Shown: positions 1-45,982 of the stretch, in pieces | How positions within the stretch are numbered: position 1 is the first letter of the stretch | Layout of the letters: the number at the start of each line of letters is the position of its first letter | NCBI GenBank assembly: GCA_021268355.1 | Contig: JAJETY010000008.1 | Location: 1-45,982, forward strand | Direction: 5' to 3' | Length of the DNA: 45,982 nt | DNA from: Candidatus Nitrosopumilus sp. | GTDB taxonomy: Archaea > Thermoproteota > Nitrososphaeria > Nitrososphaerales > Nitrosopumilaceae | Program-made: the position numbers and the translations under genes | Notes under the pieces: generated by a model | Databases searched by the model: none | Seen by the model: the letters and a program-made list of their open reading frames with translations, nothing else | Told to the model about the DNA's origin: nothing

Positions 1-925
1 AGTCATAAGTACCTGCATCTTCAAATGTAAATTCAAAAGATCCACCTGCCATAAACAAACTAGAGTCAAATACACTGGTTGTGCCGTCTGTCATTGAACC
101 GCTAGTTACTGTATGTGCTGCAGTGTCAATGTTGTTCCACTGTACAGTGTCACCAACAAAAATTGTTATTGAATAAGGCAAATAACATTCGTTTGTCTCC
201 TCACATCCTGGGGCGCCAGAGCCTACTGCAATATCGACTTGGTGAATTCCAGGTGCAACAGGCATTGGAGAAGTTTCAACTAGAATCTCTTCTGATTCTG
301 CTTGCATTGTTTCTGGAGTGACTGTCATTTGGTATTCAGTGGTAATTGGTGTTGCAACATTTTCACCGTGTCCCAATCCGGTAACTAGTATTTTGATTGT
401 CACATCAGATGCACCAAGTACAGTTGTTGTGTGTACTGGGAATACCTCAATTGGATTTCCAGCATCATCAGCTGTGGTGTGTCTGTGTGATTCCTCATAC
501 AAGATTTCATTTCCATCTTGCATTGCAGATATAGTGTAATAGACGTGATTTACAATGGAGCCGTCATCTCCGATAAATTCTGATTCAATCTCTAAAACTT
601 GTCCTTCAACTGCAGATAATGGTAATGGAATTGGAGTTACAGAAATTTCTCGTATTAATGATTCTACTCTAGGTTTTACTAAAGGATCATCAATACTGCA
701 TTCACCCTCATGAACTAGTTTTACATCAGCAGCATTCAACATACACATATTTCCATAAGTTTTACCATCAATACCACATACTGGTTTATACTCCATTGTA
801 CACGCAGTTGGTTTTTCTTCAACAGTTCTTGGTTCAATAATCTCATCAGGAGACATGGCGATAAATCCAATCGAGATTGCTACTAAAACTCCTACTGCAG
901 TTATAATTCCATAAGAAAAATTCAT
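1..925 (-). CDS. Secreted Kazal-domain plus plastocyanin-like cupredoxin protein (C-terminus cut by window edge)
   Basis: The frame is open from the ATG at 925 to the left edge, so about 308 residues are visible and the C-terminus is missing. In order: an N-terminal hydrophobic anchor or signal (about residues 5-24), a Kazal-type module with six Cys-type spacing (about 42-76, containing [12 protein letters not shown]), a middle beta-rich stretch of about 130 residues, and a plastocyanin-like blue-copper domain from about residue 210 with GDTVQWNN and AAHTVTSG, whose His is a probable type 1 copper ligand. The remaining Cys/His/Met ligands would lie beyond the edge. Thaumarchaea use many such cupredoxins as extracytoplasmic electron carriers; the Kazal module suggests protease inhibition or a structural disulfide knob. 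The start lies one base after the stop of the upstream HEAT-repeat gene, so the two are probably co-transcribed. Confidence 0.85.
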
Positions 926-926
926 C

Positions 927-1415
927 TCATCCACCTGTCAATTTAGCAAACTTTTCGTTCTTACTTAACTTTTCCATAAATTCAATGTTAGATAATGCCA
1001 CAACAGCAGATTCCACAACTGGTTTATCTGGATCGTTTAATGCTTTTTCCAGTGCATTTTTTGCATCTTTATTTCCTACAACACCTAAAGCAATAGCGGC
1101 TTCATGTCTTACAAACATACTTGGATCATTCAAAGTAGCATCAGTCAAAGGAGGGACTGAACTAGAATAGCACATCTGGCCAAGAGAAAATGCAGCTTCA
1201 TGTCTTACTAATTCATTTTCATCATTTTTCAAAACCTTCGCAATGTGGGGAACTTTGTCTTCACCACCAAAATCAACCAAAATGCAAGTTGCCCTAGTTC
1301 TAACTACATAATCAGGATGTTCTAAAAGTTTTACAAAGTATTCTGTGTCTTTTTCCTCATATTTTTTTTCCATTTGAGCAAAAAGTGATAATCGATCATC
1401 AGTAACTACTTGCAA
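927..1415 (-). CDS. HEAT-repeat protein with two His-Glu motifs (half-size deoxyhypusine hydroxylase-like)
   Basis: 162 residues made of about four HEAT/PBS-lyase-type helical repeats. Two consecutive repeats carry His-Glu pairs: [13 protein letters not shown] (H72-E73) and [11 protein letters not shown] (H104-E105). This sequence and the 32-residue spacing closely resemble the iron-binding HE motifs of eukaryotic deoxyhypusine hydroxylase (DOHH), which has four HE motifs in two symmetric halves. Here only one half is present, so a di-iron site would need a dimer. The next repeat ([10 protein letters not shown]) lacks the His. No signal peptide is seen, so it is probably cytoplasmic even though it is coupled to a secreted-protein gene. 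It could instead be a plain scaffold protein; the DOHH link is inference from motif similarity. Confidence 0.8.
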
Positions 1416-1512
1416 TATTTCTGGAGATTTCTGTGTCCTATATTTAGTTAATTAGAAGAGATTTGAAATTTTTTGAGGTATGTATTTAATGGAAAAAATA
1501 TCATAATTTTTT

Positions 1513-2178
1513 ATGAGTGCAGTGATTGGCGAGAAAGTACCAAATTTTGGTGTTTCAGAGTGGGTACAAGGAGCACCAACAAATTTTGATCAAGAAAAAG
1601 ATCACATTGTTCTAGTCGAAGTATTTCAAGTAAATTGCCCAGGATGTTTTATGCATGCATTACCAGAGGCGATTGAAATTTACAACAAATACAAAGATGA
1701 AGGCGTCAGAGTAATCGGCATTTCTACTGCCTTTGAGGATTTTGATAAAAATACATTAGATAATTTGAAGATGTTAGCAGAAACTGGAGAGATAGTTGGG
1801 GAGACAAAAAGTGCATTCCAAATGAGCGGACAACTGCAAGAAGGTAACAAACTACCATACAAAATTCCATTCCCCTTAGCAATGGACAATTTAGTAAAAA
1901 CAACAGGAGAAATAAGCCAAGAAAAAATTATGGAGTTCATCTATCCACAGATTCCAGAGTTTGATTCTCAACCAGAAGAATATAGAAATCAAATAATTCA
2001 GAGAGTCAAAGACTATATGAAATCAAAAGAATATTCTGCTGAAACATTTGAAAAATTTGCACTTCGTGGAACACCATCAACAATTCTAGTAGACAGAAAA
2101 GGAATTCTCAGAGATGTATCATTTGGTCAAGTTGGGCAAGCTGAATCAATGATTCAGAAATTGCTCACTGAAGATTAA
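1513..2178 (+). CDS. Peroxiredoxin/TlpA-like thioredoxin-fold protein with CPGC motif
   Basis: 221 residues of the AhpC/TSA-redoxin superfamily. A CPGC redox motif (C42, C45) follows the beta strand HIVLVEVFQVN, and RGTPSTILVDRKG near residues 184-196 supplies the cis-Pro loop typical of thioredoxin folds. Between them lies an insertion of about 80-90 mostly helical, charged residues, making it longer than usual TlpA or peroxiredoxin proteins (150-170 residues). There is no signal peptide, so it is probably cytoplasmic. Likely role: thiol-disulfide exchange or peroxide reduction; which one cannot be told from sequence. It is divergent from the HEAT-protein operon and its ATG follows a short AT-rich leader. 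Confidence 0.85.
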   Translation: MSAVIGEKVPNFGVSEWVQGAPTNFDQEKDHIVLVEVFQVNCPGCFMHALPEAIEIYNKYKDEGVRVIGISTAFEDFDKNTLDNLKMLAETGEIVGETKSAFQMSGQLQEGNKLPYKIPFPLAMDNLVKTTGEISQEKIMEFIYPQIPEFDSQPEEYRNQIIQRVKDYMKSKEYSAETFEKFALRGTPSTILVDRKGILRDVSFGQVGQAESMIQKLLTED

Positions 2179-2252
2179 ATTAGTACGACGACAATCGATA
2201 TTGCCACAGCTGTAATGAATCCCCCAATTATTGCAATTTTTGAGTTATCCAC
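2175..2252 (-). CDS. Putative 25-residue single-span membrane microprotein (GTG start)
   Basis: A short frame starting GTG, encoding MDNSKIAIIGG followed by a run of A/I/V residues to the end (VAISIVVVLI). Nearly the whole product is one hydrophobic helix preceded by a short polar N-terminus. An in-frame stop lies just upstream, so GTG is the only credible start. Its stop overlaps the stop of the convergent redoxin gene by four bases. Thaumarchaeal genomes contain many tiny membrane proteins, and the composition is far from random for AT-rich non-coding DNA, but no homologue could be checked. Confidence 0.45.
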   Translation of the reverse strand: MDNSKIAIIGGFITAVAISIVVVLI

Positions 2253-2318
2253 AAAGTGAATTTTTGATTTCTAAATTTTAAGGATTTGTGAAAAATATTA
2301 ATTCAAATAAAAAATTCT

Positions 2319-2417
2319 ATGAATATGGAAATAGGGCAAATCGTTGTTCCCCTATTAATTGCAGCAGCTGTTGGAATATTTATTGGAACAAGATTGTGGA
2401 TCATGTTTAGAAAGTAG
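2319..2417 (+). CDS. Putative 32-residue single-span membrane microprotein
   Basis: ATG-initiated frame MNMEIGQIVVPLLIAAAVG ending TRLWIMFRK. It has a polar N-terminus, one transmembrane helix of about 20 residues and a positively charged end, which predicts N-out/C-in topology. A perfect 8-bp hairpin lies 20 bases after the stop (2438-2456), consistent with a separate small transcription unit. It faces away from the similar 25-residue membrane ORF at 2175-2252, with 66 bases between the starts. Function unknown; possibly a subunit of a membrane complex. Confidence 0.5.
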   Translation: MNMEIGQIVVPLLIAAAVGIFIGTRLWIMFRK

Positions 2418-2437
2418 ATTTCAGTTACTCTAAAAAT

Positions 2438-2456
2438 CAATGATTTTCAATCATTG
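2438..2456. terminator. Perfect inverted repeat downstream of the 32-residue membrane ORF
   Basis: CAATGATT, loop TTC, AATCATTG: an 8-bp perfect stem with a 3-base loop followed by TTTG. The position just after the stop at 2417 suits a transcription end or mRNA-stabilising hairpin; an operator for the 2532 gene is the alternative. Confidence 0.35.
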
Positions 2457-2531
2457 TTTGATTGAGCTATGTTTTGAAAATTGATGAAGATTTAAAAAGT
2501 AGAGTAAGAGTCTTGTTCCAGTAATAAATTT

Positions 2532-2849
2532 ATGAGAAAATCACTAAAGTTATTTGTTATAGGATTTGGAATATCTTTCTTGATTTCAATGGGAGAGGTT
2601 TTCGAATTAGAAGAATTACCAGTTGATCCTAAGGAATATCTTTTGTATTCAATATCATTTACAGGTGCTTATTTGAGATTATTGTATTATTCATTATTGG
2701 TAATAGTAATTCCTGTAATTACAGTTCCTCAACTTAAAGAAAAACTATCCAAAAGAGTTCATTATGTCTATGTTCTCTTATCTGGAATTACATTTGGTTT
2801 TTCAATTGTTGGAATTTACACAGTTTTTACTCAGAGAATTTTTGTCTGA
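2532..2849 (+). CDS. Small integral membrane protein, unknown function
   Basis: 105 residues with three probable transmembrane helices: about residues 6-24, 50-66 (YLRLLYYSLLVIVIPVITV) and 79-98. A short loop after the first helix is acidic (EVFELEELPVDPKEY) and a basic loop (KEKLSKR) sits between helices two and three. No catalytic motif is recognisable. A T/A-rich TATA-like element (TTTAAAAAG near 2492) lies about 40 bases upstream. The membrane call is firm; the function is unknown. Confidence 0.7.
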   Translation: MRKSLKLFVIGFGISFLISMGEVFELEELPVDPKEYLLYSISFTGAYLRLLYYSLLVIVIPVITVPQLKEKLSKRVHYVYVLLSGITFGFSIVGIYTVFTQRIFV

Positions 2850-2893
2850 GATTACTCCAGAATTTATTGCATCGTGTCTTAAGCAATGAAAAT

Positions 2894-3226
2894 TTATCGA
2901 TGATTAGTATTATTTGTCAAAATTTTGGGATTGGTAAAAATCCAATGAGATTTTCCTTCAAAATCAGGATTTATTGAGATTTCCAATTCACTGAATGGGA
3001 CTTTTTGAATCATGGTTCGAATCTTGTTTTTTCCTTCATTGACGTCTTTAATGCGCTTTGGGTCACCAAAATATTTCTTCAATCCAACAGGGCTTACAAG
3101 AAATCTACTGACTTCTTCCTTGTTTATCCAAAAGACCTCATCAGTTTCTATGAATAGCATTTCATTTTCAAATTCAATATGATTAACTGTAAAGGGAATA
3201 TTTTGAATTTCGTTAATTCGTACCAA
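2894..3226 (-). CDS. Hypothetical protein, about 110 residues
   Basis: Soluble, mixed alpha/beta-looking product without signal peptide or membrane span; contains SPVGLKKYFGDPKRIKDVNE and ends in a polar Asn-rich tail. I do not recognise a family. The longest frame starts with TTG at 3226, directly after an in-frame stop further upstream, and no ribosome binding site is evident; an internal ATG at residue 23 (MLFIETDEVF) is an alternative start that would give about 88 residues. It sits alone between two differently oriented units. Confidence 0.55.
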   Translation of the reverse strand: MVRINEIQNIPFTVNHIEFENEMLFIETDEVFWINKEEVSRFLVSPVGLKKYFGDPKRIKDVNEGKNKIRTMIQKVPFSELEISINPDFEGKSHWIFTNPKILTNNTNHR

Positions 3227-3275
3227 TGAGGAAAGTAGAAAAAAGATTCAATATGAATCGAGCATTTATCTTAGT

Positions 3276-4094
3276 TTAGAGTCTTCTAATTACAATTATT
3301 CCGATTGTAGGAACTCCAACATACATTCCCAAGTTCAACAAGATTACTCCAATTCCAATTCCTAACACTTCAGTTTCTGATTCAGCATAGTCCATAAGAG
3401 ATAGTGTTGTAAGCATTGGAGTTATTCCAGTCTTGACTATGTCTTTAAAGTATGGATTTTCTCGCTCATAATCGGCGATTCCAGGAGAAAATGAATAGTA
3501 AAAATAATTGAATCCTGTGATGAATGCACTACCGGATTCTGTGGATAGTAGTTTTGAATCCCTAATTTCTCTTAATTTTTGAACTTGTGGGGCGAGTTCA
3601 GAACCATATGTTGCAGTTGCAATTAGACAACCACCACCAGTCTCTTCTACAGCGGAATCTATTCTTTCAGGAATTTCTTTTTCAATATCTTTGATTCCAA
3701 CTAGGGCTTCAGTAGCAATGATATCGATTTTGTTATTTCCAACTCCTGTAAAGTTCAAAGTCACAAAAGAGATCAGATTATTTGATTTGAATTTTTGAGT
3801 TACCTCTTGTTCATTTAGATAAAAAGTCAAATTTCCACTAAGCAGATTTTTAGGAATTGTGAGTTCTCCTAGATTATTTTCTAATCCACTTTTTGCAAAG
3901 ATGGTAAGACGTTTTTCTTCTTTATCAAACTCGTGATCAAGAATCTCAAAGTTTGAAACTGTAACAACTTCAAAATTGTGACCGCTTGTATCTACATCAA
4001 GACGAGTAAGTAATCCAGTTTTGTCAGATATTTGAGCAAATACGGGAGATGCTATCAACATTAGTAATAATGGAATCAGAAATATTGTTTTCAT
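3276..4094 (-). CDS. Secreted protein with CFI-box C-terminal domain and membrane anchor
   Basis: 272 residues. The N-terminus is a clear signal peptide (MKTIFLIPLLLMLIASPVFA), followed by a beta-rich extracellular region of about 130 residues, then GGGCLIATATYGSELAPQVQ near residue 153: the conserved core of the CFI-box C-terminal domain found in many thaumarchaeal surface proteins, with its R-E-I-R-D continuation. The last about 30 residues are hydrophobic and end IIVIRRL, a stop-transfer membrane anchor. Likely role is a cell-surface protein anchored at the pseudoperiplasm; ligand unknown. The ATG abuts the stop of the rpl15e gene with no gap (4095/4094), so the two are likely co-transcribed. 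Confidence 0.8.
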   Translation of the reverse strand: MKTIFLIPLLLMLIASPVFAQISDKTGLLTRLDVDTSGHNFEVVTVSNFEILDHEFDKEEKRLTIFAKSGLENNLGELTIPKNLLSGNLTFYLNEQEVTQKFKSNNLISFVTLNFTGVGNNKIDIIATEALVGIKDIEKEIPERIDSAVEETGGGCLIATATYGSELAPQVQKLREIRDSKLLSTESGSAFITGFNYFYYSFSPGIADYERENPYFKDIVKTGITPMLTTLSLMDYAESETEVLGIGIGVILLNLGMYVGVPTIGIIVIRRL

Positions 4095-4550
4095 TTATGC
4101 AGTTTGAGAAATACGTTTAGTTAGTTCTTTATCTTGTATGACTCTTGGATGTTCAGGATCTGCAAGAATTGTTTCATACCAATAGTGTTTTCCGTCTTTA
4201 TAGATAAAGTATGAACCCAAAAGTTTCAAGTTTGGATATCTTTCACGAACTCTTCTTTCTGCAACTGTTTTCATGTTATCATCTGCTTTGATTCTTGTAA
4301 CACCAAGGTGCTTTGGTCTTCTACCACCAGTAGGTCTTTGTTTTCTCATACCACCAGTACCGACTCTCATTCTGACAACAATAATGCCCTGTTTTGCTTT
4401 GTATCCCAATCTCCTAGCTCTTTGGATTCTACTAGGTTTATCGATGCGAGTAATTGCGTTTTGTTTACGCCAGCCAACAATACGTTCACGTAGTTCTGGA
4501 GCATTTTCTTTCCAGAGTCTGATCCATACTTGGTCTTGACGACTAGGCAT
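4095..4550 (-). CDS. rpl15e: 50S ribosomal protein L15e
   Basis: 151 residues, the usual archaeal length. Recognisable by the Arg-rich core PSRIQRARRLGYKAKQG, the GTGGMRKQRPTGGRRPKHLG loop that contacts 23S rRNA, and YFIYKDGKHYWYETILADPEHP near the C-terminus. Start ATG is followed by PSRQDQVWIRLWKEN. A short inverted repeat (GGGATT/AATCCC, 4556-4571) sits directly upstream. It is the first gene of a unit with the CFI-box surface protein downstream. Confidence 0.95.
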   Translation of the reverse strand: MPSRQDQVWIRLWKENAPELRERIVGWRKQNAITRIDKPSRIQRARRLGYKAKQGIIVVRMRVGTGGMRKQRPTGGRRPKHLGVTRIKADDNMKTVAERRVRERYPNLKLLGSYFIYKDGKHYWYETILADPEHPRVIQDKELTKRISQTA

Positions 4551-4555
4551 ATGGG

Positions 4556-4571
4556 GGATTGTAAAATCCCC
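4556..4571. promoter_or_regulatory. Short inverted repeat immediately upstream of rpl15e
   Basis: GGGATT, 4-base loop GTAA, AATCCC lies 6-21 bases before the rpl15e ATG on the minus strand. It would form a 6-bp hairpin in the leader of rpl15e if transcribed; autoregulation by the ribosomal protein is possible but is inference only. Confidence 0.35.
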
Positions 4572-4621
4572 TTTAATAACTGTAAATCGACATTATTACC
4601 AGTGTTAGGCAGTTAAAATTT

Positions 4622-4660
4622 CTCTTGAGTGGGGCATCACATGTCCACGCACTCGAAGAG
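4622..4660. ncRNA. Strong stem-loop in the 216-bp rpl15e / 4767-gene intergenic region; candidate structured RNA
   Basis: CTCTTGAGTG at 4622-4631 pairs with CACTCGAAGAG at 4650-4660 with a single bulge, and inside it GGCA pairs with TGTC around a short loop, giving a nearly continuous stem of 14-16 bp. The surrounding 80 bases are clearly richer in G/C than the usual intergenic DNA here, which in an AT-rich archaeon is a classic sign of a structured RNA. No tRNA cloverleaf and no clear box C/D motifs were found. Strand, ends and function are undetermined. Confidence 0.4.
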
Positions 4661-4766
4661 TTGCTTCCGCAGAAAACTCGATATTTTGACCACGCTAAAG
4701 TTGTTAAAAAGGCTTCCTAAGTAATGCTTTGAGATTTTTATTGGACACACCAAATATCTAGAAAAG

Positions 4767-5411
4767 ATGAGAATTACAGGTCTAATCGTTGTTGCATTTC
4801 TTGTAGTTAGCTTTGGTATTTTTCCATTAGTAAGTGCAGAGCCCACATTAGAGATAATCATGGAAAAAAAGACTTACAGTTATTGTGAAAAATTATTCTA
4901 TACAATCAAAGTCTCTGAAGTTACAGGAAAACCTGCAATCATTCACATTAGAGATGAAGCAGGAAAAGGAAGCAGTGCAATTCCAATTCCAATTTCAGAG
5001 TTGGAAAATCCAGTCCCATCTAGGATGGCTTTTGAAAAAGAAATTTTTCCTCTAGGGAAATACTATATTGATGTGGAATATGAAGAACAAAAAGTTACTG
5101 CAGAGTTTTCTCTAATAGACGGAAACAATATTTGTCTCCCAATTGCAATCCAATCAATTTTTACTAATTGGTTATCGGGGAATGTGGTTGATGGATTTAT
5201 CATTGATGCATTTGAAAAATTTGTTGATGATGAAATTATCAAGGTTCCCTTTGAGATAAATCAAGATAATGTCTACCAAATAGATATTCCAGATTGGGTC
5301 AGAGAGAATTCAAGCTTGTGGTGGTACCAAGGATTGATTTCAGATCAAGAGCTAATTCAAGTTTTCAAGTATTTGTTAGATGAGGAAATAATTACAGTTC
5401 AAATGAATTAA
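4767..5411 (+). CDS. Secreted thaumarchaeal protein with C-terminal 'IPDWV...WWYQG' repeat domain
   Basis: 214 residues with a signal peptide (about 1-24, cleavage after VSA). Residues 25-130 look like an Ig/beta-sandwich with two Cys (YSYCEKLFY and NNICLP) that could pair. The C-terminus contains IPDWVRENSSLWWYQGLISD followed by a helix (ELIQVFKYLLDEEIITV), a small helical module that recurs in many secreted thaumarchaeal proteins (family knowledge from memory). No transmembrane anchor follows, so the product is probably released or bound to surface partners. Function unknown. Confidence 0.75.
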   Translation: MRITGLIVVAFLVVSFGIFPLVSAEPTLEIIMEKKTYSYCEKLFYTIKVSEVTGKPAIIHIRDEAGKGSSAIPIPISELENPVPSRMAFEKEIFPLGKYYIDVEYEEQKVTAEFSLIDGNNICLPIAIQSIFTNWLSGNVVDGFIIDAFEKFVDDEIIKVPFEINQDNVYQIDIPDWVRENSSLWWYQGLISDQELIQVFKYLLDEEIITVQMN

Positions 5412-5425
5412 AAAAATAGATTTGA

Positions 5426-6433
5426 TTAGTTTTTACTTTTACTTGCCTTAGACATCAAAGCCAAGATTAACGCAATTGCGCCCGTAACAATAAATGCTGC
5501 TATCAATCCATATCCCAATTCAGTGCCTAATCCTCGGAAAGAAGTAGGAGTTGGTTTTTGTGGCTCAGCTACACACATCCCATCTTGCAGAAATGTTCCT
5601 GGACCACATCTTTCATCTAAAACACATACACCGTTTTTCAGGATGGTTCCAAGACCACACTCTGTTGTTTTTGAGGTTTCTTTAGGAGTTTCCACCGGTG
5701 CGAGTTCAGAATTTTCTTTTTCTACGGCTGCAATTAATTTGTCTAATTCAGATTTTGAAATGTTTAGAGCTTCATGAAATGTATAATCAGAGTAATTATC
5801 TTCAAACCAATCCCTGTAAGATGGCTCAGTCACATATCTTTCAACATAGAATTTTGGATCTTTAGAAGTATCAACAAATGCTGCAGGGATCTGTTTTTGA
5901 GGGATTTCATCAGAGGAATCCTCAGTTTCTAAGGGGGTTTCCTCAGTTTCTTGGGGTGTTTCATCTACACTTCGGCCAAATACAGAACCAATTATTTCAA
6001 CCTCTTCAGTTCCAGTTGGTAATTCAATACTCAAAGTTCTACTTTGAGAGCTAGTTTTTGTTTCTGAGAAATTTGGTTCATCACCATCAGCCAAAATAAT
6101 AAAGTCATCATCTAGACCATCAAATATAGAATCAAAAAAAGTTCTATCAAAGGTAATATCTAAAATTCCAGGAGAGTCAGTTACATCTACTGAAATAATT
6201 AATGAAATGAAGTCAGGGTCAGATTCTATCCCAGAAATAGTCATTCCTGATGTGGTGTAATCTACATCATAATTAGTTCCATCTACATTTACTGAAATTG
6301 TCTCAGCATATACTAATGCAGAAGAGAGTATTGTAAAGAAGATTAATCCAAGGGATATTTTTAGCAACGAATTCCCATTGGCCAAATTTCTCAATCTTTC
6401 AGATTGTAATTTGCTCATACTATGACTATTCAA
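5426..6433 (-). CDS. C-terminally anchored surface protein with Cys-pair repeats
   Basis: 335 residues. A hydrophobic signal segment lies at about 24-42 (LKISLGLIFFTILSSALVYA), then a beta-rich domain (about 45-155), an acidic Thr/Glu/Pro-rich linker (about 155-185), a helical part, and two short Cys repeats (CGLGTILKNGVCV and CGPGTFLQDGMCV), then a transmembrane anchor (LGYGLIAAFIVTGAIALILA) and a basic tail (SKASKSKN). The architecture is that of a cell-surface protein with its bulk outside. Two in-frame ATGs exist, residue 1 and residue 6 (MSKLQSERLR); either places the signal segment unusually far in. Function not recognised. Confidence 0.75.
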   Translation of the reverse strand: MNSHSMSKLQSERLRNLANGNSLLKISLGLIFFTILSSALVYAETISVNVDGTNYDVDYTTSGMTISGIESDPDFISLIISVDVTDSPGILDITFDRTFFDSIFDGLDDDFIILADGDEPNFSETKTSSQSRTLSIELPTGTEEVEIIGSVFGRSVDETPQETEETPLETEDSSDEIPQKQIPAAFVDTSKDPKFYVERYVTEPSYRDWFEDNYSDYTFHEALNISKSELDKLIAAVEKENSELAPVETPKETSKTTECGLGTILKNGVCVLDERCGPGTFLQDGMCVAEPQKPTPTSFRGLGTELGYGLIAAFIVTGAIALILALMSKASKSKN

Positions 6434-6535
6434 TATTTGATTTCCTCCAAATAGATGTTAAAAACAAAGAGACGATAATTAATCACGTAAAAGTCAACTT
6501 TTTTGAGTATTTTTAAGAATCACGAAGGAATTCAT

Positions 6536-7468
6536 CTAGATAACTCCTCGTAAAATCTGAACAATCTTTTCTCCGATTACATTTGCTGCCAAAGATTGAG
6601 CCTCTTTTGTCTGAGCTCCAATATGAGGAGTTAAAATTACATTATCTAATTCTGCAAGTTTTGTCCCAATTGCAGGTTCCTTCTCAAACACATCTAGTGC
6701 GGCACCACCAAGAGTTCCATTTTTGAGTGCATCATAAAGAGCATCCTCATCAACTACCCCACCTCTGGAAGTATTGATAATTTTTGCAGTATTTTTCATT
6801 GTGGACATTTTTTGTGCATCTATCAGATGGTATGTCGAATCAAGTAGAGGAACGTGTATTGAGATATAATCAGAACTTTGTAACAAAGTGTTCAAGTCTG
6901 CTTTCATCAAACCAACTTCTTTTGAAAATTCTTCATCAATTGGAACTACATCATATCCAATAATGTTCATGTTAAGTGCACGTGCCAATCTTCCCAATCG
7001 TTTTCCAATATTTCCTAGACCAATAATTCCAAGATATTTTCCTTTAAGTTCAGTTCCCTTCAATTCTTTTTTGAGCCATTGTTCATTTCTAATTGCTCTA
7101 TCACCTCTAGCGGTTTGTCTTGCAAGAGACAGCATTAATCCTAAAACCAATTCAGCTACTGCATTCATTGCACCTTCTACTGCATTAATTACGCGAATAT
7201 TCTTTGCTTTTGCAGCCTCTTGATCAACATTGTCAAGTCCAACTCCAACTCTTGCAATGATCTTACAGTTGTCTGCTTTTTCAATCATCTCTTTTGTGAT
7301 TGTAGTTCTGCTTCTAACAATGACAATATTGTAATTGGAAATTTTTTCTAAAATTTGTTCAGGAGTAATTTCTGGTTCATAAGATATTTTCAAGCCGTTG
7401 TCTTGGAGAATTTTATTTAGGATTGGATCTACTTCGTCACAAATCAATACAGAGTCATCAAATCCCAT
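6536..7468 (-). CDS. serA: D-3-phosphoglycerate dehydrogenase (short form) or related 2-hydroxyacid dehydrogenase
   Basis: 310 residues of the D-isomer 2-hydroxyacid dehydrogenase family. N-terminal substrate domain with RVGVGLDNVD (73-82), nucleotide-binding GLGNIG (150-155), catalytic Arg in NTSRGGVVDE (R235), Glu in DVFEKEP, and the catalytic His in LTPHIGAQT (H282). It lacks the C-terminal ACT/ASB regulatory domains of long SerA, so no serine feedback domain is present. It is expected to oxidise 3-phosphoglycerate to 3-phosphohydroxypyruvate for serine synthesis; another hydroxyacid substrate is possible. The gene stands alone between two minus-strand genes. Confidence 0.85.
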   Translation of the reverse strand: MGFDDSVLICDEVDPILNKILQDNGLKISYEPEITPEQILEKISNYNIVIVRSRTTITKEMIEKADNCKIIARVGVGLDNVDQEAAKAKNIRVINAVEGAMNAVAELVLGLMLSLARQTARGDRAIRNEQWLKKELKGTELKGKYLGIIGLGNIGKRLGRLARALNMNIIGYDVVPIDEEFSKEVGLMKADLNTLLQSSDYISIHVPLLDSTYHLIDAQKMSTMKNTAKIINTSRGGVVDEDALYDALKNGTLGGAALDVFEKEPAIGTKLAELDNVILTPHIGAQTKEAQSLAANVIGEKIVQILRGVI

Positions 7469-7530
7469 GATTTGGAAAATTGCATCACGGAATATAATTC
7501 ATTAAAAATAAGAAAAAGAATGAAGTGTGG

Positions 7531-8961
7531 TCAGATTCGACCTAGAGCTTTCATTGCATCTGTAATTGGACCAGCTAATTCTGGAACTACTTCCCATAGT
7601 GGGATAGCACCATTAGCTTTCAATTCAGAAACAACTTCATCGGTATACATACCATGAATGTTTATTGCTGGGTGAGCAATGCTGTTTAGACCCATTGGTG
7701 GGACTGCATCACTTGGATTACCTAAGACATATGCATATGATGGTACTGGATCCATTCCTAATTCTTCAACGATTGGGTTCAAGTTGAATGGGTCACCTGC
7801 AACAAATACTGTTACTGCACCAGAATAGATTGCTGCATAGTCGTGGTTTACAGCTGCATAAACACCTGGCTCATCAAATACCAATTCTACAATCATACCT
7901 TGTGATCCACCGAGTAACCATGTTTCTGTGGCAGCAGATTGAACTCTGTTACCTTGTGTAACTCTATCCAAGATTTCTCCAACGATGTGGAAGAATACTG
8001 GTTCGTTACCTTGGTTCTCTATGAAAATTCTTACATGTTGATCATTTTCAACAAATAAGAGTTGTCCTTGTACCTGTTCTAAGTCAAGACCATCTCTGGC
8101 TTGCAAAACAGCGCTAATTTTCTTAGCTGGATCACCATTTACAAGAAGGTTGTGTGCCATGTTTGGAACATAACCAAATTGCATTCCGTTGACAACTGTT
8201 GCTGCTTGATGATGTTGCATCATTGCACTCATATCATATGTACCAGCATCAGTTAGGTACAACTGGTTGTATTGTAGTTGGAACTCTAATGCATCAGCAT
8301 CGTAGAACTTTCTGTCTAATTCACCGCTTCCGCTAGTTTTCTCAACCATTAGTTTCTTGTAACCGTTTGCTGGGTCAACAATTGCAATTCCGTACATGCC
8401 GGAAAGAACGTGTTGGTCCATAGCAGCGAGTTTAACACCAGAACAATGGTATTTGAAAATACCAGCAGATTCAGCAATGTAACAGTAAGTTGTGGATTCA
8501 CCTGGGTTAATGGACTCGAAATATCCTGCAGACATTTGAGATGCGTGCATATCATTTCCGTGTCCTACCATTTCATCAGATGGAATAGTTAGTGTCATCT
8601 TTACAACGTCACCTTGAGTAACTCTCAATGTTGGTCCTGGGACTTGTCCATTGAAGGTCATTGCTGAATAGGTTTTACCATTCAAGAGAGGCATTTCATG
8701 GCTCTCACCGGTTAGTTGAAAGTCGTGTACTGTTCTTCCAGAGGATTCTAGTACTCCACAATCTGTTTCTGCGAATGCTTGTGGCATTACAAGTTGTAAG
8801 CCACCCATTTGACGAATTTTGTCCATTACTTCGACGTCAGTTTTGCTGAAGTCAAAGCTTGAACCGCCAATTTGGGTATTTGTGTATGTGCTTCCCAATA
8901 AGGTTGCTCCAACTACAGCAACTGCTGCAATTGTAAAGAGCATACTAATACGCTTATTCAT
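7531..8961 (-). CDS. nirK: Thaumarchaeal NirK-type multicopper oxidase (copper nitrite reductase family)
   Basis: 476 residues; signal/anchor helix at 7-24, then two cupredoxin domains. Domain 1 shows the NirK pattern HGNDMH (H134, D137, H139), YHCSG (H172, C173), and HVLSGM (H184, M189): type 1 copper by H134/C173/H184/M189, type 2 copper by H139 and H172. Domain 2 contributes VNHDY (H373), the third type 2 ligand. Aligning HIVGEILD (325-332) with HLIGGHGD of bacterial NirK puts Ile at the catalytic second-sphere His. In ammonia-oxidising archaea this abundant protein is implicated in nitrite/NO chemistry of ammonia oxidation. About 100 residues at the C-terminus extend past the cupredoxin fold. 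Its own promoter (TATA at 8981-8990) supports a monocistronic, leaderless mRNA. Confidence 0.9.
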   Translation of the reverse strand: MNKRISMLFTIAAVAVVGATLLGSTYTNTQIGGSSFDFSKTDVEVMDKIRQMGGLQLVMPQAFAETDCGVLESSGRTVHDFQLTGESHEMPLLNGKTYSAMTFNGQVPGPTLRVTQGDVVKMTLTIPSDEMVGHGNDMHASQMSAGYFESINPGESTTYCYIAESAGIFKYHCSGVKLAAMDQHVLSGMYGIAIVDPANGYKKLMVEKTSGSGELDRKFYDADALEFQLQYNQLYLTDAGTYDMSAMMQHHQAATVVNGMQFGYVPNMAHNLLVNGDPAKKISAVLQARDGLDLEQVQGQLLFVENDQHVRIFIENQGNEPVFFHIVGEILDRVTQGNRVQSAATETWLLGGSQGMIVELVFDEPGVYAAVNHDYAAIYSGAVTVFVAGDPFNLNPIVEELGMDPVPSYAYVLGNPSDAVPPMGLNSIAHPAINIHGMYTDEVVSELKANGAIPLWEVVPELAGPITDAMKALGRI

Positions 8962-8980
8962 GAGCTTATCTCCATTCGTG

Positions 8981-8990
8981 ATTATATAAT
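8981..8990 (-). promoter_or_regulatory. TATA box of nirK
   Basis: ATTATATAAT centred about 25 bases before the nirK ATG (8961). That spacing puts transcription start at or a few bases before the start codon, as in leaderless archaeal mRNAs, although a GGAGAT purine stretch also lies just before the ATG. Confidence 0.6.
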
Positions 8991-9009
8991 AATTTCCAAA
9001 TCTGGAACT

Positions 9010-9020
9010 AGGATAATCCT
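9010..9020. promoter_or_regulatory. Palindrome AGGATAATCCT upstream of the nirK TATA box
   Basis: Perfect 5-1-5 inverted repeat located about 20 bases upstream of the nirK TATA box, where activators or BRE-proximal regulators bind in archaea. It also lies 49 bases before the divergent fumarase/aspartase start, so it could serve either gene. A regulator is inference only. Confidence 0.35.
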
Positions 9021-9068
9021 GCTGAGTTGGAAAAAGAGTGAATAAGGGGTAAAAATTATTCCAAGTTA

Positions 9069-10430
9069 TTGAAATTTAGACTTGATCAGGATTCTTTAGG
9101 TAAAGTCAAAATTCCTTCTGACGCATATTATGGTGCATTTACGGGTAGAGCGATCAAGCAGTATAATGTCACTGGTAATAGATCCCATGATAATTTGATC
9201 AAGTCATTTGTGATGATAAAACGTTCAGCTGCTATTGCAAATATGAAGACTAAAGCAATTGACACAAAACGTGGAAAAGCAATTGTTTCAGCTTGTGACA
9301 AAATTTTAGCTGGAAAGTTTGTTGATCAGTTTGTTGTAGATATGATAAACTCTGGTGCAGGAACCGCATTCAACATGAATTCAAATGAAGTCATTTCAAA
9401 TGTGGCATTAGAGGTATTGCATAAAAAGAAGGGAGAGTATGAGTTTTTACATCCTAATGATCATGTAAACATGTCACAATCAAGTAACGACACATATCCT
9501 ACTGCAATGCATGTAGCGATTTTGATGAATCTTAAAGAGACAGTTCCAGCTATTGATATTTTGATTAAGTCACTATCAAAGAAAGCAAAACAATTTTCAT
9601 CATTTAAGAAAATTGGAAGAACACACCTTATGGATGCATTACCAGTCACTTTGGGAAGTGAGTTTGCAGCATATGCCACATCTATCACTAAAGCAAGAAA
9701 TGAAATTGTGTCATCACAAAAAGAATTACAAAATGTTGCACTAGGAGGAACTGCTGTGGGTTCTGGAGCCAATACACCAAAAGGTTACAGAAATATTGCA
9801 ATTGCAGAGCTTGGAAAAATTTCAAAGTTACCATTAAGACCAGAAAAAGATATGCAACATGGATTACAAAGTAAATTTGCAGTGGCAAATTGTTCTAGTG
9901 GACTTCGTAACTTGGCATTAGAGATTGGAAAACTAGCAAATGACATTAGATTAATGGCATCAGGTCCAATTGCAGGTTTATCTGAAATTGGAATTCCTGC
10001 AGTTCATGCAGGTTCGTCAATAATGCCAGGTAAAGTAAATCCATCATTGGCAGAATGTATGAATATGATTTGCTTTAACATAGTTGGAAATGATACAGCT
10101 GTATCTTATGCAGCTCAAGGTGGACAATTTGAACTAAATGTCATGTTGCCGGGAATGCTAAAATGTATGTTAGAGTCTACTGACATGCTAAAGAACTTCT
10201 TGCCAATATTTTCAGCAAATCTAATAGATGGATTAACTGCAAATAAAGACAAGTTAAGGGAAGATATTGAAAATAGTCCAGTAATAGTTACGTTGCTTAC
10301 TCCAAAAATCGGATATCTAAAATCTGCAGAACTGTTCAAAGAGTCATTAAAAACTGGAAAGACCATCAGAGAACTGGTTGTTTCAAAGAAACTAATGACT
10401 AACAAAGAAATTGATGCACTCTTTGGATAA
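9069..10430 (+). CDS. Class II fumarate hydratase / aspartate ammonia-lyase
   Basis: 453 residues of the fumarase/aspartase superfamily, full length. Conserved regions: SGAGTAFNMNSNEV and HPNDHVNMSQSSNDTYPTA in the first half, GRTHLMDALPVTLG carrying the catalytic His, and the signature GSSIMPGKVNP at 315-325, the mobile loop with the catalytic Ser. The start is TTG, which begins the family's usual N-terminus. PGK in the signature fits fumarase, whereas the region around SFVMIKRSAAIANMK looks more like aspartase, so the substrate cannot be fixed by eye. Fumarase would serve the TCA and hydroxypropionate/hydroxybutyrate pathways. The tRNA methylthiotransferase gene follows after 3 bases. Confidence 0.85.
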   Translation: MKFRLDQDSLGKVKIPSDAYYGAFTGRAIKQYNVTGNRSHDNLIKSFVMIKRSAAIANMKTKAIDTKRGKAIVSACDKILAGKFVDQFVVDMINSGAGTAFNMNSNEVISNVALEVLHKKKGEYEFLHPNDHVNMSQSSNDTYPTAMHVAILMNLKETVPAIDILIKSLSKKAKQFSSFKKIGRTHLMDALPVTLGSEFAAYATSITKARNEIVSSQKELQNVALGGTAVGSGANTPKGYRNIAIAELGKISKLPLRPEKDMQHGLQSKFAVANCSSGLRNLALEIGKLANDIRLMASGPIAGLSEIGIPAVHAGSSIMPGKVNPSLAECMNMICFNIVGNDTAVSYAAQGGQFELNVMLPGMLKCMLESTDMLKNFLPIFSANLIDGLTANKDKLREDIENSPVIVTLLTPKIGYLKSAELFKESLKTGKTIRELVVSKKLMTNKEIDALFG

Positions 10431-10433
10431 AGT

Positions 10434-11702
10434 ATGGCAAAAATATTTGTAGAATCCTACGGATGTTCTGCTAGCTTTGCAGATTCTGAAATGATTTCAG
10501 GGCTTATTCTAAATGGAGGTCATACTTTGGTAGATAATTCTTCAGAGTCAGATCTCAATGTTGTAGTTACATGTTCTGTAAAAGATGCGACTGCAAATAA
10601 GATGATTCATAGAATTAAATCACTCAAGTCAAAGCCTTTGGTGGTAGCAGGTTGCTTACCAAAAGCTGAAAAAGAAAATGTGGAAAAGTTTTCGGAAAAT
10701 GCTAGTTTGTTAGGTCCTAATTCATTAGGTAAAACTTTGCAAGTAATTAATTCAACACTCAAAGGAAGAAAAGAAATTGCATTAGAAGATTCTGATCTTT
10801 CTAAAGTAGGACTTCCAAAAGTAAGACTCAATCCAGCAGTAGGAATTGTTGAGATTGCAAGTGGATGTATGAGTGAATGTACATTTTGCCAGACAAAAAT
10901 TTCAAAGGGCGATCTTCAAAGTTACCGATTAGGAGATATTGTTAGGCAAGTCAAAACTGAAATCAATGAAGGTTGTAAAGAAATTTGGTTAACATCAACA
11001 GATAATGGTTGTTATGGCTTTGATATTGGAACAGATTTACCTTCATTAGTTAATGCAGTTTCAGAAATTCCTGAAGAGTTTATGATCAGAGTTGGAATGA
11101 TGAACCCAATGTACATGCCACGAATCAAAGAAAAATTAATCGAATCATACGATAATGATAAAGTCTTCAAATTTCTTCACATTCCAGTTCAAAGTGGAAG
11201 CGACAAAGTTCTTCACGACATGAAGAGAGGCCATACCGCTCGAACGTTTCTCGAGATAGTTAAGAGGGCAAGAGAAAGATTCCCAGAATTCACCATTTCA
11301 ACAGACATTATTGTAGGATTCCCATCAGAAACTAAGGAAGACTTTGAGAAAACAGTGGAATTATTGGATGAGACACGACCAGACGTAGTGAATCTCTCAA
11401 AATATAGCGCCAGACCAGGAACAGAAGCTGCAGAATGGGAACAAATCGAAGTTGCAGAAGTGAAATCTAGAAGTAAAAGGATTTTTGAACAGATCAACAA
11501 AATATCGTTGGAAAACAACAAAAAATGGATCGGATGGAAGGGAGATGTTCTCTTTGATGAGAAGACAGACGAGGGGATCAAAGGTAGAAACTTTGCATAC
11601 AAACCTGTTTTTGTCCCTGAACTAGTAGACATAGGTCAATTACACTCAGTTGAAATTATCAATGTCACACAGAATAGCCTTCTTGGGAAGATCGCAAGCT
11701 AA
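10434..11702 (+). CDS. tRNA N6-threonylcarbamoyladenosine methylthiotransferase (e-MtaB/CDKAL1 type)
   Basis: 422 residues, radical-SAM methylthiotransferase with three domains: N-terminal UPF0004 domain with cluster Cys C11, C47 and C74; radical SAM core with CMSECTFC (C145, C149, C152) binding the SAM-cleaving 4Fe-4S cluster; and a C-terminal TRAM domain (about 355-420) for tRNA binding. Archaeal members convert t6A37 to ms2t6A37 in tRNAs reading ANN codons. It starts 3 bases after the fumarase/aspartase stop, probably the same transcript, although the functions are unrelated. Confidence 0.9.
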   Translation: MAKIFVESYGCSASFADSEMISGLILNGGHTLVDNSSESDLNVVVTCSVKDATANKMIHRIKSLKSKPLVVAGCLPKAEKENVEKFSENASLLGPNSLGKTLQVINSTLKGRKEIALEDSDLSKVGLPKVRLNPAVGIVEIASGCMSECTFCQTKISKGDLQSYRLGDIVRQVKTEINEGCKEIWLTSTDNGCYGFDIGTDLPSLVNAVSEIPEEFMIRVGMMNPMYMPRIKEKLIESYDNDKVFKFLHIPVQSGSDKVLHDMKRGHTARTFLEIVKRARERFPEFTISTDIIVGFPSETKEDFEKTVELLDETRPDVVNLSKYSARPGTEAAEWEQIEVAEVKSRSKRIFEQINKISLENNKKWIGWKGDVLFDEKTDEGIKGRNFAYKPVFVPELVDIGQLHSVEIINVTQNSLLGKIAS

Positions 11703-11705
11703 ATT

Positions 11706-11719
11706 TTTTAGATCTAAAA
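11706..11719. terminator. Perfect palindrome TTTTAGATCTAAAA after the methylthiotransferase gene
   Basis: 14-bp perfect palindrome 4 bases after the stop at 11702, flanked by T and A runs. As RNA it has no loop and would not fold well, so it is more likely a DNA element near the promoter of the FtsZ-like gene (TATA-like TTTTTTATG near 11744) or part of a T-rich termination zone. Confidence 0.3.
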
Positions 11720-11775
11720 TTTGATTAAAAAAACGTAAGAAGGTTTTTTATGGAATTCAGAGAATAGGATCTGAA

Positions 11776-12726
11776 ATGAGTTTTCAAGTAAAAGAACCAG
11801 TTTTAGTTATCGGTCTCGGAGGTGCAGGCTCAAAATTAGCACTAAAAGCCAAAGATTCACTTAATTCAGATTGTCTTCTTATTAGTAACGATTCAAAAGA
11901 TTTTGCAGGAGATGTACCTTCAGTTCACGTTTCAACTGATTCAGTAGTTAATCCATCAATGCAATTAATCAGAGGTTCAACTTTCAATGTTTCTGACGAA
12001 ATCAAATCAAAGATTTCAGGATATTCCACTATTGTTATGATTAGTAATTTAGCTGGAAAAGCAGGCTCTGCTATGGCACCAGTTGTATCAGAGATGTGTA
12101 AAGATGCAGATATCGGATTAGTCTCTTTTGCAATAATGCCTTTCAAATATGAGAAAGATAGGATTTTCAACTCGGGTGTATCTCTAAAACGAGTTAGAGA
12201 GAACTCTCAGTGCACCATAGTTCTTGACAATGATTCATTGTTAGAAAGCAATCCAGATTTGACTCCAAAATCATGCTATGAGATTGCAAACTCTGCAATT
12301 ATGCATGTAGTTAATTCACTTGGAATATCGGAAATTTCTATTGAAACAAATATTCTAACTACAAGTAAGGAAGGACAAAACATCGAAGATTCTCTCAGGG
12401 ATTCTCTAAAAATGCTATATGAGAATGCTCCACCTAATGCAGTAAAACGTTCAATGCTTTATGTGGTAGGTGGTAGTAACATCCCAGTAGGAGTACTAAA
12501 TTCCATTTCAAATATTACAAGTGGGATTCTAAATGATAGTAATTCACAAATTGACATGACCTCAGAATCTGAAGAATCCAAAGTAGTAATGTTATCATCA
12601 ATTCAAGGAATGACCAAATTTGATAACTATGATCCACTTGGAATAATTCCACAAGAAGACTCACTTGATTGGTCCACACCAGATTGTAGCATCAACTGTG
12701 ATTTAGAACTATATCAATTAGAATAA
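11776..12726 (+). CDS. Divergent FtsZ/tubulin-superfamily protein
   Basis: 316 residues. The N-terminal Rossmann-like start VLVIGLGGAGSK (10-20) matches the first nucleotide-binding loop of FtsZ/CetZ, and the overall order (LLISND, then MISNLAGKAGSAMAP) follows the FtsZ GTPase domain. Where FtsZ has the tubulin signature GGGTGTG, this protein has LAGKAGS (92-98), so GTP binding or hydrolysis may be changed or lost. The C-terminal half is poorly conserved and the tail is acidic. Thaumarchaea divide with CdvB/ESCRT-type proteins, so this homologue is probably not the main division ring. It is monocistronic, followed by a T/A-rich convergent terminator region. Confidence 0.75.
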   Translation: MSFQVKEPVLVIGLGGAGSKLALKAKDSLNSDCLLISNDSKDFAGDVPSVHVSTDSVVNPSMQLIRGSTFNVSDEIKSKISGYSTIVMISNLAGKAGSAMAPVVSEMCKDADIGLVSFAIMPFKYEKDRIFNSGVSLKRVRENSQCTIVLDNDSLLESNPDLTPKSCYEIANSAIMHVVNSLGISEISIETNILTTSKEGQNIEDSLRDSLKMLYENAPPNAVKRSMLYVVGGSNIPVGVLNSISNITSGILNDSNSQIDMTSESEESKVVMLSSIQGMTKFDNYDPLGIIPQEDSLDWSTPDCSINCDLELYQLE

Positions 12727-12763
12727 AATAATTTTTTAAAACTAAAATTTTATTAAAATAAGA

Positions 12764-13165
12764 TTACTCTTTCTTTGCTTCTTCTTTAGCAGGTGCTTCT
12801 TCTTTAGCAGGTGCTTCTTCTTTAGCAGGTGCTTCTTCTTTTAGTTCTTCTACTTTGTCTTCGACCTTAGAAGATTCTTTTTCAGGAGTCACTTTAGATT
12901 CAATTTCTTCTTCATAGGGAGAGACAAGAACATAGCCTTCATCAGTCTTGCTCATTCTTACTCTTATTTTTCTTGGAGGACTTCGAATTCCTTTTGACCA
13001 AATTTGATGTGCTAAATCTTCCTCAATTTTGATTTCTTCGACTTTCATGTGATGACGAGCAAATTCTTTAATCATGTTGATTGCTCTTACTGCTCTATGT
13101 TGTGATTGTGAGAGTAACACTTTACCAAGTGGAATTGTATAAACACGTTCTACTTCCTGAGACAT
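12764..13165 (-). CDS. rpl31e: 50S ribosomal protein L31e with repetitive Glu/Ala/Lys tail
   Basis: 133 residues. Residues 1-86 are L31e (VYTIPLGKVLLSQSQHRAVR, ARHHMKVEEIKIEEDLAHQIW, GIRSPPRKIRVRMSK). Residues 87-133 form a low-complexity tail ending in three EEAPAK repeats, encoded by an 18-bp tandem repeat; typical archaeal L31e lacks such a tail. The ATG directly abuts the rpl39e stop, and the ribosome binding GAGGT lies inside the end of rpl39e, showing translational coupling. Confidence 0.95.
   Translation of the reverse strand: MSQEVERVYTIPLGKVLLSQSQHRAVRAINMIKEFARHHMKVEEIKIEEDLAHQIWSKGIRSPPRKIRVRMSKTDEGYVLVSPYEEEIESKVTPEKESSKVEDKVEELKEEAPAKEEAPAKEEAPAKEEAKKE
12777..12842. repeat. 18-bp tandem repeat inside rpl31e
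   Basis: Three perfect copies and two thirds of a fourth of gcttcttctttagcaggt (plus-strand reading), encoding EEAPAK units. Perfect nucleotide identity suggests recent expansion by slippage, so copy number may vary between strains. Confidence 0.9.
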
Positions 13166-13324
13166 CTATCCTACCTCCACATCAGTTGATCTCCAAGCTC
13201 TACGTTTTGGATTTGTTCTTACACTTCTCTTAGTTTTGAGAATAATCCAAGCGGGAACGGGTGATGTCTGTCTTGTTTTCTTCAACAGACGAATTTTCCT
13301 TGGAGATGACTTACGTGCAGCCAT
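13166..13324 (-). CDS. rpl39e: 50S ribosomal protein L39e
   Basis: 52 residues: MAARKSSPRKIRLLKKTRQT, then VPAWIILKTKR, then a basic end with NPKRRAWR. This is the size and pattern of archaeal L39e, the small basic protein lining the exit tunnel. The gene is first of a unit with rpl31e, which starts at the next base. The rpl39e-rpl31e pairing is common in archaea and supports both calls. Confidence 0.93.
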   Translation of the reverse strand: MAARKSSPRKIRLLKKTRQTSPVPAWIILKTKRSVRTNPKRRAWRSTDVEVG

Positions 13325-13361
13325 AGATTTTCAGGCACGCGGAGCTCTTTTTAAATGAATC

Positions 13362-13916
13362 TCATGATTTTAGGCTATCATGAAGTTGCTTTAGTATTCT
13401 AGCAGAGGCACCCCACACAGTCTTATTTTCATATTCAAACGTAAACATTTCCTGAATTCTATTATGAGAAGGATCAGGATCATTTGCCATAGTATTCAGT
13501 AAAGAATCAAGAGGCATATGAAAAATTTTTTCAACTTCGCGGTTGGGTGAAAGTTCAGGAATTTTTTCTACAACAGATACAAAAGGCAATATCAAGAATC
13601 CGGAATTCAAAGTTACTACAGGTTCTAATTGTCCAATTACCTGTTCTCTTGAAATTGCCAATCCTATCTCTTCATTAGTTTCACGTAATGCAGTATCCAA
13701 AAGATCAGAGTCTACAGAATCTAACTTTCCACCAGGAAATGAAATTTCACCAGCATGAAATTTCATATGTTTTGGTTTTTCAGTCATTACAATAATTGGT
13801 TCATTTCCATAAATCACAACAAGAACAGATGCTAATCTATATTTGCCAGGATCATCTATGGTAGGATTAAGTTCACTTTTTAGAATGGATTGAATTTTTT
13901 GCAGAATCATTTTCAA
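13362..13916 (-). CDS. Nudix hydrolase, CoA-pyrophosphatase-like
   Basis: 184 residues. The Nudix box runs about 62-86 with GGKLDSVDS and ALRETNEEIGL holding the metal-binding REXXEE. Just before it, the stretch from VMTEKPKH to ISFPGG resembles the NuCoA motif of CoA diphosphatases (NudL/YeaB type). Expected reaction: cleavage of CoA or acyl-CoA to 4'-phosphopantetheine and 3',5'-ADP, a housekeeping or CoA-turnover role. Another nucleotide-diphosphate substrate is possible. It lies upstream of, and in the same direction as, rpl39e but with a 38-bp gap. Confidence 0.85.
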   Translation of the reverse strand: MKMILQKIQSILKSELNPTIDDPGKYRLASVLVVIYGNEPIIVMTEKPKHMKFHAGEISFPGGKLDSVDSDLLDTALRETNEEIGLAISREQVIGQLEPVVTLNSGFLILPFVSVVEKIPELSPNREVEKIFHMPLDSLLNTMANDPDPSHNRIQEMFTFEYENKTVWGASARILKQLHDSLKS

Positions 13917-13983
13917 TATTACCTACTTTTCCATATGGGTTTTGGTATTCAAAGGTTTTAACTGAGAATAAAAAAATGACATC

Positions 13984-14721
13984 ATGACAATCAGATATGA
14001 AGCTAATCCACCTAAAATTTTACCAGATGTGGATGTTGAAGAATCAATTAAAAAATTCATTGTCAGAATAAAAGATATTTCAAAAAAATGTGATGCAATT
14101 CACCTTACAGAAAATGTCCTAGGATATGAAAGAGTTTCTCCATTAGAGGTTGGTAAAATAATTAAAAAAGAAATTCCAGATTTGCCAATTACAGTTAGCC
14201 TTAGAGTTAGAGACAAAACAGAAAAAGAGATTTTTGAGTTTGTTGAGAACTGTATAGATATAGGATTTTCAGGAATTCTTGTTTTGATGGGTGATCCTTC
14301 CCAAACAGGAAAATTGGATTCAGGTGAGATTCCAACTTTTACAATAAAAAAATTAAAAGAGAAAAATCTTGATGCAAAAATTGATTTGTATCTTTCAGTT
14401 TCAAACAAACCCAATTTTTCCAAACTAGGAAAAAAGACAGGTGTGAAGCCTAAGGGATTCATGACTCAGGTTGTTCATAACATTCAACAAGTTCAAGCAC
14501 TAGCTGATAATCTAAAAGATTTTTCGGTTATTCCAATCATATTGTTTCCTTCCCAAAAAAATGAAAAATCAGCCAAGTTTTTGGATTTGAATTTAGAATC
14601 ATACAGTAAAGAATTCGAAGAGTTGTTGAAAAAATCTCATAAAATAACAGGAGATGTTTTACTTACTTCTCCAAATGATTTTACAGGATTAAATGAGTTT
14701 TTGAGCAAAACAAATCTCTAA
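13984..14721 (+). CDS. Methylenetetrahydrofolate reductase-like protein (MetF family)
   Basis: 245 residues; begins TIRYEANPP, where MetF proteins have their conserved catalytic-region E, and contains ILVLMGDPSQTG, equivalent to the MetF flavin-site 'LRGD' region, as well as PKGFMTQVVHN. It is shorter than classical MetF (about 290). Expected role: supply of the methyl group for methionine by reducing a C1-pterin, probably with the methionine synthase genes it faces (stops overlap by 4 bases). It could be a related C1-pterin reductase with a different electron donor. Confidence 0.7.
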   Translation: MTIRYEANPPKILPDVDVEESIKKFIVRIKDISKKCDAIHLTENVLGYERVSPLEVGKIIKKEIPDLPITVSLRVRDKTEKEIFEFVENCIDIGFSGILVLMGDPSQTGKLDSGEIPTFTIKKLKEKNLDAKIDLYLSVSNKPNFSKLGKKTGVKPKGFMTQVVHNIQQVQALADNLKDFSVIPIILFPSQKNEKSAKFLDLNLESYSKEFEELLKKSHKITGDVLLTSPNDFTGLNEFLSKTNL

Positions 14722-17216
14722 AGTACAAAGTATTGTGCCTTTGGATGATGAACTACGATGGCTGCAGTAGATTGTTCTGGAACTATCTGCCCTGACTCGG
14801 TTAATTCCATTCCAGATTGTTGAGGCTCCAAGAGTTTCCACACCAAATGATGTTGTAAAACATCAGGACAACTAGGGAATCCCCAAGAATATCTTAGACC
14901 ACCTTCATCCAAATTCAATTCAGATTTTATTTTTCGATTAATCCATTCTGCTAAGGCTTCAGCAACTTCAACTGCTAATCCATGAAGATAGTATGCATCA
15001 GTGTACTTATCTTCTTGATTCCATTGTTCTATAATGTCTGCAACTTTATTTCCAACAGTAACGGCCTGAAATGCAACAATATCATTTTCTCCAAAATAAT
15101 CTGTCAAACATAGATGGTCAGGTTTTGTAGAACGTGGAAAGTCAAACTCCACATCATCACCATGAGGATTCTCTACACAAAGTTTTCCATTCTTGTTATG
15201 ACATTTGAAATATCCATAAACAACCTCTGGTTCAAACAGTTTTTCGCGAATAATTCTAATTTTCCATTGACTAAGTAATTGCTCGTGATCTGCCTCGGAT
15301 TCAGAGCCTGCTTTACCTCTCAAGCCCCAAGAAAGTTTGAAGAGTGATTTTTTGTCAATGAGTTGCCAAACCTCATCCATCTTAATTTGATCTAACATAA
15401 GTCGTATGGGTTTGCCTACCGTTTTTGGTAAAGGTGCTTTTACAGGTTGAATATCACTTTTTGGAAGACTAGATGGATCTATTTTTGCAGTAGATTTCTC
15501 TTTCCAGTTTTCTAATTTTTCTTTCCAGGTTGCCAAGAGTTTTGGTTTCTCTTCAGAGACTAACGTATCCATTGTTTTGAGACCTTCAAACATTGTATTA
15601 CAGTAAAAGACTCCAGGTTCGTAGATTCCACCTTCTTTTGCAATACGATTAATGTAGTTACTGTTAATTGCTGCACCTCCACAAAGAATTGAAATATCCA
15701 TTTTGTTTTTTCTAGCATGCTCTACAAAGAATTGCATTTGTTTTGAAGTAGAAACTAGTAGTGCAGAGAGTCCCACTGCATCCGGTTTTATTTCATCAAT
15801 CTTTTCAAGAAATTTTTGTAAAGGGACTTGTTTTCCAAGATCATAAACGGTGTAACCATTATTTTGAAAGATGGTTTTTACCAAGTTTTTTCCAATATCG
15901 TGAACATCTCCATACACAGTTCCCAAAACTAATTTTCCTTTACTTGAACCCTCTTCTTTGACCAGATATTTTTCTAGTTCACCTACCGCTGCCTTCATAC
16001 ATTCTGCAGACTTCAAGACAAATGGAAGGATTAGTTCACCAGCCCCAAATTTGTCACCTACTTCTTTCATGGCAGGAAGTAAATCTTCATTGAGAGTTCT
16101 AATTGCACCATCATGAGTTACTTCTTGAGGTGCGTCAAGGGAAAGAACTCCACCCACATTCTTTAGAATTTCATTTTTGCCAATTTTATCTGCAATAGCT
16201 GAAACAACATCATTTTCTATTCCATCTTTAAGTCTGTTAACGATTCTAAAATTAGCTTTCTTTCCTGCAGACCATGATGGATCTACATCCACTTTCTTGG
16301 ATGCGGTACTGCTTTGAGGTCCTGCATTTTCAAAGTGTGTGATTAACTCAGAGAGGGCATTAGGGTGAGTGTTAAATATCAAGTCCTCTGCAAGTTTTCT
16401 TTCTTTTTCATCAATTTCTCCATAAGGTATGATTTCTTTTGCATTAACGATTGCAGTATCTAGACCAGATTTTATTGCATGATGTAGAAAAACTGAATTA
16501 AGTATTTTTCTAGCATATGGAACTAATCCAAAACTAATGTTACTCAGACCCAAAGTAGTAAAGGAATCAGGGAATTTTTGTTTTACAAGTTTAATTCCTT
16601 CCAAAGTATTTTTTCCTGCATCAAGAAATTCATCCTCTCCTGTTGCAAGAGTAAATGTGAGAACATCAAAGATAAACTGTTCAATTTTTAATCCATATTT
16701 TTTTCCAGTTTCAAATAATAATTCAGCCGTCTCTAGTTTTTGTTGAGGTGTTTTTGCCATCCCATTTGGTCCAATGCACAATGCAATTGCAGGTAGGCCA
16801 TACTTTGCCATGATTGGTGCAAGCTTTTCAAATCTACTTCCATCACCTTCAAGATTAATTGAATTGATTATAGGTCTGCCAGGAATTTGCTTTACAGATG
16901 CATCAATAACATCAGGATCAGTTGAATCAATTACTAATGGTGCATCAATTTCTAAGCTTAATCGTTTTACAAGATTTAACATGAATTCTTTTTCATCAGA
17001 CCGCTCTGTTGTTGCCACACAGACATCGAGGCAATGTGCTCCATCTTCCACCTGAGTTCTGCCTAGGTCAACAAGACCATCATAGTCATCTCCCAGTACT
17101 AGCTGTTTTGCCTTACGAGAACCTTGGGTATTGATTCTCTCCCCGATTATTAAAGGGGCAGGTACTTGCTTTAGATCAACTGCCTTTAATGCAGAACTTA
17201 CTCTAGGTGTTGTCAA
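14718..17216 (-). CDS. metH: Cobalamin-dependent methionine synthase, pterin/B12/activation module
   Basis: 832 residues corresponding to the C-terminal three modules of MetH: pterin-binding TIM barrel (about 15-290, IGERINTQGSRK), B12-binding cap and Rossmann domain (about 340-570) with the cobalt-ligating D437-V-H439-D-I-G442, and the SAM-dependent reactivation domain (about 650-832, with LRYSWGFPSCPD). The homocysteine-binding module is absent here and is encoded by the separate ORF just upstream (17249-18211, 32-bp gap), so the enzyme is split into two subunits. It transfers methyl from a C1-pterin via cobalamin to homocysteine. The stop overlaps the convergent metF-like gene. Confidence 0.9.
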   Translation of the reverse strand: MTTPRVSSALKAVDLKQVPAPLIIGERINTQGSRKAKQLVLGDDYDGLVDLGRTQVEDGAHCLDVCVATTERSDEKEFMLNLVKRLSLEIDAPLVIDSTDPDVIDASVKQIPGRPIINSINLEGDGSRFEKLAPIMAKYGLPAIALCIGPNGMAKTPQQKLETAELLFETGKKYGLKIEQFIFDVLTFTLATGEDEFLDAGKNTLEGIKLVKQKFPDSFTTLGLSNISFGLVPYARKILNSVFLHHAIKSGLDTAIVNAKEIIPYGEIDEKERKLAEDLIFNTHPNALSELITHFENAGPQSSTASKKVDVDPSWSAGKKANFRIVNRLKDGIENDVVSAIADKIGKNEILKNVGGVLSLDAPQEVTHDGAIRTLNEDLLPAMKEVGDKFGAGELILPFVLKSAECMKAAVGELEKYLVKEEGSSKGKLVLGTVYGDVHDIGKNLVKTIFQNNGYTVYDLGKQVPLQKFLEKIDEIKPDAVGLSALLVSTSKQMQFFVEHARKNKMDISILCGGAAINSNYINRIAKEGGIYEPGVFYCNTMFEGLKTMDTLVSEEKPKLLATWKEKLENWKEKSTAKIDPSSLPKSDIQPVKAPLPKTVGKPIRLMLDQIKMDEVWQLIDKKSLFKLSWGLRGKAGSESEADHEQLLSQWKIRIIREKLFEPEVVYGYFKCHNKNGKLCVENPHGDDVEFDFPRSTKPDHLCLTDYFGENDIVAFQAVTVGNKVADIIEQWNQEDKYTDAYYLHGLAVEVAEALAEWINRKIKSELNLDEGGLRYSWGFPSCPDVLQHHLVWKLLEPQQSGMELTESGQIVPEQSTAAIVVHHPKAQYFVL

Positions 17217-17248
17217 TATTATAAAATCATCTCGGTTTTTGTAAATAC

Positions 17249-18211
17249 TTAACTCCCGACAGAGTTGGCTTTTTCGTCAATTACTTTTCTTAAGACTTTG
17301 ATGTGTTCGGGATTTGTTCCACAACATCCTCCAATAATTCGAACTTTTTTGTATTCATTTAGAAAATCTCCCAATACCTCACCCATTTTTTCCGGCGTCA
17401 TTTTGTAGACTGCTTGACCACCTTCATTTTCAGGCATACCAGCGTTTGGAACAACCAAAATATTGTGTTCGTTTTGTTCATCTAACCATCTCACACTAGG
17501 AGTCATTTCAACAGGACCTGTTGAGCAATTCATACCAAAGATATCAATTCCCATATCAGAAACAGTTGTGTATGCAGCTTGAATATTTGTTCCAAGTAAC
17601 ATTTTCCCATATTGATCTAGTGTCGTATTTGCAATAATCGGGACTTTTTTTCCAGTTTTTTCCATTGCTTCATGACATGCTTCAATGACTAACTTTACTT
17701 CCAAAATATCTTGACTTGTTTCAATTAGTAATGCATCTACTCCACCAAGAATCAATCCTTCTGCTTGTAACTCAAATGCATCTTTAATTTCATCAAGAGG
17801 TTTTTGTCCCAAATCAGGGTCATTTGAACTTGGAAGAAACCCAGATGGTCCCATAGAACCAATTACATATCTGGATCTATCAGAATATTCTAGGCATACT
17901 TCAGATGCAAGTTGTGCAACTTTTTTGTTAAAGTCAATGGTCTGATCACCAAAACCATATTCATCTAATTTAATTTTGTTTGAACCAAAAGAGTTTGTTT
18001 CAATGCAATCAGCTCCTGCATCAAGATAACGTCTATGAATTTGTTTAATCCAATCAGGGCGAGTAATTATCAGACCATCATTGAATCCATCTTGATTGTT
18101 TGGAAAATCTTCTGGTTTAGGATTGAACTTTTGAATCTCAGTTCCCATTGCTCCATCAAAGAGCAAAACTCTCTTTTGTAATGCATCCAAAAATGGTTCT
18201 TTTTCAGTCAA
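17249..18211 (-). CDS. Homocysteine S-methyltransferase module of split methionine synthase
   Basis: 320 residues matching the N-terminal homocysteine-binding barrel of MetH (Pfam S-methyl_trans). The zinc ligands are C229 (GMNCSTGP) and C296-C297 (GGCCGTNPEH). Other family marks: LLFDGAMGTEIQ near residue 16 and TNSFGSNKIKL near 72. It lies directly upstream of the pterin/B12 module in the same direction and is almost certainly its partner subunit, binding homocysteine as zinc thiolate. The ATG is about 65 bases from the divergent MFS gene. Confidence 0.9.
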   Translation of the reverse strand: MTEKEPFLDALQKRVLLFDGAMGTEIQKFNPKPEDFPNNQDGFNDGLIITRPDWIKQIHRRYLDAGADCIETNSFGSNKIKLDEYGFGDQTIDFNKKVAQLASEVCLEYSDRSRYVIGSMGPSGFLPSSNDPDLGQKPLDEIKDAFELQAEGLILGGVDALLIETSQDILEVKLVIEACHEAMEKTGKKVPIIANTTLDQYGKMLLGTNIQAAYTTVSDMGIDIFGMNCSTGPVEMTPSVRWLDEQNEHNILVVPNAGMPENEGGQAVYKMTPEKMGEVLGDFLNEYKKVRIIGGCCGTNPEHIKVLRKVIDEKANSVGS

Positions 18212-18285
18212 TTTAATTTCAAAATGATTTTGGACAGTTTAACTCTTTTCAGAAAAAACCATCAATTAAAGTAGTATTGACACGT

Positions 18286-19437
18286 ATGTTGAAATTAGGT
18301 CCTAGATGGTTTTTGAATACATTTATGCAAAAAGTTCAAGTAAACAATCTAGTTCGTAGTGCTACTTTTTTTCAGCACGCTGGAATATCGATTGTTTTTG
18401 TTTTCATGCCTATTATTGGCCAAGGTGTTACAGAATCAGTATTTGAGATAGGCTTGTTGGTAGCTTCATTCAGTTTTGCCCAGATAATATCTGAAATTTA
18501 CTTTGGAAGACATTCGGATAAGAAGGGAACTAGACTCAAATTCATCAGAATTGGTTTCATTGGTTGTGCAATAGCATTTGGAATGCATTATTTTGCAACA
18601 GACCTCTCTATGTTTTTCTTGGTTAGAATTGCTGCAGGGATTGCAAGTGGGATAATGATTCCAGCGATGATTGCATATACCTACGAAGCAAATGTTGACA
18701 AAAAGAGAGCAGCAACAGTAATCTCATTTCACGCATTAGGATGGATGGCCGGAATTGCAGCAGCAGGGATTGCAAATGACTTGGAATTAATTTTCTTGAT
18801 CAGTGCTGCATCATTTATTGTAGGATTATTATTTACAATCAGACTTCCAAATCCTGAACAAGAAAAGGAAGTTGAACCAGGAACAACAAAAAGAATTATC
18901 TCAAAAAACAAGTTTCTCTTTCTTTCACTACTGCTAAGACATATTGGAGCAGCAGCAGTTTGGACTATTCTTCCGATAATGATCGTAGATAGATGGGGAG
19001 GAGAACTTTACCATATTTCAATTGTCTATACAGCAAATACAATCACTGCTTTTATTTTGATGAATGTTATGGCAAGTAAAATTCACCTCTCAAATGTAAC
19101 TAAATTCAAAATAGGTGTTGGAAGTACAACATTTGTCTTTGTGGGATTATCATTTGTTACTGAATGGTGGATGGCAATGCCATTCATGTCTTTAGTTGGT
19201 GCAACATGGGCATTCTTGTTTATTGGAGGAAACTTTCATTTGATGGACAACAATCCCCGTTCTACTTCAACTGGAATATTCAGTTCAACGTTGTCAATCG
19301 CAACTGTTGTTGGTCCTATAGTGGCAGGAGGTATTGCATTTACATTTGACTATGTTGCAGTGATGTATTTTGCAATTGCAATAATTGTATGTGCTTTTCT
19401 AGTGTCACTAAAGGTAAAAAAGGAAAAAGACACTTAG
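18286..19437 (+). CDS. MFS transporter
   Basis: 383-386 residues, about twelve hydrophobic segments. The loop between helices 2 and 3 has GRHSDKKGTRLKFIR, a good match to the MFS signature (D-R/K-x-G-R/K-R), and a basic loop splits the two halves near residue 190-205 (PNPEQEKEVEPGTTKR). Substrate is not predictable. I prefer the ATG at 18286 (MLKLGPRW); a TTG nine bases earlier (18277) is also in frame. The upstream ATTAAAG near 18263 can serve as TATA box. It is divergent from the methionine synthase genes. Confidence 0.85.
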   Translation: MLKLGPRWFLNTFMQKVQVNNLVRSATFFQHAGISIVFVFMPIIGQGVTESVFEIGLLVASFSFAQIISEIYFGRHSDKKGTRLKFIRIGFIGCAIAFGMHYFATDLSMFFLVRIAAGIASGIMIPAMIAYTYEANVDKKRAATVISFHALGWMAGIAAAGIANDLELIFLISAASFIVGLLFTIRLPNPEQEKEVEPGTTKRIISKNKFLFLSLLLRHIGAAAVWTILPIMIVDRWGGELYHISIVYTANTITAFILMNVMASKIHLSNVTKFKIGVGSTTFVFVGLSFVTEWWMAMPFMSLVGATWAFLFIGGNFHLMDNNPRSTSTGIFSSTLSIATVVGPIVAGGIAFTFDYVAVMYFAIAIIVCAFLVSLKVKKEKDT

Positions 19438-19650
19438 AGATAATTTGTTTTATGATAGGTTTTAGAAAAATTCTTCTAAGAACTATTTTCACGAAGACCA
19501 AAATTATGCAAAGACTTGTTTCCTCAATAAGCGTAAATTTTTTGATTTTGAGACATCTTCTTTTTTCACATATTTTCTAAATCGAAACTAAGATGTTCAG
19601 ATTAGATAAAAGACGCATTCTTTAATATTGTACGAAAATCATAATGAAGA
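19438..19650. other. Intergenic region between the MFS and glutamate-symporter genes
   Basis: 213 bases. A 42-codon ATG frame (19453 on) rich in Leu/Ile/Phe is present but has no supporting features and is probably chance. A TATA-like TTTAATATTG at 19621-19630 is 25 bases before the symporter ATG, predicting a leaderless mRNA. No RNA gene was seen. Confidence 0.5.
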
Positions 19651-20973
19651 ATGACAATTAGGTCATTTACAGAGCCAATACCTCAGATCACATATCTAAT
19701 TAAGAACAAACTTTGGGCACAGGTGCTTGTGGCATTATTTGTGGGGTTGTTGGTAGGCATTGCATTAGGACCAGAAACAGGATGGATTGAAAAAGAAACT
19801 GCTGAAACCATAACAGATTGGCTTGCAATTCCTGCAAACTTATTTCTAAAAATTATTCAGATGATAATAGTTCCTCTGATCTTTGCATCTATTATCAGAG
19901 GTTTAACTTCATCAGGAAGTATTGAACAATTACGAAAAATTGGATTAGGGGTTGCAGTATATTTTGTCATCACTACGGCAATTGCACTTACAATTGGCAT
20001 AATAATTGCAACTACTATAGAACCGGGAAATTTTATTGATAGTGATTTAATCAGAGAAAGTTTCGGAATTGAAAATTTAGAACCAATTGAAAATTACGAA
20101 CTCTCGATTCATGATATTCCGCAAAGTATAGTTGGTTTAGTTCCAAGTAACCCACTATCTTCGTTTATGTCAGGCGAGATGTTAAGCATAATTATTTTTG
20201 CATTGATTGTTGGTGTTGCAATGATCACATTACCTAGTAAAAGTTCTAGACCCATTCTTGATTTGTTGGAATCTATTCAAGATTTTACTATGAAGGTTGT
20301 TTCTTGGGCAATGCGTCTTGCGCCATTTGCAGCATTTGGCCTTATGGCAGGAATTGTATCAAAAGTTGGACTTTCTGCCCTGACTGGACTTGGAGCATAC
20401 ATGGCGACTGTAATCTTAGGTCTTTTTATTATGCTGATAGTCTATATGGTGATAATCAAATTTTTTGCAAAAAGACCATTATCATCTACATTGTCAATAA
20501 TAAAAGAGCCTCAGCTTTTAGCTTTTTCAACATCCAGTTCTGCAGCTACAATGCCTGTATCTCTCAAAACAGCTGAAGAAAAATTAAATGTAAAGCCAAA
20601 GGTTTCTCAATTCATCGTTCCTCTAGGTGCCACAATTAACATGGATGGTACTGCTATGTATCAAATAATTGCCGTGTTTTTCTTAGCACAGTTGTTTGAT
20701 GTAAATCTAAGTTTCACAACAATTATTCTAATTGCATTAACTTCGCTTGCAGCATCAATAGGGGCTCCATCTGCTCCAGGTACCGGAATTGTAATTCTCT
20801 CAACCATTCTGATTGCAGCAGGAGTTCCAGCAGTAGGAGTGGTTTTGCTTTTGGGTGTAGATAGAATATTAGATATGACAAGAACAATGATCAATGTAAC
20901 AGGCGATCTTACTGCATGTATGTTTTTTAACGATAGAATAAAGTCAGATGAACCGCCTGAAATGAAATTATAA
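19651..20973 (+). CDS. Dicarboxylate/amino-acid:cation symporter (GltPh/DctA family)
   Basis: 440 residues, standard length for the DAACS family. The HP1 hairpin shows AFSTSSSAATMP (291-302) and TM7 has NMDGTAMYQ (330-338), the cation-site motif; HP2 has APSAPGTGIVILS. Near the C-terminus DRILDMTRTMINVTGD contains the Asp/Arg/Asn residues that select substrate: the Arg and Asp pair is that of acidic amino acid (Glu/Asp) transporters. Expected to import glutamate/aspartate or C4-dicarboxylates with Na+ or H+. It converges on the glutamyl-metabolism unit at 20980-25558, with only 6 bases between stops, a suggestive but not proving link. Confidence 0.9.
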   Translation: MTIRSFTEPIPQITYLIKNKLWAQVLVALFVGLLVGIALGPETGWIEKETAETITDWLAIPANLFLKIIQMIIVPLIFASIIRGLTSSGSIEQLRKIGLGVAVYFVITTAIALTIGIIIATTIEPGNFIDSDLIRESFGIENLEPIENYELSIHDIPQSIVGLVPSNPLSSFMSGEMLSIIIFALIVGVAMITLPSKSSRPILDLLESIQDFTMKVVSWAMRLAPFAAFGLMAGIVSKVGLSALTGLGAYMATVILGLFIMLIVYMVIIKFFAKRPLSSTLSIIKEPQLLAFSTSSSAATMPVSLKTAEEKLNVKPKVSQFIVPLGATINMDGTAMYQIIAVFFLAQLFDVNLSFTTIILIALTSLAASIGAPSAPGTGIVILSTILIAAGVPAVGVVLLLGVDRILDMTRTMINVTGDLTACMFFNDRIKSDEPPEMKL

Positions 20974-20979
20974 AATAGA

Positions 20980-21753
20980 TTAAGAGATTTTTGAGAAAAA
21001 TAACTCTAATGAATTTTCAAATTGGTTTTTGAGATTTTCAAGATGAGTTTTTTCTACAGAAAGATTTTCTTGATTAAACCAAGGTGGAGACAGATACAAA
21101 GAACGATTCATCTCAACTTGAATCCATGGTAAAGGGTTGTTTCCATATGTTTTAGTGATATATCCACCAAGAAAGGGAGAATTTATGGAGATTTCTTTTC
21201 TATCAATAGAGTAAGAATGAGATATGCAATCAGCTAAAAGTTCAATCATCTCATTTGAACAGGTTTTTCCATCCTGATTTGAGAGACAGAATAAGGGTCG
21301 TTTTTTGTTTGCGCCATCAGGAGAAATTCCTGGTGCAACAGATGCCATAGAATGACAATCAATACACAATTTCAAATCAAGTTCTGAAATACTCTTTTGT
21401 ATTGCTTTATGGTATGGTACATAATAAAATTCAATTAATGAATCCCGTAGAAATTTGTCAGGTTCTTTTCCTTTGATGTAAATTGGCTTTTCATAACAGG
21501 TCATGCTTTTGATCAATCCATCAGGATTATCTGGAGGCATTTGTTGTAGTGAACGATTAAGATCAACAAAAGTTCTTGCAACATCGGTTTTTATCACACT
21601 TTGTACTTTGTCTCTTAAATCATAGATCTCGATGACAAAAGGATCAGAGTCATCAAACAAGTCTCTGTCTGTAATGCATAAATGCCCATCAAGTTCCAAA
21701 GGTTTTCTCAATCCACCATGAGGAATTGATAGTAAAAAAGGAAGTTTATTCAT
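20980..21753 (-). CDS. N-formylglutamate amidohydrolase family protein
   Basis: 257 residues of the FGase (HutG) fold. Motifs: LSIPHGG (8-14), RTFVDLNRS, CIDCHSMASVAPG with the metal-binding His, GGYITKTYG, and WIQVEMNRSLYLSP. These are the zinc-site blocks of the family, which belongs to the zinc carboxypeptidase-like amidohydrolases. The canonical reaction is N-formyl-L-glutamate to formate and glutamate; no histidine-degradation genes are nearby, so a different N-acyl-glutamate or glutamyl amide is likelier. Last gene of a three-gene unit: its ATG overlaps the ggt stop by one base. Confidence 0.85.
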   Translation of the reverse strand: MNKLPFLLSIPHGGLRKPLELDGHLCITDRDLFDDSDPFVIEIYDLRDKVQSVIKTDVARTFVDLNRSLQQMPPDNPDGLIKSMTCYEKPIYIKGKEPDKFLRDSLIEFYYVPYHKAIQKSISELDLKLCIDCHSMASVAPGISPDGANKKRPLFCLSNQDGKTCSNEMIELLADCISHSYSIDRKEISINSPFLGGYITKTYGNNPLPWIQVEMNRSLYLSPPWFNQENLSVEKTHLENLKNQFENSLELFFSKIS

Positions 21754-23381
21754 TACAATCCTTCGGCCGTTCCATCACGTCGAATTTCAGCAACACCTTG
21801 AAAACCTTCTTGTGTCTGTAATTTCATTATTGCATGAATTGCACCATGATAAAATGAGTATCTATCTTTGACAGATATTTCATACCCCATGTCTTTGAGA
21901 TAATCCACTATCTCAGTTCGAAATCCTCCAGCCTCAATACTAATGGTACCATTAATTGAACAATGAAATCTTGGTTTTTCAATTGCAACATTCATGGGTA
22001 AATCTCCATCAATTATTCTGGATAGAAATTGTGTAATTGTGGAAAAGATTCTCTGACTTCCAGGACTGCCAAGAACCATCCAGAGTTTAGAATTGTTGAA
22101 AATTAATGCTGGTGAAACTGAAGTCCAAGGTATTGCATTAGGTCTAATATAGAATGGATGGTTTGGATTGCTAAATTCAAATGCTGACATGTAATTGTTG
22201 TATAAGAATCCCAGACCCTCAGCAGCTGCTTTTGCACCATAAGCTAGTTCCACTGACTGAGTTATCCCTACTGCATTGCCTTCACCATCCATTGTGGAAA
22301 GATGAGTTGTGTCATCACCACCAAAAACTGGATCCATCATAGGTAAAGTTGCATCCATAGAATTGTGAATTGATGTTGCCATCTGTTTTGCAAAGCTTCT
22401 TTGAAGATGTATTTTTTCTTCAATTTGATCATATGTATGACGATTAAATGGTCTTTGAATTCTGTGGAAAAATGCCTTTCGAAAAGTTTCTGAAACAAAA
22501 TGATACGAACTAGGTTTTGAACTACGTAAAAACTTGGATGGGAGATGATTTAACATCATTAATGTAAGAAGTAATGTTCCTCCAGCAGCAGGAGGGGGTA
22601 AAGTAACAACTGAAACATGTCGGTATTTTCGTCTTATGGGTTTTCTTAAAAGCGGTTCAGGAATGTATGCCAAATCTTCTTCTCGAATCAAGCCATGATT
22701 ATTTTTCATATCTTTAACAATTTTTTTGGCTATCTCACCTTGATAGAATACACGATATCCAAATTCAGAAATCGATGTAAGTGTTTCAGATAGATCATCT
22801 TGAATAAATCTATCACCTACATTGTATGGAACTAAACCGTCTTTAAGAAAATATTTTGCACCAGATTTCGATTTGATTGAAAGAAAGTTGTCTAGTTCTC
22901 TCACTTGCAAATCATGTTGAAGTTGGGTAATTTTGTAACCTTTTTTTGCAATACGAATGGATGGTGCAACAATCTTTTGCCATTCCAAAGTGCCATAACG
23001 TTCATGTAAAAATCCAATCATAGACAAAGTGCTTGGCACGGTAGTTGCCTTGTATCCAAGTCGTCGATGTTTCTTATTCATGTAAACTGATGAGTGTGCC
23101 AAGGATGGAGAACGACTTGAACCGTCAACTGCATATGATTTTCCATCAAAATGAATTATTCCCATAGATTGACCGCCTAGTCCAGAAGCCTGAGGCTCAC
23201 ATACTCCTAATGCCAATGCAGTGGCACATGCAGCATCAATTGCATTACCACCTTTTTTGAGCATTTCAACTCCTGCTTTTGTGGCATTTGGAAATGCAGA
23301 TGCAACCATACCATTTTTTGCCACAGAGTATTTTTTGTTAGAAGTGGGGGTGAATGATTGTTCTATTTTTTCAAGATTCAA
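21753..23381 (-). CDS. ggt: Gamma-glutamyltransferase (N-terminal nucleophile hydrolase)
   Basis: 542 residues in one precursor chain, as for GGT. Autoprocessing and catalysis by the Thr in DDTTHLSTMD (T358), giving subunits of about 357 and 185 residues. The oxyanion-hole region GSPGSQ (438-443) and the N-terminal GGNAIDAACATALALGV and SGLGGQSMG blocks are also family hallmarks. No signal peptide is present, unlike secreted bacterial GGT, so it probably acts in the cytoplasm on gamma-glutamyl bonds. Archaea of this group lack glutathione as far as known, so the natural substrate is open. Overlaps both neighbours (4 bases with the ligase-M20 gene, 1 base with the FGase gene). Confidence 0.9.
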   Translation of the reverse strand: MNLEKIEQSFTPTSNKKYSVAKNGMVASAFPNATKAGVEMLKKGGNAIDAACATALALGVCEPQASGLGGQSMGIIHFDGKSYAVDGSSRSPSLAHSSVYMNKKHRRLGYKATTVPSTLSMIGFLHERYGTLEWQKIVAPSIRIAKKGYKITQLQHDLQVRELDNFLSIKSKSGAKYFLKDGLVPYNVGDRFIQDDLSETLTSISEFGYRVFYQGEIAKKIVKDMKNNHGLIREEDLAYIPEPLLRKPIRRKYRHVSVVTLPPPAAGGTLLLTLMMLNHLPSKFLRSSKPSSYHFVSETFRKAFFHRIQRPFNRHTYDQIEEKIHLQRSFAKQMATSIHNSMDATLPMMDPVFGGDDTTHLSTMDGEGNAVGITQSVELAYGAKAAAEGLGFLYNNYMSAFEFSNPNHPFYIRPNAIPWTSVSPALIFNNSKLWMVLGSPGSQRIFSTITQFLSRIIDGDLPMNVAIEKPRFHCSINGTISIEAGGFRTEIVDYLKDMGYEISVKDRYSFYHGAIHAIMKLQTQEGFQGVAEIRRDGTAEGL

Positions 23382-25558
23382 TTTTTATTCTTTCCATTTG
23401 TGGTAATTTTGTTTAATACAAGTGCTAGCAAAACACTTCTATCAATTAAACTGTCTTTGAGAATATGCTCATTTGGTGTTCTGTAATCTCCACCAATAGG
23501 ACCCATAGAACCCACCATAGGGACGTCCTGTAAAACATTGCACAAACTAGATGTGGCATACCTATGAGCAGAGTTCACCTTAATGTCAGATTGTTTCGCA
23601 ATAGTTTCAATTAATTCATAAAATTTTTCAATATTTTTTGTTTTTTCTACAGGATCTCTTGTTGCTTCTTTAGTGATATGGATATCCAGTTTAGACTTGT
23701 CTTTCTTTTTTGCAATTCTGTGTAATTCTGAATCGAATCGTTTTCCTTGAGAAGTGTTAACATATCTTGATTCTAAAGATAATTTACCATATTCTGGTGC
23801 TTTTCCAAAAGATGTTGATGCATGAAAATCTGAAATTGTAATTCTAGCGTCATTATGATCCTCAGAAATTTTTTTCCATGAAATTATCTTTTTGCACATA
23901 TCAGGTATTACGTCTTTAATTGTTTCATCAGGTCGCCTTACATGTGTCAAGTCTACATGGTATCTAGTTACGCCAGAGCACGAAGTAGCAATACCCCCAT
24001 TTTCTAGACCCCATTTTAATTCAATAATATGCTTTGATATCTTTGAAGTATCATGTACCAGTTGTTTGCTAAAACGACCTCCCAAACTGTCATCGGTGAT
24101 CAACAAGATTCCACATTTTATTTTCTTGAGTTTTCTTGCAAAACGTAATGCTTTCAGTGCAGAAATCATAGTTACCAATCCACCCTTGCTTTCAGCTATT
24201 CCTGAACCATATAGTCGGTTTCCAGACTTGAAAAATGGTGTAAAATCTTGATTGGTATACCAGGTATCCAGATGACCCAATAGTAAGACATCATTTTCCT
24301 CAGAATCATGATTTCTAAAATATAGCATATTTCCAACATCAAATTCATGATGTTGTTGAGAGACGAATCCCAAATGTTCGAGTCTTCTAGTCATCATTGA
24401 ACCTAACTTATTTACATTTTCAAGATTAGTTACACTAGAGTTAACGTTTACAAATTGTTGGAGCAATGTTTCATTAGTAACTGAGTGGCTTCTAACATAA
24501 CTTCTTACAATTGAACGCAATGATTGAGACTCTATTTTTTCAGATGACGGTACATCCAAATGAGATTCTCCAAAGTATCTCAAAGCTGCAACATCTAGCA
24601 TTTTGTTTAGCAATGTTTCATAGGTGTACCCAGCGGTTTTTGCTGCTGTGTAATAGGAACCGGTTTTTCCCAGACTAGCCATAGAATTTAGTTCAAGGAC
24701 ATAGAAATTACCGTCTTTATCCATTCTAAAGTCTACACGAGTGTAATCATTTAATCCAAGTTTTTTAAATGCAGTAAGAGAGATTCTTTGAATTTCTTCA
24801 GTTTGTTCCGTAGTCAGTTCTGCGGGACAAATTTTATCGATGGGAGTCACTTTTTTGTCAGTAATTGTCTGTATCCGATTTGGATCACCTTTAAGATCCA
24901 TTTCCACAACAGGCAATATCTCAATATGATTTCCATTACCTAATAGCCCAACAGCAAATTCTCTACCAGGAATAAATTGTTCAACCAAAATATCCTGAGA
25001 GTATTTTTGCATTTGTTTTTCAACTGCATTGCGTAAATCATCCCAGTTGTCTACAACTTCCATTCCCATTGAGGTAGATTCCATTTTTGGTTTTACAATT
25101 ACAGGAAATATCAAATCATCAAAAGTATCATCAGGAGATGAAAATACCCAAAAGCCAGGAGTAGGTAGATTATTTTTTTGTAAAACAATTTTTGTCATCA
25201 CTTTGTCTTGAACAACTGCATGTGCTTCAGGACCCGAACCAGTGTAGGGTATTCCTAACATTTCAAGCATTGCAGGAACATGTGTGTAACGATTTTGTCC
25301 TTGAATACCATATGCCATGTTAAAGACCATTCCAGGTCTTTCTCCTGAAACCACTCGGGGCATGAATTCTTTCATATCTTGAATAATGTTCATTCCACCC
25401 TCAATAATTTTTACAGAATGTCCTCCTTTTTCAAGAGACTTGGCAACCTCTTCAACAGTTTTGATGTTATAATGTTCTTTTGTTATCATTCCAAAGACAT
25501 TGATGACATCATGTTCATCAAGTGATTTCTTGTTGTATACAATAGCTACTTTCAACAA
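23378..25558 (-). CDS. ATP-grasp (D-Ala-D-Ala ligase-like) fused to M20 peptidase-like domain
   Basis: 726 residues. Residues 1-330 form a D-alanine:D-alanine ligase-type ATP-grasp enzyme: KPKMESTSMGM loop, EQFIPGREF, and Mg/ATP residues D276 (RVDF), E289 and N291 (LELNS). Residues about 345-726 resemble an M20 metallopeptidase (GHLDTW, H429 and D431; YGSGIAESKGG; GPIGGDYRTPNEH), but several zinc ligands look substituted: E456 for Asp, D490-S491 for Glu-Glu, R693 for His. The ligase half looks active while the peptidase half may be only a binding or vestigial domain. Archaea have no D-Ala-D-Ala cell wall, so a peptide or amino-acid ligase is expected. First gene of the unit; TATA-like TTTATTTT at 25578-25585 supports this start. 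Confidence 0.88.
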   Translation of the reverse strand: MLKVAIVYNKKSLDEHDVINVFGMITKEHYNIKTVEEVAKSLEKGGHSVKIIEGGMNIIQDMKEFMPRVVSGERPGMVFNMAYGIQGQNRYTHVPAMLEMLGIPYTGSGPEAHAVVQDKVMTKIVLQKNNLPTPGFWVFSSPDDTFDDLIFPVIVKPKMESTSMGMEVVDNWDDLRNAVEKQMQKYSQDILVEQFIPGREFAVGLLGNGNHIEILPVVEMDLKGDPNRIQTITDKKVTPIDKICPAELTTEQTEEIQRISLTAFKKLGLNDYTRVDFRMDKDGNFYVLELNSMASLGKTGSYYTAAKTAGYTYETLLNKMLDVAALRYFGESHLDVPSSEKIESQSLRSIVRSYVRSHSVTNETLLQQFVNVNSSVTNLENVNKLGSMMTRRLEHLGFVSQQHHEFDVGNMLYFRNHDSEENDVLLLGHLDTWYTNQDFTPFFKSGNRLYGSGIAESKGGLVTMISALKALRFARKLKKIKCGILLITDDSLGGRFSKQLVHDTSKISKHIIELKWGLENGGIATSCSGVTRYHVDLTHVRRPDETIKDVIPDMCKKIISWKKISEDHNDARITISDFHASTSFGKAPEYGKLSLESRYVNTSQGKRFDSELHRIAKKKDKSKLDIHITKEATRDPVEKTKNIEKFYELIETIAKQSDIKVNSAHRYATSSLCNVLQDVPMVGSMGPIGGDYRTPNEHILKDSLIDRSVLLALVLNKITTNGKNKN

Positions 25559-25686
25559 ATACCCAGACCATTACCACAAAATAAACGATCATTATTTTGA
25601 AAAAAAAGTAATCTCATAGCTATATCATTACGTAAAAACTGTACACCTTTCCATTATAAGACGAACCGATTTTTTGAAGATTCAGA

Positions 25687-25974
25687 ATGGCACAAACTAA
25701 AGCCGAGAGAAGTGCTGCAGCCCTAAAAGCTGCAAAAACACGAAAAAGAAACGCTAAGGTGAAATCTGAAAATGCAGCAAAAACTGCACCAAAGAGAAAG
25801 AAAACAGTTGCTTCTAAGAAAAAAGTAACCAGTAGTTCTACTAAAAGACCAAGTGTTTCAAAACGCAGTACCAAGCCAAAAACTGCTTCCAAAAAGGCAC
25901 CCTCTAAAGCAAAAGCCCCAAAGAAAGCAGTTACAAAAAGAAATACTGCAACTAAATCAAAAGGAAGAAAATAG
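25687..25974 (+). CDS. Histone H1-like Lys/Ala/Ser-rich basic protein
   Basis: 95 residues, about a third Lys/Arg, with Ala, Ser, Thr and Pro making up most of the rest, and repeated K-K-A/S-P and S-K-A-P-like units (KKAPSKAKAPKKAVTKR). It has no hydrophobic core, so it is intrinsically disordered and would bind nucleic acid, like eukaryotic H1 tails or bacterial Hc1/AlgP proteins. A likely role is chromatin compaction alongside archaeal histones; nucleolar-like RNA binding is an alternative. TATA box at 25653-25659 (ATTATAAG) sits about 30 bases before the ATG. The opposite-strand Phe/Leu-rich frame is its shadow. Confidence 0.75.
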   Translation: MAQTKAERSAAALKAAKTRKRNAKVKSENAAKTAPKRKKTVASKKKVTSSSTKRPSVSKRSTKPKTASKKAPSKAKAPKKAVTKRNTATKSKGRK

Positions 25975-25976
25975 TA

Positions 25977-26081
25977 ATGAATTCTAATCTTTTTCTAGAT
26001 ATTGCCAGCAAATTATATTTAGAAAAAGAAATTATTGACAATTCTTATTTTTCCCATTCTTTCTTTTTTTACAAAAATTAG
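25977..26081 (+). CDS. Possible 34-residue ORF between H1-like and zinc microprotein genes
   Basis: ATG frame starting 2 bases after the H1-like stop and ending exactly one base before the next ATG. Product MNSNLFLDIASKLYLEKEII followed by a Phe/Ser/Asn-rich end. The abutting ends are striking, but the T-rich 3' part also resembles a termination tract, so this may be spacer with an accidental frame. Confidence 0.3.
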   Translation: MNSNLFLDIASKLYLEKEIIDNSYFSHSFFFYKN

Positions 26082-26198
26082 ATGGTTATGATAAATATGG
26101 ATGTAAAATGTAAAAACTGTTCTAAAGAATTTGAGTACTTTACAAGTGATTTCTGTTGTGAAAAATGTGCAGAAGATTACTACATGCAGGTGAAGTAA
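26082..26198 (+). CDS. Cys-rich zinc-finger-like microprotein, 38 residues
   Basis: Encodes VKCKNCSKEF near the start and FCCEKCAEDYYM near the end: two CxxC pairs (C-K-N-C and C-x-x-C) spaced for one zinc ribbon or treble clef. Several in-frame ATGs exist (codons 1, 3 and 6); the last (26097) leaves 33 residues, still with all Cys. Its stop directly abuts the TTG start of the next microprotein. Probably a nucleic-acid or protein-binding zinc protein; no specific family recognised. Confidence 0.6.
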   Translation: MVMINMDVKCKNCSKEFEYFTSDFCCEKCAEDYYMQVK

Positions 26199-26324
26199 TT
26201 GACTAATTGCATAGTTTGTGGTAGAAAATATGATAATGATTATGGAATCTGTTGTTCATATCAATGTGAATTAATTGCATCCGCAACAAGTAAGAAATTC
26301 TATAACATTAAGGACTTGAGATAA
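26199..26324 (+). CDS. Cys-rich zinc-finger-like microprotein, 41 residues (TTG start)
   Basis: TTG start at the base after the preceding stop. Product MTNCIVCGRKYDNDYGICCS continues YQCELIASATSKKF; CxxC plus CCxxxC gives another probable single zinc site of the same style as the preceding ORF (CxxC-(x)n-CC-x-x-x-C). Its stop overlaps the next ATG by one base (TAATG). The chain of abutting ORFs implies one polycistronic mRNA with coupled translation. Confidence 0.55.
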   Translation: MTNCIVCGRKYDNDYGICCSYQCELIASATSKKFYNIKDLR

Positions 26325-26497
26325 TGAGTGGATTTCTGGGAGACAAATCTAAAAAAATCGTACATCATCTAGCAAATAAAAAGTCTGCATGTGATATTTA
26401 CCATATCGATATGAAAGATCGGGAATACTTTTCACCTGATACTCTGGATAATGCAAAATCAAAATATTATGAAACGTGTAAATTTTGTATTAATTAG
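26324..26497 (+). CDS. Small His/Cys protein, 57 residues
   Basis: Product begins MSGFLGDKSKKIVHHLANKK and ends YYETCKFCIN, with one Cys in the middle (SACDIYHID) and CxxC at the C-terminus. With the two HH and a further His it could bind one zinc. It overlaps the preceding stop and ends 18 bases from the convergent HTH regulator. Function unknown; likely part of the same microprotein transcript. Confidence 0.55.
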   Translation: MSGFLGDKSKKIVHHLANKKSACDIYHIDMKDREYFSPDTLDNAKSKYYETCKFCIN

Positions 26498-26515
26498 ATT
26501 AAATCTTTGAAACTT

Positions 26516-27787
26516 TTAGCAAATACCTATTTCTTGGAGGAACTTGTTTACCTCCTCATTTGCATGTTTTTTGATACGAAGTCTATCTTCTTTTTTTACG
26601 GAAGACATTGCATGTTTCAGAATTCTATCAACTAACAAGACACCACTCTTTGCTCCCTTTGACAATCCCAATTGATACAGTAGGGGCAAATTCGCAATTT
26701 CAGAATTGACCTTCATCTTGATTTGAGGTATTTCATTTGATTTTTTAGGGATTGATAATTCTAGAGAATTTTCAACAACCCTGCCTAGAATTTTATCTAG
26801 ATTTACACCTATATTTTTCTCCATTTTAGTAGATTTTTCTTTCCTTGCATTCATCAAGATACGTTTAATCTTTAAAAGAGCCTGATTGGATTCCACATCA
26901 GCTAAATCTGCTAATGATAAATCAATTCCATACTCTTCATGAAAAGAATTTACAATAAATGAAATAGTTTCTTTTTTGCAGGATTCCTTATTTGTTCCAA
27001 ATGGACAATTATCACAATTTGTTGAAAAGTATCTTGTTCCACGAGGACCAAAACTTGACAATACAATCTTATTTTTTTCCTTCAGTTTACTCATAGTCTT
27101 TGAAACCATGGTATCATCTACATCAAATGTTTTTGCAATTTCTTGATTAGAGTATGAACCTTCATCAACTAATTCTAGTATAGATTGTTCTAATTCCCCT
27201 CTTGAACGCCTTGAAGGTTCCTCTAATGCATCAATTAAGTAGTGAGAGATGATTTTATCTCCAAGATAATGATTGATTGTGATTGTCTTTCCATCAAATT
27301 CTGTACTTAAGCCAGATTTTGATTCATCATGCAAAATTTTCTTAATAATTTTTTCAATATTTTTAATTTTGAATAATTTTAGATTTAAAGAAATATCTTT
27401 GATGCTTATACTGAGATTTCCTTTTACATATTGCTGATAAAGCTCCCAACGAATTTTTCTTTCATTACTTCGTTCAGCATATCTCATTAAATTACAAAAG
27501 CTGTCGATTCTTTTCCAATTTACTTCAGAAATTTCATTGTCAGAATCTTTTAGAAATAGGGACGAGTCTAATTTTTCTAAAAATTCGAAAAATCTATTTT
27601 TGAGTTCTTTAGAAATTTTATTTTTATTTTTGAATACCTCCAGCAAATCTTCTTTTTCAATAATTGGATCTGCTCGGAATTGTTTTGTGTCATATCTCAT
27701 CATTTCAAAAAATTCTAAATTCCCATCAATCAATGAAGTTGGAGAAAATATCTTTAGTGCTGAGAGAGTAAAATTTGAAACAGCCAT
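26516..27787 (-). CDS. Predicted HTH transcriptional regulator with Cys cluster, unknown family
   Basis: 423 residues. A winged-helix-like segment lies about 195-250 (LEQSILELVDEGSYSNQEIA followed by DVDDTMVSKTMSKLKEK), followed at once by a Cys cluster NCDNCPFGTNKESC (about 255-268), which could bind zinc or an Fe-S cluster. Flanking regions are helical and charged, with no enzyme motif. The N-terminal 190 residues carry another possible helical domain. Codons are A/T rich like the neighbours. A TATA-like run with the palindrome ATTAATATTAAT (27814-27825) lies 27-38 bases upstream of the ATG. Being convergent with the microprotein chain, it is a candidate regulator of it. Confidence 0.65.
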   Translation of the reverse strand: MAVSNFTLSALKIFSPTSLIDGNLEFFEMMRYDTKQFRADPIIEKEDLLEVFKNKNKISKELKNRFFEFLEKLDSSLFLKDSDNEISEVNWKRIDSFCNLMRYAERSNERKIRWELYQQYVKGNLSISIKDISLNLKLFKIKNIEKIIKKILHDESKSGLSTEFDGKTITINHYLGDKIISHYLIDALEEPSRRSRGELEQSILELVDEGSYSNQEIAKTFDVDDTMVSKTMSKLKEKNKIVLSSFGPRGTRYFSTNCDNCPFGTNKESCKKETISFIVNSFHEEYGIDLSLADLADVESNQALLKIKRILMNARKEKSTKMEKNIGVNLDKILGRVVENSLELSIPKKSNEIPQIKMKVNSEIANLPLLYQLGLSKGAKSGVLLVDRILKHAMSSVKKEDRLRIKKHANEEVNKFLQEIGIC

Positions 27788-27813
27788 TTAGGTATGAATC
27801 TAACAGATTATAT

Positions 27814-27825
27814 ATTAATATTAAT
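27814..27825. promoter_or_regulatory. Palindromic AT element / TATA region of the HTH regulator gene
   Basis: Perfect 12-bp palindrome ATTAATATTAAT about 27 bases upstream of the ATG on the minus strand, overlapping the expected TATA position (TATATAAT next to it). Possible autoregulatory site; could equally be only the core promoter. Confidence 0.35.
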
Positions 27826-27898
27826 GCAACTAGTTTCTTCTATACCTCTTAATGAATTCTAATCCTCACCCAATACCAAAATAACATTCAAACTTTTC

Positions 27899-28009
27899 AT
27901 GAGCATTAATCAGTATCTTGAAAAAGTTAAACTGTCCGAATCTATAGAAAATATGATTGAGAGAAAACTTGTAAAAGAAAAGACAAAGTTTGACATACAT
28001 ACGGAATAA
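27899..28009 (+). CDS. Possible 36-residue charged helical microprotein
   Basis: ATG frame MSINQYLEKVKLSESIENMI followed by ERKLVKEKTKFDIHTE. Strongly amphipathic, charged and helix-prone, unlike random AT-rich translation, which favours a real product or the remnant of a larger one. No ribosome binding site is evident. Lies in the otherwise gene-poor 27.8-28.5 kb stretch. Confidence 0.35.
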   Translation: MSINQYLEKVKLSESIENMIERKLVKEKTKFDIHTE

Positions 28010-28162
28010 AACAGTCCTAGAAAGCACTTAGTAAATTTTGTTGGTCAGTTTTGAAAGGTTTGGTAATTGTTACAAAATTTCATTAATAATTTATTTAATT
28101 CATTATTCAAATAAAGAGAACACAATCATATTTTGACAAAGAATTACAAGTAGATGTAAATT

Positions 28163-28296
28163 ATGAATAAAAAATTGCAATAATTATTTCATCATTGACA
28201 ATTGCTAATCTTTTATTTCCACCATATCAATCTAAAAATTCAATAGTAGATTATGACGAAAACGTCTTAGTTGACAACTACCAATCCATTACTTAA
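28163..28296 (+). pseudogene. Frameshifted small secreted/membrane protein remnant
   Basis: From ATG 28163 the frame reads MNKKLQ and stops; adding one base in the A6 run at 28169-28174 restores MNKKIAIIISSLTIANLLFP, followed by a coherent polar region to the stop at 28296, about 44 residues with an N-terminal signal-like helix. The repaired start resembles small secreted thaumarchaeal proteins. Explanation could be true decay, a sequencing error in the homopolymer, or ribosomal slippage on the A run. Confidence 0.5.
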
Positions 28297-28550
28297 TAAA
28301 ATTGAATGGATTGATTAGTTGAGTTCATCTCATATTTTTTCTTAGTTGCTTCTGAGAAGGTAAAAAATATCTAAAAAATACCGACTCCATGGCGAAGATA
28401 ATGAATTGGACCATTAAGAGGATGAATATTTTGACTAACCATTGATTTTTTCATATCTATGAGCATATTTGATTGGAAGGTAAAGGTAAATGATTAATTC
28501 AAAAAAATATTTTTAGAGGTGGTTGTGATTGTCACATTTTTCTTTATTTT
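28297..28550. other. Gene-poor spacer downstream of the ABC importer
   Basis: About 250 AT-rich bases without a convincing frame. An 18-codon ATG frame (28389-28445) has no supporting signal. With 27788-28162 this makes a 0.75 kb low-density stretch holding only the short ORF at 27899 and the frameshifted remnant, consistent with decayed accessory DNA. Confidence 0.5.
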
Positions 28551-29318
28551 TTATCGCAATCCCCATCTTGACATTACTTTGTCTTCTAATTTCTTAAAGA
28601 CGACACCATCTACTGCAAGACCAATTCCCATTATCACTAACATTATTGCAATTACTTGGGAGACATCATTGAGTGAACGTCCAGCATTAAGCAAAAAGCC
28701 CAGTCCTAGGAATGAAAATAGAATTTCAGCACCAATTACGCCTCTCCAGGCAAAGGCCCAGCCTTGCTTAAAGCCTGAAATCATATACGGAAATGCGGCT
28801 GGAATCAATACAGCAGTAACTAATTGACTGCCCTTTGCACCCATGTTTCTTGCAGCCTCGATAAAATGAGGATTGATGTTTTTGACGCCAGTATAGGTGT
28901 TAATGGTTACAGCAAAGATTGCACCAATTGCAGTAACAAAGACAATTCCCGCATCAGTCAAACCAAACCAAAGAATTGCCAGTGGAACCCATGCGATGGA
29001 TGGAATCGATTGTAATCCTAAAACCAGAGAACCTACGGTTTGATTTACAACTTCAACTCGTGCCATGAAAATTCCTAAAACAATACCGCCAGTAATAGCA
29101 ATTGCAAGTCCAACTGTCAATCGCCACATACTAGTTGCTATTCCATAAAATAAACTGCCATCAGCAGCACCATAAGCTAAATCTTCAGCTACTTCATATG
29201 GAGATGGAAAAACATTATCTGGCCAAAGTCCAGTCATTGCAATTATTTGCCAAACAACAATAATGCCAATGTAAAAAGCAATTCTGTGAGGCGTGTAATT
29301 TTTTCCCATATCAATCAC
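28551..29318 (-). CDS. ABC transporter permease, NitT/TauT (SsuC/TauC) type
   Basis: 255 residues with about six transmembrane helices. The cytoplasmic coupling (EAA-like) loop FIEAARNMGAKGSQLVTAVL (about 165-184) is typical of binding-protein-dependent permeases, and the stretch WRGVIGAEILFSFLGLGFLL is characteristic of the SsuC/TauC subgroup. It presumably forms a homodimeric channel with the adjacent ATPase. The start overlaps the ATPase stop by 4 bases. Substrate cannot be read from the permease. Confidence 0.9.
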   Translation of the reverse strand: MIDMGKNYTPHRIAFYIGIIVVWQIIAMTGLWPDNVFPSPYEVAEDLAYGAADGSLFYGIATSMWRLTVGLAIAITGGIVLGIFMARVEVVNQTVGSLVLGLQSIPSIAWVPLAILWFGLTDAGIVFVTAIGAIFAVTINTYTGVKNINPHFIEAARNMGAKGSQLVTAVLIPAAFPYMISGFKQGWAFAWRGVIGAEILFSFLGLGFLLNAGRSLNDVSQVIAIMLVIMGIGLAVDGVVFKKLEDKVMSRWGLR

Positions 29319-30079
29319 TCTTTGTTTTTCTTTACCTCAGGTCTTAGTTCTGCTAGCAAATCTTGTTGTAATTTTAATAAAGATTCATCTTCTGAAACTC
29401 TAGGTCTTGGAAAATTATTTTCAACTTCTTTTTTGATTGTTGATGGACGATTGCTAAAAACTGCGACTTTGGTTCCGAGTACTGCAGCTTCTGCAACGCT
29501 GTGAGTTACAAAAAGAATAGTCTTTTTTGTTTTCTCCCAGATTAATTGCATCTCAACTAGTAACAAATCACGAGTTTGTGCATCTAGTGCTGCAAATGGT
29601 TCATCCATTAGCAATACATCAGGATCCATCACAAGTGCCCTAGCTATTGCTACACGTTGTTTCATTCCAGTTGAAAGTTGGTAAGTGTAAGAATCAGTAA
29701 ATTTGGTTAATTGCATCATGTCAAGGTATCTATGAGATATCTTCGTACGCTCTTCCTTAGGAATTCCAGCCATCTTTAGTCCAAACTCGACGTTATCCTG
29801 GACTGTGAGCCAAGGAAACAAAGCACCTTCTTGAAAAACCATAATTCTTTCTGGACCAGTCTCACTTACTGGACGACCATCAAAGAGTATTTGACCTTCG
29901 TCTGGCTTTTCCAAGCCTGCCACAATGCGCAAAAATGTAGATTTCCCACATCCAGATGGTCCAATCAAGCATACAAAGTCACCAGACTCTACTTTGAGGT
30001 CAACTCCTCCCAAAGCCTTGAGTTTATGAGAATCATGGCTAAAGTACTTGACAATATTTTTTGCCTCTAGTTTGGTCAT
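29315..30079 (-). CDS. ABC transporter ATP-binding protein, SsuB/TauB type
   Basis: 254 residues. Walker A GPSGCGKST (40-48), Q-loop VFQEGALFPW (81-90), signature LSTGMKQR (135-142; Thr replaces the usual second-position Gly), Walker B VLLMDEP (155-161), D-loop ALDAQTR and H-loop Thr-His in FVTHSVAEA. It powers import through the downstream permease. It overlaps its neighbours on both sides (1 base with the binding protein, 4 bases with the permease). Confidence 0.93.
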   Translation of the reverse strand: MTKLEAKNIVKYFSHDSHKLKALGGVDLKVESGDFVCLIGPSGCGKSTFLRIVAGLEKPDEGQILFDGRPVSETGPERIMVFQEGALFPWLTVQDNVEFGLKMAGIPKEERTKISHRYLDMMQLTKFTDSYTYQLSTGMKQRVAIARALVMDPDVLLMDEPFAALDAQTRDLLLVEMQLIWEKTKKTILFVTHSVAEAAVLGTKVAVFSNRPSTIKKEVENNFPRPRVSEDESLLKLQQDLLAELRPEVKKNKE

Positions 30080-31104
30080 TATGTGCTTGCATCCCCCATA
30101 GAATTTGTATCAAAGCTGTAAAAAATTCCAGACAAATCATATCCATTTCTTCCCAGATATCCCAACGCATTAGCTTTTTCAGCAAAAGAGAAGACAGAGT
30201 TAGGAATTGGATCAGAAGTAATTTCAAGATTAGATAATGCTACATCCACTACATCATCAGAAAGAGATTGTCCCAAGTAAGAATCTAAAAAGTTGTTAAA
30301 AACAGTTCGCGTTTCTTTTGGATTTGATTGAATCCAGATTACTGTTTCATGATGAGCTTTTAGAAACTTGTTAATTGTTGATTTATTTGCTTCAACATAA
30401 TCGGTATTTCCAATTAACAATACAGATGCATATTGATTATCTGGCCAAAGTTCCTCTTCATGGAAGAGTCTCTTTCCATTTAATTCGGTCTCCAAAATTG
30501 TTGCCCATGGTTCAGCAACCCATGCGCCATCAATGTCACCCTTTACAAATAGTGTATAGATATCAGGATTTGGGATATTGTAAACAACAACACTTCCACC
30601 TTTTTCAGCTGGCTTTAATTGATTCACAGACAAAAAATGTCTTAATGAGACATCTTGTGTGTTTCCAATTTGAGGAGCTGCAATTTTTTTTCCTGCAAAG
30701 TCTGAGGGGGTATTTATCTTAGAATCAGGATGTACAATAAAGCTTGAACCTCCACTAGCAGCACCTGCAAGAATTTTTAGATTTTTATTTTCAGAATTTA
30801 AAAATCCGTTAATTGCAGGACCAGGACCAACATAAGCAACATCAACAGAGTTTGCAAAAATAGATTCTATTGCCTGAGGTCCGCTATCAAATACCCTGGT
30901 TTCAATTTTAGTGTCATCACCAACGTTTTCTTTAAAGAATCCTTTTTCTATTCCAACAATAGGTACTGCATGACCAATATTGGGAAAATATGCAATTCGT
31001 AGTTTATTCTCGTGTGTAGTATCATCAGAGTTAAGAACAAATCCAATTGCAGAAAATAGTATAATTGCCGCAATTCCAGCAGAAATTACCCCACGAATTT
31101 TCAT
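30079..31104 (-). CDS. ABC transporter substrate-binding protein, SsuA/NMT1 type
   Basis: 341 residues. N-terminal hydrophobic helix (about 7-24) without a lipobox Cys serves as an uncleaved anchor or signal. Periplasmic-type two-lobe fold marks: LRIAYFPNIGHAVPIVGIEK (about 34-53), DVAYVGPGPAINGFLN and DGAWVAEPWATILE, typical of nitrate/sulfonate/taurine binding proteins. Likely substrates are sulfonates, nitrate/nitrite-like anions or a thiamine precursor; the sequence does not decide. First gene of the three-gene importer unit, divergent from argG across a 134-bp promoter region. Confidence 0.88.
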   Translation of the reverse strand: MKIRGVISAGIAAIILFSAIGFVLNSDDTTHENKLRIAYFPNIGHAVPIVGIEKGFFKENVGDDTKIETRVFDSGPQAIESIFANSVDVAYVGPGPAINGFLNSENKNLKILAGAASGGSSFIVHPDSKINTPSDFAGKKIAAPQIGNTQDVSLRHFLSVNQLKPAEKGGSVVVYNIPNPDIYTLFVKGDIDGAWVAEPWATILETELNGKRLFHEEELWPDNQYASVLLIGNTDYVEANKSTINKFLKAHHETVIWIQSNPKETRTVFNNFLDSYLGQSLSDDVVDVALSNLEITSDPIPNSVFSFAEKANALGYLGRNGYDLSGIFYSFDTNSMGDAST

Positions 31105-31163
31105 AAAACAGCGTTATATTTGGCGGTTAAATAATCATCGAATTTTAGCTCAAGCTAGCCAAG

Positions 31164-31182
31164 AATTTTTTTCAAAAAAATT
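31164..31182. promoter_or_regulatory. 19-bp palindrome in the ABC importer / argG divergent promoter region
   Basis: AATTTTTTTCAAAAAAATT: nine bases on each side of a central C, a near-perfect inverted repeat midway between the divergent starts at 31104 and 31239. TATA candidates are ATTATTTAAC (31124-31133 region, minus strand, for the importer) and GATAAATT (31205, plus strand, for argG). Either a bidirectional regulator site or bent A-tract DNA. Confidence 0.4.
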
Positions 31183-31238
31183 GATTTACAAGCACATCAA
31201 AAAAGATAAATTCCAAAATACGACGGGAAAGATGTTTT

Positions 31239-32438
31239 ATGACTAAAAAAGGAATTCTTGCATTTTCGGGAGGATTAGATACTTCTGTTGTTGTAAAATA
31301 TCTACAAGACGAACATGACATGGATGTTGTAACAGTTACTGTGGATGTGGGTCAAGGAGAAGACAATAAAAAAATTGCAGCAAAGGCAAAAAAGTTAGGA
31401 GTAAAAAAACACTACAACATTGATGCTAGAAAGGAGTTTGTCAAAGATTACATTTTCCCTTCAATTAAAGCAAATGCACTTTATCAAAAGAAGTATTGTT
31501 TAGCAACAGCACTTGCGAGACCATTAATCGCTGAGAAAGTTTTAGAGATTGCAAAAAAAGAAAAAGTTACATCATTAGCACATGGTTGTTCAGGAAAAGG
31601 AAATGACCAAGTACGTTTTGACATCACATTACGTTCTGGTTCTAACTTACCGATCATAGCACCTATTCGCGATAAAAATTTAGATAGAGTTACAGAATTA
31701 AAGTTTGCAAAAAAACATGGAATAGAAATCGATAATGTAGCAAAAAAATTCAGTATTGACCAAAACCTATGGGGAAGAGCAATTGAAGGTGGAGTATTAG
31801 AGGATCCATACAATGAACCACCTGATGATGCATTCATTTGGGTTAAGACAAAAAATCTTCCAGACAAACCAACATACTTGGAAATTATATTTGAAAAAGG
31901 AATTCCTGTAGGAGTTGATGGAAAAACAATGGACGGTCAAAAACTAATTGAATACATCAATAAAAAAGCAGGAGATGCAGGAGTAGGAATTGTTGATCAT
32001 ATTGAAGACAGAGTGGTCGGAATTAAATCGAGAGAAGTCTATGAGACACCAGCTGCAACTTGTTTAATTGAAGCACATTCAGATTTAGAAAAAATGGTTC
32101 ATACAAAACATGAGAACAAATTCAAATCAATTATTGATGATGAGTGGGCATATCTAGCATATTCTGGATTATGGCAAGATCCATTAAAATCAGATTTAGA
32201 TGGATTTATCGAGGCATCACAAAATCCAGTTTCAGGTACTGTCAAACTAAAGCTCTACAAAGGTAGTCTAAGGGTAGTTGGAAGAAAATCTAAGAATTCA
32301 CTTTACAGTCATGAGATTGCCACATATGGTACAGAATCCACATTTGACCAAAGATTGGCCAAAGGATTTGTAGAATTATGGGGAATGCAATCAACAGAAG
32401 CTAATAAATTACAAAAGAAAAGGTCAAAAAAAACATGA
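31239..32438 (+). CDS. argG: Argininosuccinate synthase
   Basis: 399 residues, standard length. ATP pyrophosphatase P-loop AFSGGLDTSVV (8-18), citrulline/aspartate site blocks CLATALARPLIAEK, AHGCSGKGNDQVRF and EDRVVGIKSREVYETPAA near the middle. Catalyses ATP-dependent joining of citrulline and aspartate in arginine synthesis. First gene of a long unit whose next gene, lysW, overlaps its stop (ATGA). This coupling ties arginine formation to carrier-based ornithine synthesis. Confidence 0.97.
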   Translation: MTKKGILAFSGGLDTSVVVKYLQDEHDMDVVTVTVDVGQGEDNKKIAAKAKKLGVKKHYNIDARKEFVKDYIFPSIKANALYQKKYCLATALARPLIAEKVLEIAKKEKVTSLAHGCSGKGNDQVRFDITLRSGSNLPIIAPIRDKNLDRVTELKFAKKHGIEIDNVAKKFSIDQNLWGRAIEGGVLEDPYNEPPDDAFIWVKTKNLPDKPTYLEIIFEKGIPVGVDGKTMDGQKLIEYINKKAGDAGVGIVDHIEDRVVGIKSREVYETPAATCLIEAHSDLEKMVHTKHENKFKSIIDDEWAYLAYSGLWQDPLKSDLDGFIEASQNPVSGTVKLKLYKGSLRVVGRKSKNSLYSHEIATYGTESTFDQRLAKGFVELWGMQSTEANKLQKKRSKKT

Positions 32439-32602
32439 ACTGCCCAGAATGTGACGCAACACTAAACATCCCAGACGATGCCGCAGTAGGAGAAATTGTC
32501 TCCTGTCCTGATTGTGGTGCTGACTTTGAAATCGCAAAAAAAGACGGATCAAATGTTGAGCTAAAACAAGCAGAAAGCGTAGGCGAAGACTGGGGAGAGT
32601 AA
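32435..32602 (+). CDS. lysW: LysW carrier protein 1 (C-terminal ...EDWGE)
   Basis: 55 residues: zinc-ribbon-like N-terminus (MNCPECDATLNIPDD, then CPDCGADF) and the canonical carrier tail ending EDWGE. In the LysW pathway the gamma-carboxyl of this terminal Glu is joined to the amino group of alpha-aminoadipate or glutamate, which then stays carrier-bound during phosphorylation, reduction and amination. ATGA overlap with argG and 1-base overlap with the next ligase gene show tight coupling; neighbours suggest this copy serves mainly the ornithine/arginine branch. Confidence 0.95.
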   Translation: MNCPECDATLNIPDDAAVGEIVSCPDCGADFEIAKKDGSNVELKQAESVGEDWGE

Positions 32603-33459
32603 TGTCAAAAGTCTGTATTGTGTTTGACCGGCTTAGAGCCGAGGAGAAGATGCTTCAGAAAGAGGCAGCTGAACTTGGACATGATCCAGTGATGTTAGAT
32701 GCAAAGATCACACAAGTCAATACAGATAGTAAGAAAGGAGATTTTGATTTAGGAGATGTTGTTTTAGAAAGATGTGTAAGCTACTTTAGAGGATTACACT
32801 TTACTGCAAGCCTTGAATTCATGGACATTCCTGTTCTAAACAAGTTTGAGGTAGCAAGTGTTTGTGGAAACAAAATGTTTATGACATTACTTTTGAAAAA
32901 AGCTGGAGTTCCAACACCAAAAACATATTTCTCATTTACAAGTGAAAGTGCAGCTGAGAATTTAGAGAAAGTAGGATATCCACTAGTAATCAAACCAGTA
33001 ATTGGTAGTTGGGGGAGAGGGGTGATGCCAATCAAAGATAAAGATACATTTGATGCAATTTCAGAGATTAGAGATATTACAGATAGTCCTCATGACAGAA
33101 TTTACTATTTGCAAGAATTAGTGGAAAGACCACCCAGAGATATCAGAGTTATAACGGTAGGAGATCAGCCAATTGCTGCAATGTACAGAAAGTCTTCAGG
33201 TGGATTTAAGACAAACATAGCTCTTGGTGCCGATCCAGAGCTTTGTGAGATCACAAAAGAGATGGAGGATATGGCAATTAAAGCATCAAAAGCAATGGGT
33301 GGCGGGATTCTAGGAATTGATATGATGGAGGATGACAAGAATGGTCTAGTTGTTCACGAAGTCAACAATACTGTAGAATTCAAAGGATTAGCAAGAGTTG
33401 CACAACGAAATATACCAAAAGAAATGGTAGAATTTGCTCTAAACTACGTTAGGAAATAA
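32602..33459 (+). CDS. argX: LysW-glutamate ligase (ArgX-like; RimK/ATP-grasp family)
   Basis: 285 residues of the RimK-type ATP-grasp ligases: KPVIGSWGRG (131-140), ERPPRDIRV, and the metal/ATP site GIDMMED and VHEVNN (251-256). Between the strands, the substrate-recognition loop reads SSGGFKTN (198-205); GF in this loop is what glutamate-specific ArgX has, as against the HW form in LysX, and the arginine neighbours agree. It attaches Glu to LysW 1. Starts within the lysW stop (TAATG). Confidence 0.88.
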   Translation: MSKVCIVFDRLRAEEKMLQKEAAELGHDPVMLDAKITQVNTDSKKGDFDLGDVVLERCVSYFRGLHFTASLEFMDIPVLNKFEVASVCGNKMFMTLLLKKAGVPTPKTYFSFTSESAAENLEKVGYPLVIKPVIGSWGRGVMPIKDKDTFDAISEIRDITDSPHDRIYYLQELVERPPRDIRVITVGDQPIAAMYRKSSGGFKTNIALGADPELCEITKEMEDMAIKASKAMGGGILGIDMMEDDKNGLVVHEVNNTVEFKGLARVAQRNIPKEMVEFALNYVRK

Positions 33460-33484
33460 ATTATACTTCATTTCGAAGAGGATT

Positions 33485-34534
33485 ATGATGAAAGTAGGTG
33501 TTGTAGGAGCATCAGGATACGTAGGAGGAGAAACTCTACGTCTTTTGGTCAATCACCCAGACGTTGAGATCACCACAGTCACATCAAGACAACATGTTGG
33601 AGAGTATCTTCATAGAGTACAACCAAGTTTGAAAGGTTTTACCGATCTGACTTTCTCAGAATTAGATTATGACAAATTAACTGACAAGTGTGATTTGGTT
33701 TTCACAGCAGTACCACATGGAACTGCTACTGAAATTGTAAAAGCACTCTATGACAGAGGTGTGAAAATTATTGATTTGAGTGCAGATTACAGATTACATG
33801 ATCAGGAAGCATATGACAAGTGGTATGGTTGGGAGCATCCACATCCAGATTATTTGCCTAAATCAGTTTTTGGTGTACCAGAATTACACAGAGAAGAAAT
33901 CAGAAAAGCACAACTTGTTTCATGTCCAGGATGCATGGCAGTAACATCAATGCTAGCATTAGCACCATTAATTCGAAATGACATTATTGATACAGAACAT
34001 ATAGTAGTTGATTCTAAAATTGGTTCATCAGGTGCAGGTTCTGGTTCAGGAACTGCACATGCAATGAGAGCAGGAGTCATCAGACCATACAAACCAGCAA
34101 AACACAGACACACTGGAGAGATTGAACAAGAGCTAAGTGAAATCGCAGGAAAGAAGATTCATGTATCAATGAGTCCACATGCAGTAGATGTAGTTCGTGG
34201 AATTCTTTGTACAAACCACACATTCATGAAAAAAGATATGGAAGAAAAAGAGTTGTGGAAATTATATCGTCAAACTTATGGTGAAGAAAGATTTGTAAGA
34301 TTAATCCGAGACAAAAAAGGATTATACAAATTCCCAGATCCAAAATTCTTGGTCGGTTCAAACTTTTGTGATATAGGATTTGATTTAGACGAAGACAACC
34401 ACAGATTAATTGCGTTATCTGCATCAGATAACCTAATGAAAGGTGCAGCGGGTTCTGCCATCCAAAACATGAATGTAATGTGTGGTTTTGATGAAATGGA
34501 CGGACTAAGATACACTCCGTTAACACCAGTTTAG
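33485..34534 (+). CDS. argC: LysW-carrier acyl-phosphate reductase (ArgC/LysY)
   Basis: 349 residues of N-acetyl-gamma-glutamyl-phosphate reductase fold: NADP-binding GVVGASGYVGGETLRLL (about 4-20), catalytic Cys in VSCPGCMAVTSM (about 140-151) and a downstream HRHTGEIEQEL segment with the substrate-site His. In LysW systems this enzyme reduces the carrier-bound acyl phosphate to the semialdehyde for both lysine and ornithine. Two adjacent ATGs (33485, 33488). 25 bases after argX with purine-rich sequence before the start. Confidence 0.92.
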   Translation: MMKVGVVGASGYVGGETLRLLVNHPDVEITTVTSRQHVGEYLHRVQPSLKGFTDLTFSELDYDKLTDKCDLVFTAVPHGTATEIVKALYDRGVKIIDLSADYRLHDQEAYDKWYGWEHPHPDYLPKSVFGVPELHREEIRKAQLVSCPGCMAVTSMLALAPLIRNDIIDTEHIVVDSKIGSSGAGSGSGTAHAMRAGVIRPYKPAKHRHTGEIEQELSEIAGKKIHVSMSPHAVDVVRGILCTNHTFMKKDMEEKELWKLYRQTYGEERFVRLIRDKKGLYKFPDPKFLVGSNFCDIGFDLDEDNHRLIALSASDNLMKGAAGSAIQNMNVMCGFDEMDGLRYTPLTPV

Positions 34535-34536
34535 AA

Positions 34537-35340
34537 ATGATTACTATCAAAATCGGTGGTAGTGTAGTAGATGATTTACATCCATCAACAATCGCAGATA
34601 TCAAAAAAGTTGCAGAAACAGAAGGAGTAATTCTAGTTCATGGTGGAGGTAAAGAAGTTACCAAAGTTTGTGAACAACTAGGAAAAGAACCAAAATTTGT
34701 TACTTCTCCAAGTGGAATCAAAAGTAGATACACTGACAAGGAGACTGCAGAAATTTTTACAATGGTGATGTCAGGTAGGATTAACAAGACTATTGTTCAG
34801 ATGCTTCAAAAAAATGGTATTAATGCGATTGGATTGTCAGGTGTGGATGCCAAAGTTATAGTGGCAGACAGAAAAAAGAAGTTATTTATCATAAATGAAA
34901 AAGGGCGAAAACAAGCAATTGATGGTGGTTATACGGGAAAAATCAGAGAAGTCAATGCTAGTTTCATAAAATCACTCTTAGAACAAGGTCTTACGCCTGT
35001 AATTTCACCTATTGCGATTAGCGAAGAATCAGAGTTCCTAAACGTAGATGGAGACAGAGCAGCAGCATATGTTGCAGGAAAAGTAGGCAGTGACAAAGTA
35101 TTATTCATTACAAATGTGGACGGTTTATTGATGGATGACAAAGTTGTTCCTAAACTAACATTAGCTGAAGCAAAAGAGATTAGGCCTAAGATTGGACCAG
35201 GAATGGAAAAGAAGATTTTAGCTTCAACGGAGGCATTAGATATGGGAGTTAAAATAGCATTAATTGCAAATGGTCAAAAAGAAAATCCAATTTCATCTGC
35301 CATTTCACATGACAATTGTACGGTGATTGAACATGAGTGA
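34537..35340 (+). CDS. argB: LysW-carrier aminoadipate/glutamate kinase (ArgB/LysZ)
   Basis: 267 residues of the amino-acid kinase family: KIGGSVVDD at the N-terminus (about 5-13), VHGGGKEV (about 34-41) and the nucleotide-site SEFLNVDGDRAAAYVA and VLFITNVDGLL blocks. In carrier-based synthesis it phosphorylates the side-chain carboxyl of LysW-bound aminoadipate or glutamate. Starts 2 bases after the argC stop and overlaps argD by 8 bases. Confidence 0.93.
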   Translation: MITIKIGGSVVDDLHPSTIADIKKVAETEGVILVHGGGKEVTKVCEQLGKEPKFVTSPSGIKSRYTDKETAEIFTMVMSGRINKTIVQMLQKNGINAIGLSGVDAKVIVADRKKKLFIINEKGRKQAIDGGYTGKIREVNASFIKSLLEQGLTPVISPIAISEESEFLNVDGDRAAAYVAGKVGSDKVLFITNVDGLLMDDKVVPKLTLAEAKEIRPKIGPGMEKKILASTEALDMGVKIALIANGQKENPISSAISHDNCTVIEHE

Positions 35341-36514
35341 AGATCAGTACATGGGCAATCTCTATCAGAGATTTCCAGTAACAGTTGAAAAAGGAAAAGG
35401 CGCACATGTTTGGGATGTGAATGGCAAAGAATACATTGATTGTATGGGAGGATACGGAGTCGCTTTAGTTGGACATCAAAATCAAAGAGTAAACAATGCA
35501 ATCAAAGAGCAAGTCGACAAAATTATCACAGTACACAGTTCTCTGTACAATAAAACAAGAGAGGAGTTTTTAAAAACACTCATTGGTTTAGCGCCAAAAG
35601 GACTAACACAGGTACATCTCAACAACAGCGGCGCAGAAGCAATTGAAGCTGCAATCAAGTTTGCAAGAAAGTTTACAGGTAAAAAAGGAATGGTTGCAAT
35701 GAAAGGTTCCTATCACGGTAAATCATACGGAGCATTATCACTAACATTCAATCCAAAATACAAAAAAGCATTTGCTCCACTGGTGGAAAAAGTTTCTTTT
35801 GCATCATTTGGAGATATAGAATCACTAAAAGAAGTAATTGATGACGATACTGCATTTGTTATTTTAGAACCAATTCAAGGTGAGAGTGGAATTAATGTTG
35901 CTCCAGATGGATTTTTGCAAGATGTCAGAAAGCTTTGTGACGAGAAAGGAATTCTTTTGATTTTTGACGAAATACAAGCAGGTTTAGGAAGGACTGGACG
36001 ATTATGGGCTTGTGATTATTGGAACACAGCGCCAGATATTTTGTGTTTAGCAAAAGGGATTGCAGGAGGAGTTCCAATGGGTGCAACTCTTGTTAGACCA
36101 GACATATTAGATTCAATGAGTAAAGGTGAACACTCCTCAACTTTCGGTGGAAATCCAATTTCATGTGCTGCTGGAATCGCAGCACTCAAATCAATTACAG
36201 AGGATGGGTTGATCGAAAATTCTGAAAAGATGGGAAAGATTTTCAGAGAAGGTCTAGAAAAATTAAAAGAAAAACACAACATGATTAGAGAGATTCGCGG
36301 AAAAGGACTGATGATAGGTGTTGAGATGAAGTTTGAAGTTAAAGATATCTTGATGGGTTTAATCAAAGAAGGCGTTCTCATGTTGTATTCGGGACGAAAT
36401 ATCCTTAGAATATTACCTCCATTAGTAATTACTGAAGAAGACATAACAAAAGTTTTAGATGCTTTAGATACAATACTAACCGAAGAGGAGGAGAAGAGAA
36501 ATGATCAAGGATAA
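35333..36514 (+). CDS. argD: LysW-carrier semialdehyde aminotransferase (ArgD/LysJ)
   Basis: About 393 residues, class III PLP aminotransferase. Marks: NNSGAEAIEAAIKFARKFTG (PLP phosphate binding), LIFDEIQAGLGRTGR with the Asp that pairs with the PLP ring nitrogen, and CLAKGIAGGVPMG carrying the PLP-binding Lys. It aminates the carrier-bound semialdehyde at the future epsilon/delta position. I choose ATG 35333 (overlapping the argB stop by 8 bases); a TTG at 35327 is also in frame. Confidence 0.93.
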   Translation: MSEDQYMGNLYQRFPVTVEKGKGAHVWDVNGKEYIDCMGGYGVALVGHQNQRVNNAIKEQVDKIITVHSSLYNKTREEFLKTLIGLAPKGLTQVHLNNSGAEAIEAAIKFARKFTGKKGMVAMKGSYHGKSYGALSLTFNPKYKKAFAPLVEKVSFASFGDIESLKEVIDDDTAFVILEPIQGESGINVAPDGFLQDVRKLCDEKGILLIFDEIQAGLGRTGRLWACDYWNTAPDILCLAKGIAGGVPMGATLVRPDILDSMSKGEHSSTFGGNPISCAAGIAALKSITEDGLIENSEKMGKIFREGLEKLKEKHNMIREIRGKGLMIGVEMKFEVKDILMGLIKEGVLMLYSGRNILRILPPLVITEEDITKVLDALDTILTEEEEKRNDQG

Positions 36515-36920
36515 CATTGATGAAAAAATTATAGGATATCTAAAAGAGGATTCAAGAGAATCATTTGTAGATATTGGAAAGAAGCTCAAGCTCTCAGAAT
36601 CAGCAGTTAGAAGACGGGTAAAAAATCTCTTAGGTAATGGAACAATCAAAAAATTCACTTTGGAATTAGGAGAAGAAAATGCAACTAGTGCAATTGTATT
36701 GGTGTCAGTTGATTCAGCAACCGATACATCAAAGGTTTCTCTTAAGCTTGCAAAGCTTGATGGTGTCAAAACAGTTTACGAGATTACAGGTCAATACGAC
36801 ATTACAACAATTATGAGCGCCTCTAGTATTGCAGATATTAACAATAGTATTGATGCTTTAAGAAAAATTCCCGGCGTTGTAGACACCAATACTGTGATAA
36901 TCCTTAGAAAAGTCATCTGA
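36501..36920 (+). CDS. lysM: Lrp/AsnC-family regulator (LysM-like)
   Basis: 139 residues: an N-terminal helix-turn-helix (KLKLSESAVRRRVKNLL, about 28-44) and a C-terminal RAM/ACT-like ligand-binding domain (about 65-135). A Lrp-type LysM regulates the lysine genes of Sulfolobus, and this gene overlaps the end of argD, preceded by a strong GAGGAGGAG ribosome binding stretch. Ligand probably lysine or arginine. Its probable target is the promoter at 36990-37036, immediately downstream. Confidence 0.85.
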   Translation: MIKDNIDEKIIGYLKEDSRESFVDIGKKLKLSESAVRRRVKNLLGNGTIKKFTLELGEENATSAIVLVSVDSATDTSKVSLKLAKLDGVKTVYEITGQYDITTIMSASSIADINNSIDALRKIPGVVDTNTVIILRKVI

Positions 36921-36992
36921 GACGACTTTCGTTTCAATTTTTTGATTAGAAACTACTTTAGGATCTATTTCACTCATTTTCAACGAAGATAG

Positions 36993-37030
36993 TACGAATA
37001 TGTTTATATCATCAATTTATTACTACGAAT
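36993..37030 (+). promoter_or_regulatory. Promoter of the homocitrate synthase unit with TACGAAT direct repeats
   Basis: TATA box TTTATATC at 37003-37010, about 27-30 bases before the ATG (37037), predicts a leaderless mRNA. It is flanked by two identical heptamers TACGAAT at 36993-36999 and 37024-37030, 31 bp apart (three helical turns), which is the arrangement expected of a multimeric Lrp-type operator; the LysM-like gene is next door. The TATA call is reasonable, the operator is inference. Confidence 0.5.
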
Positions 37031-37036
37031 TCTGTA

Positions 37037-38200
37037 ATGAAAGATCCGAATCACTATGCGAACATCTACAATGCATATGAAAAAAACCCAAAGAAGATCA
37101 AAGTTTTAGATAGTACTCTTAGAGAAGGTGAACAACACCCAGGTGTTTCATTTACAAATAAACAAAGAATCCAGATTGCATGGATGTTAGATTATTTTGG
37201 AGTAGACCAAATTGAAATTTCACCAGTAGTATCAGAAGATCATAAAGAAGCAACTAAAACAATTATCAAGCAAGGACTAAAAGCAGATATTGTTTCTCAT
37301 GGACGTGCACTAAAAGAAGACATTGATGTGTCATTAGATTGTGATGCAAAATGGTGTGCTGCATATTTAGGAATTTCAGATATTCATCTTAAAGATAAAC
37401 TTCGCATTTCAAGAGAAGAAGCAATGGAGAGAGCTGTAGAAACAGTAGAATATGCAAAATCACATGGACTGAAGATAAGATTTACTGTAGAAGATGGAAG
37501 TAGAGCAGAACCAGAATTTTTGCTAAAAGTTTGTAAAGCAATTGAAGAAGCTGGTGTCGACAGAATAAGTTTACCAGACACTGTGGGCATTATGCGTCCT
37601 ATTGGAATGTACAATTTTGTAAAAAAGGTAAGAGATTCAATTGACGTTCCATTAGATGCACATGTTCACAACGATATTGGATTTGCAGTAGCTAATGCTT
37701 TTTCAGCATGTGATGCAGGAGTAGATCAAATCCATACAACTATTGATGGTATTGGAGAAAGAACAGGAATTCCTCCACTTGCAGAAGTTGCAGTTGCTTT
37801 AACATACTTGTACAAATCACCAAATGATTTCAGATTAGACATGTTACAAGATTTATCTAGATTGATTGAAGAGTATACAGCCATCAAGCCTTATGATTCC
37901 AAACCAATTGTTGGTTCTTCTGCATACAAACACAAGGCAGGAACACATCTAGCTGCAATTTTAAGAAATCCTGCTGCATACGAGCCTATCCCTCCTAGAG
38001 CAGTAGGAAACAGAAGAAGAATCGTATTTGGGGAGTTAGCAGGAAAGACAGGAGCAGCCTATCTAATGTCACTGTTAGGATTAGACAAAGATGATGAAAG
38101 TGCAAAAGCAGTTGCTGCAGGATTAAAAGGACTCAGAATGGGAGATCTGATTGAAATCCCACTTGAAGACAGACTTGAAAAAATAATTAACGATAAATAG
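37037..38200 (+). CDS. hcs: Homocitrate synthase (2-isopropylmalate synthase family)
   Basis: 387 residues of the DRE-TIM family: VLDSTLREGEQHPGVSF near the N-terminus (about 23-39; active-site Arg and metal-binding Asp), DAHVHNDIGFAVANAFS with the metal His-x-His, and SAYKHKAGTH with a conserved His. The full-length leucine-regulatory domain of IPMS is absent (IPMS is about 500+ residues), so homocitrate synthase for the aminoadipate lysine pathway is favoured, and the neighbouring lysW-lysX-lysK agree. It condenses 2-oxoglutarate with acetyl-CoA. Confidence 0.85.
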   Translation: MKDPNHYANIYNAYEKNPKKIKVLDSTLREGEQHPGVSFTNKQRIQIAWMLDYFGVDQIEISPVVSEDHKEATKTIIKQGLKADIVSHGRALKEDIDVSLDCDAKWCAAYLGISDIHLKDKLRISREEAMERAVETVEYAKSHGLKIRFTVEDGSRAEPEFLLKVCKAIEEAGVDRISLPDTVGIMRPIGMYNFVKKVRDSIDVPLDAHVHNDIGFAVANAFSACDAGVDQIHTTIDGIGERTGIPPLAEVAVALTYLYKSPNDFRLDMLQDLSRLIEEYTAIKPYDSKPIVGSSAYKHKAGTHLAAILRNPAAYEPIPPRAVGNRRRIVFGELAGKTGAAYLMSLLGLDKDDESAKAVAAGLKGLRMGDLIEIPLEDRLEKIINDK

Positions 38201-38203
38201 AGA

Positions 38204-38210
38204 GGAGGTG
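38204..38210 (+). promoter_or_regulatory. Strong Shine-Dalgarno sequence before lysW 2
   Basis: GGAGGTG lies 11 bases before the lysW 2 ATG (38222). Many starts in this window are leaderless or coupled, so such a complete ribosome binding sequence stands out and suggests high translation of the carrier inside the polycistronic mRNA. Confidence 0.7.
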
Positions 38211-38221
38211 GAGAATAGAAT

Positions 38222-38389
38222 ATGTCAAAATGTGAAGAATGTGATGCAGATATTTCCATTCCTAGTGATGCACTAGAAGGAGAAATTGTAACATGTCCGG
38301 AATGTGGCGCAAGTTTTGAATTAGCAAAAGGTTCAGACGGTTTCGATCTAAAGCCTGCCCAAACGGTTGGCGAGGATTGGGGACAGTGA
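38222..38389 (+). CDS. LysW-like carrier protein 2 (C-terminal ...EDWGQ)
   Basis: 55 residues, clearly LysW: MSKCEECDADIS and TCPECGASFELA zinc-ribbon halves and the tail TVGEDWGQ. The reading at 38369-38389 is GGC GAG GAT TGG GGA CAG TGA, so the last residue is Gln, where the first LysW and known LysWs have Glu, the attachment residue. This paralogue neighbours homocitrate synthase and the LysX-like ligase, so it should serve lysine. Either the Gln side chain is deamidated first, or the alpha-carboxyl is used, or it does something else; see findings. Stop overlaps the ligase start. Confidence 0.92.
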   Translation: MSKCEECDADISIPSDALEGEIVTCPECGASFELAKGSDGFDLKPAQTVGEDWGQ

Positions 38390-39228
38390 GTCCTAAAGTT
38401 ACGATTCTTTATGATACCATCCGTTGGGAAGAAAAAGGCCTACTAGAAGCAGGTAAGAAAAATAATATCAACATACAGATGGTTGATTGTAAGAAGTTAG
38501 CAGTAGACTTGGAAAAAAAGCCTGAGGATTACGGAGTGGTAATTCAAAGATGTGTCAGCTATTACAGAAACTTACATTCAACTGCAGCTCTTGAAGGATT
38601 AGGAGTCAAAGTAATCAATTGTCTTAATACTGGAATCTTTGCAGGAAACAAATTATTCACACATATGCTACTTAAGAAAGCTGGAGTTCCAACTCCAGAT
38701 GCAACTGTTGCATTTTCAAAAGATGCAGCTCTTGAAGCACTAGATTCACAAGGATATCCAAAAGTAATCAAACCAACAGTTGGAAGTTGGGGTAGATTAA
38801 TTTCAAAATTGAATGATAGAGATTCTGCTGAAGGAATTATTGAAAGTAGAGAAAACATGTATCCAATTTATCAAGTTCATTATCTGGAAGAATTTGTAAA
38901 AAGACCACCCAGAGATATTAGAGCAATCATGGTAGGAGACAAAATAGTTGCAGCCATCTATCGTAATTCCAAACATTGGAAAACAAATATGGCACTTGGA
39001 GGAGTTGCAGAACCATGCAAAGTAACACAAGAGATGGAAGAAATGTGTATTAAGGCAAAAAATGCAGTTCAAGGAGATATCGTAGGTGTAGATTTGATGG
39101 AAAGTGAAGAGAAAGGATTAGTGGTACACGAAGTAAATAACACAACGGAATACAAAAACACTGTAAGAGTGTGTGAAGTAGATATTCCTTCTCTAATGCT
39201 AGACTATGCACTGAAGATAGACAAGTAA
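38386..39228 (+). CDS. lysX: LysW-aminoadipate ligase (LysX-like; RimK/ATP-grasp family)
   Basis: 280 residues from a GTG start at 38386 that overlaps the carrier stop (MSPKVTILYDTIRWEEKG); a TTG at 38377 would add three residues inside the carrier's tail and is less likely. ATP-grasp marks: KPTVGSWGRL (129-138), KRPPRDIRA and VHEVNNTTEY. The substrate loop is NSKHWKTN (194-201); the HW form matches Thermus LysX as remembered, specific for alpha-aminoadipate, and contrasts with the GF form of the ArgX-like ligase. About 50% similar to ArgX over its length by eye. It joins aminoadipate to LysW 2. Confidence 0.87.
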   Translation: MSPKVTILYDTIRWEEKGLLEAGKKNNINIQMVDCKKLAVDLEKKPEDYGVVIQRCVSYYRNLHSTAALEGLGVKVINCLNTGIFAGNKLFTHMLLKKAGVPTPDATVAFSKDAALEALDSQGYPKVIKPTVGSWGRLISKLNDRDSAEGIIESRENMYPIYQVHYLEEFVKRPPRDIRAIMVGDKIVAAIYRNSKHWKTNMALGGVAEPCKVTQEMEEMCIKAKNAVQGDIVGVDLMESEEKGLVVHEVNNTTEYKNTVRVCEVDIPSLMLDYALKIDK

Positions 39229-39231
39229 GAA

Positions 39232-40359
39232 TTGGACACACATTTTACAGTTACACCAAGATTTGCAACAAAGATGCTTGAAAAAGCACTGAGATTGTAC
39301 ACGCCATCGCTAAGCGAAAAACCAATGGCAGAATTTCTTGCAGACAAGTGTGATGATTTAGGATTTGAAGATATACAGATTGACGAAGTAGGTAATGTGA
39401 TTGCAAAAAAAGGTTCAGGATCTCCAAAAATTATGTTATGTGGACACATGGATGTTGTTCCAGGTAAAGTCAAGGTCAGAAAAGAAGGAGATTCTCTTTA
39501 CGGAAGAGGAGCATCAGATGCAAAAGCACCATTAATGGCAATGCTATTTGCTGCAGCATCAATACAAAACAATAATGGTACAATCATCTTTGTAGGTGCA
39601 GTAGATGAAGAAGGAAATGCAACAGGAATAAAGAATCTTGTTAAAAAAGAGATGGGTGTGGATTATGCTGTTTTTGGAGAACCAAGTGGGATCAAACAAG
39701 TTACAATTGCATACAAAGGACGTTTAGCAATTAGTCTTAAGATTAGTGTGCCAGATAGTTCGCATGCTAGCGCACCATGGCTTTCAAAAAATGCAATTTT
39801 AGAATCAATGATATTTGCAAGAGAGTTAAAGGAAAAACTTGAAGAGAATCAAGAAAATAGATCAAAAGGAATGTTGCTAACTGCAACCATGACAGAAGTT
39901 AAAGGTGGAACAAGTCATAACGTGACTCCAAAAGAGTGTGAGACCACATTTGATATTCGTATTCCAGTTGATATGAATTGTAAATTAATTGAACAAAAAA
40001 TTGCAAATCTTGTCAAAGAGATTGCTCAAAAAAGAGAGGTTGAGGCATTTTATTCAATTCTAGATGAAACCGAACCATTTGAAGCGGCACATGACTCCCC
40101 ACTAGTACGTGCATTTACTCTTGGAATAATGGATGTGGAGCATAGTAGACCAAAGTTAATCAGAAAAACTGGTACTGGTGACATGAATGTACTCGGAACC
40201 CAATGGAACATTCCTGTTGTGACATATGGTCCAGGGGATCCTCATGAAGCTCACACTATTGATGAAAAGGTATCAATTGATGAATATCTTAGAGGAATAG
40301 AGATTCTCAAGAAGGTGCTACAGCATTTAAAAAGACTTCATGATAGAAATATTCAGTAA
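39232..40359 (+). CDS. lysK: LysW-carrier lysine/ornithine hydrolase (LysK, M20 family)
   Basis: 375 residues, TTG start 3 bases after the lysX stop. Canonical M20 metal site: GHMDVVPG (H72, D74), YGRGASDAKAP (D96), VDEEGNAT (E126, E127) and FGEPSG (E150), with a terminal HEAHTIDEKV. It releases lysine or ornithine from LysW and so ends the carrier pathway. Compared with it, the M20-like half of the 23378 gene lacks several of these residues, which makes this a useful internal reference. The diphthine synthase start overlaps its stop by one base. Confidence 0.9.
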   Translation: MDTHFTVTPRFATKMLEKALRLYTPSLSEKPMAEFLADKCDDLGFEDIQIDEVGNVIAKKGSGSPKIMLCGHMDVVPGKVKVRKEGDSLYGRGASDAKAPLMAMLFAAASIQNNNGTIIFVGAVDEEGNATGIKNLVKKEMGVDYAVFGEPSGIKQVTIAYKGRLAISLKISVPDSSHASAPWLSKNAILESMIFARELKEKLEENQENRSKGMLLTATMTEVKGGTSHNVTPKECETTFDIRIPVDMNCKLIEQKIANLVKEIAQKREVEAFYSILDETEPFEAAHDSPLVRAFTLGIMDVEHSRPKLIRKTGTGDMNVLGTQWNIPVVTYGPGDPHEAHTIDEKVSIDEYLRGIEILKKVLQHLKRLHDRNIQ

Positions 40360-41396
40360 TGCTCTGGTTTGTAGGTTTAGGGATTTCAGGATTTAAATCC
40401 ATTCCAAATGAGGCAATTGATGTTTTAGCAAAAGCTGACATCTTATATCTTGAACAATTCACCAGCCCCATAGCCAAATCAGATCTAATTAAAATTAAAA
40501 AAGCAACAAAAGGTGAATTCAGACCTGCAAAAAGATGGCTAGTTGAAGATGGAAACGAAATATTACAGAATGCAAAGAAAAAGAAAGTGGTCTTACTATC
40601 ATATGGAGACCCATACATAGCTACAACACATGTAGAATTACGTGAAAGGGCAATAAAAGATAAAATCAAGACATATTCGATCCACGCATCATCATCATTA
40701 ACTTCAATGATTGGGGAGTGCGGTCTTCACTTTTACAAAGTTGGAAGAATTGCCACAATTATGAGTGAGATGAAATCACTTACAACACCATACTATGTGA
40801 TTTACAAAAATGTCATAGAAGGAAATCACACTGTTCTTCTTTTGGAGTTTAATCAGGACAAAGATTTTTTCTTGGATCCTAATGATGCACTAAATGGTTT
40901 GTTAGAAACAGAACAAGGGCAGAGAAGAAAAGTAATTAGTCCATCAACTTTTGTAATAGTTGCATCAAGGATAGGATTGAAAGATCAAAAGGTAATATCG
41001 GGTAAAATTTCCAGCCTCAAAAAAATAGACTTTGGAAAACCGCCACACACGGTGATAATTCCAGGAAGACTACATTTTACAGAATCAGATGCGCTCAAAG
41101 TTTTGGGTGAATGTGTTGATGAGCCATTTGATAATGCAGAAAAAACAAGAAAGATTTCTGTTCAGATGATTGAAAAATATGTGCCTATGGTCAGAGAGGC
41201 ACTTGAAGAGGTTAAGCCATATTACAAAAACCAAAAAGAGTTTGAAGTTATTTTAGAGAATGCAGATCTTTATGTTAGAGACTCTGAGAAATTTTTAGAA
41301 GATGGGCAAGATGAAGTTGCCATCTTGAGTATAGGGTATGCAGATGGATTGGTTGATGCACTTAGATTGGCCAAAGGTTTGGATCCTAAAATGTAA
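40359..41396 (+). CDS. dph5: Diphthine synthase (Dph5) fused to a C-terminal DUF357-like helical domain
   Basis: 345 residues. Residues about 1-255 are archaeal Dph5, a SAM-dependent methylase of the tetrapyrrole-methylase fold: LWFVGLGISGFKSIP, VLLSYGDPYIATTHVELRER and the GRLHFTESDALKVLGECV end. It methylates the modified His of EF-2 on the way to diphthamide. Residues about 270-345 are an extra helical domain (VLENADLYVRDSEKFLEDG and SIGYADGLVDALRL) that looks like DUF357, usually a separate archaeal protein. Standalone Dph5 is about 250-265 residues, so this is a fusion. Confidence 0.88.
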   Translation: MLWFVGLGISGFKSIPNEAIDVLAKADILYLEQFTSPIAKSDLIKIKKATKGEFRPAKRWLVEDGNEILQNAKKKKVVLLSYGDPYIATTHVELRERAIKDKIKTYSIHASSSLTSMIGECGLHFYKVGRIATIMSEMKSLTTPYYVIYKNVIEGNHTVLLLEFNQDKDFFLDPNDALNGLLETEQGQRRKVISPSTFVIVASRIGLKDQKVISGKISSLKKIDFGKPPHTVIIPGRLHFTESDALKVLGECVDEPFDNAEKTRKISVQMIEKYVPMVREALEEVKPYYKNQKEFEVILENADLYVRDSEKFLEDGQDEVAILSIGYADGLVDALRLAKGLDPKM

Positions 41397-41436
41397 TTTT
41401 AGCGATGAATTAAAGAGAGGGTGAAAAATAGAAAAA

Positions 41437-42057
41437 ATGTTGGAATCAGGTCACAGAGTAATTCTTTCTGCAATTTACGTATCTCAAATAGACGGAACAG
41501 ATCCAATTGAAAAAATTAAAGAAAATTCTGCATTCTCAAGAGATGAAATAAATTCAAAGATTGATCATTTGATCAAAGATAAACTAGTCAATGAGGACAG
41601 AATATCTTTAACAGAATCAGGACGAAGTTCTTTGAAAATAGTTTTAGCTGGGGGGGTTTTTGACATAATACATCCAGGACACATCTACACTCTTAATGCT
41701 GCAAAGGAGTTAGGAGATGTCCTAGTCGTAGTTGTTGCTACAGATAATACAGCAGTAAAAATGAAAAAAAGAAGACCATTGCATTCACAAGAACAAAGAC
41801 AAGAATTGGTGAATTCATTATCCATGGTAGACCTTTGTCTCATTGGTCAGGAAGATAATATTTTCAAGACAGTAAATAATGTACGACCGCAAATTATTGC
41901 ACTTGGATATGATCAAGTTCACCAAGAGAAATTCATTACAGAGGGATGTAAAAAAATCAATCTTGATGCACAGGTTGCAAGATTACAATCTCCAATTCCT
42001 GAAAGCTCTAGCTCAAAAATTGAGAAAGAGTATGGTGAATCAATTCACGGAATTTGA
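41437..42057 (+). CDS. ribL: FAD synthase (RibL-type cytidylyltransferase-like) with N-terminal winged helix
   Basis: 206 residues. Residues about 1-66 form a winged-helix-like domain (DEINSKIDHLIKDKLVNED); residues 67-206 are the nucleotidyltransferase, with GGVFDIIHPGH (72-82; HPGH is the HxGH adenylylation motif) and ARLQSPIPESSSSK near the C-terminus. RibL adenylates FMN to FAD in archaea. It is led by a purine-rich GAGGGTG Shine-Dalgarno stretch. It ends back to back with the UspA gene (42057/42058). Domain fusion suggests the HTH has a regulatory or structural role. Confidence 0.82.
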   Translation: MLESGHRVILSAIYVSQIDGTDPIEKIKENSAFSRDEINSKIDHLIKDKLVNEDRISLTESGRSSLKIVLAGGVFDIIHPGHIYTLNAAKELGDVLVVVVATDNTAVKMKKRRPLHSQEQRQELVNSLSMVDLCLIGQEDNIFKTVNNVRPQIIALGYDQVHQEKFITEGCKKINLDAQVARLQSPIPESSSSKIEKEYGESIHGI

Positions 42058-42492
42058 TTATTGTTTAGTTGTCAAAACATGACATTTGGCTTTATGATGA
42101 ATAGTATTGATTATATCATCATAAAGAGTAGATTCAGTCATGGATAATTTAGGATAGTCCACAATTAGCAAATCTACATGATTCTCATTAACATAATCAA
42201 TAACCCAGTGTGCAATAGAGTCAGTTAACGCAAATTTAGTTTTGATTGGAACATTTTGCTTTGCTGCAGCATTTTCCCATTTGGAAAGCTCATTTTTGAT
42301 TTGATCTTTTCTTTTTTGTAAAGCAATTTTGTCAGTTTTTGTCTCAAAGAAGTGAAAGGTTGGAGGTTTTTGATAAAAACATTCAATCACAGATAATGAG
42401 CATCCAAGATTCTTTGCTAATTCCAATCCTAGTTCAAATGATTTTTTATCATGAGTAGGAGTGATAATTGCTACAGTAATTTGTTTTATCAA
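42058..42492 (-). CDS. UspA family universal stress protein
   Basis: 144 residues. The N-terminus QITVAIITPTHDKKSFELGL matches the UspA beta1-alpha1 core, VDLLIVDYPKLSMTE sits where the family's ATP-site loop G-x2-G would be, although the glycine motif itself is not evident, so nucleotide binding is doubtful. Soluble, cytoplasmic, role unknown. It converges on ribL with no intergenic space and lies 39 bases from the ribK unit. Confidence 0.75.
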   Translation of the reverse strand: MIKQITVAIITPTHDKKSFELGLELAKNLGCSLSVIECFYQKPPTFHFFETKTDKIALQKRKDQIKNELSKWENAAAKQNVPIKTKFALTDSIAHWVIDYVNENHVDLLIVDYPKLSMTESTLYDDIINTIHHKAKCHVLTTKQ

Positions 42493-42531
42493 GTTATAGA
42501 TATTCCAAGTTTATGCTTAATCAATTTTTTG

Positions 42532-43215
42532 TTATGACAATATGGGTATCTTTATTGTAATTTTGGACCCATCTTTTAGTTTTGCAGTTTTTCTCAAACA
42601 TGTTTTTGAAATTAGTTCAACAACAGAATTATCATGATGAGTACGTTCAAGAAGAATCATGTCACAGTTAATTGAGTTATTTACTTTTGCAGCAAAGCAT
42701 TTTACCCAACCGTATGTTCTTTTTCCATCAGAGAAACTCTTAATTTTAATTCCATCAAGTGTTTCAAATTGTTTGATTGCTTCTTGATGGATTTTTTGAT
42801 CCAGTCTAACATTAAGAGTTCCAGGAAATGGAACATAGCCAATTTTTGATTTGAATTGTTTTGTGTATCCTTTAAGTCCCATGTAATATGCACCCTCGCC
42901 CATTCCAGAAACTAGTGTTCCTTTGAGTTCAACATGAGACGGGAAAGAATTCAGGCTTTTTTGAAGGGTAGCAGAAAGTTTTACCATTTCGGAAAATCCC
43001 TTGGGAGTGATTTTGACTGAAACATTTCGTCCACTCAATATTCTATCTACGAATTGGTTTTGTTCTAGTTCCAGAAGATGTTTTGATGCAGCTTGTTGCG
43101 ATTTTTTTATGTTCTTTCCCAAAGAAGATGTAGTTATTGAAACATAGTTATGTTTAGCACCTTTGGATAACAGATAAGATAAGGTTAGGATGTGCTGAAT
43201 TTTTAGTTCAGGCAT
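42532..43215 (-). CDS. ribK: CTP-dependent riboflavin kinase (RibK) with N-terminal winged helix
   Basis: 227 residues. Residues about 1-85 are an archaeal winged-helix domain (SQQAASKHLLELEQNQFVDR); residues 95-227 are the RibK domain: GTLVSGMGEGAYYMGLKGY (99-117) and GYVPFPGTLNVRLD (126-139), the riboflavin/CTP-binding blocks of MJ0056-type kinases. It makes FMN from riboflavin with CTP. Its product feeds RibL, encoded 475 bases away. In other archaea RibK with such an HTH (RbkR) is also a transcription factor for riboflavin genes, which is a plausible second role. Confidence 0.87.
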   Translation of the reverse strand: MPELKIQHILTLSYLLSKGAKHNYVSITTSSLGKNIKKSQQAASKHLLELEQNQFVDRILSGRNVSVKITPKGFSEMVKLSATLQKSLNSFPSHVELKGTLVSGMGEGAYYMGLKGYTKQFKSKIGYVPFPGTLNVRLDQKIHQEAIKQFETLDGIKIKSFSDGKRTYGWVKCFAAKVNNSINCDMILLERTHHDNSVVELISKTCLRKTAKLKDGSKITIKIPILS

Positions 43216-43223
43216 CTAAGATC

Positions 43224-44366
43224 TTATGCTACACCCAGGTCAGTGAATGTTTTGAGAGTCATTCCATCAGAGTTTGAAAGTTTAGCTACTCTGTGACCTA
43301 CTACACATTCAATTCCTGCGTTTTTGGCACCCTCTAAAAGCCTCTGAGTGATGATTCCATCTAATAGAAGGTATTTGATTCCAGATTGTGTTGATAGTTT
43401 GCTAACAACTTCACTGATTGGAACCTTAAAGATTTCATTATTGTCACCATCTAATGCAACTGCTTCAAGAGTTTCATTTAGAGTTGGGAAAATTTTTCCT
43501 GCCATCTCTGCTAAGGGTTTATCATCTTCGCTTTTTAGTTGTGGTGAAGGTTTTCCAGATTTAATTTCTTCAGCGACAGGACTAAGAATTTCATCAATTC
43601 TTTGTGGGGTTAACTCTTCAACTTCAACATCGTTATCAGCTCTTAGTTCATAATCGATTGGAACGACAGATTTTAGTTCTTTGAGAATAAATCCACCTGC
43701 TCTATCACCATCTAAAAATGCAACTACAGTTTCTTTAGTATTGCACAAATCTTTGATAGATTCATCAATTTTTGCACCCTCAATTGCTAGAGCATTATCA
43801 TATCCAGCTCTGAGAAGATTGATTACATCAGCTCTTCCTTCAACTAGTATTACCCATTTGGAATCAGCAAGACCAGAACTACAAGTAAGTTTGGATGGTC
43901 CATACGTGGTTAGTCTTCCAGTGTCACCCTGATGAACATCATTCAACATACTTTCTCCTTCACTTACAGTTTTAGTTGCCCATTTTTGCTTGATCTCTTT
44001 TGCACGTCTTACAATATCATCTTTCTTTGCAGCACGCACATCATCTATTGCTCCCAAGGTAAATTTGCAATCAAAAGGTCCTACTTTGTCAATGCTTTCG
44101 ATTCCTGCAGCAATCAATGCGCAAGTATCAATATCAGTACTCATTGGAATTAATGCTTCACCAGTTGTGGTGTTAGCAGTATTTTTAGCGCTTACTTCAA
44201 TGCGTCCTACTTTTGAAACTCGTTGCAGTTCATTCAGATTCATCTCAGGGCCCAACAGTCCTTCTGTTTGGCCAAAGATAGCTCCGATTATATCTGCTCT
44301 TTCAACGAGCCCATCAACTTCATAGGAAAGTTTAACATGATATTTGACAATTCCTGATTGAGGCAT
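43224..44366 (-). CDS. dnaG: DnaG-like primase/exosome subunit
   Basis: 380 residues, the standard size of archaeal DnaG. Toprim domain at about 168-250: VEGRADV (E176) and DGDRAGGFI (219-227), which bind the Mg ions. In archaea this protein is the RNA exosome subunit that prefers adenine-rich RNA, and it can synthesise short RNA primers. The next gene, ribK, starts 8 bases downstream, so the two may share a transcript. An inverted repeat with TATA-like content (44402-44422) lies about 35 bases before the ATG. Confidence 0.93.
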   Translation of the reverse strand: MPQSGIVKYHVKLSYEVDGLVERADIIGAIFGQTEGLLGPEMNLNELQRVSKVGRIEVSAKNTANTTTGEALIPMSTDIDTCALIAAGIESIDKVGPFDCKFTLGAIDDVRAAKKDDIVRRAKEIKQKWATKTVSEGESMLNDVHQGDTGRLTTYGPSKLTCSSGLADSKWVILVEGRADVINLLRAGYDNALAIEGAKIDESIKDLCNTKETVVAFLDGDRAGGFILKELKSVVPIDYELRADNDVEVEELTPQRIDEILSPVAEEIKSGKPSPQLKSEDDKPLAEMAGKIFPTLNETLEAVALDGDNNEIFKVPISEVVSKLSTQSGIKYLLLDGIITQRLLEGAKNAGIECVVGHRVAKLSNSDGMTLKTFTDLGVA

Positions 44367-44401
44367 AAATTATTCATCTCCTTAATTATCATGATTTGAA
44401 T

Positions 44402-44422
44402 CCCTATATTCGATATATAGGG
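44402..44422. promoter_or_regulatory. 8-bp inverted repeat around the dnaG TATA region
   Basis: CCCTATAT-TCGAT-ATATAGGG, a perfect 8-bp stem with a 5-base centre, about 36 bases before the dnaG ATG on the minus strand, overlapping the TATA-like ATATA. Could be a repressor operator or only a palindromic core promoter. Confidence 0.4.
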
Positions 44423-44521
44423 GTATCGCAATAATTGGCACTCAAAAACGCTAATCTATACAAAAAATGCATAGAATATAACCTAAAGTAAATCTAAAAA
44501 TGAAAAATGAGTGGTGTGTGT

Positions 44522-44872
44522 TTATTCAGTACTAAATGAATGGCCACAGGAACAGGATTTTGTAACATTTGGATTGTTAATCTTAAATCCGGAGCCCATT
44601 AGGCTTTCAATATAGTCAACGTTTGCACCTTGTAAGTGGTCAACGCTGTAACTGTCAACTAAAAGTTTTACACCATTTTCTTCCATGACTAGGTCATCTT
44701 CTTCTGGTGCTTTTTCAAAGCCCATTCCGTAAGACAAACCAGAACAGCCTCCGCCTTGAACATATACTCTAAGGTATTCAGGAGATTCGGCTTCTTCTTT
44801 CATGAATTCTTTGATTTTCTCAGCTGCTTTTGAAGTAACTGTGATCATCTTTTGTGTTTGTTCAGTTGCCAT
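44522..44872 (-). CDS. A-type iron-sulfur cluster carrier (IscA/ErpA family)
   Basis: 116 residues from the ATG at 44872 (MATEQTQKMITVTSKAAEKI); a longer frame to 44920 is open, but a TATA-like TTATTATATT at 44896-44905 lies inside it, 28 bases before 44872, so the shorter start is preferred. The three cluster-binding Cys are C43 (QGGGCSGLSYGM), C107 and C109 (SCSCGHSFS). It receives 2Fe-2S or 4Fe-4S clusters and passes them to apoproteins. Cytoplasmic, monocistronic. Confidence 0.93.
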   Translation of the reverse strand: MATEQTQKMITVTSKAAEKIKEFMKEEAESPEYLRVYVQGGGCSGLSYGMGFEKAPEEDDLVMEENGVKLLVDSYSVDHLQGANVDYIESLMGSGFKINNPNVTKSCSCGHSFSTE

Positions 44873-44895
44873 AATGAAGTCAAAAGTCGGCTCAA

Positions 44896-44905
44896 AATAT
44901 AATAA
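44896..44905 (-). promoter_or_regulatory. TATA box of the A-type Fe-S carrier gene
   Basis: TTATTATATT on the minus strand, centred about 28 bases before the ATG at 44872, which predicts a leaderless mRNA and excludes the upstream start at 44920. Confidence 0.6.
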
Positions 44906-44963
44906 GCTTTTGCAACCCAACCCCCTAGTAATTCAAGAGAATCATGCCTCTTTTCATCAAAAT

Positions 44964-45362
44964 TCAGTGATCAGCAATATGCTTTACAAGATCACTGGAT
45001 GTGATTATACCAAGCAATTTGTCATCATCAATTATTGGTAATTTTCTCACATTTCTTGTAGACATCAAATCTGAAGCAGTCCAAACATCAGAATCTGAAT
45101 CAATGGAAATCAAAGGAGAAGACATGATTCGCCTGACAGGAGTATCTATAGGATAAGCATGGGCAGTAATTTTTATCGCAAAATCCCGATCAGTTACAAT
45201 TCCAATCGGAGAAGCATTTTCAAAAACAATTATTGCTCCAACACCACAATCTTCCATCATTTTTGCAGCATCAGTTGCACTCACAGAAGAATCAACAGAT
45301 ACTACAGAATCATTCATGATTTCTTTTACAGTTGCCTTTTTTTTAATTACATCAGAATCCAC
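44964..45362 (-). CDS. Tandem CBS-domain protein
   Basis: 132 residues, two CBS motifs (about 7-60 and 72-130): TVKEIMNDSVVSVDSS and GVGAIIVFENASPIGIVTDR, then VRRIMSSPLISIDSDSDVWT and VRKLPIIDDDKLLGIITSS. Such Bateman modules bind adenosyl nucleotides and often regulate partner proteins. No catalytic domain is attached. Separate from the convergent-looking iron-sulfur carrier by 43 bases, with no partner gene nearby, so its target is unknown. Confidence 0.9.
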   Translation of the reverse strand: MDSDVIKKKATVKEIMNDSVVSVDSSVSATDAAKMMEDCGVGAIIVFENASPIGIVTDRDFAIKITAHAYPIDTPVRRIMSSPLISIDSDSDVWTASDLMSTRNVRKLPIIDDDKLLGIITSSDLVKHIADH

Positions 45363-45405
45363 ATACCATATTATGAAAGATAGTATTTGAAAGAACTAAC
45401 AAATT

Positions 45406-45982
45406 TCAATCATGATAATCATGTTCATTAAAATCTGAACCTAGTTGTACAGACATGATAACTGTTGTATCAGTTGTTTGGAATTTCAATTCTTTTTCTG
45501 GCAAGAATCCACGAAATATTTGAGTAAGTAATTGTTCTGTAAAGACAGACCACGTTGTTCCCAATTCATGCTGAATCAAAAATGTATGTTTACCACCTTC
45601 AACACGATGATCAGAGTTCATTCCAGATGCTTTCATGTAATCTTCCAAAGTTTCAATACATCTTTTAAAATCATAGCCTCCTTTCATAAACAAAACAGTA
45701 TCCTTAATCAGCGGAAAGATTAATGTAATTATTTCATCAATTTCTTTACCGTCCAATTGACTTCCCAAAGATTCAACAATAGCTTTTGGTACAGGAATCA
45801 TTCCAATTTTATTAGAAAATCTATCCCATTGCACGTATTTTTCTAAAATTTGTTTTACAAGCACATTTTGAGAAATGCTTTTCATTGTTGCTTCTGTTTC
45901 TAATTCACTAACCAATTTTTCAGGAAGTCTATAGGTAATACTACGTGTAGATTCCTTCTTATGATTATGAATCTGTCTGTTC
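45406..45982 (-). CDS. Ribbon-helix-helix-like DNA-binding protein (N-terminus cut by window edge)
   Basis: The frame is open from the right edge to the stop at 45406, about 192 residues visible. A TTG at 45915 would give 169 residues, but in-frame upstream codons continue the protein: RSITYRLPEKLVSELETEAT followed by MKSISQNVLVKQILEKYVQW, a pattern like an RHH (CopG/Arc) motif with strand, helix, turn, helix. So the true start lies beyond the window. The rest (KIGMIPVPKAIVESLG and a second alpha/beta part) is not recognised. Possibly a transcriptional regulator. It is preceded downstream by 43 bases from the CBS gene start. Confidence 0.6.
   Translation of the reverse strand, partial: NRQIHNHKKESTRSITYRLPEKLVSELETEATMKSISQNVLVKQILEKYVQWDRFSNKIGMIPVPKAIVESLGSQLDGKEIDEIITLIFPLIKDTVLFMKGGYDFKRCIETLEDYMKASGMNSDHRVEGGKHTFLIQHELGTTWSVFTEQLLTQIFRGFLPEKELKFQTTDTTVIMSVQLGSDFNEHDYHD

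What the first reader, a model, noticed from the sequence alone, without database searches (positions are those of the whole stretch)
38222..38389. A LysW-type carrier that ends in Gln instead of the attachment Glu
In known LysW systems the substrate's amino group is linked to the gamma-carboxyl of the C-terminal Glu (tail EDWGE, as in lysW 1 at 32435-32602). The second carrier is otherwise typical but reads GAG GAT TGG GGA CAG TGA, giving EDWGQ. A Gln side chain cannot accept that linkage directly. Either the Gln is deamidated (maybe reversibly, as a control step), or substrate is linked through the alpha-carboxyl, or this carrier has a different role (for example feedback or holding a zinc). 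It sits between homocitrate synthase and an AAA-type ligase, so it is not a random degenerate copy.
Basis: partly seen in the sequence, partly recalled or inferred. Interest (0 to 1): 0.82.

Follow-up and report, generated by a model that had tools for sequence, protein, structure and literature searches.

The report
Amino-acid carrier ending in glutamine
A tiny carrier protein that ammonia-oxidizing archaea use to build lysine and arginine often ends in glutamine instead of the glutamate known to hold the cargo, in some species on their only carrier, so these microbes probably need an unrecognised step that turns the glutamine into glutamate first.

Summary
LysW2 (38222-38389 +) ends EDWGQ (CAG at 38384-38386) and LysW1 (32435-32602 +) ends EDWGE. 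It is neither an error nor a one-off. The Gln tail occurs in 263 of 400 class genomes, almost only in three families that I take to be the ammonia oxidizers, plus two distant Thermoproteota. It is not confined to a spare carrier. In genomes fitting Nitrososphaera both carriers end in Gln, and in three closed genomes fitting Nitrosocosmicus the only LysW found ends in Gln, beside complete arginine and lysine clusters. The last residue has switched Glu/Gln at least eight times, but no third residue appeared in 170 genomes. LysX keeps its tail-binding GSWGR motif in all 237 pairs and shows no column tracking the tail. One LysZ kinase per genome must serve both tails. Best reading: the Gln carrier is functional, is deamidated to Glu, then loaded by LysX on the gamma-carboxyl as usual, a Pup/Dop-like priming step not described for LysW in the papers searched. 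The Pup deamidase family is absent. My candidate is LysK, which already cleaves the amide on that same side chain, but this is a guess. Alpha-carboxyl loading is less likely. No biochemistry was done.

The parts
38222..38389 (+). lysW2: amino-group carrier of the lysine branch, 55 aa, Cys4/Cys7/Cys25/Cys28, C-terminal EDWGQ
   Evidence: NCBIfam NF041070 carrier_LysW_Arch 89.2 bits, cut-off 75
38384..38386 (+). CAG codon of the C-terminal Gln; only its third base is shared with the GTG start of lysX2, so GAG would fit the overlap equally well
   Evidence: conserved in relatives
38386..39228 (+). lysX2: ATP-grasp ligase, LysX type (EVNNTTEYKNTVRV), keeps the GSWGR motif
   Evidence: TIGR02144 LysX_arch 331.5 bits, cut-off 275.6; 3vpd/5k2m homologues
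37037..38200 (+). homocitrate-synthase-type enzyme (LeuA/LysS family) in front of lysW2
   Evidence: best specific models are below their cut-offs (TIGR02146 380 of 413.6 bits); assignment rests on family and context
39232..40359 (+). lysK: M20-family [LysW]-lysine/ornithine hydrolase; candidate deamidase of the Gln tail (inference)
   Evidence: TIGR01902 283.4 bits, cut-off 163.1; 5xoy T. thermophilus LysK E 9.9e-52
32435..32602 (+). lysW1 (argW): carrier of the arginine branch, C-terminal EDWGE
   Evidence: NF041070 93 bits
32602..33459 (+). argX: LysX/ArgX-type ligase of the arginine branch (EVNNTVEFKGLARV), keeps GSWGR
   Evidence: TIGR02144 290.3 bits; tree
33485..34534 (+). lysY/argC: [LysW]-acyl-phosphate reductase
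   Evidence: TIGR01850 414.6 bits
34537..35340 (+). lysZ/argB: [LysW]-aminoadipate/glutamate kinase, the only copy found in the genome
   Evidence: NF010662 301.8 bits; one match in G000 and in each of 10 other genomes
35336..36514 (+). lysJ/argD: [LysW]-semialdehyde transaminase
   Evidence: TIGR00707 442.9 bits, cut-off 410
36501..36920 (+). Lrp/AsnC-type regulator kept in the cluster
   Evidence: Pfam PF13404 and PF01037; conserved position
31239..32438 (+). argG at the start of the arginine cluster
   Evidence: ORF; homologues in the same place in other genomes

Best explanation
LysW2 is a working amino-group carrier made as a pro-form. Its C-terminal Gln55 is deamidated to Glu. LysX2 then joins alpha-aminoadipate to the new gamma-carboxyl with ATP, and the shared LysZ, LysY, LysJ and LysK finish lysine and release the carrier in its Glu form, so each molecule needs priming only once. 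Shown here by comparison: Gln carriers stand in for Glu carriers on both branches, sometimes as the only carrier found, and only Glu or Gln occurs at that place. Inferred: the deamidation, and the gamma-linkage on these carriers. Guessed: that LysK is the deamidase, because its normal job is to cleave an amide on the same side-chain carboxyl, as Dop both deamidates PupQ and removes Pup from its targets.
For: Gln tail throughout Nitrosopumilaceae (f1), f2 and f3. At least 29 genomes of 90% completeness or more in f3 and genus g7 match the Gln pattern and have no Glu-tail match. Closed genomes G150, G165 and G171 hold a complete argG-argX-lysY-lysZ-lysJ-lrp-HCS-lysW-lysX-lysK cluster with one LysW ending in Gln; a whole-genome protein search of G150 and G165 found one LysW each, and G171 has one Gln match and no Glu match. 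All four Lys/Arg tail combinations exist: Q/E, Q/Q, E/Q, E/E. No tail other than E or Q in 170 genomes. At least 8 switches on the LysX tree (5 Lys + 3 Arg within ammonia oxidizers). No LysX column tracks the tail; GSWGR in 237 of 237 LysX partners. One LysZ per genome for both carriers. The gene set of the cluster is the same with Gln or Glu tails. Natrinema ArgW E54A is an arginine auxotroph (PMC10433800). PupQ is deamidated by the depupylase Dop (PMC8599861).
Against: No deamidation was observed and no deamidase identified; the Pup ligase/Dop family PF03136 is absent from 15 genomes while the control rings. LysK recognises lysine or ornithine as leaving group, and nothing shows that it accepts ammonia. 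An AOA-wide set of LysK differences exists but cannot be separated from ancestry. If Glu and Gln were fully equivalent, G/C switches should be commoner: a rough estimate from fourfold sites expects about 20-60 changes where 5 and 3 are seen (poorly determined fit), so the state is under some selection that this model does not explain.
Confidence: 0.6

Rival explanations
1. Alpha-carboxyl loading: LysX2 joins alpha-aminoadipate to the alpha-carboxyl of Gln55, as RimK-type relatives do on their own substrates, and the Gln side chain is only a recognition handle.
For: LysX belongs to the RimK ATP-grasp family (TIGR00768 287 bits). From my own knowledge, RimK and CofF make alpha-linked products, so the fold can do it. 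LysX sequence need not change between tails.
Against: An alpha-linkage would tolerate other last residues, yet only E or Q is found. Natrinema E54A is an auxotroph. A single LysZ serves E- and Q-tailed carriers in one cell, so loaded carriers should look alike. Frequent E/Q switching without partner change fits one shared linkage.
Confidence: 0.13
2. LysX itself uses the Gln carboxamide directly: ATP activates the amide oxygen and the amino group of the substrate displaces ammonia, giving the usual gamma-isopeptide without a separate deamidase.
For: Needs no extra gene, and none is found in the cluster. It would explain E/Q interchange. Amide activation by ATP is discussed for Dop and argininosuccinate synthesis (PMC8599861).
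Against: No LysX residue tracks the tail, so one active site would have to accept both a carboxylate and a carboxamide. No ATP-grasp precedent known to me.
Confidence: 0.1
3. The Gln carrier is not loaded at all; it is a regulator, decoy or zinc store, and the Glu carrier LysW1 does all carrier work in this genome.
For: In Nitrosopumilaceae one Glu carrier and one Gln carrier usually coexist, so LysW1 could in principle serve both ligases.
Against: Nitrososphaera-like genomes have two Gln carriers and Nitrosocosmicus-like genomes a single Gln carrier, with no Glu carrier found and full clusters for both pathways. The same lysW gene reverts to Glu in several lineages in its normal place.
Confidence: 0.06
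4. Only the small part of the carrier in which Glu is wrongly placed at the Gln codon (incomplete amidation of Glu-tRNA(Gln)) is active.
For: From general knowledge, archaea make Gln-tRNA(Gln) by amidating Glu-tRNA(Gln), so some Glu at CAG/CAA is possible. A catalytic carrier is needed only in small amount.
Against: Would be costly and hard to keep conserved over so many lineages; nothing here supports it. Not tested.
Confidence: 0.03

Closest known systems
LysW/ArgW amino-group carrier proteins (Thermus, Sulfolobus, Thermococcus, Natrinema)
   Same: Size, four Cys, EDWG tail, place next to LysX/ArgX, NCBIfam NF041070 above cut-off, 3vpb_E and 3wwl_A homologues
   Different: The encoded last residue is Gln, not the attachment Glu
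Pup/Dop/PafA pupylation system
   Same: A small carrier protein encoded with a C-terminal Gln in some species and Glu in others; the gamma-carboxyl of the last residue is the attachment point; in PupQ species Dop must deamidate the Gln (PMC8599861)
   Different: LysW is not homologous to Pup; no Pup ligase/Dop family member in 15 genomes; the cargo here is a small amino acid, not a protein
RimK-family ATP-grasp ligases (RimK, MptN, CofF)
   Same: LysX2 is of this superfamily
   Different: LysX is known to use a gamma-carboxyl of a carrier protein

Membership tests
LysW/ArgW carrier family (archaeal, NF041070) | Family profile above curated cut-off | tested here: met
   89.2 bits, cut-off 75; the equivalog TIGR01206 lysW is below its cut-off (31.3 of 53.2), as is LysW1 (39.8)
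LysW/ArgW carrier family (archaeal, NF041070) | Four zinc-binding Cys | tested here: met
   C4, C7, C25, C28 in the translation; zinc itself not tested
LysW/ArgW carrier family (archaeal, NF041070) | C-terminal EDWGE motif with attachment Glu | tested here: not met
   EDWGQ as encoded; EDWG met, last Glu not. Whether the mature protein ends in Glu is the open question
LysW/ArgW carrier family (archaeal, NF041070) | Adjacent LysX/ArgX with the GSWGR tail-recognition motif | tested here: met
   lysX2 at 38386-39228; GSWGR in all 237 unique pairs
LysW/ArgW carrier family (archaeal, NF041070) | Covalent loading on the gamma-carboxyl of the last residue | not testable with these tools
   needs mass spectrometry
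Pup-type Gln-ended modifier | Dop/PafA homologue in the genome | tested here: not met
   PF03136: 0 of 15 genomes; control Corynebacterium glutamicum rings
Pup-type Gln-ended modifier | Gln/Glu alternation at the last residue among relatives and no other residue | tested here: met
   resemblance in behaviour, not homology

The most novel reading that the evidence does not exclude
Ammonia-oxidizing archaea load Gln-ended LysW by chemistry not known for this carrier system: either direct ATP-driven displacement of the Gln amide by LysX, or a reversible amidation/deamidation of the tail that switches lysine and arginine synthesis with nitrogen status.
Probability: 0.15. Interest if true: 0.88.

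Novelty: new variant of a known kind. Interest (0 to 1): 0.7.

Why it matters
The C-terminal Glu is taken as the defining chemical feature of LysW carriers. Here a widespread set of archaea encodes Gln there, in some genomes on the only carrier found, so lysine and arginine synthesis in these organisms should contain a step missing from current pathway models. It would be a second, unrelated case of Pup-like priming of a C-terminal Gln. It can be tested cheaply: existing proteomes of ammonia oxidizers can be re-searched for a few peptide masses, and an E-to-Q mutant of a known LysW/ArgW tests it in vivo. The fact that only Glu and Gln alternate is a natural mutagenesis experiment on the carrier tail.

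Tried and rejected
Sequencing error or one-off: rejected. Overlap with the lysX2 start forcing CAG: rejected, because only the third base lies in the overlap and Gln tails without it use CAA or CAG. Degenerate spare copy: rejected. Co-adapted LysX: searched for LysX columns that follow the tail in revertants, none found. A dedicated deamidase gene in the cluster: none seen; the gene set is the same in Glu-only relatives. Dop homologue: absent. E/Q as a fully neutral site: disfavoured by the rough fourfold-site rate, but that fit has more parameters than columns. LysK residues that mark Gln lineages: a list exists but is confounded by ancestry. JBC papers on LysZ-LysW and LysY-LysW were not held. 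A text search for 'EDWGQ' found nothing, but most subscription journals are outside the library.

Full report
What is there. The window (GC 35.2%) is contig 67 of a 98% complete Nitrosopumilus-like genome, G000. On the + strand it holds argG, lysW1, argX, lysY, lysZ, lysJ, an Lrp-type regulator, a homocitrate-synthase-type gene, lysW2, lysX2, lysK and a tetrapyrrole-methylase-family gene (PF00590; I read it as diphthine synthase). LysW2 ends VGEDWGQ and LysW1 ends VGEDWGE. LysW2 passes the archaeal LysW/ArgW profile, and its best solved relatives are LysW proteins 3vpb_E and 3wwl_A.

Not a one-off. All 29 LysW2 loci fetched from the same genus read GEDWGQ, with different Gly codons before a constant CAG. 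A pattern search found the Gln tail in 263 of 400 class genomes and the Glu tail in 305 of 400. The Gln tail is confined to families f1, f2 and f3; families f4 to f24 showed only Glu. From genome sizes I take f1 to f3 to be the ammonia oxidizers, Nitrosopumilaceae, Nitrosocaldaceae and Nitrososphaeraceae. G147 (1,577,284 bp, closed) fits Ca. Nitrosocaldus cavascurensis, 1.58 Mbp (PMC5797428). G165 (2,989,777), G175 (2,833,868) and G191 (2,527,938) fit Nitrosocosmicus exaquare 2.99, Nitrososphaera gargensis 2.83 and N. viennensis 2.53 Mb (PMC5398378; contig sizes). G150 (2,836,447) fits Nitrosocosmicus franklandus 2.84 Mb (PMC6776761 abstract). These names are inferences, since the handles carry none. 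Two distant Thermoproteota, G502 and G526, also have a Gln-ended LysW followed by a LysX-like ligase.

Which carrier. I paired each LysW with its downstream ligase and split ligases into aminoadipate type (EVNNTTE[FY]KN) and glutamate type (EVNNTVEF[RK]G). The usual Nitrosopumilaceae state is Lys carrier Gln, Arg carrier Glu. Genus g28 (Nitrososphaera by size), g25, g46 and g48 have Gln on both; f1 genus g7 has two Gln carriers as well, the second not next to its ligase. g30 and g36 have Lys Glu and Arg Gln. The clade of G032, G065, G066 and G087, and also G079 and G196, has Glu on both. In G150 and G165 a whole-genome protein search found a single LysW. In G150, G165 and G171 argX follows argG directly, without a lysW1, and the remaining LysW ends in Gln. 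From, at least 29 genomes of 90% completeness or more in f3 and g7 show a Gln tail and no Glu tail. N. viennensis was cultured in mineral medium with ammonium, vitamins and pyruvate and no amino acids listed (PMC4129164), so if G191 is that species, two Gln carriers suffice to make both amino acids.

Only Glu or Gln. Three patterns covering every other last residue after GEDWG gave no match in 170 class genomes. Among 237 codon-aligned tails the first base of the last codon is only C or G, the second only A, and the third only A or G. The LysX tree (115 rows) needs at least 8 tail changes: one gain at the base of the ammonia-oxidizer Lys carriers with several reversions, and separate gains on Arg carriers in f3 and in G342. 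Within ammonia oxidizers there are 5 changes on the Lys side and 3 on the Arg side. A rough fourfold-site rate predicts about 20 to 60 G/C changes, so switching is perhaps tenfold slower than neutral. The fit has more parameters than columns and should be read as a direction only.

What follows. A side chain restricted to Glu or Gln points to chemistry at the gamma position. The arginine auxotrophy of the Natrinema ArgW E54A mutant says the same for a Glu carrier (PMC10433800). LysX partners all keep GSWGR, the motif reported to recognise EDWGE (and PMC10433800), and no LysX column follows the tail in the revertants. There is one LysZ kinase in each of 11 genomes checked, including G000, so loaded Gln and Glu carriers must both fit it. 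The simplest reading is that both end up as the same gamma-glutamyl adduct, which for a Gln tail requires loss of the amide. The precedent is Pup: encoded with Gln in some actinobacteria, deamidated by Dop, which also cleaves the finished isopeptide (PMC8599861). No Dop/PafA relative is present. LysK is the enzyme of this pathway that already cleaves an amide on the same side-chain carboxyl, and it is present and intact here (5xoy homologue), so I name it as first candidate, as a guess. The cluster carries no gene in Gln lineages that Glu-only relatives lack.

Novelty and limits. The text library has no paper with 'EDWGQ', and a published N. maritimus model names only one LysW, Nmar_1287 (PMC6038301). 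I cannot exclude a mention in subscription journals. Nothing here measures a protein; deamidation, linkage and the enzyme remain inferences.

Noticed in passing
window 23378-25558 (-): One 726-aa protein joins a D-Ala-D-Ala-ligase-type ATP-grasp domain to an M20 peptidase domain, next to a gamma-glutamyltranspeptidase (21753-23381 -) and an N-formylglutamate amidohydrolase (20980-21753 -). Ligase plus M20 hydrolase is the same pairing as LysX plus LysK, here fused.
   Followed up: no
L260, L261, L262 (G150, G165, G171): Three closed Nitrosocosmicus-like genomes have lost lysW1; argX follows argG directly and must borrow the single Gln-ended LysW located beside lysX.
   Followed up: partly
L264 6571-7150 and L263 7316-7518: Gln-ended LysW in two Thermoproteota outside the class; in L264 about 415 bases separate LysW from its ligase.
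   Followed up: partly
L051 (G342), L269 (G130), L270 (G201): Extra Gln-ended LysW copies in Nitrosopumilaceae: L051 beside an Arg-type ligase; L269 and L270 with no other cluster gene matched on the fetched contig piece.
   Followed up: no
window 39232-40359 (lysK): LysK of ammonia oxidizers differs from Glu-only relatives at a set of nearly fixed positions (for example 60, 99, 160, 297 of the window protein); ancestry and function cannot be separated.
   Followed up: partly
window 28551-31104 (-): ABC importer set (permease, ATPase, NMT1-type binding protein) upstream on the opposite strand, of the nitrate/taurine/thiamine-precursor kind.
   Followed up: no
window 26516-27787 (-) and 45406-45915 (-): Two ORFs of 423 and 169 aa with no Pfam match.
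   Followed up: no
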